Of a DNA stretch of 64,000 nucleotides, positions 1 to 64,000 are shown piece after piece. The notes under the pieces were generated by a model that was not told where the DNA came from, searched no databases, and saw only the letters and a list, made by a program, of their open reading frames with translations. Origin of the DNA: Lachnospiraceae bacterium (GTDB lineage: Bacteria > Bacillota > Clostridia > Lachnospirales > Lachnospiraceae). Every line of letters begins with the position of its first letter. Position 1 is the stretch's first letter. A program made the translations under genes and the position numbers. The stretch lies in NCBI GenBank assembly GCA_029053015.1, contig JAIDHX010000036.1, positions 124,001-188,000 of the forward strand, in the 5' to 3' direction.

Positions 1-54
1 AACTCACACAATTCATAAGGAAACCAAGTAGTTTCCGGCGGGAAAGGAGAGACA

Positions 55-258
55 ATGGCAGATTCAGCGGAAAAGACGAAGAAGCAGAGCTTCTTTAAAA
101 ACGTTCAGATTGAATTTAAAAAGATTTCGTGGCCTGACAGGAAAACCATGTTCAAACAGTCCGTTGCGGTTGTTGCAATTTCACTTGTGGCAGGAGTCAT
201 CATTGCCATTATTGATGTTGCGGCTCAGTACGGTGTGAACTTCCTGACATCATTATAG
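55..258 (+). CDS. secE: Preprotein translocase subunit SecE
   Basis: 67-aa protein 'FFKNVQIEFKKISWPDRKTMFKQS' plus one C-terminal TM segment; immediately upstream of nusG. Confidence 0.95.
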   Translation: MADSAEKTKKQSFFKNVQIEFKKISWPDRKTMFKQSVAVVAISLVAGVIIAIIDVAAQYGVNFLTSL

Positions 259-272
259 GCAGGGGGGATTGT

Positions 273-791
273 ATGGCAGAGGCAAATTGGTATGTAGTGC
301 ACACATACTCCGGATACGAAAACAAGGTGAAAGCCAATATCGAGAAAACCATTGAGAACAATAAGCATCTTGCGGAAGAGATTCTGGAAGTGAGGGTTCC
401 CCTGCAGGACGTTGTGGAGATTAAGAACGGCGTCAAAAAGACGGTGCAGAAAAAAATGTTCCCCGGCTATGTTCTGATTAATATGGTAATGAATGACGAT
501 ACCTGGTATGTTGTCCGCAACACCAGAGGCGTAACCGGATTCGTGGGACCGGGAAGTAAGGCTGTGCCGCTGACGGAGGCAGAGATGAAGCCGCTCGGCA
601 TCAAGTTGGAAAATGTATCCATCGATTTTGGCGAAGGCGACAGCATTGCAGTTGTTGCAGGCGTATGGAAGGATACGGTTGGTGTTGTGCAGAAGCTTGA
701 TTATGGCAAGCAGACGGCCACCATCAATGTAGAGCTGTTTGGCAGGGAAACACCTGTTGAGATAGGCTTTGCAGAAGTAAGAAAGCTGTAA
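273..791 (+). CDS. nusG: Transcription termination/antitermination protein NusG
   Basis: 'WYVVHTYSGYENKVKANIEKTI...MFPGYVLINM...VRNTRGVTGFVG' NGN domain plus KOW; conserved synteny. Confidence 0.98.
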   Translation: MAEANWYVVHTYSGYENKVKANIEKTIENNKHLAEEILEVRVPLQDVVEIKNGVKKTVQKKMFPGYVLINMVMNDDTWYVVRNTRGVTGFVGPGSKAVPLTEAEMKPLGIKLENVSIDFGEGDSIAVVAGVWKDTVGVVQKLDYGKQTATINVELFGRETPVEIGFAEVRKL

Positions 792-948
792 ACAGCAGAA
801 AAACGGTATTCTCTGACGGGGACGGGGTATCTTCCCAAGCCGGCAGATAATATAGGCAGCAACAAAGTGCATTTTTTCGAAAATGCACCGTGGGAGTTCT
901 GCAGATGACTGCGGGACGCCAAACTACCACATTATAGGAGGTGCCATT

Positions 949-1374
949 ATGGCAAAGAAAGTAGAAGGATATATCAAGTTACAGATTCCTGCCGGCAAAG
1001 CAACACCGGCTCCGCCTGTTGGTCCTGCACTGGGACAGCACGGCGTAAACATCGTTGAATTTACAAAGCAGTTCAACGCAAGGACAGCAGATAAGGGCGA
1101 CGTAATCATCCCTGTTGTCATCACCGTATATGCAGACAGAAGCTTCAGCTTTATTACAAAGACTCCGCCTGCTGCAGTACTTTTAAAGAAGGCATGTAAC
1201 ATCAAGTCCGGTTCGGGCGTGCCCAATAAAACCAAGGTAGCAACCATCTCCAAGGCAAAGGTTCAGGAGATTGCAGAGATGAAGATGCCGGATTTGAATG
1301 CGGCAAGCCTTGAGGCAGCTATGAGCATGATAGCCGGAACTGCAAGAAGTATGGGTATTGTAGTAGAGGATTAA
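949..1374 (+). CDS. rplK: 50S ribosomal protein L11 (start moved to ATG 949)
   Basis: '[35 protein letters not shown]'; RBS aggagg upstream of 949. Confidence 0.97.
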
Positions 1375-1450
1375 TGCCGTAGTGGCAAAGTAGCTGAAAA
1401 CAGAACTGGGAGACAGGAAACTGTCGTTGGAACCATAGGAGGATTTTATA

Positions 1451-2140
1451 ATGAAGCATGGTAAGAAATATAGCGAAGCTGCCAAACTGGTAGATCGCAC
1501 AACATTTTATGAGACAGCAGATGCAATCGCTCTGGTAAAGAAGACGGCAACTGCAAAATTTGATGAGACAATCGAAGTGCATATCAGAACCGGCTGTGAC
1601 GGACGTCATGCAGAGCAGCAGGTTCGTGGTGCGGTAGTGCTTCCCAACGGAACAGGTAAGACGGTTAAGGTGCTGGTTTTTGCAAAGGGCGACAAGGTTG
1701 CCGAAGCAGAAGCAGCAGGTGCAGATTATGTTGGCGGCGACGAGCTTGTGCCGAAGATTCAGAACGACGGATTTCTGGATTTTGACGTAGTAGTAGCAAC
1801 TCCTGATATGATGGGTGTTGTTGGACGTCTTGGTAAAGTGCTCGGTCCCAAAGGCTTGATGCCCAACCCCAAGGCCGGAACCGTAACCATGGATGTAACC
1901 AAGGCAATTAACGATATCAAAGCTGGTAAGATTGAGTACAGGCTTGACAAGGCAAATATCATCCATGTGCCGGTGGGCAAGGCTTCCTTTACGGAGCAGC
2001 AGCTTCAGGAAAACTTCGATGCGCTTATCGAGGCAATCATAAAGGCAAGACCTTCCGCATTGAAGGGACAGTACCTGAGAAGCGTTACTTTGACTTCCAC
2101 GATGGGACCCGGCGTAAAGGTCAGCGTTGCAAAGTTCTAG
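1451..2140 (+). CDS. rplA: 50S ribosomal protein L1
   Basis: '[16 protein letters not shown]...[19 protein letters not shown]'. Confidence 0.98.
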
Positions 2141-2141
2141 C

Positions 2142-2170
2142 TTGACAGGCAGCGGTTCCTGTGATATTCT
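2142..2170 (+). promoter_or_regulatory. Putative sigma-A promoter of rplJL operon
   Basis: TTGACA (2142-2147), 17-bp spacer, TATTCT (2165-2170), just after the rplA stop. Confidence 0.7.
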
Positions 2171-2175
2171 ATACA

Positions 2176-2425
2176 AGGTTTTAAAGGAAGATTTTCCTTT
2201 AAATATATTGCCGAAGACAGTAGGTCCCGAAGTCTGCTTCGCGAACCGCGCAGATGGCGTCATTTGTGCGAACGCGGCGGAAGAAGGGGTAAGGAACAAC
2301 GCCTACCGAGGAAAGAGTTTGGATTTGAGACTTTCTGCCCTCCTGTCTTCAGGAGGGCTTCTCTTATATAAGGCTCCTTTCGGCAGGGAAGCAATTCCCA
2401 CAATATTCTATAAGGAGGTAAAGAA
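2176..2425 (+). ncRNA. L10 leader (ribosomal protein autoregulatory leader) with terminator-like hairpin
   Basis: ~250-nt structured leader upstream of rplJ; hairpin CCCTCCTGtcttCAGGAGGG then U-rich tract near 2338-2366. Confidence 0.75.
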
Positions 2426-3046
2426 ATGGCAAAGGTTGAATTAAAACAGCCCATTGTACAGGAGATTTCTGAGCGTATCAAGGATGCACAGTCTGTTGTG
2501 CTGGTTGACCCCAGAGGACTTACTGTAGAGCAGGATACACAGCTTCGCCGTGCATTGAGGGAAGCCGGAGTAGTCTACAAGGTTTATAAAAATACCATGA
2601 TGAATTTTGCATTCAAGGATACGGACTTTGAAGGACTTTCCAAATATCTCGAAGGCCCCAGCGCGATGGCAGTATCTTCCACAGACGCAACTGCGCCCGC
2701 AAGAGAGCTTGCAAAGTTTGCAAAGACGGCTGACAAGCTGGAAATCAAGGGCGGTGTTGTAGAAGGAACGCTGTATGATGCAGCAGGCATCGCAAGCATT
2801 GCAAGTATTCCGGCAAGGGAAGAACTTATTTCCAGACTGCTTGGAAGCTTACAGGCTCCTATCACAAACTTCGCACGCGTTATGAATCAGTTGGCTGAAA
2901 AAGGCGGCGCAGCAGCGGTAGAAGCAGCCCCGGCAGAGGAAGCACCCGCAGCAGAAGCGGAAGCTCCCGCGGAAGAGGCACCTGCAGCAGAGGCCCCGGC
3001 AGAGGAAGCGCCTGCAGCAGAAGCAGAGGCTCCCGCAGCAGAATAA
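2426..3046 (+). CDS. rplJ: 50S ribosomal protein L10 with Ala/Glu/Pro-rich C-terminal tail
   Basis: 'MAKVELKQPIVQEISERIKDAQSVVLVDPRGLTVEQDTQLRRALREAGVVYKVYKNTMM'. Confidence 0.97.
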   Translation: MAKVELKQPIVQEISERIKDAQSVVLVDPRGLTVEQDTQLRRALREAGVVYKVYKNTMMNFAFKDTDFEGLSKYLEGPSAMAVSSTDATAPARELAKFAKTADKLEIKGGVVEGTLYDAAGIASIASIPAREELISRLLGSLQAPITNFARVMNQLAEKGGAAAVEAAPAEEAPAAEAEAPAEEAPAAEAPAEEAPAAEAEAPAAE

Positions 3047-3126
3047 TCTGCCGCGAAGGCTTAACGGGTGACAAACCCGAAACGAAAACAAACTATTGAA
3101 AATTATCATTAACGGAGGGAATAAAA

Positions 3127-3504
3127 ATGGCTAAATTAACAGCTCAGGAACTTATCGATGCAGTAAAAGAGTTGACTGTACTTGAATTAAATGAATTGGT
3201 AAAAGCTTGTGAAGAAGAGTTCGGCGTATCCGCAGCAGCAGGCGTTGTTGTTGCAGCAGCAGGCCCCGGCGCAGGCGCAGAAGTAGAAGAGAAGACCGAG
3301 TTTGACGTAGAGCTTACTGAAATCGGTGCTGAAAAGGTTAAGGTTATCAAGGTAGTTCGTGAAATTACCGGTCTTGGCCTGAAGGAAGCAAAGGACCTTG
3401 TTGAAGGCGCACCTAAGGCAGTAAAGGAAGGCGTTTCTAAGGACGAAGCTGAAGAAGTTAAGAAGAAACTGGAAGAAGTTGGCGCAAAGGTTACTCTGAA
3501 GTAA
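3127..3504 (+). CDS. rplL: 50S ribosomal protein L7/L12
   Basis: '[36 protein letters not shown]...[44 protein letters not shown]'. Confidence 0.99.
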
Positions 3505-3540
3505 TTGCGGCGTTACGTCTGAAAAAGTTAAGGAATATGC

Positions 3541-3592
3541 AAAAGTGCTGTGGAAGCTTACGGATTAAGAGCCACGGCACTTTTTCTTTACG
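3541..3592 (+). terminator. Intrinsic terminator after rplL
   Basis: GTGCTGTGG ... CCACGGCAC followed by TTTTTCTTT. Confidence 0.7.
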
Positions 3593-3668
3593 GGGAAGGA
3601 GGCTGCGGCGGGGGCACTTACAGAAGGCCACGGGAGGGTTACGGCGGGGGACGCCCGAGTGGCAGTCT

Positions 3669-3771
3669 GTTCCCAAGGAGCCGCGCTCTCGCTCGAAAAA
3701 AAGCGTAGTGGTACTAAGCTCGAAAGAACCTCGCTAAGTACCAACGCTTTTTAACGGGCTCCTTCGGGAAC
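3669..3771 (+). repeat. Inverted-terminus palindromic repeat, copy 1
   Basis: GTTCCCAAGGAGCC...GGCTCCTTCGGGAAC termini; internal dyad GGTACTAAGC/GCTAAGTACC; related to copy 2 in inverted orientation. Confidence 0.8.
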
Positions 3772-4018
3772 AGCCTGCCCCTCGGGCTGTCACCGGCCGG
3801 AAGCAGCGTGCGGCGATTCGGCTGCGCCTCCGCCGCAAGGCGCTTTGGGGATAAGGCCGCGATGGCGACGTTGCGCACCACCCAAAGATTGCGTATGCGT
3901 ACGCCTTTGCTATTTTACGCTCTCCGCCTTTGCGGCGGCTTGCCGCCTCGCAAATGTGGAGAGCGCTGAGACGGCGCGGTAGCGATGCGATAGCCGGCGA
4001 CAGCCCGTACAGCAAGCG

Positions 4019-4123
4019 GTTCCCGAAGGAGCCCTTTAAAAAACGTCAGCGCTTAGCGAGGTCCCTCACGAGCTTAGCGTCTGCTACGTTTTTTGCTGAG
4101 CGAGAGCGCGGCTCCTTGGGAAC
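4019..4123 (-). repeat. Inverted-terminus palindromic repeat, copy 2 (inverted relative to copy 1)
   Basis: GTTCCCGAAGGAGCC...GGCTCCTTGGGAAC; reverse complement aligns along copy 1. Confidence 0.8.
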
Positions 4124-4204
4124 CGCTTGCTGCACGGGCGTCCCCTGCCATATCCCTCTTCGCGACTATCTGCAAACCAAATAGAGCCACCGCAAAAAAA
4201 ATCC

Positions 4205-4233
4205 TTGACTCCTTTTCCAATTTGTAGTAATAT
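4205..4233 (+). promoter_or_regulatory. Putative sigma-A promoter upstream of rpoB
   Basis: TTGACT (4205-4210), 17-bp spacer, TAATAT (4228-4233). Confidence 0.65.
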
Positions 4234-4321
4234 GGATAGTGCACTATTGTGGTGTGTTATGTCTATTTTGCGTGTGAAATACCGGTAGAATAGGGTTAAA
4301 ATCATATAAGAACGGGGTGAA

Positions 4322-7300
4322 ATGTCAATGGAAAAAAACAGAATACGTCCCATTGCCGCAGGCAAAAACATACGTATGAGTTATTCACGACAAAAAGAGG
4401 TTTTGGAAATGCCTAATCTGATTGAAGTCCAGAAGGACTCCTATCAGTGGTTTTTGAAAGAAGGCCTGAAAGAGGTATTTGACGACATCTCTCCGATCGC
4501 GGATTACAGCGGTTCCCTGAGTCTGGAATTCGTGGATTTTGAATTGTGTGAAAAAGATGTAAAGTATTCGATTGAAGAATGCAAGGAGCGGGATGCCAAT
4601 TACGCGGCTCCTCTCAAAGTAAAGGTGCGTCTGTACAACAAGGAAAAGGAAGAAATCAGCGAGCATGAGATTTTTATGGGCGATCTTCCCCTGATGACGG
4701 AGACCGGAACCTTTATCATCAACGGTGCAGAGCGTGTTATCGTAAGCCAGTTGGTGCGTTCTCCCGGAATCTACTATGCTATCGGACATGACAAAATCGG
4801 AAAGAGACTGTTTTCCTGTACCGTAATTCCCAACCGCGGCGCGTGGCTGGAGTATGAGACAGATTCCAACGATGTTTTCTATGTACGTGTGGACAGAACC
4901 AGAAAAGTACCCATTACCGTTCTTATCAGGGCGCTTGGCATCGGCACCAATGATGAAATCCGTGAGGTGTTTGGTGATGAGCCCAAGATAGAGGCAAGCT
5001 TTACAAAGGACACTTCTGAGAATTATCAGGAGGGTCTGCTTGAGCTGTACAAGAAAATCCGTCCCGGCGAGCCTTTGAGCGTGGAAAGTGCGGAGAGCCT
5101 TATCAACGCTATGTTCTTTGACCCCAGAAGATATGATTTGGCGAAAGTCGGCAGATATAAATTCAATAAAAAGCTGTCCCTCAGAAACAGAATCAGAAAT
5201 CAGGTTTTGGCGGCGGATGTTGTGGACCCTTCCACAGGCGAGGTTCTCGCAGCGGCGGGCACGACGGTGAGCGCAGAACTGGCTGACGACATCCAGAATT
5301 CTGCTGTGCCTTTCGTGTATGTGCAGACAGAGGAGCGCAATGTCAAGGTGCTGTCCAATATGATGGTAGATATCCGTCACTTTGTGGACTGCAATCCCAG
5401 AGAACTGGGCGTTACGGAGAGGGTATACTATCCGGTTCTTGCACAGATTCTCGAAGAGTTTTCTGAGGATGCAGAGGCGCTTGCCGAAGCAATCCGGAAA
5501 AATGTGCATGAGTTAATTCCGAAGCATATTACAAAGGAAGATATTTTTGCTTCCATTAATTATAACATTCATCTGGAGTACGGTCTGGGCAATGGTGACG
5601 ATATTGACCACCTTGGCAACAGACGTATCCGTGCGGTTGGTGAGCTTTTACAGAACCAGTACCGCATCGGTCTTTCCAGAATGGAGAGAGTGGTAAGGGA
5701 GAGAATGACGACGCATGACACGGAAGAGGTGTCACCGCAGTCCCTGATTAATATCAAGCCCGTTACCGCAGCCGTAAAGGAGTTCTTTGGTTCTTCACAG
5801 CTTTCACAGTTTATGGACCAGAACAATCCTCTGGGCGAGCTGACACACAAGAGACGTCTGTCGGCGTTAGGACCCGGCGGTCTTTCCAGAGAGCGTGCCG
5901 GATTTGAGGTTCGTGACGTACATTACTCCCACTATGGCAGGATGTGCCCGATTGAGACGCCTGAAGGTCCCAACATCGGTCTGATCAACTCACTGGCAAG
6001 CTATGCGCGAATCAATGAGTATGGTTTTGTGGAAGCGCCCTATCGTGTGATTGATAAATCCGATCCGACGAATCCCCGTGTTACCGACGAAGTTGTCTAT
6101 ATGACGGCGGATGAAGAGGACAATTACCATGTAGCGCAGGCGAATGAGGCGCTGGACGAGAAAGGACATTTTGTCCGTAATTCCGTATCCGGACGTTACC
6201 GCGCTGAGACGCAGGAATATCCCAAGGCGATGTTTGATTATATGGACGTGTCGCCTAAGATGGTATTTTCCGTGGCTACGGCGTTGATTCCTTTCCTTGA
6301 AAATGACGATGCGAACCGTGCGCTGATGGGTTCCAACATGCAGCGTCAGGCAGTTCCCCTTCTGGTGACGGAAGCACCGGTAGTAGGAACCGGTATGGAG
6401 CCGAAGGTTGCAGTTGACTCCGGTGTCTGCGTGATTGCGAAAAAAGCAGGTACCATCACTTATGTATCTTCCAATCTGATCAAGATTACCTATGACGACG
6501 GGGAGAAGGAGGAATTCCGTCTTTCCAAGTTTACGAGAAGTAACCAGAGCAACTGCTACAACCAGAAGCCGATTGTATTTAAGGGAGACCATGTCGCAGA
6601 GGGACAGGTGATTGCAGACGGTCCGTCCACTTCCGAAGGTGAGCTGGCACTGGGCAAGAATCCGCTGATTGGATTTATGACCTGGGAAGGCTACAACTAC
6701 GAGGACGCCGTACTGTTAAGCGAGAGACTGGTGCAGGAGGATGTTTATACCTCTGTGCACATTGAAGAATATGAGGCGGAAGCCCGTGACACCAAATTAG
6801 GGCCCGAGGAAATCACGAGGGACGTTCCGGGCGTTGGTGACGATGCCTTAAAGGATTTGGACGACAGGGGCATTATCCGTATCGGTGCAGAAGTGCGCGC
6901 CGGTGATATTTTGGTAGGCAAGGTGACGCCCAAGGGAGAAACCGAGCTTACGGCAGAAGAAAGACTTCTGCGTGCTATTTTCGGCGAAAAGGCGAGAGAA
7001 GTAAGGGATACTTCCCTGAAGGTTCCTCACGGCGAATATGGTATTGTTGTGGACGCCAAGGTGTTTACAAGGGAAAACAGTGATGAACTGTCCCCCGGCG
7101 TCAATCAGGCAGTCCGCATTTACATTGCACAGAAGAGAAAGATTTCCGTAGGTGACAAGATGGCAGGCCGTCATGGTAATAAGGGTGTTGTTTCCCGTGT
7201 GCTTCCTGTGGAGGATATGCCCTATCTGCCCAACGGACGCCCGCTTGACATCGTGTTAAATCCGCTCGGCGTGCCTTCCCGTATGAACATTGGACAGGTA

Positions 7301-8182
7301 CTGGAAATCCATCTGTCCCTGGCTGCAAAGGCGCTCGGCTTTAATGTGGCAACGCCTGTATTTGACGGTGCCAACGAGCAGGATATCATGGATACGCTGG
7401 ATTTGGCGAACGATTATGTCAATCTGGAGTGGGAAGAGTTTGAGAAAAAGCATGGTGCGGAGCTGCTGCCTGAGGTATTGCAGTACTTATCGGACAACAG
7501 AGAGCACAGAAAGCTTTGGAAGGGCGTTCCGATTTCAAGGGATGGTAAGGTAAGACTGCGCGACGGCAGAACCGGAGAGTATTTTGACGGACCGGTTACC
7601 ATTGGTCACATGCACTACTTAAAACTCCACCATCTGGTAGACGACAAGATCCATGCGCGTTCCACGGGACCGTACAGTCTGGTTACGCAGCAGCCTCTGG
7701 GTGGTAAAGCACAGTTCGGCGGACAGCGTTTCGGTGAGATGGAGGTTTGGGCGCTCGAGGCATACGGTGCATCCTATACGCTTCAGGAAATTCTGACAGT
7801 GAAGTCCGATGATGTGGTGGGACGTGTCAAGACCTACGAAGCAATCATCAAGGGCGACAATATTCCTGAACCCGGTATTCCGGAATCCTTCAAGGTTCTG
7901 CTCAAGGAACTGCAGGCACTCGGTCTGGATGTAAGGGTATTGCGCGAGGACAACACGGAAGTTGAAATCATGGAAAGCGTGGATTACAGCGATACCGATT
8001 ACCGGTATGAAATTGAAGGTGACAGAAAAGACTACGATGACTATGAAAAGAATTCTCTTGATGAATTCGGTTATCAGCAGCAGGAGTTTGACGACGACGG
8101 CGAGCTGATAAGCGCGGACGACGATTTCGAGGAGGAATTTGGCGAAGACGAAGTTCTTGTAGATGAGCTGGACGAATTCTAA
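4322..8182 (+). CDS. rpoB: DNA-directed RNA polymerase subunit beta
   Basis: '[67 protein letters not shown]' Rif region; full length. Confidence 0.99.
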
Positions 8183-8214
8183 AATAGACTTTAGCATGGA
8201 AGGGAGTGCCATAG

Positions 8215-11200
8215 ATGTCGGAAATAAAAAATGAAGTGTATCAACCCATGACATTTGATGCCATTAAAATCGGTCTGGCTTCCCCTGAAAAAATCAGGGA
8301 GTGGTCAAGGGGCGAGGTCTTAAAGCCTGAGACTATCAATTACAGAACTTTAAAGCCTGAGAGAGACGGTTTGTTCTGTGAAAAGATTTTCGGGCCGAAC
8401 AAGGACTGGGAATGTCATTGCGGTAAATATAAGAAGATCAGGTATAAGGGCGTTGTCTGCGACCGCTGCGGCGTTGAGGTGACGAAGGCGAGCGTGCGCA
8501 GGGAGCGTATGGGACATATTGAACTGGCGGCTCCTGTTTCCCATATCTGGTATTTTAAGGGAATCCCCAGCCGTATGGGACTGATTCTTGATCTGTCACC
8601 CAGAGTGCTGGAGAAGGTGCTTTACTTTGCTTCCTATATTGTATTGGATGCAGGAAGTTCCAATCTGGAGTATAAGCAGATTCTCTCCGAAAAGGAATAT
8701 CAGGATGCAAGGGAAACCTGGGGCAACAAATTCCGCGTAGGAATGGGTGCGGAAGCAATCAAGGAGCTTTTGCAGGCGATTGATTTGGAGCTGGAAGCAG
8801 AGGAATTAAAGACCGGACTGAAAGAATCCACCGGACAGAAGCGCGCACGTATCATCAAGCGGCTTGAGGTGGTGGAGGCATTCCGTGAATCCGGCAACCA
8901 GCCGGAGTGGATGATTCTGGATGTCATACCGGTTATCCCGCCCGATATCCGTCCCATGGTACAGTTGGACGGCGGACGTTTTGCAACGTCTGATTTGAAT
9001 GATTTATACAGAAGAATTATCAACAGAAATAACCGTTTAAAGAGGCTTCTGGAGCTGGGCGCTCCCGATATCATTGTCCGCAATGAGAAGAGGATGCTGC
9101 AGGAGGCTGTGGATGCCCTGATTGACAACGGCAGGCGTGGACGTCCCGTGACAGGACCCGGCAACAGAGCGTTGAAGTCCCTGTCAGATATGTTAAAGGG
9201 TAAGTCAGGACGTTTCCGTCAGAACCTTCTGGGTAAGCGTGTGGACTACTCCGGACGTTCCGTTATCGTGGTTGGTCCTGAGTTAAAGATTTACCAGTGC
9301 GGTCTGCCCAAGGAGATGGCGATCGAGCTGTTTAAGCCCTTTGTGATGAAGGAGCTGGTGGCAAGAGGCATCAGCCAGAATATTAAAAATGCAAAGAAGC
9401 TGGTGGAGAGACTGGATACCAGCGTATGGGATGTGCTGGAAGAGGTAATCAAGGAGCATCCGGTTATGCTGAACCGTGCACCTACACTGCACAGACTTGG
9501 TATTCAGGCGTTCGAGCCGATTCTGGTAGAGGGTAAGGCAATTAAGCTGCATCCGTTGGTATGTACCGCGTTCAATGCCGACTTTGACGGCGACCAGATG
9601 GCGGTTCACCTTCCTTTGTCCGTGGAAGCACAGGCGGAGTGCCGTTTCCTGCTGCTCTCCCCGAACAACCTGTTAAAGCCTTCCGACGGCGGTCCCGTGG
9701 CGGTTCCGACGCAGGATATGGTGCTTGGTATCTACTATCTGACACAGGAGAGAGAGGGCGCTAAGGGCGAAGGCAAATATTTTAAGAATGTAAACGAAGC
9801 AATACTGGCATATGAGAATCAGGCAATCACCCTGCAGTCCCGCATCAAGGTAAGAGTTACCAAGAAGCGTGAGGACGGCGAAGAGGTTTCGGGTATTGTG
9901 GAGTCCACCTTGGGACGCTTTATCTTCAATGAAGTGCTTCCGCAGGATTTAGGCTTTGTGGACAGAAGCGACCCGGAGAATTTCTTAAAGCTGGAAGTTG
10001 ACTTCCATGTCGGCAAAAAGGGTCTGAAGCAGATTCTGGAAAAGGTAATCAACACCCACGGCGCATTCAAGAATGCGGAGGTGCTTGACTATATCAAGTC
10101 CATGGGCTACAAATACTCTACCAGAGCGGCGATGACCGTATCCATTTCCGATATGACGGTGCCTGCCGAGAAGCCCGAGCTGCTTGCACAGGCGCAGGCG
10201 ACGGTGGATAAGATTTCCACAAACTTCAGGCGCGGTCTCATCACCGAAGAGGAGAGATACCGTGCGGTGGTAGAGACGTGGAATGAGACGGATAAGGAGT
10301 TGACTGACAGGCTGATTGGCGGACTGGATAAGTACAACAACATCTTTATGATGTCTGACTCCGGTGCCCGTGGTTCCAATCAGCAGATTAAACAGCTTGC
10401 AGGTATGCGTGGTCTGATGGCAGATACCACCGGACGTACCATCGAGCTGCCCATCAAGTCAAACTTCCGTGAAGGACTGGACGTACTGGAATACTTTATG
10501 TCCGCTCACGGTGCAAGAAAGGGTCTGTCCGATACCGCGCTGCGTACCGCGGACTCCGGTTATCTGACCAGACGTATGGTTGACGTGTCACAGGAGCTTT
10601 CCATCAGGGAAATCGACTGCAGCGAAGGCAGGGCTGATATCCCGGGTATGTGGGTCAAAGCCTTTATGGATGGCAAGGAAACCATTGAGGGATTGAAGGA
10701 CAGAATCACAGGACGTGTTTCCTGTGAGGATATTTACGATAAAGATGGCAATATGATTGTAAAACACAACCATATGATTACGCCGAGCCGCGCTGCTAAA
10801 ATTTTGAGCGTCGGTGTAAATGCCGAGGGAGAGCCGATTGAAGAGGTCAAGATTCGTACCATTCTGACCTGCCGTTCCCATAACGGTATCTGTGCAAAGT
10901 GCTACGGCGCTAACATGGCAACCGGTGAGGCAGTACAGGTCGGCGAGGCGGTCGGCATCATTGCGGCACAGTCCATCGGTGAGCCCGGTACACAGCTTAC
11001 CATGCGTACCTTCCATACGGGCGGTGTTGCCGGTGACGATATCACACAGGGTCTTCCCCGTGTAGAGGAGCTTTTTGAGGCAAGAAAGCCGAAGGGTCTT
11101 GCGATTATATCGGAGTTTGCCGGAAGGGTTGAAATCCGCGACACGAAGAAAAAACGTGAAGTAGTTGTGACCAACGACGAGACCGGCGAGAGCAAGGCAT

Positions 11201-11907
11201 ACCTGATTCCTTACGGTTCCCGTATCAAGGTAGTGGACAGTCAGGTACTGGAAGCCGGCGATGAGCTGACAGAAGGTAGTGTCAATCCGCACGATTTGCT
11301 GAAAATCAAGGGTATTCGTGCCGTACAGGACTATATGCTTAGGGAAGTACAGCGTGTATACCGTCTGCAGGGCGTTGATATTGCCGACAAGCACATTGAA
11401 GTCATTGTGCGCCAGATGTTAAAGAAGATTCGCATTGAGAATAACGGCGATACCGAGTTCTTGCCCGGTACGCTGGTAGATGTACTGGACTTCGAAGAAA
11501 TGAACGAGCGGCTTGTTGCAGAAGGCAAAGAGCCGGCAGAAGGCAAGCAGGTTATGCTGGGTATCACCAAGGCAGCGCTTGCTACCAATTCCTTCCTGTC
11601 TGCAGCGTCCTTCCAGGAGACCACAAAGGTTCTGACGGAGGCGGCAATCAAGGGCAAAGTTGACCCGCTGATTGGTCTTAAGGAAAATGTTATTATCGGT
11701 AAGCTGATTCCTGTTGGTACAGGTATGAAGCGTTATCGCTCCACGCATTTGAGCACGGACGATGTCCTTGAGATTTCCGGCGACGATGAAATCAGCTTTA
11801 GCGATGAGGCTCCCGCCGAAGCGCTTATGGAGGAGGAAGTCATTTCCGCCGAAGAGCCTGTGGAGGAAGCAGAACCCGAAGAGGCAGAGTTGATTACAGA
11901 AGAATAA
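8215..11907 (+). CDS. rpoC: DNA-directed RNA polymerase subunit beta'
   Basis: Zn finger '[23 protein letters not shown]'; active site '[16 protein letters not shown]'. Confidence 0.99.
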
Positions 11908-11921
11908 AGCTTATATGCAAA

Positions 11922-11958
11922 AACGGTTTTGGTATCATTGCCAAAACCGTTTTTTTTC
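11922..11958 (+). terminator. Intrinsic terminator after rpoC
   Basis: AAAACGGTTTTGGTatcattgCCAAAACCGTTTTTTTT. Confidence 0.9.
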
Positions 11959-12123
11959 TTGCCGGCAGATAGAAAATCCGGTCCCAAAAGCTTTTATAGA
12001 GACAAACAGAAGCGGAAATACTGTGAACAAAAAAGAAAATATCGTGAACAAAATGGACAAGAATAAGGAGAAAACTTGTTACAAAAAAATGGGAATGATA
12101 TAATGAAAAAATAGTCAAAAATC

Positions 12124-15096
12124 ATGATAAAAGGTATGGTCGGTGGTATGAAAAATGACATTCTTTCGTTGAAAAGCATCTATCAGTTTCTTTTTATAAG
12201 CGATTATCCCACATTTTGCGTAGGAATTATTACCAAAAATAACCGTACAGGGCTTACGTTGACAAAATTTTGGAAGGATAATATTTTAATTCCTTTTCGT
12301 AACCAAAAATATGGGAAACAGATATGGCGTGCAGAAGGCGGGCGCAACCGTTATATATCTGACATCTGTAACCGGAGCGATAGGATTTCTTTTTACGGTG
12401 AATATGCGGAGGAAATAGAAAATGCAGCAGATACGGAGACGGTATTGCGGCAAATCAGGCAGTTTGCCAGTTTTCTGTTGGAAAGACAGTTCAGTTATGA
12501 TGCTTTTATGCAGAAATTTCCCTCATATATTCAATTCCTTTCCGGCAGGGATGCCTGTTTTACAGAAGAAGTAAAGCGTTTTTTTGAAAAAGAACTGGAG
12601 GAAAAGAAGAGATACGACGAACAAGGAAACATGGGAAAGGCTTTTTACTGTGGTTATCTTTTGACGTTTCTGATGTTTCATGCACTTTCGGGTAACGGGG
12701 AAGGCGGAGAAAGTCTGCGGAATCTGCGGGGAAGACGGGAATTGTCCTTGGAAGCGATGGAAAAGGCAAACAGAAAGGCAGCCGGAACACGCGGCGGAGA
12801 GCCTGTGTTTCTGACGGGAAAAAATACAGAGCTTTGCAGCATACCTCTGATGGCAAGGCATTTTTTTGGCAGGGAAAGGGAATTGTTTGAACTGAGGGAA
12901 ATGCTGGCGCAGGGTGGCAGGTATCTTGTGAGCGGCATTGGCGGTATTGGAAAGACGGAGTTGATGCGCCAGTTTATCAAATGTTGCGTGGAAGAGCGGC
13001 TTGTGGATTATATTTGCACCGTACAATATGAAAACAGTCTGGCAGACAGCCTGATAAAAGCATTTCCGGAAGTGCGCGGCATAGACAGGGAAAATAACTT
13101 CAGGGAGGCGCTGGCGCGGATTCGTGTCCATGCAGGAGCAGGGATCCTGCTGGTGATTGACAATATGAATTGTGAGCAGGGGGAGCAGGGCTGGGAGGAG
13201 TTTTGTGAACTGCCGGCGACTATTTTTGTGACCTCGCGTCAGCAGAAGCTGGACAGATTTGAAACTTATCGGATAGAGCCGGTGGGAAAAGAAGCGCGCG
13301 CCCTTGTTTTTCGGGATAATTACCAAAAATCTCTTTCGGAGGCGGACAGAAAGGCGCTCGAAGAGATGACAGACAGAGAAGTCTGGCAGCATACACTGAC
13401 GCTCCGGCTTTTAGGCTGCGTGGCAAGGACAAGGAACTGGACCGTACCGGAGCTGCTGGAGCGGCTTGAAAAAGGAGAGTCTCATATATCGTGGGAGGCA
13501 CAGGAGGGCTATGCGGGGCTGCAGCAGGTATATCGCAGGACTTACGCTGTTTCAGGATTGAAGAAAAGTATGAACAGGTTGCTTAGGGTCTATGCGGCGC
13601 TGCCTTATGAGAGCTATGATAAATCTTTCGCAGAAAGCTATTTGCAGGGCTTTTTGGAGGATGGAATGGATATGGGCGAGAGCTTGGAAAAGCTCTGGAA
13701 AGGCGGCTGGCTGGAAAAGCGCGGCAATGGCTATTCCATGCATCCCTTCATTGCAGAATGTATGCTGGCAAAGCCTTTGACAGAGGCAGATGCTGCTCCC
13801 TTTTTTGAGAGTGTGTATGCAGCGTGTGCGAATGTACAGCAAGGTTTTGCGATTGAGACCGTGCGGGAGATTTTTTTCAATTCGTCCGAGGAGAATGGCA
13901 GTACGGGACAGGCGCTGCAAAGAGTGTTGTCTCTTGCCTATTCCGTGGCACAGAAGATATCCGGCGGTCTGTGTGAGAAATTTCTGCAGCTTATCCTGCT
14001 GGCAGCAGAGTCCGCATACTGCCTTTTGGGATTTGACAAGGAAAAGCTGAACTATTTGACAGGCTTGCAGCAGAATTGCAGAAATACTTCTGCAAAAACG
14101 CAGGCATACTGGTATATTCTTTTATGCACATATAATTATGGTGATATTGAGAAGCTGGAAAGAGAGTATGAAAAGTATGTGGAAGATGTGGCGATATCAA
14201 AGGAGCTTAAGCTGGCATTTGCAAATGGGCTGGCGCTTCGGAATCTGAATAGCGGCAATATAGAACGTGCAAAAGAGCTGGCACAGTATATATGGGAAAA
14301 TACGCAGAATTCTGACAGTAAAATGGGCGCCTGCTATATCATGGCAGAGTCCCTGGAGCAGGCTGGAGATTTGGAGGGCTGTATTCTCTGGGCGGATAGA
14401 GGAGAGGAAATCGGCAAGGGCGTTAAAAATAAAAATACCTGGAACAGGCACCAGATTATGTTTTTGCAGTGCGTTCTGAATATAGCTGTCAGAAATCTTG
14501 AAAAGGTAAAGCGCATTTTGGAGGAAGAGCAGGAAATTCTGAAAAATGAAAAGAGCTATTGCTATAAGTCCCAGCTCTTGTTTTATGAGGGTTCCTATAA
14601 ACTGCAGGCCGGAGAGGAAGATTGCGGCATACCGCAGCTTGAGGAAGCTTGTAAAATGGCGAAAATTGTCTTTGGAACCGCGGAAAGCGCATACTATGCG
14701 ACTGTTTTGACGGAGCTTGCCATGGCGTATAATAAGGCGGGGCGCAGGGAGGAGGCATGCGAACAGTACAAAAAGGTACTGCATATTTATGATACCGTAG
14801 AGGGACATGCTTTTGAACGGCACCGTATTCTAAACAATATGGGAGTGATGTATCTGGACTGGGAAAAGCCGAGAGAGGCATTGCCCTGTCTGGAAGAGGC
14901 GTACAGGGCAGGTGTAGATATGGGCGGTCTTGCGGCGGCAGAGCCCGCAAATAATCTGTCCAGAGCATACAGGCTGTTGGGAGACAGGGAGAAGGAGCTT
15001 CAATATTTACGGGAAGCCGCGCCTGTTTTGGAGCAGTTTTATGGAAGTGCGCATCCGAAGGTGGTGGCTGCAAAAGAAAGACTAATGCAAGAATAA
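12124..15096 (+). CDS. STAND (NB-ARC/AP-ATPase-like) NTPase with C-terminal TPR-like repeats; true start may be ATG 12148
   Basis: 'HFFGRERELFELREML...YLVSGIGGIGKTELMRQF' P-loop, 'GILLVIDNMN' Walker B, TPR-like 'LAMAYNKAGRREEACEQYKKVLHIYDTVEG'. Confidence 0.75.
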   Translation: MIKGMVGGMKNDILSLKSIYQFLFISDYPTFCVGIITKNNRTGLTLTKFWKDNILIPFRNQKYGKQIWRAEGGRNRYISDICNRSDRISFYGEYAEEIENAADTETVLRQIRQFASFLLERQFSYDAFMQKFPSYIQFLSGRDACFTEEVKRFFEKELEEKKRYDEQGNMGKAFYCGYLLTFLMFHALSGNGEGGESLRNLRGRRELSLEAMEKANRKAAGTRGGEPVFLTGKNTELCSIPLMARHFFGRERELFELREMLAQGGRYLVSGIGGIGKTELMRQFIKCCVEERLVDYICTVQYENSLADSLIKAFPEVRGIDRENNFREALARIRVHAGAGILLVIDNMNCEQGEQGWEEFCELPATIFVTSRQQKLDRFETYRIEPVGKEARALVFRDNYQKSLSEADRKALEEMTDREVWQHTLTLRLLGCVARTRNWTVPELLERLEKGESHISWEAQEGYAGLQQVYRRTYAVSGLKKSMNRLLRVYAALPYESYDKSFAESYLQGFLEDGMDMGESLEKLWKGGWLEKRGNGYSMHPFIAECMLAKPLTEADAAPFFESVYAACANVQQGFAIETVREIFFNSSEENGSTGQALQRVLSLAYSVAQKISGGLCEKFLQLILLAAESAYCLLGFDKEKLNYLTGLQQNCRNTSAKTQAYWYILLCTYNYGDIEKLEREYEKYVEDVAISKELKLAFANGLALRNLNSGNIERAKELAQYIWENTQNSDSKMGACYIMAESLEQAGDLEGCILWADRGEEIGKGVKNKNTWNRHQIMFLQCVLNIAVRNLEKVKRILEEEQEILKNEKSYCYKSQLLFYEGSYKLQAGEEDCGIPQLEEACKMAKIVFGTAESAYYATVLTELAMAYNKAGRREEACEQYKKVLHIYDTVEGHAFERHRILNNMGVMYLDWEKPREALPCLEEAYRAGVDMGGLAAAEPANNLSRAYRLLGDREKELQYLREAAPVLEQFYGSAHPKVVAAKERLMQE

Positions 15097-15133
15097 ACAT
15101 TTGTGTAGATTCTTAGTGGAAAGGATGATTAAT

Positions 15134-16297
15134 ATGAAGAGAAAAATTAGTTGTATGATAGGAATTGTAACATTATTTGTGTTAGCGGGATGTGGGTCTC
15201 AACGAGCTAAGAGTGATAAGGAAATTTTGCAGGAACTTAATACCGGGACAATTCAATATGAGTCTCAAGAGTTAACGATTCAAGAAATTGAAATTACAGA
15301 TAGACGCACAGATACAGCGAACAAAAAAGATACAGTATATGTTTCTGTTATAGCAGATAATAATATGGTTTCATGTGAAATGAGCTATGTTGCAGAATAT
15401 AGTTTGTACGACCAAGGTTGGATTTTAGACTATTTCCTGGAAAGTAATAGAGGCAGTTGGATCATTAAACCTGTTTCTGCTCCTGAAAATAAGCTGCTTG
15501 CAGAACATTCGCATGATAGTTATATAGATAGCGATATTCTGCTGGACGAAGAAACAGCTTTTTACTATTATGAAAAAGTTGAAGATGAGGTTTATTGTTG
15601 CACAAAATATTTATATAAAGCAAGATATGAATTTGACACGAAGGAAACAATATGGAAATACATAGACTCAGAAGCAATTGAAATGGAATCTGAGTGGGAT
15701 ATTGATGGTACTTGGTCTTATGTTAGCACGCCGGGATTTACTGTAATGGGAGGAACTGCCTTGGAGACTGAAAACCATCACATGACGCTGAATATCGAAG
15801 TGAATGATGGTGTAGCACATGTAATAGCATATACACAAGGAGATAATATAGTTTATTTTGATGGAGACATAATGCTTACACCCGGTAAAGGCGGCTGTTC
15901 AGATTCTGTAGAGTTTTCATATGAAGCTCCGGGATTTATGCCAATCATATTTCGGGGCGAAATCTATATTACCCCGGACAGGATATTTATAAGTAATGCC
16001 AGTCAATTTGAAAGAATTACGACTGATAAACTTTATTCAGATAGCAATTCTTCCATGGTAACAATAGCATATGATGCAAATGGAGGATATGGAGCCCCGG
16101 AAGCGCAATCGATAATCATTGTTGATGGTGTGGCAAGCTATATATTGTCAGAGCAACAACCTTCCAGAGATGGCTATAGTTTTGCAGGGTGGCGGCTGGA
16201 AAATAGTAGTTTATATGATATAGACATTCCGGGCCAATCAATCACAATAGCAGTACCGGAAGGCTGCACATTGACATATTATGCACAATGGAATTAG
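15134..16297 (+). CDS. Lipoprotein with C-terminal InlB B-repeat (Listeria-Bacteroides repeat)
   Basis: Lipobox 'MKRKISCMIGIVTLFVLAGCGSQ'; 'VTIAYDANGGYGAPEAQ...PSRDGYSFAGWRLE'. Confidence 0.65.
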   Translation: MKRKISCMIGIVTLFVLAGCGSQRAKSDKEILQELNTGTIQYESQELTIQEIEITDRRTDTANKKDTVYVSVIADNNMVSCEMSYVAEYSLYDQGWILDYFLESNRGSWIIKPVSAPENKLLAEHSHDSYIDSDILLDEETAFYYYEKVEDEVYCCTKYLYKARYEFDTKETIWKYIDSEAIEMESEWDIDGTWSYVSTPGFTVMGGTALETENHHMTLNIEVNDGVAHVIAYTQGDNIVYFDGDIMLTPGKGGCSDSVEFSYEAPGFMPIIFRGEIYITPDRIFISNASQFERITTDKLYSDSNSSMVTIAYDANGGYGAPEAQSIIIVDGVASYILSEQQPSRDGYSFAGWRLENSSLYDIDIPGQSITIAVPEGCTLTYYAQWN

Positions 16298-16315
16298 CGG
16301 TAATACTAAGCTGTC

Positions 16316-16768
16316 CTATTGTATCACATTCAAAGTCCCTTCATAATCAAGATCACTGGTAATCACGGTTTGCCACGAGGAGATGCTGTAAAAGGTATCT
16401 CCTGTTTTTTTGGGGTATTGGATGCGGACAACCACTTTCAGGGTCTGGATGTTGGAGAGGGGGAAGGAAAAGGTCCTTTCTTCTCCGGCAGCCTTAAAAT
16501 ATGCCGTCTCGGAGGAACTGCTCTCATAGAGGGCAGAAAGCTCCGCATCGAGGGCGGCGAGTGATGCCTGTGCCTGTCCCTCCGCCTCGTAGTAGGCGGT
16601 GGTGCGGTCCAATACCTTTTTGCTCAGCTTGTAGTCCGCGTTGGCGCTGACAATGGAGAGCGTGGCAAAGGACACAAGGCAGAGGATTACGAATATCACC
16701 AGTATGGAAGAAGAGCCAATCCCGCTGCTGAAGGAAAGACCGGATTTTTTTGACTTATTTTCATTCAT
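16316..16768 (-). CDS. Single-TM pseudopilin-like protein
   Basis: N-terminal TM segment; overlaps the next gene by 8 bp; in GspF/pilin-like cluster. Confidence 0.5.
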   Translation of the reverse strand: MNENKSKKSGLSFSSGIGSSSILVIFVILCLVSFATLSIVSANADYKLSKKVLDRTTAYYEAEGQAQASLAALDAELSALYESSSSETAYFKAAGEERTFSFPLSNIQTLKVVVRIQYPKKTGDTFYSISSWQTVITSDLDYEGTLNVIQ

Positions 16769-17270
16769 GGGCGTATCCTCCTCTTGTAGCCGGGTGGTAT
16801 TGCAGGGGCAGGGTGTAAAGGGTTTCATAGTTTGAGAGATTGCCGTTTCTGTCAAAAATATTTTGGATAAAAGTGATTTCCGCCGTGTGAAGCCCGGTCT
16901 CGGCATTGTATCCGTTATCTACAAAGTCAATGTGGTATACGATACGGGTGCTCACATTGTCGGAAAATTCCCAGTTTTCATCAAAGTAAAAGAAAATGGC
17001 ATCGCAGTCATTATTCATGTAAAAGCCATTCTGCTCGCTGCCGTACTGTTCGCACAGACAGGTATATACCGACAGCATATCTGCATCGGAAGCGTTCCAC
17101 AGCTCAGCAAGGTTCTGCGACCATATGACCGTCTGGTTTAATTCCTGCGTGTTTTGGTCGAGCAGGTGTGCCTTGACAAAAAGCTGGATACATGCCGCGC
17201 TTGCAAGGGCAAAGAACAGGATGGAAATGATTAATTCAATTAAAAATAAACTGGAGCGAGATGCTTTCAT
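16761..17270 (-). CDS. Prepilin-like N-terminal cleavage/methylation domain protein
   Basis: 'MKASRSSLFLIELIISILFFALASAACIQLF' type-IV-pilin-like N-terminus. Confidence 0.6.
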   Translation of the reverse strand: MKASRSSLFLIELIISILFFALASAACIQLFVKAHLLDQNTQELNQTVIWSQNLAELWNASDADMLSVYTCLCEQYGSEQNGFYMNNDCDAIFFYFDENWEFSDNVSTRIVYHIDFVDNGYNAETGLHTAEITFIQNIFDRNGNLSNYETLYTLPLQYHPATRGGYAHE

Positions 17271-17319
17271 ACGATTCCTCGTTTCTGTACTGATTCATTG
17301 CGGTACTACCCGCCGTAAC

Positions 17320-17826
17320 TTATTGTCCGTTGTCGGAGCGCAGCGAAGCATACAAGGTAAGCGGCTTGCTGCCGGTGTCCATGGTAAGCCGGATAAGTCC
17401 GGGCTTCACCTCTTCCATGGAAAGAGAGGATAAAGGCATAATATCCTGTCCTGCCTGCAGAATGTTGGTTCCGGTGATGGAATCCCTTCTGATAAACAAT
17501 TCCTTTAAATAGCCGTCATAGAAATAGAGGCAGGTACAATACTCGTCATCCCCCACTCTGCGGATAAACAGCAGGGCGGAGACGCCTTCCAGATCTCCGA
17601 TTTCAACGGAATCATATATGTCATTCTGACGTATCTTTTCACTGATATAAGAATACGCGGTGCGCTCTTCAAAATTGTCATTCATATTGGAGACGGTTTT
17701 TTTGTAAACATTGGCGCCGATTGTAACCAGCATAAGGGCGGAGGCGGCAAAAACGCCGAACAGCGCCAACACGAAAAGCACATCTACAATATGGCGGTTG
17801 TTGGATTCGTTGGATTTAAAATTCAT
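17320..17826 (-). CDS. Pseudopilin-like membrane protein
   Basis: 'MNFKSNESNNRHIVDVLFVLALFGVFAASALMLVTIGANVYKKT' single TM; operon position. Confidence 0.5.
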   Translation of the reverse strand: MNFKSNESNNRHIVDVLFVLALFGVFAASALMLVTIGANVYKKTVSNMNDNFEERTAYSYISEKIRQNDIYDSVEIGDLEGVSALLFIRRVGDDEYCTCLYFYDGYLKELFIRRDSITGTNILQAGQDIMPLSSLSMEEVKPGLIRLTMDTGSKPLTLYASLRSDNGQ

Positions 17827-17827
17827 G

Positions 17828-18178
17828 TTATTCTCCCTGCGTTCTGTCCAAAATGGTAACGTCCGGCATAATGTTGGAGCCGATGGGCTGATAGTCCACA
17901 TAAAAGAGCTCTTCATTATAAATCAAGCCGTAATGCTCCTTGATATAGTCCAGACTGGGCGGATAGGCTCCTTCCACGGCATAGCACTGCGCGATACTGC
18001 GGTTTAATGCGGTTTCCAGGCTTTCCCGCTGCTTTTCCAACGTGGTGTCGGAAACAGATTTCAAGCTGCCGTAAAAAAGAAAGAACAGCACCAGAAAAGC
18101 GGCAAGGGGAAGTAAATATACAAGTTTTAAAAACGGAAGCTGTTTATCCCGTTCAAAACGGTTGCGGTAAAGACTCAT
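17828..18178 (-). CDS. Single-TM membrane protein of pilus-like cluster
   Basis: 'LPFLKLVYLLPLAAFLVLFFLFYGSLKSVSDTTLEKQRESLETALNRSIAQCYAVEGAYPPSLDYIKEHYG' (last part resembles pilin-associated motif). Confidence 0.5.
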   Translation of the reverse strand: MSLYRNRFERDKQLPFLKLVYLLPLAAFLVLFFLFYGSLKSVSDTTLEKQRESLETALNRSIAQCYAVEGAYPPSLDYIKEHYGLIYNEELFYVDYQPIGSNIMPDVTILDRTQGE

Positions 18179-18191
18179 AGTAGTTTCTCCT

Positions 18192-19235
18192 TTAACCGAT
18201 GCTGGACATGATTCCCATAAGAGGGAAGATAACGGACATCAGAATCAGTCCCACAATAACGGATAAAATAATGACCAGGGTAGGCTCTAAAATCGATATA
18301 ATGGAACGGATTTTTCGCTCGGTTTCCCTGTCGTAGTTGTCAGCTATTTTCTGCATAACGGTATCGATGGCGCCGGTTCTGAAACCAACGGCAACCATGC
18401 GCGAGTAGAGGTTGGAAAAAATACCGGAAGCAGTCAGCGCCTCTGAAAAGTTGGCACCCTCTCTGATTGATTTTTTGCAGGCTTCGATTTTTTCCTGCAT
18501 ACCCTTGTGCTCTGTCAGCTCGGAAACCATATCCAGACTGTTAAAGGTGTCCATGCCGCTGCTGATGGTGAGCGCCATACCGCTTGCAAAGCGTCCGGCG
18601 GCAAGCTTCTCATAAAAGCCCTTTGTCAACGGAAAGGCGGAGAGGATGCGTCTTGAGAGAGCGCGCCCCTTCCTGGTCTTGGTTGACAGAATATAGAGTG
18701 CTGCGATGACAAGCAGAATCGCAACAAAGATAACGGAATAGCGGTTTAAGGAGTTGCCCATACGGAGAAGCGTCCCGGATATACCGCTCATTTCGCTGCC
18801 GAGCTGGATAAAGACCTGATTGAAAATGGGCAGTACCTTGCCGAGCAGTACAAAAATGACGAGTACCATGATACCAATCATAATGAAGGGGTAACTCACG
18901 GCGCTGCGGATGCTGTCGGAAATGGAATCCTCCCGCTCATAATATGCGGCAAGCGACTGCATAACCGAATCCAGATTGCCGGATTCCTCGCCGATGGCAA
19001 TCATATGCAGTACATAGTCGGGAAAGACGTTAGATGCGCGCAGTGCCTCGGCAAAAGGCTCGCCCTGCCTGCAGACATCCAGTATGCCCTGAATGATGTC
19101 CTTTCCTTCCTTTGTTTTGCTGTCGTTTAACAGGATACTCATACTTTCCATCGGTGTGATACCGGCGTTAAACAGCATGGCGGTCTGATTGCAGAAGGAG
19201 GCAATCTCCTGATTGGATAATCTTTTTTTGCCCAT
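18192..19235 (-). CDS. Type II secretion/type IV pilus inner-membrane platform protein (GspF/PilC family)
   Basis: Duplicated T2SSF domain: 'FCNQTAMLFNAGITPMESMSIL...IGEESGNLDSVMQSLAAYYERE', 'GMALTISSGMDTFNSLDMVSEL...VAVGFRTGAIDTVMQKIADNYDRE'. Confidence 0.85.
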   Translation of the reverse strand: MGKKRLSNQEIASFCNQTAMLFNAGITPMESMSILLNDSKTKEGKDIIQGILDVCRQGEPFAEALRASNVFPDYVLHMIAIGEESGNLDSVMQSLAAYYEREDSISDSIRSAVSYPFIMIGIMVLVIFVLLGKVLPIFNQVFIQLGSEMSGISGTLLRMGNSLNRYSVIFVAILLVIAALYILSTKTRKGRALSRRILSAFPLTKGFYEKLAAGRFASGMALTISSGMDTFNSLDMVSELTEHKGMQEKIEACKKSIREGANFSEALTASGIFSNLYSRMVAVGFRTGAIDTVMQKIADNYDRETERKIRSIISILEPTLVIILSVIVGLILMSVIFPLMGIMSSIG

Positions 19236-19253
19236 TGTCTTTATTCTCCTTAT

Positions 19254-20399
19254 TTAATATAAATATTTGACAACATAGTTACTTCCATTGCTGATAAAGT
19301 CCCTCAGTTCACTTTCATCGACCATGGATGCGAAGGTAGGATCCATAAGCTCCCATTCATTTCCGTTAAACTGTACGATGCCGTTGACCCAGCCGACATC
19401 GGAAATATAAGCGCTAATCCACGCGTGGTACGCATCTCCGGCGTAGCCCACTTCCAAGCGGGTGGGAATCCGCTGGCTTCGCAGCATGCTGGTCATAACA
19501 GCGGCGTAATCCAGACATATGCCCTTGCCGCTGGACAGAACGGAATCTACATTGGGAATGTAGCCGCTGGGAACGGTTGCCGCCTTGTCGTAATCATAGG
19601 AAATGGATTCTATCACGTAGTTGTATATATTTGTAATCACGTCCAAATCGGTATTGGCGGGTTCGGCAAGTTCCTTTGCCAAAGAGACCGTCCGGCTTGA
19701 GGAACTAAACATACAGTACTGGTTGGGATACAGATAAGGTCCAAACTCGTTGGACAGGGTAACATTGATGGTTTCTGCCAGGCAAATTGCGTAATTGTTG
19801 TCAAAAACATTCTCCAAAATCGTAATATCATAAGAGCCGCTGCCGGACGACAGGGGAAAAGCCACGTACTCGCTGTTGTTCAGATTGTAGGTGTAGGTAA
19901 CGCCGTTGCTCCCCTTTACCTGCATTTTAACCTTGGCGCAGGTGCCGGTGTAGCATGCCATGAAATAACCTTCCGAAGCGTTGGAGTAGTCGATGGAGGC
20001 ATAATCATTGTGCGTTTCCGCCGAACCGCTTGCCGTAGGCACAAGGCAGCGGGGCGTATTATCCCTGAGCCCCGTTACCGGCTCGGGAGAAGTCTCCGGT
20101 TCCGGTTCGGTAGAAGCGTCCGGCTCTTCCACAGATGGAGTGGAGGAGGCAGAAGGGTCTACATCCGGTGCAGGCGTTGCGTCATCCGGTACGTTTGATT
20201 CAGTCGGTACGGTTGGATCATCCGGTGTGGTTGTGTTATCCGGTACCGTTGCATCGGGTGCGGGTGAGCCTGTTTCGTCAGTCGCAGGCGGGATGGTGCC
20301 GGAAGGCTGGAGATCGGTGTTTGTGCCGCAGCCTGCAAGCGCCATGCATGACAAATATAAAATTAAGAAAAATATAAAAGTCTTTTTTTTCATAGCCAT
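19254..20399 (-). CDS. Transglutaminase-like lipoprotein with T/P/D/E-rich linker
   Basis: Lipobox 'LSCMALAGCGTN'; catalytic-type 'SGKGICLDYAAVMTSMLRSQRIPTRLEVGY...YHAWISAYI'. Confidence 0.8.
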   Translation of the reverse strand: MAMKKKTFIFFLILYLSCMALAGCGTNTDLQPSGTIPPATDETGSPAPDATVPDNTTTPDDPTVPTESNVPDDATPAPDVDPSASSTPSVEEPDASTEPEPETSPEPVTGLRDNTPRCLVPTASGSAETHNDYASIDYSNASEGYFMACYTGTCAKVKMQVKGSNGVTYTYNLNNSEYVAFPLSSGSGSYDITILENVFDNNYAICLAETINVTLSNEFGPYLYPNQYCMFSSSSRTVSLAKELAEPANTDLDVITNIYNYVIESISYDYDKAATVPSGYIPNVDSVLSSGKGICLDYAAVMTSMLRSQRIPTRLEVGYAGDAYHAWISAYISDVGWVNGIVQFNGNEWELMDPTFASMVDESELRDFISNGSNYVVKYLY

Positions 20400-20415
20400 C
20401 CTTCAATTTATTGAT

Positions 20416-20907
20416 TTAGCGGGGAGAAAGCCAAAGATGAAAATCAGGTGCATTCTCCAAAGGAATATAAATATTGGTCTCAGTTCCATAGTAGGAAAAA
20501 GAAATAACGCCGGTTTTTTCGTTGTAGGAAAGCGCCGGCTCAATGATGCCGGAGTCAGTTTCCTGATATGCCTCACTGTAGCATATGCCGCTGCCCGATA
20601 AAGTCAACTTCAGCACATCGCCGGAGAGCGTGTCGGATATCAGCATGACCTCAGAGGTTTCGCTGCCATTCAGAAAAGAAGCGGCAGGTACAACGATGAG
20701 GGGCAGGACAAAGGTAAAAAGCAGCAGAAGCGCCGTTATGGCGAGCAGTCTGTTGTAAATGCGGGTATTCAGTTTGCGGCGGAATGCCAGTCTGTCGAAA
20801 GCCACGGTGTTCGGAGGAATATGGCATGCCTTAAACACATTCTGCAGAGTGGCGTCAGCCTGCTTTAAATCCATTTGATGTCTTTTTTTGTCAAAAAGCA
20901 TATTCAC
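20416..20907 (-). CDS. Single-TM protein, possible anti-sigma factor or DUF4179-like
   Basis: Directly downstream of ECF sigma gene; one TM 'LLAITALLLLFTFVLPLIVVPAASF'. Confidence 0.4.
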   Translation of the reverse strand: MNMLFDKKRHQMDLKQADATLQNVFKACHIPPNTVAFDRLAFRRKLNTRIYNRLLAITALLLLFTFVLPLIVVPAASFLNGSETSEVMLISDTLSGDVLKLTLSGSGICYSEAYQETDSGIIEPALSYNEKTGVISFSYYGTETNIYIPLENAPDFHLWLSPR

Positions 20908-20913
20908 ACCTCC

Positions 20914-21471
20914 TTAACTCTTAAGCAGTACCAGCAAATGTGCATTGCCGGAGGCGATGTAGCGTTTTACGCTGCTCCGGCTGATTTCCATCGCGGCAGC
21001 AATTTCCTGAAGCTTCATATTGTTGTAGTAGCGCATCGTCAATACCTGCTTTTCCTGAAAAGGCAGTGCATCCATTGCTTTGTTCAGACGCTCATATTCA
21101 TCCTTTTGCAGACAGCGCGCTTCCGGATTTGTATCGGTGGAGTCATCCTGCAGAAGCTCTAAAATTTCGGGATCTGCAATGTCCTGAAACTGGTTTAGCT
21201 TTTTGCTCATGTCATAACAGACATGGAAAGAAATCCGGTTCAGCCATGCGATGAATAAGGTCGGATCGTTCAGCTTATTTAGATTTTTCAGTGCCGATAT
21301 ATATATTTCCTGCACCGCATCGTGGGCAAGGAAATCATCGCGCAGATAATGTCTTGCATAGTTGTATACCTTGTTAAAGGTCAGGGCATACAGTTCAGCA
21401 AAGGCATCACTGTCATTTTGTCTGGCGCGTATCACAAGACCCGCCAGATAGGGGATATTGGATTCTTTCAT
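20914..21471 (-). CDS. ECF-type RNA polymerase sigma factor
   Basis: Sigma-70 region 2 'NYARHYLRDDFLAHDAVQEIYISALKNL...FIAWLNRI' and region 4 'LPFQEKQVLTMRYYNNMKLQEIAAAMEISRSSVKRYIASG'. Confidence 0.85.
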   Translation of the reverse strand: MKESNIPYLAGLVIRARQNDSDAFAELYALTFNKVYNYARHYLRDDFLAHDAVQEIYISALKNLNKLNDPTLFIAWLNRISFHVCYDMSKKLNQFQDIADPEILELLQDDSTDTNPEARCLQKDEYERLNKAMDALPFQEKQVLTMRYYNNMKLQEIAAAMEISRSSVKRYIASGNAHLLVLLKS

Positions 21472-21498
21472 AATATTACGGCGCTTTCTCTACGAGTG

Positions 21499-22206
21499 TC
21501 AGGAAATATGATACAGCTTGTTGTAGGTTGCGGTTAAAAGCTGGGTGAATGCCTGCACTTGTTCTTCCCCTGCCAGTGTGTAGGCGGAACGCAGCTTAAT
21601 CGGTGTTTTGTCATGCTCTTCATTATATAAGGTAATCTTTGCTTCCAGCCCGGCAATAAACTTCTCCATGGACTCTTTGCTGCAGTCGTCGAGCACTACA
21701 ACAAATTCATTGCCGCCGTTGCGGCAGACAAAACCGGTGGAATCGCCGCTCTCTTCCAATATGCCGCAGAAATCCTGAATCAGCCTGTCTCCGGTCTTGT
21801 GCCCTTCCGTCTCGTTGATACGTTTCAGATTGCTGATGGTAAACATGGCGCAGCCGGTATTTTGTAAGGACTTGCGGCTTGTATAGGTTCTGAAAACAGC
21901 ATCCAGACTATGTCTGTTGGGCATGCCGGTCATGCTGTCGAGATAGGCCGTCTGTATCAGCGCATGGCTGCCGACGGCAAGAGCGCGCAGCTTGAAAAAA
22001 TCATTGAGCAGGCAGACAAAGCTGAAAATCATCAGCACCCAGATGGTGGCGCACAGGATAAAAAGAGTCCTGTCGGCATAAATCATGTGCCTGAGCCGCG
22101 AATCCATAATTAGTGTAACGAAAAATATAATTTCAATGACTGCCAGAAGGCCTAACTGTATGATTTTGGCAGTGCGGAAGGTTTTGATAAATTTCTGCTC
22201 CGGCAT
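21499..22206 (-). CDS. GGDEF-type (likely degenerate) membrane protein
   Basis: 'DSMTGMPNRHSLDAVF...TEGHKTGDRLIQDFCGIL...CRNGGNEFVVVLDD' (GGNEF in place of GGDEF); two TMs. Confidence 0.75.
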   Translation of the reverse strand: MPEQKFIKTFRTAKIIQLGLLAVIEIIFFVTLIMDSRLRHMIYADRTLFILCATIWVLMIFSFVCLLNDFFKLRALAVGSHALIQTAYLDSMTGMPNRHSLDAVFRTYTSRKSLQNTGCAMFTISNLKRINETEGHKTGDRLIQDFCGILEESGDSTGFVCRNGGNEFVVVLDDCSKESMEKFIAGLEAKITLYNEEHDKTPIKLRSAYTLAGEEQVQAFTQLLTATYNKLYHIS

Positions 22207-22377
22207 GGACTCACGCCTCCTTTCTGTCGCCGCTTAAAATTTGTTTCAAGAGATACTACTATTATAAAGTAATGATGCAAAAAAGGGAAGATGAAAATTC
22301 ATTTTGTCTGAATGGACCGTTTGGAGGAAAAAGGCAGTCTTTATACTTGAATGAATTTAAGTAATTATAAAAAATGA

Positions 22378-22737
22378 ATGAAAGGAGTCTGTATTCATTT
22401 GGACGGATTATTTGTACACGGTGTGACGGAAGTAATGAGCACTATGGACACGGCAGCACAGGGATTGGGTTACAGATTATACGTGATTAAGGAAGGGACA
22501 GTGCCTTTGGCGGGAAATATTGCTCACAGCGTTTTTTTCCCGGGAACAATGGCGGTGATGACATTTATGCTTCTGGGGGCGGCAGTCGGTTTATACATTG
22601 CGGCATGCAGGCAGTACCGCCGCAGAATTGCCGAACTGACCGGACGCAAACCCAAGTCGCTTACCGGCTGGAAGCTTTGGCGGCTGAAAGAAATTGCGCA
22701 GGAGATAGAATATGAACTGACGGGGGAAAACATATGA
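22378..22737 (+). CDS. Small single-TM hypothetical protein
   Basis: ORF with one TM, overlaps the downstream gene start. Confidence 0.4.
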   Translation: MKGVCIHLDGLFVHGVTEVMSTMDTAAQGLGYRLYVIKEGTVPLAGNIAHSVFFPGTMAVMTFMLLGAAVGLYIAACRQYRRRIAELTGRKPKSLTGWKLWRLKEIAQEIEYELTGENI

Positions 22738-23588
22738 AGGTATTGGTGACAGGAGTAAAGGGACAGCTCGGATATGATGTGGCAGAGGAGCTTGAAAAAA
22801 GAGGAACGGAGGTTGTCGGCGTTGATGTTGACGAGATGGACATCACGGACGAGGCAGCAGTACGAAGGGTGATTCTGGGAGCGGCTCCCGACGCCGTAAT
22901 CCACTGTGCCGCTTATACGGCGGTGGACGCGGCGGAGGACAATGAGGAAATGTGCCGCAGAGTCAATGCGGACGGCACGGGGTATATTGCCGATGTGTGC
23001 AAAGAACTTGACATTAAAATGCTCTATATCAGCACGGATTATGTGTTTGACGGACAGGGAACAAGGCCCTGGGAGCCGGACGACGAAAGAAAACCGCTCA
23101 GCGTGTACGGGCAGACCAAGTATGAGGGCGAGCTGGCAGTGCAGAATACGCTGGACAAATACTTTATCGTAAGAATCACGTGGACATTCGGTGTGAACGG
23201 CAAAAATTTTGTAAAAACCATGCTGCGTCTTGCAGAGACGAACAAGAGGATTACTGTTGTAAACGACCAGTACGGTTCGCCCACGGCAACCGCAGATTTG
23301 GCAGTTCTGCTGTCAGATATGATAGAGACGGAAAAATACGGCATTTACCATGCCACAAATGAAGGTATCTGCACATGGTATGAATTTACCTGTGAGATAT
23401 TCAGGCAGGCGGGCATAGACGTCGAGGTGGTTCCCGTTACCTCAGAAGAGTACAATGCCAAGGCAAAGAGGCCGGCAAACAGCAGGATGAGCAAGGACAA
23501 GCTGGACGCGAACGGCTTCAAGCGCCTCCCTCCCTGGCAGGATGCGCTCACGCGCTATCTTACCAAGTTAGGCAGATATGCGCTTTAA
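22734..23588 (+). CDS. rfbD: dTDP-4-dehydrorhamnose reductase family protein
   Basis: 'MKVLVTGVKGQLGYDVAEELEKRG...DAVIHCAAYTAVDAAEDN...ISTDYVFDGQGTRPWEPDDERKPLSVYGQTKYEGE'. Confidence 0.9.
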   Translation: MKVLVTGVKGQLGYDVAEELEKRGTEVVGVDVDEMDITDEAAVRRVILGAAPDAVIHCAAYTAVDAAEDNEEMCRRVNADGTGYIADVCKELDIKMLYISTDYVFDGQGTRPWEPDDERKPLSVYGQTKYEGELAVQNTLDKYFIVRITWTFGVNGKNFVKTMLRLAETNKRITVVNDQYGSPTATADLAVLLSDMIETEKYGIYHATNEGICTWYEFTCEIFRQAGIDVEVVPVTSEEYNAKAKRPANSRMSKDKLDANGFKRLPPWQDALTRYLTKLGRYAL

Positions 23589-23623
23589 ATCTTTAAAATA
23601 TCGCAAAACCCGCGAAAAAGTTA

Positions 23624-23652
23624 TTGACAATGCATTTGCAAGCACGTATACT
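23624..23652 (+). promoter_or_regulatory. Strong sigma-A promoter for the str operon
   Basis: TTGACA (23624-23629), 17-bp spacer, TATACT (23647-23652). Confidence 0.8.
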
Positions 23653-23766
23653 ATCATAGTGTGCACGCAAATGCATTCTTTTTTTGTGACCTTAATATGG
23701 AAGAAGATGTATATTTGCGCAGTACATGGAAAATATTATTTTATATTAAGAAAGAGGTGAAACAGA

Positions 23767-24186
23767 ATGCCAACATTTAACCAGTTAGTAAGAAAAGGAC
23801 GCCAGACAACGCAAAAGAAGTCTACAGCACCTGCTCTGCAGAAGGGCTTCAACTCTCTGCACAAGAAAGCTATCAATACTTCTTCTCCTCAGAAGAGAGG
23901 CGTATGTACCGCTGTTAAGACTGCGACTCCTAAGAAGCCTAACTCTGCACTGAGAAAGATTGCCAGAGTTCGTCTGTCAAACGGAATCGAAGTGACAAGC
24001 TATATCCCCGGAGAAGGACACAACCTGCAGGAGCATAGCGTTGTTCTGATTAGAGGCGGCAGGGTTAAAGACTTACCCGGTACCAGATACCACATCATCA
24101 GAGGTACACTGGATACAGCGGGAGTTGCTAACAGGAAACAGGCTCGCTCCAAGTACGGCGCGAAGAGACCCAAAGCTTCCAAGTAG
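23767..24186 (+). CDS. rpsL: 30S ribosomal protein S12
   Basis: '[19 protein letters not shown]...[38 protein letters not shown]'. Confidence 0.99.
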
Positions 24187-24235
24187 TGACTTGTTCACTT
24201 GTAGTCAACTGGATTCACATAACGTAACTATTTGA

Positions 24236-24850
<615 letters not shown>

Positions 24851-24927
24851 TTGCCGCTGTCTGAAGGACGTTTCAAGGCATATACTGACAGAAACGCCCG
24901 TTTTACTAATATAAGGAGGAAAAAACC

Positions 24928-27045
24928 TTGGCTGGAAGAGATTATCCATTGGAGAGAACCAGAAACATCGGTATTATGGCGCACATCGACGCTGGTAAGA
25001 CAACGTTGACCGAGCGTATTCTCTATTATACCGGTGTTAATTATAAGATTGGTGATACTCATGAAGGCACTGCTACCATGGACTGGATGGAGCAGGAACA
25101 GGAGAGAGGTATTACCATTACTTCTGCTGCGACTACCTGCCATTGGACTCTGGAAAAGGAGACAAAGCCCATGCCCGGGGCACTGGAGCATCGTATCAAT
25201 ATCATCGATACGCCGGGACACGTTGACTTCACGGTAGAAGTTGAACGTTCTCTGCGTGTGCTGGACGGTGCGGTTGGTGTGTTCTGTGCAAAAGGCGGCG
25301 TAGAGCCTCAGTCCGAGAACGTATGGCGTCAGGCTGACACCTACAACGTTCCCCGTATGGCGTTCATCAACAAGATGGACATTTTGGGAGCAAATTTCTA
25401 CGGTGCAGTAGAGCAGATTAAGACAAGGCTTGGCAAAAATGCCATCTGCCTGCAGCTGCCTATCGGCAAAGAAGACAGTTTCAAAGGAATCATTGATTTG
25501 TTTGAAATGAAAGCCTACATCTTTAATGATGATAAGGGCGAAGACATCACCGTTACAGACGACCTCGGCGACATGAAGGAGGATGCAGAGCTGTATCGCT
25601 CCGAGTTGATTGAGAAAATCTGCGAGCTGGATGATGATTTGATGATGGCGTATCTGGAGGGTGAAGAGCCTTCCGTGGAAGAATTAAAGAAGGTGCTCAG
25701 AAAGGCAACCTGCGAATGTGCGGCAATTCCCGTGTGCTGCGGTTCTGCTTACCGCAACAGGGGCGTACAGAAGCTTTTGGATGCAGTTCTGGAATATATG
25801 CCCGCACCTACAGACATTCCCGCAATCAAGGGCGTGGATCTGGAAGGAAACGAAGTAGAGAGGCATGCTTCCGATGAGGAGCCTTTCTCCGCGCTGGCAT
25901 TTAAGATTATGGCTGACCCGTTTGTCGGAAAGCTTGCATTCTTCAGAGTATATTCCGGTACCGTGAACTCCGGTTCTTACGTACTGAACGCTACAAAGGA
26001 TAAGAAAGAGCGTGTCGGCAGAATCCTGCAGATGCACGCAAACAAGAGAGCAGAGCTGGATAAGGTTTACTCCGGTGATATCGCGGCAGCGGTAGGCTTT
26101 AAGTTTACCACCACAGGCGATACCATCTGTGACGAGCAGCATCCCGTAATCCTCGAATCCATGGAGTTCCCTGAGCCGGTTATCGAGCTTGCAATCGAGC
26201 CCAAGACCAAGGCAGGACAGGGCAAGATGGGCGAGGCACTGGCAAAGCTTGCTGAAGAAGACCCGACCTTCCGCGCTCATACCAATCAGGAAACGGGACA
26301 GACGATTATCGCAGGTATGGGTGAGCTTCACCTCGAAATCATCGTTGACCGTCTGCTTCGTGAATTTAAGGTAGAGGCTAACGTAGGTGCACCTCAGGTT
26401 GCTTATAAGGAAACCTTCACAAAGCCTGTTGACCAGGAATACAAATATGCAAAACAGTCCGGCGGTCGTGGACAGTACGGACACTGTAAGGTTAAATTCG
26501 AGCCCATGGATGCAAACGGCGAAGAACTGTTCAAGTTTGAATCTTCCGTTGTCGGCGGTGCGATTCCGAAGGAATACATCCCCGCTGTCGGCGAGGGTAT
26601 CGAAGAAGCTACCAAGGCAGGTATTCTCGGTGGATTCCCGGTAGTCGGCGTTTACGCAAACGTATACGACGGTACCTACCACGAAGTCGATTCTTCCGAA
26701 ATGGCATTCCATATTGCCGGTTCCATGGCATTTAAGGAAGCAATGAAGAAGGCGGCGCCTGTACTGCTTGAGCCTATCATGAAAGTAGAAGTAACCATGC
26801 CGGAGGAGTATATGGGCGATGTAATCGGCGATATCAACTCCCGCCGCGGACGTATCGAGGGTATGGAAGATATCGGCGGAGGCAAGATGGTGAAGGCGTT
26901 CGTTCCGCTGGCTGAGATGTTCGGTTATGCGACCGACCTGAGAAGCAAGACACAGGGACGCGGCAACTACTCCATGTTCTTCGAGAAGTACGAGCAGGTT
27001 CCCAAGAACGTACAGGAAAAGGTACTTGCAGCGAAAGCGAAGTAA
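24928..27045 (+). CDS. fusA: Elongation factor G (TTG start)
   Basis: '[25 protein letters not shown]' and full EF-G architecture. Confidence 0.99.
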
Positions 27046-27069
27046 ATACACGCATGTACAAAATAATGC

Positions 27070-27098
27070 TTGAAAAAACTGGTTATTTTTAATATAAT
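27070..27098 (+). promoter_or_regulatory. Putative sigma-A promoter for tuf
   Basis: TTGAAA (27070-27075), 17-bp spacer, TATAAT (27093-27098). Confidence 0.7.
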
Positions 27099-27164
27099 TA
27101 GAAATAGCCGAGTAATATTGAACAATTAAAGTCGAATCAACAATTTTAAGGAGGACTCATAAAA

Positions 27165-28352
27165 ATGGCTAAAGCTAAATTTGAAAGAAATAAGCCCCAT
27201 TGTAACATTGGTACCATCGGTCACGTTGACCATGGCAAAACCACTTTGACCGCAGCAATCACCAAGGTTCTGGCTGAGAGAGTTGCCGGAAACGAGAAGG
27301 TAGATTTCGAGAATATCGATAAGGCTCCCGAAGAGAGAGAGCGTGGTATTACCATTTCTACCGCACACGTAGAGTATCAGACAGAGAAGAGACATTACGC
27401 ACACGTTGACTGCCCGGGCCATGCTGACTACGTTAAGAACATGATCACCGGTGCTGCACAGATGGACGGCGCTATTCTGGTTGTTGCTGCAACCGACGGC
27501 GTTATGGCTCAGACCAAGGAGCACATCCTTCTGTCCCGTCAGGTAGGCGTACCTTACATCGTTGTTTTCATGAACAAGTGCGATATGGTAGACGATCCTG
27601 AACTGCTTGAGCTGGTTGAGATGGAAATCACAGAGCAGCTTGAAGAATATGACTTCACAGACTGCCCTATCGTTAAGGGTTCCGCTCTGAAGGCTTTGGA
27701 AGATCCCAACGGCGAGTGGGGCGACAAGGTTATGGAGCTCATGAGCACTGTTGACGAGTATATTCCGGATCCTCAGCGTGATACTGACAAGCCTTTCCTT
27801 ATGCCTGTCGAGGACGTATTCACCATTACCGGACGTGGTACTGTTGCAACCGGTAGAGTAGAGCGTGGTACACTGAAACTGAACGACGAAGTTGAAATCA
27901 TCGGTATCAAGGAAGACACCAAGAAGACCGTTGTAACCGGTATCGAAATGTTCCGTAAGATGCTTGACGAGGCTCAGGCTGGTGATAACATCGGCGCACT
28001 GCTTCGTGGTGTTCAGAGAACTGAAATCGAAAGAGGACAGGTTCTTTCAAAACCCGGCAGCGTTACCTGCCACAAGAAATTCACCGCTCAGGTTTACGTA
28101 CTGACCAAGGACGAAGGTGGACGTCATACTCCTTTCTTCAACAACTATCGTCCTCAGTTCTACTTCAGAACAACTGACGTAACCGGCGTTTGCGCACTGC
28201 CTGCTGGCACCGAGATGTGCATGCCTGGTGATAACGTAGAGATGACCATCGAACTGATTCATCCCATCGCTATGGAGCAGGGTCTTACCTTCGCTATCCG
28301 TGAGGGTGGTAGAACAGTTGGTTCAGGCCGTGTTGCTACTATCATCGAGTAA
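27165..28352 (+). CDS. tuf: Elongation factor Tu
   Basis: '[36 protein letters not shown]' to '[17 protein letters not shown]'. Confidence 0.99.
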
Positions 28353-28358
28353 TCAATA
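28296..28358 (+). repeat. tuf 3'-end direct repeat, copy 1 (putative att site)
   Basis: 63 bp identical to 38372-38434; spans last ~55 bp of tuf, stop codon and 6 bp beyond. Confidence 0.9.
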
Positions 28359-28373
28359 AAAAGCTAGATTTCA

Positions 28374-28410
28374 TGGGGCTTTCCAAGTAATCGGGAAGCC
28401 CTTTTTACGT
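28374..28410 (+). terminator. Intrinsic terminator after tuf
   Basis: GGGCTTTCCaagtaatcGGGAAGCCCTTTTTA. Confidence 0.85.
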
Positions 28411-28560
28411 CCTGAAATAGGTGGAAAGCCTTGACAAAAGTTGATTATATGAGAAAATGTGGAGCGAAAACAGCTCCACATTTTTGCAATGAAAAGCGTA
28501 GAAAAATAAAAGACAGTATGATATACTTTAGTTCAAATATACATAGAAGGAGAAGTCATT

Positions 28561-29322
28561 TTGAAATACGAAGATTTAATATTAAAACAGCCAGTTGAAT
28601 CAGCAACATATAAAGAAGATTCTGAATTTGTCATTAATCAAATTAGAAATATACTCGGTAGACAGAAGAAAATCGGTGATGATAAGATCATTATAAATAC
28701 AAATTTGAAAATGGGATTACCGCTTGAAAATATTAATAAAATCGCGGGACCTATGATAGAAGCTTGGGCAGGAGAAGTGTTTGCTGGCATTAGAGATGAT
28801 ATGGACAATCCATATTATCTAATAAATGTTGAGGCTCAAGAACGGTTAGGTATGGCTGATATTGTTTTACAATTTAAGAAAGGAAATAATGTGCTAACAG
28901 GGAATGTTGATGTCAAAGCTACTGCAAATGATATTCCTAATAGTGGTAAAGGACCGAATATCACTAGTTTTAGTAGAATACGCACAGCATATGTTAAGGA
29001 TCCAGATTTTATGTTTATTATTCTTTCTATTAAACATAGGGTATATGTACAAAAAAATGCTAATACGGGATTAATGGATGGGGTTATGGAAGTAGTAGAT
29101 TATAATGCTTATGATTTAAAATTTATTAGTGATGTAGATATTAATTATAATCCAGCATTGGGAACGGGACAGATACAAATAAAAGATATTCATTATGTAT
29201 CATATCAATACCGGACGACATGGGAAATGTGTCAGTTATTAGACAGTAAATATCTGCATAGTAGTCGAAGGACAATCGAGGATTTTTATAGAGAGGCAAA
29301 GAAGAACGGATGGATAAAATAG
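28561..29322 (+). CDS. Predicted type II restriction endonuclease (TTG start)
   Basis: Overlaps DNA methylase gene; PD-(D/E)xK-like 'ERLGMADIVLQFKKGNNVLTGNVDVKA'. Confidence 0.65.
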   Translation: MKYEDLILKQPVESATYKEDSEFVINQIRNILGRQKKIGDDKIIINTNLKMGLPLENINKIAGPMIEAWAGEVFAGIRDDMDNPYYLINVEAQERLGMADIVLQFKKGNNVLTGNVDVKATANDIPNSGKGPNITSFSRIRTAYVKDPDFMFIILSIKHRVYVQKNANTGLMDGVMEVVDYNAYDLKFISDVDINYNPALGTGQIQIKDIHYVSYQYRTTWEMCQLLDSKYLHSSRRTIEDFYREAKKNGWIK

Positions 29323-30257
29323 ACAATCAATTATTAATTATGGGAGATGCGATTGAAAAATTAAAAGAGCTACCAGATAAATCGGTCGATTTGGTTGTAA
29401 CGGATCCACCATATAACTTAAATAAAGATTACGGTAAAAGTCAAGATAAGTTAGAATTTGATGAGTATATTAATTTTAGCAAAAAATGGATAACGGAATG
29501 TGATAGAATATTAAATGATAATGGAAGCATTTATATTTTTATGGGAATGAGGTATATCTCATATATATATGAGATATTAGAGCAAGATTTTGGTTTTTCT
29601 TTTAATGGTTGGATTACTTGGTATTATACTCAAGGAATCGGAAAAACAAAAGGATTTAGTCCTAGACATGATGATATTTTGTTTTTTACGAAAAATCCCA
29701 AAAAGTTTACATTTAACTTGGATGATATAAGAGTACCACAAAAATTTTATAGAAGTATAAATAATATGCGTGGAGCAAATCCTGGAAATGTTTGGGAGTT
29801 TTCACATATGCATTATTGTAATACTAATCGTAAACCGCATCCTACACAAAAACCTGAAGGGCTTTATGAACGAATGATACTAGCAAGTTCTAACAAGGGA
29901 GACATTGTACTAGATCCTTTTTTGGGTTCTGGCACCTTATTAAGAGTGTGCCAACAATTAGAAAGAAAAGGTATTGGGATTGATAATAATCCAGAATATA
30001 TTGAAATGGCAAAAAACAGGTTAAAAGAACCATTTGTAGGCTTTGATAGTATGGATGAAAGAATGGGTAGAGTGCCTAATGACCTTAATGATCCAGATAT
30101 AAGAATTAATTATTTATACAATCATATAAATTGGTTTTTGAAAAATCATAAAGATGCTATACCGGACTTTCTTGAAGAAGTTAAAGAAAAGTATTTAGTT
30201 AAAATGGTGGAAACAGGTCAAATTTCAATTTTTGATGATTATGGGGTGAAAATATAA
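29310..30257 (+). CDS. DNA (N4/N6) methyltransferase, beta-class motif order
   Basis: 'VDLVVTDPPYNLNKDYG' (motif IV) then 'KPHPTQKPEGLYERMILASSNKGDIVLDPFLGSGTLLRV' (motif I). Confidence 0.95.
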   Translation: MDKIDNQLLIMGDAIEKLKELPDKSVDLVVTDPPYNLNKDYGKSQDKLEFDEYINFSKKWITECDRILNDNGSIYIFMGMRYISYIYEILEQDFGFSFNGWITWYYTQGIGKTKGFSPRHDDILFFTKNPKKFTFNLDDIRVPQKFYRSINNMRGANPGNVWEFSHMHYCNTNRKPHPTQKPEGLYERMILASSNKGDIVLDPFLGSGTLLRVCQQLERKGIGIDNNPEYIEMAKNRLKEPFVGFDSMDERMGRVPNDLNDPDIRINYLYNHINWFLKNHKDAIPDFLEEVKEKYLVKMVETGQISIFDDYGVKI

Positions 30258-30347
30258 AAAGAGTTGAATAAAAGATATGCCGTTGTAGACTTGTAATTTA
30301 CTTGTTGCTATTTATAAAAAAATAAAGTAGATATAGGATGCAGATTA

Positions 30348-31157
30348 ATGAGGAAACAATTATTACTATTAATAAGAATTTCAACACCAGCTTATAATAA
30401 GACTTTATACGATGAATATAAGATTTATATGAATCATCAAATGGCTTTTACAAAAGAGAAATTGAAAAGCGGGCAGTATGATGGATATGAGGGTGCAATC
30501 TCAACAATGCCGTTCAAATTACGATATTCCATAGATGATAAAGTGACATGGAAAGAGCTGTCAAGTGAAGTAAAGATGATGAGAAAAGATAATAATGCAT
30601 ATATTTATTGTATGTATGGAGTTACTTTTGCTGAAGAACAGTATGATAAAGAAAATAACAAATTTTATCATTTGATTCCATGGGAATATATCGAGCCGCT
30701 ATGGCAAGGTGATAACAATACAGAAATGATGGTAATAAAGAATACTTCTGTATTTAAAAATAAGTTTCATGAAGCAGCAGAACGAGACGGCCTTAGTCAT
30801 GCTTATGGGCAAATACATTATGACCTTGAAGAAAAGCTAACGGATATTGAATATATGAATATAGCCATGAGGGATTCTTTTGAAGCGGTATATCATAAGC
30901 CAAAGCTGGGATATGAAATGCAGAATGAAGTACGTATGTCAGTATTATGTCCGAATAAACCAGATAAATATGAATTGCAACTTACTAACGATGGAGCATT
31001 ACAATTTACTTTGATTCCGCTTGTATATGGAAAGCCTGTTTTAATAGAATTGCAAGGATTAGAATTTGAGAATGATATGCCTGTAAGATTTTCAAATGAT
31101 ATAAAGTATTATGAGCCTACTGACGACAGTGTAACTCCTGATTTGATTTTGAGGTAA
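30348..31157 (+). CDS. Hypothetical protein, possibly distantly DUF2971-like
   Basis: Complete ORF downstream of R-M; 'AYIYCMYGVTFAEEQ...NEVRMSVL' loosely resembles DUF2971 pattern. Confidence 0.45.
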   Translation: MRKQLLLLIRISTPAYNKTLYDEYKIYMNHQMAFTKEKLKSGQYDGYEGAISTMPFKLRYSIDDKVTWKELSSEVKMMRKDNNAYIYCMYGVTFAEEQYDKENNKFYHLIPWEYIEPLWQGDNNTEMMVIKNTSVFKNKFHEAAERDGLSHAYGQIHYDLEEKLTDIEYMNIAMRDSFEAVYHKPKLGYEMQNEVRMSVLCPNKPDKYELQLTNDGALQFTLIPLVYGKPVLIELQGLEFENDMPVRFSNDIKYYEPTDDSVTPDLILR

Positions 31158-31224
31158 TAATTATTGCTACTGATATAAATACTGCTCTCGAACTTAAAAT
31201 AATATTAAATTTTGGAGGGAAAGC

Positions 31225-32343
31225 ATGAATCAAGATAAATTTATTATAAGAGGACAGGTATTTAATCAGCAACAAATACAAAATATGAGCCTGTCGGATT
31301 TGGTTGTAAATAATATGAACAATATGCCCCGATACCTTTACAAATATTATAGTAATGTTTTAGATGAAGAGACGGGTAAAAATTATTCATTAATGGCATT
31401 AGAAAATAATACTGTATATTTACAATCACCAGACAAGTTTGATGATATTTATGATTGTTCAATAGTATTTGATGAACATGAATATTCTTTTATAAGGTTA
31501 AGATATTATGCTAATCACTGTGGCTTTATAATAAATGAATGTAATTATTGGAGATATTTAGATATATTTGCCCGCAATATATATGATAAAATATTATCCT
31601 TACAAAATAAAGGTATGACATTGAATGATGCAATAATGCAGACATTTCTAATTTGTAATAATAATACGAACGTAGATTTAGTACATAATTTGTTTGCATT
31701 AAATTTAAAGAATAACCTTGTAGAAAATTGGGATAAGGATTCAACGATACAATTTGCAATTCTATATGCATTGGATAAAGAGATGGAGTTTGTAACAAAA
31801 GGCTTGAGTAAAAAGTTTAGGGTTTCTTGCTTTTCTACATCGCCGTTTATGAATCGTATGTGGGCAGCACAGTATGCCAATAACCATAAAGGGTTTTGTA
31901 TAGAATATGAAATACCAGAATATTCTAAAGTTTATGCGAATATCTTTCATAGTCTTTTTCCGGTCATTTACAGTGATGTGCGTGTTAGTATTTTAGATGA
32001 GTGTCTAAAATATATCCAGGATGAACCCGACCAAGAATTGGTACAAAAAATATATAAATATGGAATCTTAATGAAAAGTACTGATTGGAAAGAGCAAAAT
32101 GAATGGCGATTGGTTAGTCCCGGAAATATGCTTGCAGATGATTATAACTGTGAATTTTTCAAAATCAGCAAAGTATATTTGGGCAATAGGATGTCAAAAG
32201 AAGATAGAAAACAAATAATTGATATATGCAGAAGAAAGAATATAAAATATGCAGGTATTATACATAAGAAAGATATGTTTGAATTGACTGAGTGTCCGAA
32301 TTTATGTGAAAAGTGTTATCGCTTTAAATTGGATAATTGCTAA
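31225..32343 (+). CDS. DUF2971-like protein
   Basis: 'PRYLYKYYS...LQSPDKFDDIYDC...VSCFSTSPFMNRMWAAQYANNHKGFCIEYEI...WKEQNEWRLV'. Confidence 0.65.
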   Translation: MNQDKFIIRGQVFNQQQIQNMSLSDLVVNNMNNMPRYLYKYYSNVLDEETGKNYSLMALENNTVYLQSPDKFDDIYDCSIVFDEHEYSFIRLRYYANHCGFIINECNYWRYLDIFARNIYDKILSLQNKGMTLNDAIMQTFLICNNNTNVDLVHNLFALNLKNNLVENWDKDSTIQFAILYALDKEMEFVTKGLSKKFRVSCFSTSPFMNRMWAAQYANNHKGFCIEYEIPEYSKVYANIFHSLFPVIYSDVRVSILDECLKYIQDEPDQELVQKIYKYGILMKSTDWKEQNEWRLVSPGNMLADDYNCEFFKISKVYLGNRMSKEDRKQIIDICRRKNIKYAGIIHKKDMFELTECPNLCEKCYRFKLDNC

Positions 32344-32413
32344 AAAGCAAAACGAAGGGGTCTTAGCCCTACACTTCTGTTGCAAAAGTTAGTCGAATTA
32401 TTTGACCACTGAA

Positions 32414-32443
32414 ATACCGGAAGCCGTGGCTTCCGGTATCATT
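32414..32443. terminator. Bidirectional hairpin terminator between convergent genes
   Basis: ATACCGGAAGCC gt GGCTTCCGGTAT, perfect 12-bp stem. Confidence 0.7.
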
Positions 32444-32447
32444 TGTT

Positions 32448-32918
32448 TCAAACAGCTATTTTGTCCAGTGCCTCATACATTTTCTCTGTCAAAGATCGGA
32501 TGTGGTAGTCACTGTTAATACTGCTGTATGTCTCATCAGGCGAAATATCATCGATAAAGTTTGGGATAATCTCGCCCAGAACGGTAGCAATGACAGCGTT
32601 CGCCAATTGCTCAAGCCGATGCTTGCGCTGCGTGGCTGAATCTTTGTAAGTATCCACATAATATCTAGTACATATGATCGGAGCGCCACAATCTTTTCGT
32701 AGTTCTACTTGAGCAATACAGGTGCCATAACAAGTAGGAGGCATTTCGAACAGATAGACTGGATACTCGATGTCATCTAGCTTGTCAAACATGACTTCCA
32801 ACGCGTTTGGAATGAGATCTATGTTTGTTTTACCAAGCGTATACAATCCCGTGCATAACCCTTCGACGATTTCGCATGATAGATCGTATCCACACGGGGA
32901 TAAACTTTGATCTTTCAT
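32448..32918 (-). CDS. Hypothetical protein
   Basis: ORF from 'MKDQSLSPCGYDLSCEIVEGL'; no recognised motif. Confidence 0.4.
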   Translation of the reverse strand: MKDQSLSPCGYDLSCEIVEGLCTGLYTLGKTNIDLIPNALEVMFDKLDDIEYPVYLFEMPPTCYGTCIAQVELRKDCGAPIICTRYYVDTYKDSATQRKHRLEQLANAVIATVLGEIIPNFIDDISPDETYSSINSDYHIRSLTEKMYEALDKIAV

Positions 32919-33131
32919 AAAAAATCTCCAATTTCTCATAATTAATTGGCACGCGGAACCGTGTCCGTATGCCGAGGGTTTTCATGCTACTTTAGCGTTT
33001 CGCCCATGCCATACCATAAAACTATAGGGTCATTCCATCAATAATTATGCCTAACTGAATTTCCTTGGCCCTTGGAGGTTAAAAGTAATGGTATGGGCCG
33101 TCTGTGAATGTTGGATCACTATTCATGATAT

Positions 33132-33695
33132 TCATTTGGGGGACAACGAGTCGGTATCCACAAGTGCCGTAAGGATGAACCTTTTTAGTGCTTTGAAAGT
33201 GTTCTGAAATAAACTGTTTCCGCCGTTTTCCCTTAATTCGACCTCCTTTCTCATAGAGTGCAATAATACTTTCAGGACTCTGACATTTTCTTCATCACCA
33301 ATTTCATCAAAATTCTGAAAGCATTCCAATAAGCTGCTATCGGCCTTGTAGATAGAAGAAACAAGATTATATGTGTCGAGTTTCTTGCCCTCTTTATTGA
33401 AAAGGGTTTCTTCACCTTTAGCGTTGCTGTATCCAGCTATGCTTAATAATTCTGAGTAAGGGATATCGATATATGCTGAGAGTTTCTGGAGCGTTGGCTT
33501 GGTGGGCCGACTATCAGCATTCTCGATTCTACATAATTGAGCAGGCGAAATTCCGATAAGATCGGCAAGCTCCTTCTGACCGAGGCGTTTCTGCATCCGT
33601 GCATCACGTATCGTTTCAGCAATCTTCTTGCGGTAGCGGGAATAAAGTTCCTCTCGTGATGGTTTTTTTGCATTTGCATCCAATATTAAATTCAA
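33132..33695 (-). CDS. XRE-family HTH transcriptional regulator
   Basis: 'IAETIRDARMQKRLGQKELADLIGISPAQLCRIENADSRPTKPTLQKLSAYIDI'. Confidence 0.85.
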   Translation of the reverse strand: MNLILDANAKKPSREELYSRYRKKIAETIRDARMQKRLGQKELADLIGISPAQLCRIENADSRPTKPTLQKLSAYIDIPYSELLSIAGYSNAKGEETLFNKEGKKLDTYNLVSSIYKADSSLLECFQNFDEIGDEENVRVLKVLLHSMRKEVELRENGGNSLFQNTFKALKRFILTALVDTDSLSPK

Positions 33696-33900
33696 CCTCC
33701 TGCCTTCCCCTGGACTGTCCCCTGTCAGCAGACAGAGCGCTGGTTAAGTGGAGACCTCCGCAGTGAAGCCACAGTGCACCGCCGTGCATCCGCCAGAACC
33801 AGGGTGATTATTTTTGTGAATCAGCAACTAGTATGATTACTGATATAGTTATTTTACATCCAGGAAACTAATATGTCAATACTTATTGTTAAAGTTTGCA

Positions 33901-33929
33901 TTGACATACATACTTTGTTAGCATATAAT
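33901..33929 (+). promoter_or_regulatory. Consensus sigma-A promoter for the 33975 ATPase gene
   Basis: TTGACA-17-TATAAT, both hexamers perfect consensus. Confidence 0.85.
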
Positions 33930-33974
33930 AGAACCAGAATTTCATAATATGTGCAATAGAGAGGAAGGATCGAG

Positions 33975-35858
33975 ATGCAAGAATATCGAAAAATCAACCA
34001 GATTGCTGGCAGGTTGCGGGATTATTGGAAAAATCCCCTATATGAGGAATTAAAGGAACCTTTTAGGTACTTCTTGAATGCTGATCCGGGAGGAATATGG
34101 CCATATATAAAAGATAAAAATGCTGATGAGGAACTTGAGGCAGTCAAGACAAGGTATATGGATGCGGTCACGTTGTTCATTGGGGGAAAAGGTAATGGCA
34201 AGACAATAGAGATCATGAATGTGTTTGGCTGTGTGAACAATGCCATTCAAATTGATGGAAGAGCAGTCATTATTCCTGTATTCAAACATAGTGCTGCACT
34301 CAGTAATGGAGGGATTGATGAAATCCGTTATGACATATCGCGAACTGCAGGCGCCGTCTGTGGAAAGATTGAAAGCGAATTCACGGATGTCAAGGAGTGG
34401 TTTGAAAAAAAGGAAACAAAAGAGAATTTCGAGGACTTTGTGTGGAACACAAATCCTAAGGTTCTATACTCACTTGGCAATAGGGATGGTGGAACTACAG
34501 AGAATAAGCTTAATGCAGCAAAGGAGGAATTCTTTATATATGAGGCTTCAAAGTTAAAGTTTTATCTTTCTAAGGCTGATGTGCCACTGGATCGTGTCAT
34601 AATTATTATAGATGGGATAGAGTCCGTCCGCGAAGAAGTAAGGAAGAATATTGTTATGCAATATATTCGGTTTTTTGAATGCATGCAAAATTACCCCAAA
34701 GGCTGGAATGGACGGAGAGTTCATGTTCAGCTTGTTATTTCCATGCGTACAGAGACAGATGAGGTATTTAGGCAGGATAAAGCTTTTGATGGCTTGGAAA
34801 CGGCGGTAATTATTCAAAAAAAACGTGATATAGATCTTTCACTGTATTTTAGGGAAAAGTATAATGCGCTTCCTGATAATGTCAAATATTCAGAAGATGG
34901 AAAGTGGGAAAAGGCACTGAAGATATTGCTTCTTCTTAGTGAAAAATATGAGAAAAAGTATGCTGACATCATAAAAGGGCTGACTGGACATGATATGCGA
35001 CAGGTGATGAGGATTTATAATGATATCCTATCAAATCCGGTATGGGTAACTAGGGATGCGCTGACAGATCCAAGTGTGGCATTAGGCAAGGACGAATATG
35101 TGTTGAACAACATTACTGTCGAAAGAAGCATTGCCTGTGGAGCTGATCTTGTATATATGGGGGGAACCGATGGTTATATACCAAGTATCTTTGACAGTAG
35201 AGTGGAAGAAAATGAAAAAGGGGCAAGTGACAATGCGTTGATGACTCTCTACATCATGGCTTACAATATCCGCCTTTTAGATATTCAGGGCAGAGATGAG
35301 AACAAACCTGTTAAGTTAAGAGACATGCAGCGGGATTTTAGGGATATATTTGGCGATACATTTGGGGAGAGAGATGATATTTACAAATTGCTTAATGACG
35401 CTGTACATCATCTGGTCGCGTGTGGAGTCCTTGAAATGAAAGATAATGGGGAGAGTATTAAATTTGCCTCAAAAGGTGTGGAGCTCTGGAAATTGATGGC
35501 TAGGGACTCCGTTGTGCTGGAAATGTACAGAGAAGACATGTACATGGTATTTGACAAGGGGAATCCAGATGCGTTTAAATCGAGTTATGAGCTGATGCGT
35601 GAAAACAAGCAGGCATTGATTTTTGAATATCTTATCAATATATTGCGGGATCTTTTTAAGAGAGAGGAGAAAATCATAAATAGGGCAAAGAGCGCGTGGG
35701 CATTCGATAACTATGAGAGTCTTTTCGGTAAGGTCTCAATGACGGGCCATTTACTTGAAGGAGTGGGGGCATCAATGGATTTTTCAGGAAAGGCTGACAG
35801 CGATACTGAGGAAGCACGCAAAAATCTCTCTGAGGCAATAACGAATTTATTTAAGTAG
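33975..35858 (+). CDS. Large P-loop NTPase of uncharacterised family
   Basis: Walker A 'LFIGGKGNGKTIEIMN', Walker B-like 'DRVIIIIDGIES'; 627 aa. Confidence 0.6.
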   Translation: MQEYRKINQIAGRLRDYWKNPLYEELKEPFRYFLNADPGGIWPYIKDKNADEELEAVKTRYMDAVTLFIGGKGNGKTIEIMNVFGCVNNAIQIDGRAVIIPVFKHSAALSNGGIDEIRYDISRTAGAVCGKIESEFTDVKEWFEKKETKENFEDFVWNTNPKVLYSLGNRDGGTTENKLNAAKEEFFIYEASKLKFYLSKADVPLDRVIIIIDGIESVREEVRKNIVMQYIRFFECMQNYPKGWNGRRVHVQLVISMRTETDEVFRQDKAFDGLETAVIIQKKRDIDLSLYFREKYNALPDNVKYSEDGKWEKALKILLLLSEKYEKKYADIIKGLTGHDMRQVMRIYNDILSNPVWVTRDALTDPSVALGKDEYVLNNITVERSIACGADLVYMGGTDGYIPSIFDSRVEENEKGASDNALMTLYIMAYNIRLLDIQGRDENKPVKLRDMQRDFRDIFGDTFGERDDIYKLLNDAVHHLVACGVLEMKDNGESIKFASKGVELWKLMARDSVVLEMYREDMYMVFDKGNPDAFKSSYELMRENKQALIFEYLINILRDLFKREEKIINRAKSAWAFDNYESLFGKVSMTGHLLEGVGASMDFSGKADSDTEEARKNLSEAITNLFK

Positions 35859-35875
35859 AAAGAAGAGTAGAAACT

Positions 35876-35998
35876 ATGTTTATGGAAGATTCAATTACGG
35901 AGCAGTATTATGCATGGCTGCCATATAAAATGGCAGAGAGGCAGTCGTGTCGGGGATTAGGGCGAATGAGCTTGGGATATAATATAAAATTAGCTTAG
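35876..35998 (+). CDS. Small ORF (40 aa) downstream of ATPase
   Basis: ATG...TAG: MFMEDSITEQYYAWLPYKMAERQSCRGLGRMSLGYNIKLA; below ORF-track length cutoff. Confidence 0.35.
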   Translation: MFMEDSITEQYYAWLPYKMAERQSCRGLGRMSLGYNIKLA

Positions 35999-36148
35999 CG
36001 GACTGCTGGCGCAGAAAGGCAGAGACCGGAGCAGAGCAATGACAGGATGGGATAACTATGCCCAACTGCCATTATCTGCCCGGTTTTTTTGTCCAAGCTC
36101 TTTATCGCTAAATCTTCCTAGAGGATTGTGTTGAAGGGAGGTGAGACA

Positions 36149-36529
36149 ATGGGTGAAGCCAGCACTTCTGCTGCAAAAGAAATTGGCAGTAAAATTAGAT
36201 TATTTCGCAAGCAAAAAGGTTGGACGCAGGAAGTGCTGGCTTATGAGGTCGGGACATCACCTGCCACAATTTGTATTATTGAACAAGGAAATAGAGATCT
36301 AGGTGTGGATCTTTTTTGTAGAATAGCAAGGGCACTAGGACATGAGTTGTCTGACTTTCAACCAGAGAGTGTATATATCTGTTCCGAAAATGGTGCCAAT
36401 ATTGATAAAGTATTAAGTGGTATAAGAGACTTTTATATGGGGTTGGATACTGAGAATAAAGCTTTGATGCTCAAGCAAATAAAGGTATTTGATGAATTAT
36501 GTGTATCATTATGGGCGGCTGAGAAATAA
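36149..36529 (+). CDS. XRE-family HTH regulator
   Basis: 'IGSKIRLFRKQKGWTQEVLAYEVGTSPATICIIEQGNRDLGVDLFCRIARALG'; RBS ggaggtg upstream of ATG 36149. Confidence 0.85.
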   Translation: MGEASTSAAKEIGSKIRLFRKQKGWTQEVLAYEVGTSPATICIIEQGNRDLGVDLFCRIARALGHELSDFQPESVYICSENGANIDKVLSGIRDFYMGLDTENKALMLKQIKVFDELCVSLWAAEK

Positions 36530-37242
36530 TTTTCTCGCCGCTCTTTTTTAAGAAAATTACCGAATGTGATAATATTTTACGAACGAAAATATCGAATGCG
36601 AAAATGATAACAATAATAGAAACTGGTATAATTTGTATATCAGATAGGAAACTAAATTTCATAAAGCCTGATCTATGTGCACAGGGCAAATGATATTTAC
36701 ATACGGATTCAATGCAGCAGAGTTTTTTTCTGTTGGGGAATTCCATGCAAATGTCTGATTGTTCCGTGCTTTTTTATTGACTATATGGGTATGTTTGCTT
36801 TGCTTTTAGTAAAACATCTAATGTTATGTATTGACACTTATTTCAATATACAGAGTAGAATCGTTCATAGTTCAACGAAAAGCTGAGAAAAAAAGTTTTT
36901 GTGCGATTCTGGTGATGCAAAAAAGGCTGGTAGTCGCATAAATGAGCAGTCTGGAAAGAATAGCTTACTCGTGAGTGGCTCGGCGCCTCACTCTGGGAGT
37001 GCAAAAAGGGAAGCATTTCTTTGAAATTAGGAGACTTTGAAAAAGATTGCTTTAAGGAGGTGTATGGAATTTATGAATAAATAAAAATTGAATTATAACT
37101 TTATCAGGTTACTTATATTATTGGAAATCATGAAGGTTTATGGAGTTGATTTTTGCATTCAATAAAATATCAATCATTGTCAACTAATTTTTAGTGCAGG
37201 CAGTAGAACTGCTTGTCGAGTTTATAACTGGAGGGAATAATT

Positions 37243-37932
37243 ATGAGAAATAGGAAAAACATGAACAACAGAATTATAGCACTCGTAGGAGTTGTAGCGA
37301 TGACAGTAGGTATTTTAGAATTTAATAGGATGGATTATGTTGATACTAGAGAGATGATGGTCACGGAAAATGTGGTATTACCTAATTCTGTTCAGCTACC
37401 TGTTTCGCTGAGTTTGACAACAGATCCGACAAGTATCACTATTTTTGACGTTATTTCTGCAGGAAAGTATATCCTTTATTTACAGTCATTAGGGGTATTT
37501 CTTGTGGACAGCGGTGGTGAAGACGAAGGAATGGTTATAGTAACACATATGGAAGCAGAGCGACTAAAGTGCACGGAAGGAAATGAATTGGATAATATGG
37601 TAACGAGGGGCAATTCTGTAACCGCCACAATTATAAATGTACCTGTTATGCTTAGATCTTTGGTTGGCTACATAGGAGCACTGACATTTATAAGAAGAAA
37701 CGAGAGTCAATTCATGTGGAGGTGTTGGTTTATTCGAATACTAACTGATGTCTGTAAAGTGCTCTTAGCAAATTTGTCGTTTGCTATAAAGATTAAGATA
37801 GTCATAAAGGACAAAGATAATTTAGATGGCTATCCAGAGGTTGAATCAGACAATGATGAGGAACTGGGAGAAGAACTGGAGGCAGAGCAGAAAAGAAAAA
37901 GTATACATACAAAAGGTTCATTAATAAGATGA
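37243..37932 (+). CDS. Hypothetical membrane-associated protein
   Basis: RBS ggagg at 37229; N-terminal TM; no recognised family. Confidence 0.4.
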   Translation: MRNRKNMNNRIIALVGVVAMTVGILEFNRMDYVDTREMMVTENVVLPNSVQLPVSLSLTTDPTSITIFDVISAGKYILYLQSLGVFLVDSGGEDEGMVIVTHMEAERLKCTEGNELDNMVTRGNSVTATIINVPVMLRSLVGYIGALTFIRRNESQFMWRCWFIRILTDVCKVLLANLSFAIKIKIVIKDKDNLDGYPEVESDNDEELGEELEAEQKRKSIHTKGSLIR

Positions 37933-38371
37933 ACTGACCATCACAAACATATATTGAAGCTGACACTTTAAATCTCATTCCTTGAAGAAAAAGAATCACA
38001 CCTAGCAACCTTGGAAGGCACTGTTTTGAAAGGGATTCCGTAAAGGAATGGATTGTATGAATGAAGGATGTTTTATTCATACTTTGATAAAAACTTCGTT
38101 CAAAAAAAGAGTGCAGTTTTAACAAAAAATGTAGTAACCCGATTTTGAAGTTAGATTTCCTAAACGGTGATTAGGGAATTTGCATATGAGATTGAAATTT
38201 TGTGGCAAACACAACGAGAACATATTGTCTGGGAAAGATGGTATTGGTGTCCTTGGCTACAAATTGGCTACAAAAATTCTGAAAATACAGAGAAAATCAA
38301 TATTTTCAGAAAAACTAGCGACAGAAAACCCCGAAAACACGCCATTTGTCACACAAGGTTCTTCTAACCTA

Positions 38372-38434
38372 ATCCGTGAGGGTGGTAGAACAGTTGGTTC
38401 AGGCCGTGTTGCTACTATCATCGAGTAATCAATA
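38372..38434 (+). repeat. tuf 3'-end direct repeat, copy 2 (duplicated gene tail/putative att site)
   Basis: 63/63 bp identical to 28296-28358; encodes [18 protein letters not shown]-stop without the rest of tuf. Confidence 0.9.
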
Positions 38435-38449
38435 GAATTACAGTAAATT

Positions 38450-38486
38450 CAGGGGTTTCGGAGATTTCTCCGGAACCCTTTTTTCT
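38450..38486 (+). terminator. Intrinsic terminator directly after tuf-tail copy 2
   Basis: GGGTTTCGGAGatttCTCCGGAACCCTTTTTT. Confidence 0.85.
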
Positions 38487-38617
38487 ACTTTGCAACAAGT
38501 TCCGGTAATGTTCGGTAAAGTAAGACTATTGCAGCGTACTTGTAAAGACCGGTCATAAGCGGTATAATTAATTAAAACAGTTAATTCATTCAAAGAGAAG
38601 GTGAGAGGAGGATTGCG

Positions 38618-40582
38618 TTGCAGTTTGATATTAAGAGATTTGAGAATATGAGACTGGAAATCGGTATGGGGAAGAACTGTTTTTCCATGAAACGGGGGAG
38701 TTTTGTATATAGGCAGAAAAATGTAAGAATGCAGAAGCTGTCTATGAAGGAAAAAACAGCGCTTTCGGATGGGTTCGAATTGCACTATGAGGATGAAGCA
38801 GGAAGCTATGCAGGAAAAATATGCGTAAAAGTGCAGGAAAACAGGATGCAGATAGTCTGCAGAGACATGCCCTCCGAGAAAGTGAACCGTTACAGGCTGA
38901 TATTTCCGACGAATGAAGGAGAGCATATTTACGGTTGCGGAGAGACTTATTCCAAATTGGACTTAAAAGGTGAGAAGGTGCGGATCTGGGTGGCGGAGCA
39001 CCAGAATACCAGACGGATATCGAGTAAAATTATTCGCGAGAAGCTGCTGGGAAAGCACCCTGAGAGAACGCTTAAGTTTTCTGAATATGAGTCCTATTAT
39101 GCGCAGCCAACCTTTGTTTCCAGCGATAAGTATTTTGTTCATGTCAATACGAACGCCTTTGCCGAGTTTGATTTCAGCAATCGCGGGCAGATTGCGCTGG
39201 AGCTTCAGGAATCGCCGGAGATTACGATTGGATGGGGAGACAGCTTTGAGGCGGTTTCCGAGGGATTAAGCGATGTGTTAGGCAGGCAGAAGATATTGCC
39301 GGATTGGATTTATGACGGTGGGATTTTGGCTGTGCAGGAAGGCTGCGATGCAGTTGACAGAAAGATTGAGACCGCACAGAGAGCAGGCGTGAAAATAAAC
39401 GCGGTCTGGTGTCAGGACTGGTCCGGATGCAGGAGAACCGGGTTTGGATATCAGGTGATGTGGAACTGGCAGCGGGACGATGAACTGTATCCGAAACTGC
39501 CGGATAAGATAGCAGAATGGAAGAAAAAAGGTGTACGCTTTCTGGGATATATCAATCCTTTCCTTGCGATTGAGAAAAATATCTACCGGGAGGCTTCCGA
39601 AAAAGGCTACTGCGTGAAAAATAAAAAAGGGGAGGACTACATGGTAACGATCACCACCTTCCCGGCGGCCATGATAGATTTCACGAATCCGAAGGCGTAT
39701 GAATGGTATAAGAATCTAATCAAGGAAAATATGATTGGTATCGGGATGAGCGGCTGGATGGCGGATTTCGGGGAATATCTGCCGATAGACAGCGTGCTCT
39801 ACAGCGGTGAGGATCCGGAAATCCTACATAACCAGTGGCCGGCTATCTGGGCGAAGCTCAACAGAGAGGCGATTCGGGAATGTCAGATGGAGAATGAGGT
39901 TTTCTTTTTTACCCGTGCAGGGCATACGGGGACGATCGCTCACTCGGATATGATGTGGACCGGAGACCAGCATGTGGACTGGTCGGTGGACGACGGGCTG
40001 CCGTCGGTCATTCCGGCAACTCTTTCGCTGGCGATGAGCGGATTCGGGATTACCCATTCCGATGCCGGCGGTTATACGACGATCATGCATATGCGCCGCA
40101 GCAAAGAACTTCTGATGCGGTGGGAAGAGATGAATGTTTTCTCTCCGCTGTTCCGGACCCATGAGGGAAATCAACCGGTAAATAATGTACAATTTGACAG
40201 CGATGAGGAGCTGCTTGCCCATCTGGCAAAATGCACGGCAATCCATGTTTCCTTAAAAAATTATATTAAGGATTGTGTTGTGGAAGCAGTGCAGAAAGGT
40301 ATTCCTGTGATGCGTCCTCTCTTCTATCATTACGACGAGGAGGAACTGTATCAGGAGAAGGGAGAATACCTGTTAGGCAGGGATATCCTGGTGGCTCCGG
40401 TACTGCAGGAAGGCGTTAGCGAGAGAACTTGTCTTCTGCCTTCAGAGAAATGGGTGCACTTATTTTCCGGACAAGAATATGGCGGCGGGAAGGTAACAGT
40501 ACAGGCGCCAATCGGGCAGCCGCCTGTATTTATCCGCAGGAATAGTGAGAGATTTGAAGAATTAATGAAAATAACAGAATAA
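38618..40582 (+). CDS. GH31 sulfoquinovosidase (YihQ-like)
   Basis: 'NAVWCQDWSGCRRTGFGYQVMWNW', 'GWMADFGEYLPIDSVLYSGEDPEILHNQWPAIWAKLNREA', 'MMWTGDQHVDWSVDDGLPSVIPATLSLAMSGFGITHSDAGGYTT'. Confidence 0.85.
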   Translation: MQFDIKRFENMRLEIGMGKNCFSMKRGSFVYRQKNVRMQKLSMKEKTALSDGFELHYEDEAGSYAGKICVKVQENRMQIVCRDMPSEKVNRYRLIFPTNEGEHIYGCGETYSKLDLKGEKVRIWVAEHQNTRRISSKIIREKLLGKHPERTLKFSEYESYYAQPTFVSSDKYFVHVNTNAFAEFDFSNRGQIALELQESPEITIGWGDSFEAVSEGLSDVLGRQKILPDWIYDGGILAVQEGCDAVDRKIETAQRAGVKINAVWCQDWSGCRRTGFGYQVMWNWQRDDELYPKLPDKIAEWKKKGVRFLGYINPFLAIEKNIYREASEKGYCVKNKKGEDYMVTITTFPAAMIDFTNPKAYEWYKNLIKENMIGIGMSGWMADFGEYLPIDSVLYSGEDPEILHNQWPAIWAKLNREAIRECQMENEVFFFTRAGHTGTIAHSDMMWTGDQHVDWSVDDGLPSVIPATLSLAMSGFGITHSDAGGYTTIMHMRRSKELLMRWEEMNVFSPLFRTHEGNQPVNNVQFDSDEELLAHLAKCTAIHVSLKNYIKDCVVEAVQKGIPVMRPLFYHYDEEELYQEKGEYLLGRDILVAPVLQEGVSERTCLLPSEKWVHLFSGQEYGGGKVTVQAPIGQPPVFIRRNSERFEELMKITE

Positions 40583-40593
40583 GGAGGGCGTTT

Positions 40594-42072
40594 ATGAACA
40601 CGAAGGAAAAGAGAGAGCGGAGCATGCGTGCCAAATGTGCTTACGGCTTCGCGGATATCTACGGAGGCGGCGCTTTTGTCGTTATCAGTACCTTTTTTAC
40701 CGTATTTCTCACGAAATCACTGGGCATGTCTACTGCACTGGCAGGAACCATTCCGCTGATCGGTAAAGTATGGGATGCAATCACAGATCCGCTGATGGGG
40801 AATATCTGCGACAGAACCAAGTGCCGGTTTGGCGCCAAGAGGCTGTACATATTGATCGGAAGTGTGATATCGGCGATTACATTTGTGCTGATGTGGATTA
40901 CTTTTCCGGGAAGCACAACCGGCGGACAGTATTTCTTTTATATGCTGATGTATATGTTATTCTCGACCGGCTTTACCATTGTAATGGTTCCCTATAACGC
41001 ACTGCTTCCGGATATGGTGGATGACTATACGCTGCGCAGCCAGTTTTCCGGCGTGCGTATGATCTTTTCGACATTCGGGGCAATCCTGGCCGGATTGATC
41101 CCGACGCTGATGGTGAAAGACAATACGGACGCGTCGGCTTACCTGCGGGTGGCGATCATTTTCGGAGTCATTTTCTTTATTACGATCCTGCTGACTTTCC
41201 TCGGAACGTGGGAGCGTGAAAAAGAAGTAGTGAAGATCGGCTTTGCGCAGAGCTTTGTACAGTCGCTTACGGTATATAAGAGCAGAAGTTTCCGGCTGCT
41301 GATTGCAATTTTCCTGTGCGGACAGGGGGCGGCGGATTTCGTGACGGGACTTGCCGTGTATTATGTGGATGATGTGCTCAATGCTTACGGAGGCGGAAGG
41401 TTTACCTATCTGATGGCGATTATTCTGCTGTCGCAGTTTGTAGGCACCATCCTGTTTACGCCGATTATGGCGAAGACATCCAAGAAGTTTCCGATTATGG
41501 TAGGATTTCCTGTGAGAATTGCGGCGACATTGGCTATGCTTCTGTTCTCCCATGAAGGAGCGAACTTTACGATCATTCTGGTACTGTCGTTTATTATCGG
41601 TCTGGGAATGGCGGGTTCTTCCACCAGTATCTATGCGATATTGGCAGACTTAGCGGATGTGGATGAGCTGATTACGTCCATCAACCGACCGGCTACCTGT
41701 TCTGCAATGGCAACTTTTGTGAGAAAGATTGCTACAGGTTGTTCAAGCGCCGTGATTGGTATCCTGCTCGGATGGGTCGGATACAATGAGGTCATCGCCT
41801 CCTCCGGCGGAAGGCAGAGTGCGGCAACGCAGTCCGGGATAGCCTACATTTATGTATTTGCCCCGGTCGTACTGATGGTGGCGGCCTTGGTATTTGCCAA
41901 GATATTCCCGATGAACAAGGCGGAATTTGAAGTGGTTAAAAAAGAAATCGCCCGCAGAAAAGGCGAGGATAACAGTAAGGCCAGTGCAGAAGAGATTGCG
42001 ATCTGTGAAAAGGTAACCGGCTATTCTTACGACAGACTTTGGAACAAAGAGAATGCATTAAAATTCAAATAA
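40594..42072 (+). CDS. MFS/GPH-family sugar:cation symporter (probable sulfoquinovose/SQ-glycoside importer)
   Basis: 12-TM; 'GKVWDAITDPLMGNICDRTKCRFGAKRLYILIG' GPH signature; operon context. Confidence 0.8.
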   Translation: MNTKEKRERSMRAKCAYGFADIYGGGAFVVISTFFTVFLTKSLGMSTALAGTIPLIGKVWDAITDPLMGNICDRTKCRFGAKRLYILIGSVISAITFVLMWITFPGSTTGGQYFFYMLMYMLFSTGFTIVMVPYNALLPDMVDDYTLRSQFSGVRMIFSTFGAILAGLIPTLMVKDNTDASAYLRVAIIFGVIFFITILLTFLGTWEREKEVVKIGFAQSFVQSLTVYKSRSFRLLIAIFLCGQGAADFVTGLAVYYVDDVLNAYGGGRFTYLMAIILLSQFVGTILFTPIMAKTSKKFPIMVGFPVRIAATLAMLLFSHEGANFTIILVLSFIIGLGMAGSSTSIYAILADLADVDELITSINRPATCSAMATFVRKIATGCSSAVIGILLGWVGYNEVIASSGGRQSAATQSGIAYIYVFAPVVLMVAALVFAKIFPMNKAEFEVVKKEIARRKGEDNSKASAEEIAICEKVTGYSYDRLWNKENALKFK

Positions 42073-42105
42073 AAATTACATCAAAAATCGAAGGAGAGAG
42101 AAAAG

Positions 42106-42792
42106 ATGAAATATTTTTTAGACAGCGCAAAAATGGATGAAATTAAATATGCTTATGAGACATTCGGAATTGACGGAGTGACAACGAATCCGAAACATAT
42201 CATGCTGAGCGGCAAACCGTTTCTGCGTGCAATTACGGATATTGCAGAGTGGATTAAGGAGCAGGGATTAGAGGGTTATGAGAAATTCCCGGTTTCCGTG
42301 GAAATCAATCCGCATCTTGACAATGCGCAGGAAATGATTGCCGAAGCAGAGAAAATTTCGGCAATCAGCAGTAATTTTGTCATTAAGATTCCGGCAACGG
42401 AGGCAGGTATAACCGCAGCGAGAAAATTAGAGGAAAAGGGAATCCGCACAAATGTGACATTGATCTTTTCAGCGGCACAGGCAATCCTGCCGGCGAAGAA
42501 CGGTTCGAAATTCGTATCTCCGTTTATCGGATGGAAGGAGTCAAACGGAGAGGATTGTAAGGAATATATAGAGAACATCGTAAAAATCTACAAAAATTAC
42601 GGATTTTACGGGAAGACAGAGATTATATGCGCAGCAGTGCGTACCCCCAAACAGTTTGTGGACTGTGCGGTAGCGGGAGCCGATATTGTGACAGCGGGAC
42701 TTGAAGTATATCGTGACAGCATGAAACACGCATATACCAGACAGGGCATAGAGACATTTGTGGATGCATGGGATCACACTGCAACAGAGTAA
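42106..42792 (+). CDS. Transaldolase family protein, probable 6-deoxy-6-sulfofructose transaldolase
   Basis: 'MKYFLDSAKMDEIKYAYETFGIDGVTTNPKHI...SSNFVIKIPATEAGITAARKLEEKGIRTNVTLIFS'. Confidence 0.85.
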   Translation: MKYFLDSAKMDEIKYAYETFGIDGVTTNPKHIMLSGKPFLRAITDIAEWIKEQGLEGYEKFPVSVEINPHLDNAQEMIAEAEKISAISSNFVIKIPATEAGITAARKLEEKGIRTNVTLIFSAAQAILPAKNGSKFVSPFIGWKESNGEDCKEYIENIVKIYKNYGFYGKTEIICAAVRTPKQFVDCAVAGADIVTAGLEVYRDSMKHAYTRQGIETFVDAWDHTATE

Positions 42793-42820
42793 CAGAAGAG
42801 ACAGGGAAAGGATGCGGAAA

Positions 42821-43681
42821 ATGAAAATCGGATTTATAGGTTTGGGTATCATGGGTGAATCCATGTGTGAGAATATCATCAAAAAACATGACGATCAGGT
42901 ATTTGTATTTGATTTTGTGGAAGAGAAAGTAAAGCAGCTGGCCGCTAAAGGCGCCGCAGCCTGCAAGAATTCAACGGAAGTGGCAAAGCAATCGCAGGTG
43001 ATTATTTCCATGGTTCCGAAGTCGGAGCACTCTAAAAGCGTCTACACAGAGATTCTTCCGGTACTGAACGAATCAAAGACATGTATCGATATGAGTACGA
43101 TTGATCCGGCCGTTTCCGTGGAGATATCGAAGATGGTCAAAGCAACCGGAGCACAGTTCCTGGACGCTCCTGTCGTAAAGAGTAAACCGGCTGCCATTGC
43201 CGGAAAGCTCGGCATCTATGTGGGCGGCGATGAAGAGGCTTATGAGCAGATCAAACCGATTCTGTCTTATATGGGAGAAAATGTAATCCGCATGGGCGGC
43301 AACGGAAAAGGTCTGGTCATGAAGATCTGTCACAATGCGCTGGTGGCGCAGATTCAGAACGGAGTCAACGAGACTTCCGTATTGGCGGCGGCAAACGGTA
43401 TCGATATTATGACTTTTGCCCAGGCAATTTCTTACGGCGGAGGGCAGAACTTCTATCTGGATTCGAAAAAAGAAGTGATTTCCAAAGAGGATTACACGAC
43501 GGCATTTTCTGTGGAAAATATGTCCAAAGACGTCAATATCTGCATGGAACTTGCGAAAGAGTGCCAGGTATCCATGCCGGGCGCGGCGAATGTAAAGCGC
43601 GTCTATGATACAGCCATGGAAGCCGGTTACGGGAAAGAGGACTTCTGTGCTACAGTCAAAGTTGTCAGGGAGCAGAAATAA
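42821..43681 (+). CDS. 3-hydroxyisobutyrate dehydrogenase family (YihU-like), probable sulfolactaldehyde reductase
   Basis: 'MKIGFIGLGIMGESMCENIIKKHD'; 'FLDAPVVKSKPAAIAGKLGIYVGG'; 'GNGKGLVMKICHNAL'. Confidence 0.8.
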   Translation: MKIGFIGLGIMGESMCENIIKKHDDQVFVFDFVEEKVKQLAAKGAAACKNSTEVAKQSQVIISMVPKSEHSKSVYTEILPVLNESKTCIDMSTIDPAVSVEISKMVKATGAQFLDAPVVKSKPAAIAGKLGIYVGGDEEAYEQIKPILSYMGENVIRMGGNGKGLVMKICHNALVAQIQNGVNETSVLAAANGIDIMTFAQAISYGGGQNFYLDSKKEVISKEDYTTAFSVENMSKDVNICMELAKECQVSMPGAANVKRVYDTAMEAGYGKEDFCATVKVVREQK

Positions 43682-44364
43682 TGGAACGTTTAGAACGCCT
43701 GAATCAGGTAAATAATGTAAAAATTTATCCGGTGGAATCGGAAGAATTTGCAAGTTACGGGAGGATTCTTCACGGATATGATTTTTCGGAAGCCATTTCC
43801 TATATGGAAAAAGAGACTTCCGTTCCGAAGAATGGAAATATCTATATTGCTTCACAGGAGGAGCTGGAAGCGCTTCCCGTTATGCAGAACGTATCCCGCC
43901 TGCTTTACGGCGGGATGCTGGTTCAGGCGGGATACTGTAACGGAAGAAACAGTACATATAATGGTTTTGAGTACCATAAAGGAAGCGAAATCAACATAGC
44001 GGTTACGGATTTTATGCTGGTGCTCGGGCATACCTGGGATATTCGGGACAATCACTACCGGAATGAGGACGCGCAGGTATTTTTCCTGCAAAAAGGAACG
44101 GCTATCGAGATGTATCAGACAACCCTGCACCTTTCGCCGCTGCGCGTGATGGAGGAAGGCTTTAAAGATATCGTAATTCTGCCCAAAGGCACCAATACTC
44201 CGCTGACGGAAGAGGAAAAAGAAAGCGCAGGTGTTGGTGACAGGGAGAAAGAGCTTCTGCTTATGCGCAATAAATGGGTGTTAGCGCATCCGGACAGAGA
44301 ACCGTTGATCAGGCAGGGTGCATATCCCGGCATCATCGGCGAGAACAAGGAATTGTTTTTTTAA
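43681..44364 (+). CDS. DUF4867-like protein, candidate SQ isomerase/accessory of sulfoglycolysis
   Basis: Sequence and position in operon; 'YHKGSEINIAVTDFMLVLGHTWDI' cupin-like; overlaps the upstream stop. Confidence 0.6.
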   Translation: MERLERLNQVNNVKIYPVESEEFASYGRILHGYDFSEAISYMEKETSVPKNGNIYIASQEELEALPVMQNVSRLLYGGMLVQAGYCNGRNSTYNGFEYHKGSEINIAVTDFMLVLGHTWDIRDNHYRNEDAQVFFLQKGTAIEMYQTTLHLSPLRVMEEGFKDIVILPKGTNTPLTEEEKESAGVGDREKELLLMRNKWVLAHPDREPLIRQGAYPGIIGENKELFF

Positions 44365-44382
44365 AAGGAGTATGGAAGAAAA

Positions 44383-45126
44383 ATGAAAGAATTATTTTTC
44401 TTTTTGACAATCTTCCTTGCAAATATTATCCAGGGAATTACAGGATTTGCGGGAACCATTCTTGCGATGCCGTTTGGTATTATGCTGATGGGATATGATG
44501 TGACAAAGCCGGTATTGAATGTGCTGGGATTATTGTCAGGTATCTACGTATTTCTGGGTAACCGCGAGCATGTGAACCGGAAAGAATTAAAGCGGATTGT
44601 TCTTGTCATGGTAATCGGTATCTTTGCAGGCATGGGGCTGAAAAATTTTGTCGGAACCAACCAAATGATTTTATATCAGGCATTGGGAAGCTTCGTAGTC
44701 CTGCTTGCCGTGCATGGTCTGTACCGGATGATGGCAGCTAGGAAAAAGCAGGAAGAGGACGGGCAAAAGGAACACCGCCTGAAGGACTTCCTGCTCTTAA
44801 CTGCGGCGGGAGTCGTACATGGCATCTTTGTGTCAGGAGGTCCGCTGCTGATTGGATATCTGACCGGAAGGATATCTGACAAAAGGTCTTTTCGGGCTAC
44901 GATTTCCACTGTCTGGATTTTGCTGAATACCATTATATTGATTGGGGATATCCATGCGGGGATGTGGAATAAAGACAATCTGTGCATTCTGGGTATCTCT
45001 TTTCCGGTTTTGATGGCCGGAATGTTTGTAGGCGGGAAATTGTATCGGATTATGAGCCAGAAATTTTTCATGATTCTGACATATGTTTTGCTGCTGATTT
45101 CGGGAGTGACACTATTTTGCAAATAG
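44383..45126 (+). CDS. TauE/SafE (TSUP) family permease, candidate sulfonate exporter
   Basis: 'LANIIQGITGFAGTILAMPFGIMLMGYD', 8-TM-like, 'GIFVSGGPLLIGYL'. Confidence 0.8.
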   Translation: MKELFFFLTIFLANIIQGITGFAGTILAMPFGIMLMGYDVTKPVLNVLGLLSGIYVFLGNREHVNRKELKRIVLVMVIGIFAGMGLKNFVGTNQMILYQALGSFVVLLAVHGLYRMMAARKKQEEDGQKEHRLKDFLLLTAAGVVHGIFVSGGPLLIGYLTGRISDKRSFRATISTVWILLNTIILIGDIHAGMWNKDNLCILGISFPVLMAGMFVGGKLYRIMSQKFFMILTYVLLLISGVTLFCK

Positions 45127-45170
45127 GAAGATGAAAAGGAGAAGGTTGAGAAAGGAGCAAGGGTATCATA

Positions 45171-46511
45171 ATGAAAAAATTTGAAGTTGCATATATACCG
45201 GTGGGAGTTCCCACATTTCATTTGGAAAGCGCAGGTAAAGAATTCGAGAAGTCGATCGCTTTGTTGCGGTCCGTTGCGGAAGATGTGAAGGTTCCTGATG
45301 AGATGTTGTTGTCGTTAGACCTCTTGAAAGAATTTATGAAGGATTTACATCCGGATCTGATTGTGCTGCAGAATATTACGTTTGCAAACTCAGCCTATGT
45401 TTCAGAGGTGCTGGCAGCATTCGATTGTCCGATACTGCTCTGGACGCTCAGGGAGCCGGTGATAGACGGCGGAAGACTTCGTCTGAATTCTCTGACAGGC
45501 GCATATTCTGCGGCAAATATGATTAAAACATTTCGCGAGGAGCCGTTTACCTATGTATTCGGCGCGCCGCAGGAAGAAGAAGTAATCGCTGCGGTGACTT
45601 CTGCCGTGCGGGCGGCAAAGCTGAAATTTGATATGAAGAATCTGAAATTAACGGCAATCGGACATACGCCGCAGGGATTTGGTTTTGGCCGTGCACTGGA
45701 TTCGGAGCTCTTAAAAACATTTGGTGTGAGACTGGAGTCTATCGAGGCAAGGGAATTAATTGACAGAGCGAAAACCTTTTCCGATGAGGAAGTATCGGAG
45801 TATCTGGATGATGCGCGGAGCCGTATATGCGGATTAGAGAATATTGCGCAAGAGAATGTTTTGAATTTTGCAAGGCTGTATAAGGCATATAAGGAATATG
45901 TGAAAGAAAATCATGTCGGTGCGATCGCTTCCCGCTGCTGGCCGGACTTTTTTACCGCGTTTGGAACACCGGTATGTGCTGTTCTGGCAATGCTGAATGA
46001 TCTTGGGGTGGCTGCAAGCTGCGAGGCGGATACCTATGGAGCTTTATCGATGTATCTGGGGATGCGGCTGACAGATAAGCCGGTATTCTTCGGTGATCCG
46101 GTCTCCATGGATGAAAAAGAGAACACGATCACATATTGGCACTGTGGGACAGCGGCATGTTCTCTGGCAAAGGAAGAACCGGGGGCATGCGCGGATGTGC
46201 ACTGCAACAGGAAAATCGGCCCGACACTGGATTTCGCCTGTAAGGCAGCGGAAAGTGTTACGGTATTCCGGATAGGAAGAAAGCCGGACGGGACATTCCG
46301 CTTCTTTATCACAGAAGGAGAGGCATTGGATACGCCAAAGCAGTTTAACGGAACCTCCATTGTCGTGAAAACCTGCAATCCTGCAAGGCAGATTGTGGAA
46401 AACAGTGTACTGGCAGGCTGGGAGCCGCATTTTGTCGTAATCTACGGAAATGTAAAAAAAGAACTTGAAATATTAGGAAATATGCTTAATGTAGAAGTGG
46501 TTAATTATTGA
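45171..46511 (+). CDS. L-fucose/L-arabinose isomerase family protein
   Basis: 'DCPILLWTLREPVIDGGRLRLNSLTGAYSAANMIK'; 'AIASRCWPDFFTAFGTPVCAVLAMLNDLGVAASCEADTYGALSMYLG'. Confidence 0.8.
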   Translation: MKKFEVAYIPVGVPTFHLESAGKEFEKSIALLRSVAEDVKVPDEMLLSLDLLKEFMKDLHPDLIVLQNITFANSAYVSEVLAAFDCPILLWTLREPVIDGGRLRLNSLTGAYSAANMIKTFREEPFTYVFGAPQEEEVIAAVTSAVRAAKLKFDMKNLKLTAIGHTPQGFGFGRALDSELLKTFGVRLESIEARELIDRAKTFSDEEVSEYLDDARSRICGLENIAQENVLNFARLYKAYKEYVKENHVGAIASRCWPDFFTAFGTPVCAVLAMLNDLGVAASCEADTYGALSMYLGMRLTDKPVFFGDPVSMDEKENTITYWHCGTAACSLAKEEPGACADVHCNRKIGPTLDFACKAAESVTVFRIGRKPDGTFRFFITEGEALDTPKQFNGTSIVVKTCNPARQIVENSVLAGWEPHFVVIYGNVKKELEILGNMLNVEVVNY

Positions 46512-46521
46512 GCGAATTTTT

Positions 46522-46600
46522 ATGGGGCTTTCCGAGAAATCGGGAGGCCCTTTTTACGTTCTGAAATAGGTGGAAGGGTTGACAAAAGTTGATTATATGA
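46522..46600 (+). repeat. Copy of tuf terminator/downstream segment
   Basis: About 90% identical by eye to 28373-28452, including the GGGCTTTCC...CCC terminator hairpin. Confidence 0.85.
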
Positions 46601-46601
46601 T

Positions 46602-46622
46602 AAACTTAACAGTGTTAAGTTT
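46602..46622. promoter_or_regulatory. Perfect 21-bp palindrome, probable TetR operator
   Basis: AAACTTAACA-G-TGTTAAGTTT immediately upstream of tetR-family gene. Confidence 0.75.
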
Positions 46623-46632
46623 GGAGGTTGAG

Positions 46633-47208
46633 ATGGATAAAAAATATCATCATGGAGATTTAAAAATTCAATTAATAAAGACCGGTTTGCATATGATACA
46701 AGAAGACGGAATTCATAAGTTGTCTTTAAGAAAACTGGCGCAGTTGTGTAATGTCAGCGAAGCTGCGCCTTATAGTCATTTTAAAAATAAGGGCGAATTA
46801 TTGATTGCAATTCAAGAATATATAACCGAACAATTGCAAAAATGTCTGGAAGATGCCTATGAGAGAACAGAGCATGGTAATTCCCCGATAGCAATATTAA
46901 ACATGGGAAAAGCTTATGTCCAATTTTTTATTAGGTATCCCGAATACTATTCATTTTTATTTGCACAACCTTATTTGAAGATAGATTTATCTATGGGTAA
47001 TGAACCAAATGCATTTGAGCCTTTTCAATACTATAAGGAGAAGGCATATACGATTTATAAGAACGAAGGTTTCAGTGAGGAACGTATTAAGTATGGTATT
47101 ATCGCCATGTGGGCAAAGGTTCATGGTATTGCAGCTATTGCTTCGATGCAAGGCGTAAAGAGAGATTTTGAATGGGAAGATGTTTTAGATAAAATATTGG
47201 TTGAATAG
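46633..47208 (+). CDS. TetR/AcrR family transcriptional regulator
   Basis: 'HHGDLKIQLIKTGLHMIQEDGIHKLSLRKLAQLCNVSEAAPYSHFKNKGELLIAI'. Confidence 0.92.
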   Translation: MDKKYHHGDLKIQLIKTGLHMIQEDGIHKLSLRKLAQLCNVSEAAPYSHFKNKGELLIAIQEYITEQLQKCLEDAYERTEHGNSPIAILNMGKAYVQFFIRYPEYYSFLFAQPYLKIDLSMGNEPNAFEPFQYYKEKAYTIYKNEGFSEERIKYGIIAMWAKVHGIAAIASMQGVKRDFEWEDVLDKILVE

Positions 47209-47218
47209 GTGATACATA

Positions 47219-48316
47219 ATGAAAAGAAAGAGAGTGCCTAAAATGATAATAGGTTTTTCGGTGTTTGCTGCAGTTTTACTGCTGTTAATTTTAATTGTTT
47301 TTCCACCAAGCAGGGGCATAATACCGCAATTTTGTAATGAAAATGGAGAAATTATTGAGAATAGCATAGCCGAAAAGTGTTATTTAGAAGTTGAAGATGG
47401 AAATCTCGGAATGATTATTATGGCAAAGGATATTAGTAATCCGGTCTTATTGGTTTGCGGAGGGGGACCGGGAATTCCGGAATATTTGATGGAATATAGG
47501 TATCCGTCCGGTCTTGCAGATAAATTTGTGGTTTGCTATTTGGAATATAGGGGAACCGGATTATCATACAGCTCTGATATCAAAGCAGAAGAGATGACCA
47601 CGGAAATATATATATCAGATGTTGTTGCAGTAAGCAAATATTTGTCCGAAAGATTTGGACAAGAGAAAATATATATTATGGGACATTCGTTTGGTACATA
47701 TATTGCCATCAAAACAGTACAGCGATATCCGGATTATTATCATGCATATATAGCAATGGCGCAGATTTGCAATCAGACAGAGTCTGAATATATGGCATAT
47801 GATTATATGAAAGCTCAATATGAGCAGCTAGGTAATACCAAAATGGTTGAGAAATTTGAGAATTGTCCGATTCGAGAATCCGATGAAATGTATGCAAAGT
47901 ATTTTTCATCTTCTTTGCGTGATACAGCAATGCATGAGTTAGGCGTTGGTACAACAAGAGATATGGACTCTGTAATTACCGGAATTTTCTTCCCAAGTTT
48001 GAGATGTAAGGCTTATACCTGGCAGGAAAGAATAAATATATGGAGAGGGAAAGGGCTGTCTGCACAATTTCCTGTTGTAAAGGATTCTACGCATTTCAAT
48101 GCTTTTAGTGAAGTACCTTCTTTACAGATTCCTATTTACTTTTTTGCAGGAAAATACGATTATACATGCAGTTTTGATTTGCAATATGAGTATTATTTAC
48201 AAATTGATGCACCAATAAAAGAATTTTATGTGTTTAATAATTCGGCGCATAGTCCTATATTTGAAGAGCCGGAAGCGGCATCTAAATTGATTGAAGAGAT
48301 ATTAGAAGTAGAATAG
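47219..48316 (+). CDS. Membrane-anchored alpha/beta hydrolase (proline iminopeptidase-like)
   Basis: 'VLLVCGGGPGIPEYLM...CYLEYRGTGLSYSSD...EKIYIMGHSFGTYIAIKTVQRYP'; N-terminal TM. Confidence 0.85.
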   Translation: MKRKRVPKMIIGFSVFAAVLLLLILIVFPPSRGIIPQFCNENGEIIENSIAEKCYLEVEDGNLGMIIMAKDISNPVLLVCGGGPGIPEYLMEYRYPSGLADKFVVCYLEYRGTGLSYSSDIKAEEMTTEIYISDVVAVSKYLSERFGQEKIYIMGHSFGTYIAIKTVQRYPDYYHAYIAMAQICNQTESEYMAYDYMKAQYEQLGNTKMVEKFENCPIRESDEMYAKYFSSSLRDTAMHELGVGTTRDMDSVITGIFFPSLRCKAYTWQERINIWRGKGLSAQFPVVKDSTHFNAFSEVPSLQIPIYFFAGKYDYTCSFDLQYEYYLQIDAPIKEFYVFNNSAHSPIFEEPEAASKLIEEILEVE

Positions 48317-48331
48317 TACGAAATTCAGTTT

Positions 48332-48361
48332 GGTTAAGGCAGTGTTGCTACTATCATCGAG
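48332..48361 (+). repeat. Truncated tuf 3'-end repeat, copy 3 (putative att remnant)
   Basis: GGTTaAGGCaGTGTTGCTACTATCATCGAG, 28/30 identical to 28320-28349. Confidence 0.8.
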
Positions 48362-48469
48362 GGGATGGCCTTGTTGTTTGGGGTGTGGTATAATCAGATA
48401 AACAAATCAGAATCAGCAAACAAGCGGAGTTATAAGCTTGGATTGCCTGAATCATGATCGGAGAATAAT

Positions 48470-49462
48470 ATGGGTGAAAATTATAAACCTCCTTTTACAA
48501 TGAATGAGGAGATAACAAATTTAATAGTAGAGATAGGAGAGTATGTTGGTACAATCACAACTTACGATGCTATGCGTCCGAATCCAATTCTCCGCAGGGA
48601 AAATAGGATCAAGACGATACACTCATCTCTGGCGATAGAGCAGAACACGCTTACTTTGGAACAGGTTACGGATGTGATAAATGGAAAGCGGATATTAGGA
48701 CCGCCACAGGATATTCGCGAAGTAAAGAATGCATATGAGGCTTATGAAAGAGTATCCGTGCTTGATCCATACAGTGTGAAAAACCTTTTGCTGGCCCATA
48801 AGATTATGATGGAAGGGCTTGTGAAAGAAGCAGGAAGTTTTCGAAGCGGGAATGTTGGCGTTTATGCCGGAACAGAACTGATTCATGCAGGATCACCGGC
48901 AAAATATGTGCCGGATTTAATGAATCAGTTGTTCACATGGCTGAAGCAATCGAAATATCATCCGCTTGTGAAGTCTTGCGTCTTTCATTATGAGTTTGAG
49001 TTTATTCATCCTTTTGCTGATGGCAATGGTCGGACAGGGAGATTGTGGCAGTCATTGATTTTGCAGAAATGGAAAGAAGTTTTTGCATGGATTCCGGTAG
49101 AAACGCTTGTGTATGAAAATCAGGGGGAATATTATAAGGTACTGAAGCGGGCTGATAACACTGGGGATTCTACCGAATTTGTAGAGTTTATGCTTGGGAT
49201 GATTCGCAATGCCTTAAAGGAGATCAGCGAATCACATAACGGAACAAATGTCGTAATAAATGTCGGCGTAAATGTCGTGACAAATGAGGAAAAAATAATA
49301 GCTCTTTTAAGGCAAGATGGCAATATGTCAGCTAATATGTTGTCTGTATCTGTGGGAATTACCGGAAGGCAGGCACAGCGTATTTTGGCTAAACTAAAGG
49401 CGGAAGGAAAAATAATACGACATGGGGCAAATAAAAACGGTTACTGGGAAGTTATAGATTAA
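48470..49462 (+). CDS. Fic family protein with C-terminal winged-helix-like domain
   Basis: 'HPFADGNGRTGRLWQ' Fic motif; 'IHSSLAIEQNTLT'. Confidence 0.92.
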   Translation: MGENYKPPFTMNEEITNLIVEIGEYVGTITTYDAMRPNPILRRENRIKTIHSSLAIEQNTLTLEQVTDVINGKRILGPPQDIREVKNAYEAYERVSVLDPYSVKNLLLAHKIMMEGLVKEAGSFRSGNVGVYAGTELIHAGSPAKYVPDLMNQLFTWLKQSKYHPLVKSCVFHYEFEFIHPFADGNGRTGRLWQSLILQKWKEVFAWIPVETLVYENQGEYYKVLKRADNTGDSTEFVEFMLGMIRNALKEISESHNGTNVVINVGVNVVTNEEKIIALLRQDGNMSANMLSVSVGITGRQAQRILAKLKAEGKIIRHGANKNGYWEVID

Positions 49463-49497
49463 AAATCCGAAACAGTGTATAGCTTTTTGGTGAGGAA

Positions 49498-49965
49498 ATG
49501 ATAATGAAAGAAATAATTGCATATGAGATGTCTTTCGATAAAACATTGGAGTATCAGAATGATATAAATTGTGTTCCTTTTCAAGAACAATACTGGAATG
49601 AGTATATGAGAATATATAATGAATGTTTTTATCAAATGAGAAAAGTATTGGAGGTTGAGCCAATAAACTTTTATTCTGACTACTCTCAAATCAAAGATAA
49701 AATAAACGATATCTTTCTTTATTTGCAAAATGGAGTAATAGTAGGAGCTGTTTCCTGCTATGGAAATGAGTTAGATGATTTAATTGTCGCGAAATCGTTT
49801 CAAGGACAGGGGATAGGGCAAAAACTGTTATTATGGGGAATGAATCATATAAAGGAACAAAGCTACGAAGAAATTCTTTTACATGTAGCTGAATGGAACC
49901 AAAATGCAGTGAAGTTGTATTTGAAAAATGGATTTAGTATCAAGAAAAAGGAAAAGGTTCGTTAG
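49498..49965 (+). CDS. GNAT family N-acetyltransferase
   Basis: 'DDLIVAKSFQGQGIGQKLLLWGMNHIKEQ...WNQNAVKLYLKNGFSIKKKEKVR'. Confidence 0.85.
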   Translation: MIMKEIIAYEMSFDKTLEYQNDINCVPFQEQYWNEYMRIYNECFYQMRKVLEVEPINFYSDYSQIKDKINDIFLYLQNGVIVGAVSCYGNELDDLIVAKSFQGQGIGQKLLLWGMNHIKEQSYEEILLHVAEWNQNAVKLYLKNGFSIKKKEKVR

Positions 49966-50076
49966 AGTTGGGTTCGCTTGGGGGAAGTAGAATGTTTAGT
50001 ATGTTTTGTCTTTAGTGATATGAAAGATGTGGTGCTGCTGTTATGGAGTAAGATTGATTTTATCAGTAAAGCTACT

Positions 50077-50109
50077 ATATCCCGTCGAGAAATCGACGGG
50101 ATATTTTTG
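50077..50109 (+). terminator. Intrinsic terminator
   Basis: ATATCCCGTCGA gaaa TCGACGGGATAT TTTT, perfect 12-bp stem with GAAA loop. Confidence 0.85.
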
Positions 50110-50197
50110 CATAGACTATTTATTTGGAAACATAGGATGATTTCTTGGACGGAAAAGAGTATCATGTAATTATGATGATTTAGAAGGAGGAGTCATA

Positions 50198-50596
50198 ATG
50201 CAGAATAAAGCGCAGGCACTTATGGAAAAAATAGGTATTAAAGAATTATTTGAAATTCCGCATGGAAAATTACAAGGCAGCACAGTACTTGCTACAAATG
50301 AAAAAGAAAATTTAACGGTTTCACAATTGCTGAAATCTGCGGAGTATTTAATTAAATTTATAAAAAGTAATTTTGATGTAGATGAATATCGGTATTCGAC
50401 TACTATAATTTTCTTAAAGTCAGTGCAATTAGTGCTAAATAATGGGAAAGCAGATAAACCAAGTAAAGAGGATGCACACATTATTATAGATGTTATACAT
50501 GAGATAGCGGATATGCGTGCTAAAAACGACTATGAAAAGAAATTAAATGAAGAAATTGCAGTGTCATTAAACTGTCTGATTGAAATATTAAAATAG
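50198..50596 (+). CDS. Hypothetical protein
   Basis: RBS aaggagg; complete ORF upstream of R-M operon. Confidence 0.45.
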   Translation: MQNKAQALMEKIGIKELFEIPHGKLQGSTVLATNEKENLTVSQLLKSAEYLIKFIKSNFDVDEYRYSTTIIFLKSVQLVLNNGKADKPSKEDAHIIIDVIHEIADMRAKNDYEKKLNEEIAVSLNCLIEILK

Positions 50597-50741
50597 ACCA
50601 TGTATTTTACATCTTTTGGAATAATATTTAATTTTCAAATTATAATATTTGATTTTTCAAATTGTTAATTTGATAAAATAGTGTTACAATTTATAATAAG
50701 GTATTCAGCGCTGACTTATAGAAAGCGAGAGGAATAAAATT

Positions 50742-50945
50742 ATGGCAATCAGTTATAACGGATTATGGAAGTTATTGATTGATAAGGGTATGAAAAAGGG
50801 CGATTTATGTAAAAGTACAGGTTTAAGCTCTAGTACCATGGCGAAAATGACTAATGGAGAGTCTGTGAATTTATCTGTTCTGGAACGTATATGCGCAGAA
50901 CTTGATTGTGATTTTGGAGACTTAGTAAATTATAAAAAACCTTAG
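50742..50945 (+). CDS. Small XRE/Cro-type HTH protein, probable R-M operon regulator
   Basis: 'LWKLLIDKGMKKGDLCKSTGLSSSTMAKMTNGESVNLSVLERICAELDCDFGDLV'. Confidence 0.85.
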   Translation: MAISYNGLWKLLIDKGMKKGDLCKSTGLSSSTMAKMTNGESVNLSVLERICAELDCDFGDLVNYKKP

Positions 50946-50961
50946 GAGGAAGCTGATAAAG

Positions 50962-52719
50962 ATGAGCAACGATAAAATCAGTGATGTTGGAATAAATATT
51001 GCGGAAAAGGCTACTGTTATTTGGAATGTGGCAGATATGCTTCGTGGACCATTCAAACCGCATGAATATGGTCTTGTTATCTTACCGATGACAGTGGTTA
51101 AGAGATTTCATGATTGTTTGTTACCTACCCATGATAATGTGCTTGCGCAATATGAAAAAGTAAAACATTTGGCAGTCATTGATGGATTTTTGACAAGAGC
51201 ATCCGGATATCAATTTTATAACACAAGTAAATTTACTTTTGAGACACTTTTGGCTGATCCGGATAATATAGAAACAAACTTTAAAGATTATTTAGCAGGT
51301 TTTTCAGCAAATGCGCAGGATGTATTATCTAAGTTTGATTTTGATAATATTATCAAAAGAATGGTGGAGAGCAATACACTGTATCTTATTATCAAAGAAT
51401 TTAATTCTGAAAAAGGATACTTAGGAGCTGACAAAATCAGTGCCGTGGACTGTGGTTACATTTTTGAAGATTTAGTACGGCGCTTTTCAGAGTCCTTTGG
51501 CGAGGAAGCGGGAGCACATTTTACCAGTAGGGATATTATATATCTTATGACAGATTTGCTTCTTGCGGATGCCAATTTAGATACAGGTGGAATGACTGTT
51601 TATGATATGACCATGGGAACATCCCAGATGCTTTCTTGTATGGAGGAGAGAATTCATGATCTGAATAGCGATATAGAGGTTACTTGTTTTGGACAGGAGT
51701 TCAACCCATCCACCTATGCGATAGCAAAAGCAGATATGATGATTCGCGGCGGAGATCCGGATAATATGCGGTTTGGAGATACCTTGTCTGATGATCAGTT
51801 TGCAGGTTTTACCTTTGATTATTGTATTTCTAATCCGCCTTTTGGAATTGACTGGAAGCGTGAACAGAAAAAGGTGGAAGAAGAAGCAGCAAGAGGAGAA
51901 CAGGGAAGATTTGCACCCGGACTTCCTAAAATCAGTGATGGTCAGCAGTTATTTGTGTTAAACGGACTTTCTAAACTAGCACCAGATGGGAAAATGGCAA
52001 TTATACAAAATGGTTCTCCGCTATTTTCAGGAGATGCGGGGAGCGGCCCATCAGAGATTAGAAGATATATTTTGGAAAACGATTGGTTGGACTGTATAGT
52101 GCAGCTTTCTACAGATATGTTTATGAATACGGGTATCAGCACCTATATTTGGATCTGTTCCAAAAATAAGCCTACATATAGGGAGGGAAAGGTACAACTT
52201 ATCGATGCTTCTCATTGTTATGAGGCTAGAAGAAAAAGTATTGGAATGAAACGGAATGATATTACAGACAAATGTCGGGAACTGATTGTAAAGGCTTATG
52301 GTTCCTTTGAAAATTGTGCTGTGTACGGAGATAAGAACGGAATATATTGTGAGAGTAAAATATTTGAGACGGTAGAGTTTGGATATAACAAAATTGTGGT
52401 GGAAAGACCTGAACGAGATGAGAATGGGGAAATCGTCTTGAAAAAAGGAAAGCCTGTTGCAGATGCAAATTTGCGTGATACGGAGAATGTACCGCTGGTG
52501 CAGGATATCGATAGGTACTTTGAGAGAGAAGTGCTCCCCTATGCGGAAGATGCATGGATTGATAAGAAAAAGACTAAGGTGGGGTATGAAATACCTATGA
52601 CAAGATATTTCTATGAGTATCAGGCTCCGGAAAAGGTGGAGGATATTGTGGCTCGGATTCATGTGTTAGAGGCTGATATTTCTGCATCTTTAGAGAAATT
52701 GTTTGCTGAGGAGAAATAG
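50962..52719 (+). CDS. hsdM: Type I restriction-modification methyltransferase subunit HsdM
   Basis: 'IWNVADMLRGPFKPHEYGLVILPMTVVKRF', 'GAHFTSRDIIYLMTDLL', 'ISNPPFGIDWK'. Confidence 0.95.
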   Translation: MSNDKISDVGINIAEKATVIWNVADMLRGPFKPHEYGLVILPMTVVKRFHDCLLPTHDNVLAQYEKVKHLAVIDGFLTRASGYQFYNTSKFTFETLLADPDNIETNFKDYLAGFSANAQDVLSKFDFDNIIKRMVESNTLYLIIKEFNSEKGYLGADKISAVDCGYIFEDLVRRFSESFGEEAGAHFTSRDIIYLMTDLLLADANLDTGGMTVYDMTMGTSQMLSCMEERIHDLNSDIEVTCFGQEFNPSTYAIAKADMMIRGGDPDNMRFGDTLSDDQFAGFTFDYCISNPPFGIDWKREQKKVEEEAARGEQGRFAPGLPKISDGQQLFVLNGLSKLAPDGKMAIIQNGSPLFSGDAGSGPSEIRRYILENDWLDCIVQLSTDMFMNTGISTYIWICSKNKPTYREGKVQLIDASHCYEARRKSIGMKRNDITDKCRELIVKAYGSFENCAVYGDKNGIYCESKIFETVEFGYNKIVVERPERDENGEIVLKKGKPVADANLRDTENVPLVQDIDRYFEREVLPYAEDAWIDKKKTKVGYEIPMTRYFYEYQAPEKVEDIVARIHVLEADISASLEKLFAEEK

Positions 52720-52721
52720 GT

Positions 52722-54011
52722 ATGGCTAGAGAAATGAAGGTTAGTGGGGTTGAGTGGATTGGAGAGATTCCGGTAGATTGGAATATAAAAAGAAATAAAC
52801 TGCTTTTTGTTGAGGTAAACAATAGGTGTGAAAACGGTAATGAACATATGTTACTTTCAGTTTCTGAATATTATGGGGTCGCACCTAAATCTGAAAAAGT
52901 ATCTGATGGAGAGTTTGAAACCCGAGCAGAGACACTAGACGGATATAAATTGTGTCAATCAGAAGATATTGTTATGAATATTATGCTTGCGTGGAAACGC
53001 TCTACAGGAAGAAGCGCTTATGATGGCATAGTAAGCCCTGCATACTGTGTATATAGAAAAAAAGCTGATATAGACACAAAGTATTATCACTATCTTTTTA
53101 GAACAGATATAGTAGCAGAGTTATTTAAAAGGTACTCAACAGGAATTATAGATTCTCGTTTAAGGCTATATCCTGATAAATTTATGGGTTTGAATATGAT
53201 TGTTCCCCCTTGCGACGAACAGTGTCAAATAGCAGAATATCTTGATCAGCAATGCGTCTATATAGATTCCGTTATAGAAAAAACAAAAGTTTCTATAGAC
53301 GAATATATAAAATTAAAACAGGCAATTATCACGCGGACAGTAACTAAAGGTGTGCGTGGTGATAGGGAAATGAAGGACAGTGGAATTGAGTGTATTGGGC
53401 AGATTCCTAGTAACTGGGATATGAGAAAGATTAAATATATTTTCAAAATTCAGAAAGAAATTGCTGGAGAAGAAGGACATACTGTGCTATCTATAACACA
53501 AAAAGGGATTAAGCCAAAAGATTTAACTAGAAATGAGGGGCAATTAGCTGAAAACTATAGTAATTATCAACTTGTACATATGGGTGATTTTGCTATGAAT
53601 CATATGGACTTATTAACCGGTTGGGTAGATATTTCCAAATATGAGGGCGTAACAAGTCCCGATTATAGGGTGTTTCGGTTAATTGATAAGGATAATTATT
53701 ATAGTAAATACTACTTATATTTGATGCAGATGTGTTATACGAATCGTATTTTTTATGGATTAGGGCAAGGAGTAAGTGGATTAGGAAGATGGAGATTGCA
53801 AGCGGATAAATTTTTGAATTTTTCTATTACAGTACCAAGTTATGAAGAACAGGAAGAGATTGCGGATTATCTTGACAAAAAATGTTATGCAATAGATGAC
53901 CTTATTGCCAAGAAAGAGCAATATCTTTCCGAGATAGAAAATTATAAAAAATCTCTGATTTACGAATATGTTACAGGTAAAAAAGAAGTACCACAGGAAT
54001 ATCAAGCATAA
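52722..54011 (+). CDS. hsdS: Type I restriction specificity subunit HsdS
   Basis: Two TRD repeats: 'MKVSGVEWIGEIPVDWNIKRNK' and 'MKDSGIECIGQIPSNWDMRKIKY'; 'EEQEEIADYLDKKC'. Confidence 0.93.
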   Translation: MAREMKVSGVEWIGEIPVDWNIKRNKLLFVEVNNRCENGNEHMLLSVSEYYGVAPKSEKVSDGEFETRAETLDGYKLCQSEDIVMNIMLAWKRSTGRSAYDGIVSPAYCVYRKKADIDTKYYHYLFRTDIVAELFKRYSTGIIDSRLRLYPDKFMGLNMIVPPCDEQCQIAEYLDQQCVYIDSVIEKTKVSIDEYIKLKQAIITRTVTKGVRGDREMKDSGIECIGQIPSNWDMRKIKYIFKIQKEIAGEEGHTVLSITQKGIKPKDLTRNEGQLAENYSNYQLVHMGDFAMNHMDLLTGWVDISKYEGVTSPDYRVFRLIDKDNYYSKYYLYLMQMCYTNRIFYGLGQGVSGLGRWRLQADKFLNFSITVPSYEEQEEIADYLDKKCYAIDDLIAKKEQYLSEIENYKKSLIYEYVTGKKEVPQEYQA

Positions 54012-54048
54012 GGTGCAGATATTATCCATAATTTGGAGGGGGAAATCA

Positions 54049-56160
54049 ATGAAACATATAGAAATTGAATCTACATGGGATATGTTTTTAGATGTCATTA
54101 ATGGCTTATATCTCGAATTTAATCCTATGTCTGTAGCAGATACATGCTATGTTGATATTGAGGAGGCATGCAAAAAACTTGCTTGTTATTCCGTTTCACA
54201 GGATATGGGGCATGGTAAAAAATCGCCAAAAGAGCTGTTGGAGATGGAAAAATGTGGGCTGATTGTAAACAGCCATATTTTAGTTCGATTAACGAGGCAT
54301 TATTATCTGTTGGGTGTTATAGATGGGAAAGATACCAAACAGTTATGTGATTTATTGAAAACGCTCCATGATTATTTAGGAAATCAGTATTACTATTCTG
54401 TGGATAGGAAAATTATAGAACAACTGCTTGCATTAAGCATTAGCCTCCCAACTATATGTCGCCATCAACATAATGTATATGACGAAAGGATGGCACAGTC
54501 TGCTCGATTTTTAAAGGAACAGGGTTTTTCGTTATCTGTGAAAATGGGCACTATTTCCTATTCTGATGAAACTGGTCAGGAATTTTTTAATCTTCTGGAA
54601 CGAAAAATAGCAACAATAGGCGGCAACACAGTGTATAAAGCGATTATGGAAAAATATGTGGCACAACGGTATTTTTCGGATATGGATCGCTACCTATATG
54701 GAAGAACACTTGACCAAGAAAGAAATGAGCCGTTTAATCTTTTGCTTCAGATATCTGCAAAGCATCTGAGACAGGGTCGGGATTTACAGATAACTGAAGA
54801 TGTAAAAGGATATGTGGATGGAATTATAACTCTTGCAGAGGCTATTTTGGATGTCTGTGATGTTCAGGGAACCTCTGGAATTGAATATGGCATGATGAAC
54901 CTGGAACTTTTCCCTCTTTTTCTAATAAATGAAATGATATTTGATAAAATTTGTGTGGCGCGACAGTACAGTGCAAGATATATTCTGTTGTCTTTGGATT
55001 ATTTGATAAAACCATGGTTTAATTATGCCCAAAGGGACTATTCTTATGAGGATTATTATAAGGTAGCTGACTATATATTAAAGAGACCAACTTACTGTGG
55101 ATATGTGGATACAAAGATATTGAGAGAAGAAACGGGTATTGCATTTTATCGGTTGAAACAGATTTTAAAAGATATATCTCTTCCAGCAAAGGATGTGAAT
55201 CGTGAATTTACCTCTTTAGATGGCAGAATAAATCTGTTTACCAGGCCGATTATTGGTTTTGCATCAGAACCATATCTGTTTCTGGATGAACATTTTTGTG
55301 GAATCGGTTTTTTTTATGCTGCCTGCGACATAATACGCCAAAATTATTCTATTTTGGAACGTAAGCAGGGGGAGGCTGTTGAGCAGATGCTTCGAGATGA
55401 AATGGAGAAAAAAGGTTATGGCATTAAATATGGAACTTATCCGGAAAAAAATGGCATCAAATCTGGACAATGTGACCTTGTGTTACAAAATACAAAATTA
55501 GCTTTTTTTGAAATAAAGAAAAAAAGTATCACAAACGAACTTGATGTTTTAGATGATGTTACTGTATTAGAAAATATGACATTTGGCATGGTGCGGGCAC
55601 AGAAACAATGTTTTTTTCATGAATGCTATCTAAAATCAAATGGAGAAATGCTTTTGCAGGATTGTCAGCAGAAAATCACCTGTGAAAACGGATCTATTCC
55701 AGCTTATAAAATTAGTGTATGTTATCCGGAATATATGTTTTTAACTAATAAAATGTTCAGTATGAACTTGTTGGAAATATTGTTGTTAGGTGAATTTAAG
55801 ACGAACGATCCGAATCTCCAAGGGAAATTGGATAAATTGAATCAAGTCGGTGAGGAAATTCGTAAATGTGTTATCTCCCAAAATCCAGGGCATTCCATTC
55901 ATGCACGGGAAATCTCTTTCTATTCGCTGTTCTGTAGCATGCAGCAAATTTTGACGGCGGTTTGGTGGTGTGCGGATGAGAAGGAATTTTTTCAGGTACT
56001 TGATGCTTGGTTCTATTCAACTGATAAAACATTGGATCCATACATATCTCTTTTTGCAACAAAGGTTATAAACATTGATTCGCAAGAAAACTCAGTAAGG
56101 AAAGCAATGCTAGAATTGGTGAAGAACAGGGAAACGCCCACTATGATAATAGGAGGATGA
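54049..56160 (+). CDS. Uncharacterised ~700-aa protein with C-terminal PD-(D/E)xK-like nuclease motif, embedded between hsdS and hsdR
   Basis: ATG 54049 with RBS ggaggggg; 'LRDEMEKKGYGIKYGTYPEKNGIKSGQCDLVLQNTKLAFFEIKKKSI'. Confidence 0.65.
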   Translation: MKHIEIESTWDMFLDVINGLYLEFNPMSVADTCYVDIEEACKKLACYSVSQDMGHGKKSPKELLEMEKCGLIVNSHILVRLTRHYYLLGVIDGKDTKQLCDLLKTLHDYLGNQYYYSVDRKIIEQLLALSISLPTICRHQHNVYDERMAQSARFLKEQGFSLSVKMGTISYSDETGQEFFNLLERKIATIGGNTVYKAIMEKYVAQRYFSDMDRYLYGRTLDQERNEPFNLLLQISAKHLRQGRDLQITEDVKGYVDGIITLAEAILDVCDVQGTSGIEYGMMNLELFPLFLINEMIFDKICVARQYSARYILLSLDYLIKPWFNYAQRDYSYEDYYKVADYILKRPTYCGYVDTKILREETGIAFYRLKQILKDISLPAKDVNREFTSLDGRINLFTRPIIGFASEPYLFLDEHFCGIGFFYAACDIIRQNYSILERKQGEAVEQMLRDEMEKKGYGIKYGTYPEKNGIKSGQCDLVLQNTKLAFFEIKKKSITNELDVLDDVTVLENMTFGMVRAQKQCFFHECYLKSNGEMLLQDCQQKITCENGSIPAYKISVCYPEYMFLTNKMFSMNLLEILLLGEFKTNDPNLQGKLDKLNQVGEEIRKCVISQNPGHSIHAREISFYSLFCSMQQILTAVWWCADEKEFFQVLDAWFYSTDKTLDPYISLFATKVINIDSQENSVRKAMLELVKNRETPTMIIGG

Positions 56161-56404
56161 GTAAAAAGATTATTACGCAAATGATAGAATTATTAAATGT
56201 TTCCATAAATTTGTTATAATGAAATCCTGTTAATAACTATTTACAAAAATTATTATTCCTTACTTGATACAGGCAGATCTGGCCTTTTTATAATTGGCTT
56301 TTGCGTTGTTATATTTTGATTGATTTAAAGGTAGACAAGCTGACGTATCAGGACATCATATTACTGCAGGATAAGGTCAGACAATGGATTGCGGAGGAAG
56401 AAGC

Positions 56405-59400
56405 ATGAGCATAACAATTACCACAGAAAAACAATTTGAATCGGATATTGAGGCTTTTCTCATATCAACCGAAGGTGGATATACAAAGGGAAATGGAACA
56501 TATAATCCGAAGCTGGGTTTATATCCGGATAAACTGATTTCTTTCATCCAGCGTACCCAGCCAAGGGAGTGGGCAGCATTCGAGAGGCAGAATGATATAG
56601 ATCCTGTGCGTAAATTTTGTGTTGCGTTTAATAATGCTTGTGATATGGATGGAGTGCTTCATGTTTTGCGTAATGGATTCAAACATAGAGGTACTACCTT
56701 TAAAGTCTGCTATTTTAAGCCTGAATCTGGATTAAATGATACGGCTGGGGTTCAGTATGCGGAAAACGAAGTAGAGTGTTATAGACAATGGCATTATTCT
56801 GCTGATACGAAAAAATCAGTGGACATGGTACTTGTCGTGAATGGTATTCCGGTGTTTGCATTTGAACTAAAAAACCAGTATACAGGACAAAATGTAGATA
56901 ATGCCAAAGCGCAATGGATGTACGATAGAGATTCGCGAGAAATATGCTTTCAATTTAATAAGAGAATTTTGGCGTATTTTTGTGTAGATCATACAGAAGT
57001 TTGGATGACAACGAAACTGGCAGGAAAAGATACCTATTTTTTGCCCTTTAACCAAGGTTCTAATGGAGCCGGTTCTGATGGCGGCGCAGGAAATCCGCCC
57101 AATCCGGATGGATATCCTACGGCGTACCTTTGGGAAAATGTATTCCAGAAAGACAGCATGTTAGATATTATCCGAAAGTTTATCAATTTGCAGAAAAAGA
57201 AAATATTAATATTTCCTCGCTATCATCAGTTGGATGTTGTTCGGAAGCTTATTGCAGATGTACGGAAAAATGGAGCAGGTAAGAATTACCTGATTCAACA
57301 TAGTGCAGGTTCCGGTAAATCTAATTCTATCGCGTGGACAGCATATCGTCTTGCGTCACTTTACAATGAAAATAATAAGCCGGTATTTTCCAGTGTGATT
57401 GTTGTGACGGATCGTACTGTATTAGATGCACAGCTTCAGGAAACGATTTCGGGATTTGACCATAAGCTAGGTGCAGTGGAGACTATAGGAGAGGATAAAA
57501 CTTCTCAAAATTTGAAAGACGCAATCAATGACGGAGTGCGTATTATTGTTACAACCTTACAGAAGTTTCCGGTCATTTACACAGAGGTTGATAAGGCAAA
57601 TGGCAGGTGCTTTGCGATTATTGTGGATGAGGCACATTCTTCTCAGACGGGTAGTTCAGCATTGAAACTAAAGACTGCACTGGCAGACACAGAAGAAGCC
57701 CTGAGGGAGTATGCAGAGCGCGAAGGTTTGGCTGAGGAAGAAGTTGATCCTGAGGACAAGCTCGTGAAAGAAATGCTTGCCCAAGGAAAGCATAAGAACT
57801 TATCTTTTTTTGCCTTTACTGCAACGCCAAAGGCTACCACGTTGGAAATGTTTGGGCAGGAGCAGGAGGACGGCTCTTTCCATCCATTTCATGTGTATAG
57901 CATGAGGCAGGCGATTGAGGAGAAGTTTATTTTGGATGTCCTTCAAAATTATATGACCTACAATACTTGTTTCCGAATTGCAAAGACCATGACAGATAAT
58001 CCGGATGTTCCTTCCAGCAGGGCGGCAAAAGTCATTCGTAAATATCAGGAATTACATCCTTATAATATCAGTCAGAAATCGCAGATTATCGTGGAAACAT
58101 TCAGAGATACCACAAGGCATAAGATTGACGGCAAAGGAAAGATGATGGTGATTACATCGTCCAGACTGGCTGCTGTCCGCTATTATCATGAAATCAAGCG
58201 ATATATCGAGGAAAAGAAGTACGATGATGTGGATATTCTGGTGGCTTTTTCCGGTGTAATTGATGACAGAGGAGAGGAATACACAGAATCAAAATTGAAT
58301 GTGCGTAAAGACGGTTCCCACATTTCGGAGAATCAGACCAAGGCGGAGTTTCATGATAATTTTAATGTGTTGATTGTAGCGGAAAAATATCAGACAGGAT
58401 TTGATGAGCCGCTTTTACATACGATGATTGTGGACAAGAAGTTAAAGAATGTGAAAGCAGTACAGACTTTATCAAGACTAAACCGGACTTGCGAGGGCAA
58501 GACAGATACTTTTGTGCTGGATTTTGTAAATAAAGCGGAGGATATAAAGGACGCATTTCAGCCGTTCTATCAGGAAACATTTTTGCAGGAAGAGGTAAAT
58601 GCGGATTTATTATACCAGACGCAGAGAGAATTGCGAGCTTATGGTATTTACTCGGATGAGGATATTGAAGCCTTTACAAACGAGTATTACAAAAAAGGCA
58701 AACAGGACGACAGGGCAATGGGACGGATGAGCAGCATTTTGCTCCCTGTTTCTAACCGTTATAACAAAAAGACCCAGAACGAAAGATACCAATTCCGTAG
58801 ACAGGTTCGCAACCTGATTAAATGGTATAGCTACATATCGCAGATATTAAGAATGTTTGATAAAGAGTTACAGAAAGAGTATGTGTTCTGCTCTTATCTG
58901 ATTGGATTATTGCCCAAAGACCCTGTGGAGTTGATTGATCTAGAGGGTAAACTGAAACTGGAATATTACAAGTTGCAAAAGACATTTCAGGGTGAAATTG
59001 CTTTGGAAGAAGCAAAGACTATGTATGTTCCGGCAAAGCACAAAGGTGTCAAGGGAATGGATGAAAAAACACCTTTAGATGAAGTGATTGCGAAGATCAA
59101 TGAAAAGTTTAAAGGGAATTTCACAGAGGGAGATAAAGTTATTCTGTCAGCATTGAGAGACAAGCTGCTTTCTGATAAGAAATTGAAAAAGATGGCACAG
59201 TCCTCTGACCCGCAGATTTTTGTGGAAAGTATTTTCCCTAAAGCGTTTGGTACAGCAGCGCAAGATGGGTATATGGAATCGCAGGAATCGTATCAGAGTT
59301 TGTTCGAGGATACGGCTAAGTATAATGCAATTATGAGTGCGTTGGCAGAGGTTGTGTATCGGGAGATGAGGAAGAAAGGAGCTAAGACTTCAGAGGAAAC

Positions 59401-59488
59401 AGTAGCATATATGTATGATGAGTCGCGGAATCTGTCTATGGTGGCGGAAGAGTCTGCATCATGCAGTAATGGAATGGAGTTCAAATAG
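56405..59488 (+). CDS. hsdR: Type I restriction endonuclease subunit HsdR
   Basis: '[22 protein letters not shown]', '[16 protein letters not shown]', '[17 protein letters not shown]', '[18 protein letters not shown]'. Confidence 0.95.
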
Positions 59489-59531
59489 TATACCATATCA
59501 ATAGAAAAGATAATATCTTTTGAGGACAATT

Positions 59532-62500
59532 ATGAATTATAAGTTGTTAAATAATGAGCAAAGAAAAAGAATGAGACAGATAATTAATAGTGAGTTTGAA
59601 ATGGAGTGGGAAGAACCTGACTTTTTTAATACTCTTATAGGAAAACTGCCGTCTGTCCGTCATAGTCAAAGTGAGAAAGAGATTCAAGCGGAACTAGCGA
59701 CATTAGAAAAAATGCTTTCGCAATATAATGCTTTTTTTGAAAATAGGGAAATATTTATAAAGAATATAGAAAATATAATTACAGCTATACAACATAAAAA
59801 AGCAAACTGGTATGGTCTAAGTATTTATGAAGTGGAAGAGTCTATTCGACAACAAGAATGCTGCTTGATTTCAGGTGAAGGAGGTATTGGAAAAAGTTAC
59901 TTTATTAAGTGTTTAGAAGAAGAATTTGAACAGAGGAATATTCCACATTTATGTATATATGGAAAGTTTGAAAAAGATACAAATAATATTGAATTGAATG
60001 AAATTATTAAAGATAGTCAAAATGGATTTGTGTTTATAGTTGATGCTATAAATGAGATGTCTAAAAATGGACAAGAGAATCTGCTTAATATACTTCATTC
60101 TCTAAGGCAATACAATAATATTAGAATTATCCTTACATATCGTACAAATGCGATGGATGTAGCTATATTGGATCAATATAAAGAAATAGCAAAGGCAGAG
60201 TATACTTTTCCGGGAGTTTCTTTTGAATCGGCACTTGGAGAACTTTTAAAGTTATCAATTCCGGATATTTATAAATATGAGGATATATTATATTCAAATA
60301 ACGCATTGCTCTTAAGTATGCTTTGTAGTGTTCTTAGTGATAAAAAAATAATTGATGAAACAGAAAACGGTATTGCCACGATTACATTTATACTAGAACA
60401 TTACATTATAAAGTCTATTAAAAGGATATTTAAAGGAAAAATTTCGGATGAGGATCCAGTTAAAATCTGGAAAGATACTAAAGAAGTTGCAAAATGGATG
60501 TATAGAAATGAAAGCAAAGAAATTGATGAAAAAAACTTGCGTTTAATTGTGAAAACAGGTGAAACCTTTATACAGGTAATGATGCAAGCTGGATTTCTAC
60601 GGGAATATGATTATAATGAAATTCACTATTTTTTCTTTGCAATAGACTCACTTACTGATTTTTTAATTGCTCGCTCATTATTTGAAGATATTGCGGAAAG
60701 AACATTTGAAGTACAAGTAGAGGCTATATCCAAGAAGGTTGGGAGACTCTATAGCTTGGTAGAAGCTTTGATTATTGCAATATTTGATAATTATGCTCCA
60801 GATTATCAATATATTGTTAAACTATTAAAAGCGACAGATTTACTTGCTTCTGTGCAATACGAAACATTGCTTAAAATTAATTTTAAGGAGGAGCATATTA
60901 CAGATTTTATAAAGGCATTTCAACCTACGGAAAGCAGTCAATTAATCACTATTTTTGGTGGGTATACGAATAAACCATTTAACTGTACATATTATTTAAA
61001 TGCGTACTATAAGTCGAGCATGTGTCAGTTAAGAGAATTATCGACGGTGTTATCTGGCTCACATTTCTTAGAACGTGTGAAAGGGAGATTGAAAAATATC
61101 ATTTATTTTGTTACGTTAAACAATAGTGATAATAGAAGAATTGAAGAGGCATTTTATTTTGCGTTGTGGTGTTGTGCTGCACCAAATAAAGATGTACGTT
61201 GTCTTGCTATGAAACTATTGTATGAAATTGTAAGGCAAAATAATGAATATAAGTACAGATTGATAAAAGAATATGAAAAAAATATACTTGACCCATACAT
61301 AAAAGAGAATATCATTTATGTTCTTGCGATTTGTTCCCCAGATGATGTAGATATTGTCGCTTTTTTTAGAAAACTGATAATTAATGAGAAACAACTAGTG
61401 GCGAAAAGTATTAAACGAATTTCTACTTACTTGAAAGATAAGTATGGGTACATTAAATGGAATAGGGAAAGTTTATATGATATTCATTCGGGAACAGTCA
61501 TTTCTGATTTTTTAAATGATGTTCTTTTTAGCGTTGATCTTATGAATAAAGATTTTTTTGATTTCCGATATTGGGGAAAAGATCACATTGATATGCATAC
61601 AGAATTTCTAAATATAGATAAAAAAGAGATTTTCAAGCTTAATAATTCATTAGAGAAAAAGTATATATGTGTAAAAACAGGTGAATGTAATGGAAGTATG
61701 TCTTTTGAGGATTTTGCTATAGGGGAGTATAATATTGGTTCAGAGAAGCCAGTGCTAGAAATAGGAGCCTTCTTTTGCTCATATGAAGTTGTTTTGAGAC
61801 AGGTATTTAATTTGTTTGAAGAATCTTTTAGCCAAACTGATAGCTATATGCGAGAAGAGAACTTTACTAATTCAACTTTTATGAAGTGTGTTGACATTGC
61901 TACAGGGTATTATTATGGTAGCTTAATGTGTAATTATTATACAAATGAATTTGCAACATATAACAATTGGCAAGAAAATATTGGATATGAAGTATATGAT
62001 CCGATAGAATATGGCGAAGATATTTACATTGCTACACCAGTACCTACATATCAGGATTTTATTGAAAAGTTAGGAGATATGGTGGTCAATCGCATTGAGA
62101 TCCCTGCAGAGAAAGATTTAATGTGGGTAAGAGATGCTGCCATTACACGAAAAAATTTGTTGTCTCTTATAGAACCCTTAAAAACTAAAGATGTTGAATG
62201 GGTAATGATTGCTGGGAGAATTTCGATTCATGAAGATACTAAATGGGAAACGAGGTGGAAAGATACTTATGATATTTGGTGTTGTACATCAGAAAAAGAA
62301 ACGATAATGGATGATGGTGAAGCGAGGTATCTTACTATTGAGTTGGATGAGTATTCTGGAAATTTAGATAATTATGGGAAGTGTACTTTAAAACCATGGT
62401 TATGCAAAGATGTAAAAAGTATAAATTATTTGTCAAGTATATTTGATGATACGGCGTTAGTACTGCCACCGGCTGAGTTAATATCATATTTTCAGTTAAG

Positions 62501-62939
62501 TCCGGTTTATGCAGATATGTCATGGGTTGACAAAGAAGGGAAAAAGATTATACTGTGCAATAATAATAAAAATTCATATTATAAAGATCCTATAGGCGGA
62601 ACAGTGTTTATTAGGAAAGAGTATCTTGATGAATATTTAAAGAGTCATGTTTTGAAATATTTTGCTTTTACAGAAAAATTTATTCCCGAAACAGGTTATG
62701 CTGACGAAACATCTTTGCATTTTGAAATTCAAGAAGGAAAGATTATTAAGGAAATTCTTAATAATGGTGAGAGGGGATGGCGCTCAATAGAAACAAATCC
62801 GTTATGCGCTAATTGTCCATATGGGTTGAATAAAAAAAATTCATATGATAATGCGGATATAAATGAATGGATCAAATTATTGATGGAAAATAGATATTTA
62901 ACAGCAGAAGAGGATGAAGAAAATAGAACATTAGATTAA
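59532..62939 (+). CDS. Large NACHT-like/STAND NTPase
   Basis: 'QQECCLISGEGGIGKSYFIKCLEEEF...DSQNGFVFIVDAINEMSKNGQENLLNILHSLRQYNNIRIILTYRT'. Confidence 0.75.
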   Translation: MNYKLLNNEQRKRMRQIINSEFEMEWEEPDFFNTLIGKLPSVRHSQSEKEIQAELATLEKMLSQYNAFFENREIFIKNIENIITAIQHKKANWYGLSIYEVEESIRQQECCLISGEGGIGKSYFIKCLEEEFEQRNIPHLCIYGKFEKDTNNIELNEIIKDSQNGFVFIVDAINEMSKNGQENLLNILHSLRQYNNIRIILTYRTNAMDVAILDQYKEIAKAEYTFPGVSFESALGELLKLSIPDIYKYEDILYSNNALLLSMLCSVLSDKKIIDETENGIATITFILEHYIIKSIKRIFKGKISDEDPVKIWKDTKEVAKWMYRNESKEIDEKNLRLIVKTGETFIQVMMQAGFLREYDYNEIHYFFFAIDSLTDFLIARSLFEDIAERTFEVQVEAISKKVGRLYSLVEALIIAIFDNYAPDYQYIVKLLKATDLLASVQYETLLKINFKEEHITDFIKAFQPTESSQLITIFGGYTNKPFNCTYYLNAYYKSSMCQLRELSTVLSGSHFLERVKGRLKNIIYFVTLNNSDNRRIEEAFYFALWCCAAPNKDVRCLAMKLLYEIVRQNNEYKYRLIKEYEKNILDPYIKENIIYVLAICSPDDVDIVAFFRKLIINEKQLVAKSIKRISTYLKDKYGYIKWNRESLYDIHSGTVISDFLNDVLFSVDLMNKDFFDFRYWGKDHIDMHTEFLNIDKKEIFKLNNSLEKKYICVKTGECNGSMSFEDFAIGEYNIGSEKPVLEIGAFFCSYEVVLRQVFNLFEESFSQTDSYMREENFTNSTFMKCVDIATGYYYGSLMCNYYTNEFATYNNWQENIGYEVYDPIEYGEDIYIATPVPTYQDFIEKLGDMVVNRIEIPAEKDLMWVRDAAITRKNLLSLIEPLKTKDVEWVMIAGRISIHEDTKWETRWKDTYDIWCCTSEKETIMDDGEARYLTIELDEYSGNLDNYGKCTLKPWLCKDVKSINYLSSIFDDTALVLPPAELISYFQLSPVYADMSWVDKEGKKIILCNNNKNSYYKDPIGGTVFIRKEYLDEYLKSHVLKYFAFTEKFIPETGYADETSLHFEIQEGKIIKEILNNGERGWRSIETNPLCANCPYGLNKKNSYDNADINEWIKLLMENRYLTAEEDEENRTLD

Positions 62940-62976
62940 AAAACAGCTTACATAAATCAATGAGAAGGGGTGAGGG

Positions 62977-64000
62977 ATGATGAATTATTCTGATAAAGTA
63001 CAAGCTGCCGTAAACAGTGCGCATGACACAGCAATTGCAAATAAGATACTTGATATGATGCAGGACTTGCTATTAAAAAATGATGAGAATACAGCTCGCC
63101 GATGGATTTGGGAACTGATTCAAAATGCTAAAGATGTGTCTGGTAACAAGGAAATGGTAAATATCGAAATTGATTTTAATGAGAATGAAAGATATTTATC
63201 CTTTAAACATGATGGAAAATGTTTTACGACAGAGAATATTGTTTATTTGATTTCACAGGTTTCTTCAAAAGAAAGAAATCAATCTCCGAATAATGGAATT
63301 ACAGGAAAATTTGGAACAGGATTTTTAACTACCCATTTACTATCACAAAAAGTAGTTGTAGATGCTTTTTTGCAGGATGAAAATGAGCTGTTAAAGAAAA
63401 TACATATATTATTAGATAGAAGCGGTGAAACTAAGGAAGAGGTTATTGCTGCAGTAAACGAGAGTTTTAGACAGCTTAAAGAAAGCAAAGAAATAGATAT
63501 TTCTGTTTTGGGGGAAACGGGAGGTTTCAATACTTGTTTTTTATATGAATTGGATAATAGAGGAATCGAGATTGCAAAAAACGGATTAAAAAGCTTTTAT
63601 GCTTCAATTCCTTATGTATTTGCCTTCGTAGAAAAAATTAATTCTGTAAAAGTAAATGATTCATTGTACATAGAACGTGGAGAAAAAGGAGTACTTGGGA
63701 TAGCGGAGGTACATACAATTTATGTAACTGAGAATGGAAGCAAGAATAAAATATATATATTAACATATCATGAAGAAAAAATAGATTTGGCAATACCTAT
63801 CATAGCAAAAAATAATGAGATTTTTATAGATGAGTATCCAAAGGACGTTCCTAAGTTATTTTGTACGTTTCCCCTTATTGGAACAGAGGATTTTTCATTT
63901 CCAGTTATTGTAAACAGTGCATATTTTAATCCGAATGACCCACGAAGTGGGATTTACTTAACTGATGTCGAGAACAAAGTTGTTGATGAGAACAAGGATT
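62977..64000 (+). CDS. GHKL (HATPase_c) sacsin-like ATPase, truncated by window end
   Basis: Translated by eye: 'NDENTARRWIWELIQNAKDVSGNKEMVNIEIDFNENERYLSFKHDGKCFTTENIVYLISQVSSKERN...NGITGKFGTGFLTTHLLS'; ORF open at 64000. Confidence 0.8.
   Translation, partial: MMNYSDKVQAAVNSAHDTAIANKILDMMQDLLLKNDENTARRWIWELIQNAKDVSGNKEMVNIEIDFNENERYLSFKHDGKCFTTENIVYLISQVSSKERNQSPNNGITGKFGTGFLTTHLLSQKVVVDAFLQDENELLKKIHILLDRSGETKEEVIAAVNESFRQLKESKEIDISVLGETGGFNTCFLYELDNRGIEIAKNGLKSFYASIPYVFAFVEKINSVKVNDSLYIERGEKGVLGIAEVHTIYVTENGSKNKIYILTYHEEKIDLAIPIIAKNNEIFIDEYPKDVPKLFCTFPLIGTEDFSFPVIVNSAYFNPNDPRSGIYLTDVENKVVDENKD

Follow-up and report, generated by a model that had tools for sequence, protein, structure and literature searches.

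The 3′ end of tuf as the very probable attachment site of integrative mobilizable elements in Lachnospiraceae, with an array of modules probably grown by repeated insertion

Introduction

Why does the end of tuf, the host gene for EF-Tu, recur downstream of the gene itself in the genome of a Lachnospiraceae bacterium? The window considered here is the whole stretch of 64,000 nucleotides in which this was noticed. An original prediction, made from its letters, had described the 30-mer GGTTAAGGCAGTGTTGCTACTATCATCGAG at 48332-48361 as a third, diverged copy of the tuf tail, which together with two others would divide an island into interchangeable cassettes of different composition and cargo, left by repeated (accretive) integration at one hotspot.

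Results

Copies of the tuf tail

The 30-mer at 48332-48361 matches the end of tuf (28320-28349) at 28 of 30 positions, as predicted, and the agreement lies far beyond chance. The 20-mer contained in it occurs three times in the window (≤3 mismatches) at an expectation of 0 in shuffled sequence, and a profile of the 55-bp tail (nhmmer) scored 65 bits with each of copies 1 and 2, 45 with copy 4, and 24.5 with copy 3, the top score in 20 random 104-kb sequences being 9.0 bits. The predicted location was likewise correct, the 30-mer starting 9,936 bp past copy 2 and being flanked by the genes for an alpha/beta hydrolase (47219-48316) and a Fic protein (48470-49462). Extension of the search beyond position 64000, where a further copy had been suspected, located the decayed copy 4 at window coordinate 67162-67214, 3.2 kb past the end of the window; its 20-mer (C30:191193-191212, equal to window coordinate 67193) has three mismatches. 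In the whole 3.69-Mb genome the 20-mer was found four times, on a single strand of a single contig (C30), and every one of the four copies lies on the strand of tuf and at most 39 kb from its end, so that the copies are tied to tuf and not placed at random.

The edges of the repeat were taken from intact extra copies at 40 loci in the genus, which start with CGTGARGG, end with GAGTAAT, and have 55 bp in common between sharp edges (CGTGA and TAAT). This core equals the final 17 codons of tuf plus the stop codon. On the 5′ side of the extra cores tuf is absent, and one of several recurring, unrelated element right ends stands there instead; on the 3′ side recurring left ends follow, often with a terminator. 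The 20-bp block that had been put forward as a minimal core was rejected because the intact genus copies share 55 bp, and the 20-mer is what the deletion in copy 3 has left over.

In the 20 kb that were scanned, the window left ends at 28375, 38451, and 46524 rank among the top four terminator-like sites; for the left end at 50052-50115 the fold z was −6.8. As left ends carry terminators, a module could, judging from this anatomy, provide tuf with a new one. LE-b was considered as the native tuf terminator and rejected, because in G066 and G068 it runs into an integrase-bearing element.

Modules of the array

The array has the order tuf, A, core, B, lost core, D, copy 3, C1, remnant, C2, copy 4, and hydrolase-carB flank (Table 1), and the expectation of cassettes differing in composition and cargo and interchangeable between genomes was confirmed.

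Table 1. Features of the tuf array in window coordinates.
Feature	Position	Strand	Evidence or remark
tuf (EF-Tu), host gene, 3′ end the probable attachment site	27165..28352	+	ORF, translation; 97.8% DNA identity in G017
Copy 1, 55-bp putative attachment core, last 17 tuf codons and stop (attL)	28299..28353	+	nhmmer 65.4 bits; edges from genus copies
Module A left end, type LE-c	28354..28456	+	direct repeat with 46511-46604; intrinsic terminator 28375-28402
Module A, 10 kb, about 30-40% GC	28354..38374	+	without integrase or relaxase
Module A right end, type RE-e	38254..38374	+	also precedes copy 4; further copies in other genomes
Copy 2, intact 55-bp core separating module A from module B	38375..38429	+	55/55 to copy 1
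Module B left end, type LE-b	38430..38483	+	strong terminator 38451-38480
Cargo of module B, about 45-49% GC, a sulfoquinovose operon (sulfo-TAL-like)	38618..46511	+	family matches
Module D truncated left end (LE-c), fused to last B gene, core lost	46511..46604	+	88% to 28362-28456
Module D, cassette of two genes (TetR regulator and alpha/beta hydrolase) that has lost its right end by deletion	46511..48339	+	G049 comparison
Copy 3, last about 20 bp of tuf tail	48341..48361	+	G049 comparison; 24.5 bits for 48330-48361
Module C1, Fic and GNAT genes	48362..50029	+	Pfam
Start of module C2, with a putative decayed core remnant and a terminator-bearing left end	50029..50107	+	left end 89%/54 bp to post-core sequence of G085
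Module C2, type I restriction-modification, then nSTAND-like NTPase	50149..64000, on to 67161 past the window	+	

Module A carries a type II restriction enzyme and methyltransferase, a DUF2971 gene, two HTH genes, and a gene for a 627-aa protein (33975-35858), the last having no match in Pfam, PADLOC, or NCBIfam. Its LE-c block is also found 3′ of tuf tails in G017, G049, G076, and G014. An 88% copy of RE-e occurs at C30:191053-191127 and in G047, G015, and G019, and at locus L143 a 232-bp stretch that takes in core and LE-b as well as RE-e is 85% identical. The LE-b block of module B adjoins tuf-tail cores in G066, G085, G090, G068, and G095 and follows the right-hand core in G037. The operon of module B reached 403.7 bits with the SftI model (under its 700-bit cut-off) and 789.7 bits with GH31 PRK10426, with further matches to an aldolase, a sulfolactaldehyde-reductase-like protein, and a GPH transporter. 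Sulfoquinovose operons of 69-76% identity were seen in G053, G073, G050, G036, and G515; at the one locus examined (G053) the tuf core was not found.

In module C1, the Fic gene is 93% identical to a gene further along the G049 array, and the GNAT gene 94% identical to one that G017 has about 2.3 kb after its tuf, this homology stopping at 50037. The core remnant at about 50029-50051 is very weak when scored alone (1.7 bits); it was called because of the G085 left end, the end of the G017 homology, and the start of the G526 homology at 50149. The HsdM/HsdS part of module C2 is found at 81-82% identity directly after the tuf core in G526 and G013, HsdR at 87-90% in G041 and G515, and C2 may itself be composite. 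Between HsdS and HsdR, within the type I operon, lies a 730-aa gene (53968-56160) with no significant family match.

No integrase (PF00589) was found on contig C30 and no relaxase among the scanned island proteins; the rest of the genome has only seven other tyrosine recombinases and a 47-residue fragment of the tuf-linked integrase type. The window modules, which have cargo and neither of the two genes, are therefore read as CIME-like remnants. Module A, with a core on both sides and no integrase, has the structure of a CIME, and modules B, D, C1, and C2 have each had at least one core lost or eroded.

Copy 3 and its counterpart in G049

In G049, the order tuf, left end, TetR, hydrolase, right end, core forms an intact 2.1-kb cassette, in which the LE-c block of module D comes directly after the tuf core and which has 96.9% DNA identity to window 46579-48339 over 1761 bp. 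The sequence ...TTTGGTTAAGG on the 5′ side of copy 3 belongs to the hydrolase cassette as its 3′ flank and is also present in the intact G049 cassette. Since the hydrolase gene of G049 is followed by TTTGGTTAAGGGAAGC, the GGTTaAGG of copy 3 belongs to the cassette, and within copy 3 only about 48341-48361 is tuf tail. Copy 3 thus contains real tuf-tail sequence, as had been claimed, but is not simply an older or drifted copy: a drifted att site was rejected on the strength of the G049 cassette, and by this comparison copy 3 is a deletion scar joining module D to the final 20 bp or so of the tail. A GGTTnAGG microhomology may have guided the deletion.

Integrases and mobilizable relatives

The integrase adjoining tuf in G072 was used as the first search query, followed by an alignment (A1) of seven integrases. 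In other genomes, the nearest relatives of the G072 integrase mostly sit shortly after a tuf tail, in related Lachnospiraceae usually at a distance of 1-5 kb. At 60 of 77 named integrase loci the same strand has a tuf core <6.5 kb upstream; at many of the other 17 the core is farther away or downstream, or the locus begins at a contig end. According to their records, the loci come from Roseburia, Butyrivibrio, Blautia, Parablautia, and Eubacterium plexicaudatum, among others. These integrases have arm-binding, SAM-like, and catalytic domains. The relaxase of the G006 element matched Mob_Pre (3.9e-19, MOBV type), those of other elements were recognised by eye alone, and an AAA_25 ATPase is encoded in an intact relative. 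With an integrase next to the attachment site (60/77) and a relaxase (G006 element), the tuf-linked elements of the relatives are, by their gene content, integrative mobilizable elements (IMEs); the window modules possess neither gene of their own. Plasmid and phage collections yielded only integrase relatives of <60% identity and no sign of a free form.

A search of 397 Lachnospiraceae genomes revealed tandem same-contig copies in many genera, with three copies on G331 contig C1. The 27 extra same-contig copies, from 24 genomes, all share the strand of the first copy at a distance of 1.4-27 kb, the true tuf being established for some of these pairs and not for every one. Tandem elements with one target-derived core were found in the window, G014, G096, G331, and others. 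Accretive integration at one hotspot, as originally proposed, is thereby borne out, and the same site is used across Lachnospiraceae.

The sister species G017 retains the hydrolase-carB flank (95%) in addition to tuf; of what lies between the flanks, it has in common with the window just the tuf-adjacent left end, 42 bp of Fic, and GNAT, in a region that is split across two contigs (gap). Modules A and B had no match in the G017 genome. Behind tuf in G017 (L165:1806-3680), two genes resemble RloA/RloB by eye. The identity of module D between the window genome and G049 stands beside 77.9% for fusA and 75% for carB.

Variation within the core

Differences from the consensus at codon positions 1/2/3 numbered 49/11/339 in the intact non-coding copies and 65/8/379 in real tuf tails, and the 17-residue EF-Tu end is still encoded by 43 of the 74 copies outside tuf. 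The non-coding copies therefore look like displaced tuf tails; free-standing DNA would soon lose the codon pattern, so they should recently have been part of tuf or have been exchanging with it. Core positions 1-30 are closer to the host's own tuf than to other tufs, and later positions are not. The tuf ends of the window and G017 are identical up to core position 41 and different beyond, which suggests that exchange took place in the right-hand half of the core; the host-like left half of far copies is not accounted for by a single fixed crossover. Use of the core variation as an element tag was rejected, as it has no clear relation to the left- or right-end family. Far copies match the host tuf in their first 30 bp whatever the element family.

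Discussion

The 3′ end of tuf is very probably the attachment site of a Lachnospiraceae IME family, and the array in the window very probably grew by repeated insertion at it. This reading is favoured because module D (G049), restriction-modification genes (G526, G013), and GNAT (G017) are also found behind tuf, and because G017 keeps both flanks and shares little between them. Elements carrying a Tn916-type tyrosine integrase would use the tuf 3′ end as their chromosomal site and, as the anatomy and the comparison of genomes suggest, recombine within the 55-bp core. The tuf-proximal junction would keep the complete tuf coding end and stop codon, and the insertion would bring in the left end of the element, often with a new terminator, and push the tail copy to the far end of the insert. 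The displaced tail would be a good target, so that later elements would settle beside earlier ones and arrays would grow. On this model, at least four or five modules separate tuf from the chromosomal hydrolase-carB flank; in those of the window, integrase and relaxase would have been lost or would never have been present, and deletion would have eroded several junctions. Against this model, neither an excised circle nor a proven empty attB was observed, no integrase or relaxase was found in the array itself, and the core variation, which does not track element family and is host-like over the first 30 bp, does not agree with a single fixed crossover.

Homologous recombination between tuf tails by incoming DNA, with the copies as by-products, would fit the host-like core positions 1-30 and the identity of window copies 1 and 2 over 55 bp, and some conversion between copies is likely for these reasons. 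As the source of the array it is very improbable, since a 55-bp unit with the same two edges and unrelated flanks is found in many species, 55 bp is short for such an exchange, and a specific integrase stands beside the core in 60/77 loci. Somewhat less remote, but still unlikely, is a single gain of the array as a composite island between two cores that was later broken up. Tandem composites can move together (PMC5704250), and the RE-e/core/LE-b junction also exists in another species; successive insertions are preferred in view of the lone modules next to tuf in other species, the differing base composition of the modules, and the largely different content in the closest species.

Growth by repeated insertion leaves room for two origins of the small integrase-less cassettes such as D, which could be decayed IMEs or a separate kind of element using the tuf-specific integrases of others. 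The G049 cassette, with two genes in 2.1 kb, a core on each side, and a recent move between species, speaks for a separate kind; IME decay or carriage in a larger composite would look alike, and D is the single such cassette looked at closely, so this option is regarded as possible but doubtful. It is an equally tentative idea that the tuf end serves as a shared Lachnospiraceae cassette platform, on which integrase-less tuf-tail mini-cassettes are moved between species by IME integrases acting in trans; defence and metabolic genes would then be passed around in a way comparable to integron or SCC arrays.

Among known systems, IMEs resemble the tuf-linked relatives in the tyrosine integrase, the MOBV-type relaxase (one element tested), and the conserved gene 3′ end left intact; the window modules differ in lacking integrase and relaxase, and the site here is tuf. 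For IMEs, tandem formation has been reviewed as three steps, in which an element integrates, decays to a CIME, and is joined by another through accretion (PMC5704250). The streptococcal ICE/CIME tandems are like the window modules in being stacked in tandem with cores kept and no integration or transfer genes, whereas the tuf array has more modules than a simple pair, several eroded junctions, and a family-wide occurrence in Lachnospiraceae. The accretion mechanism is thus of a known kind (IME/CIME), and the tuf site is apparently undescribed: no paper on tuf as an integration site was found in the literature searched, which mostly excluded subscription journals, and the word tuf is absent from PMC5704250.

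Other systems are alike in layout. Integrons also array interchangeable cassettes at one site; in the window, however, the array contains no tyrosine integrase, a tuf tail takes the place of attC as the repeat, and the modules are multi-gene and up to about 17 kb in size. In staphylococci, SCC cassettes line up in tandem, with direct repeats, where the housekeeping gene rlmH ends; large serine recombinases (ccr) act there, although some of the cassettes have no recombinase. The tuf arrays share the tandem layout at a housekeeping-gene 3′ end and differ in having a tyrosine integrase and tuf in place of ccr and rlmH.

The tuf end would thus be a fixed address for the gain and loss of defence systems and catabolic genes, such as the sulfoquinovose operon, in gut Lachnospiraceae. 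A defined 55-bp core with a matching integrase makes site-specific exchange directly testable in these bacteria, and a simple sequence search with the core delimits such islands. Of the recurring element ends, the RE-e block (38254-38339) was seen in more than 10 genomes, lying about 2 kb off the listed core in G015 and G019.
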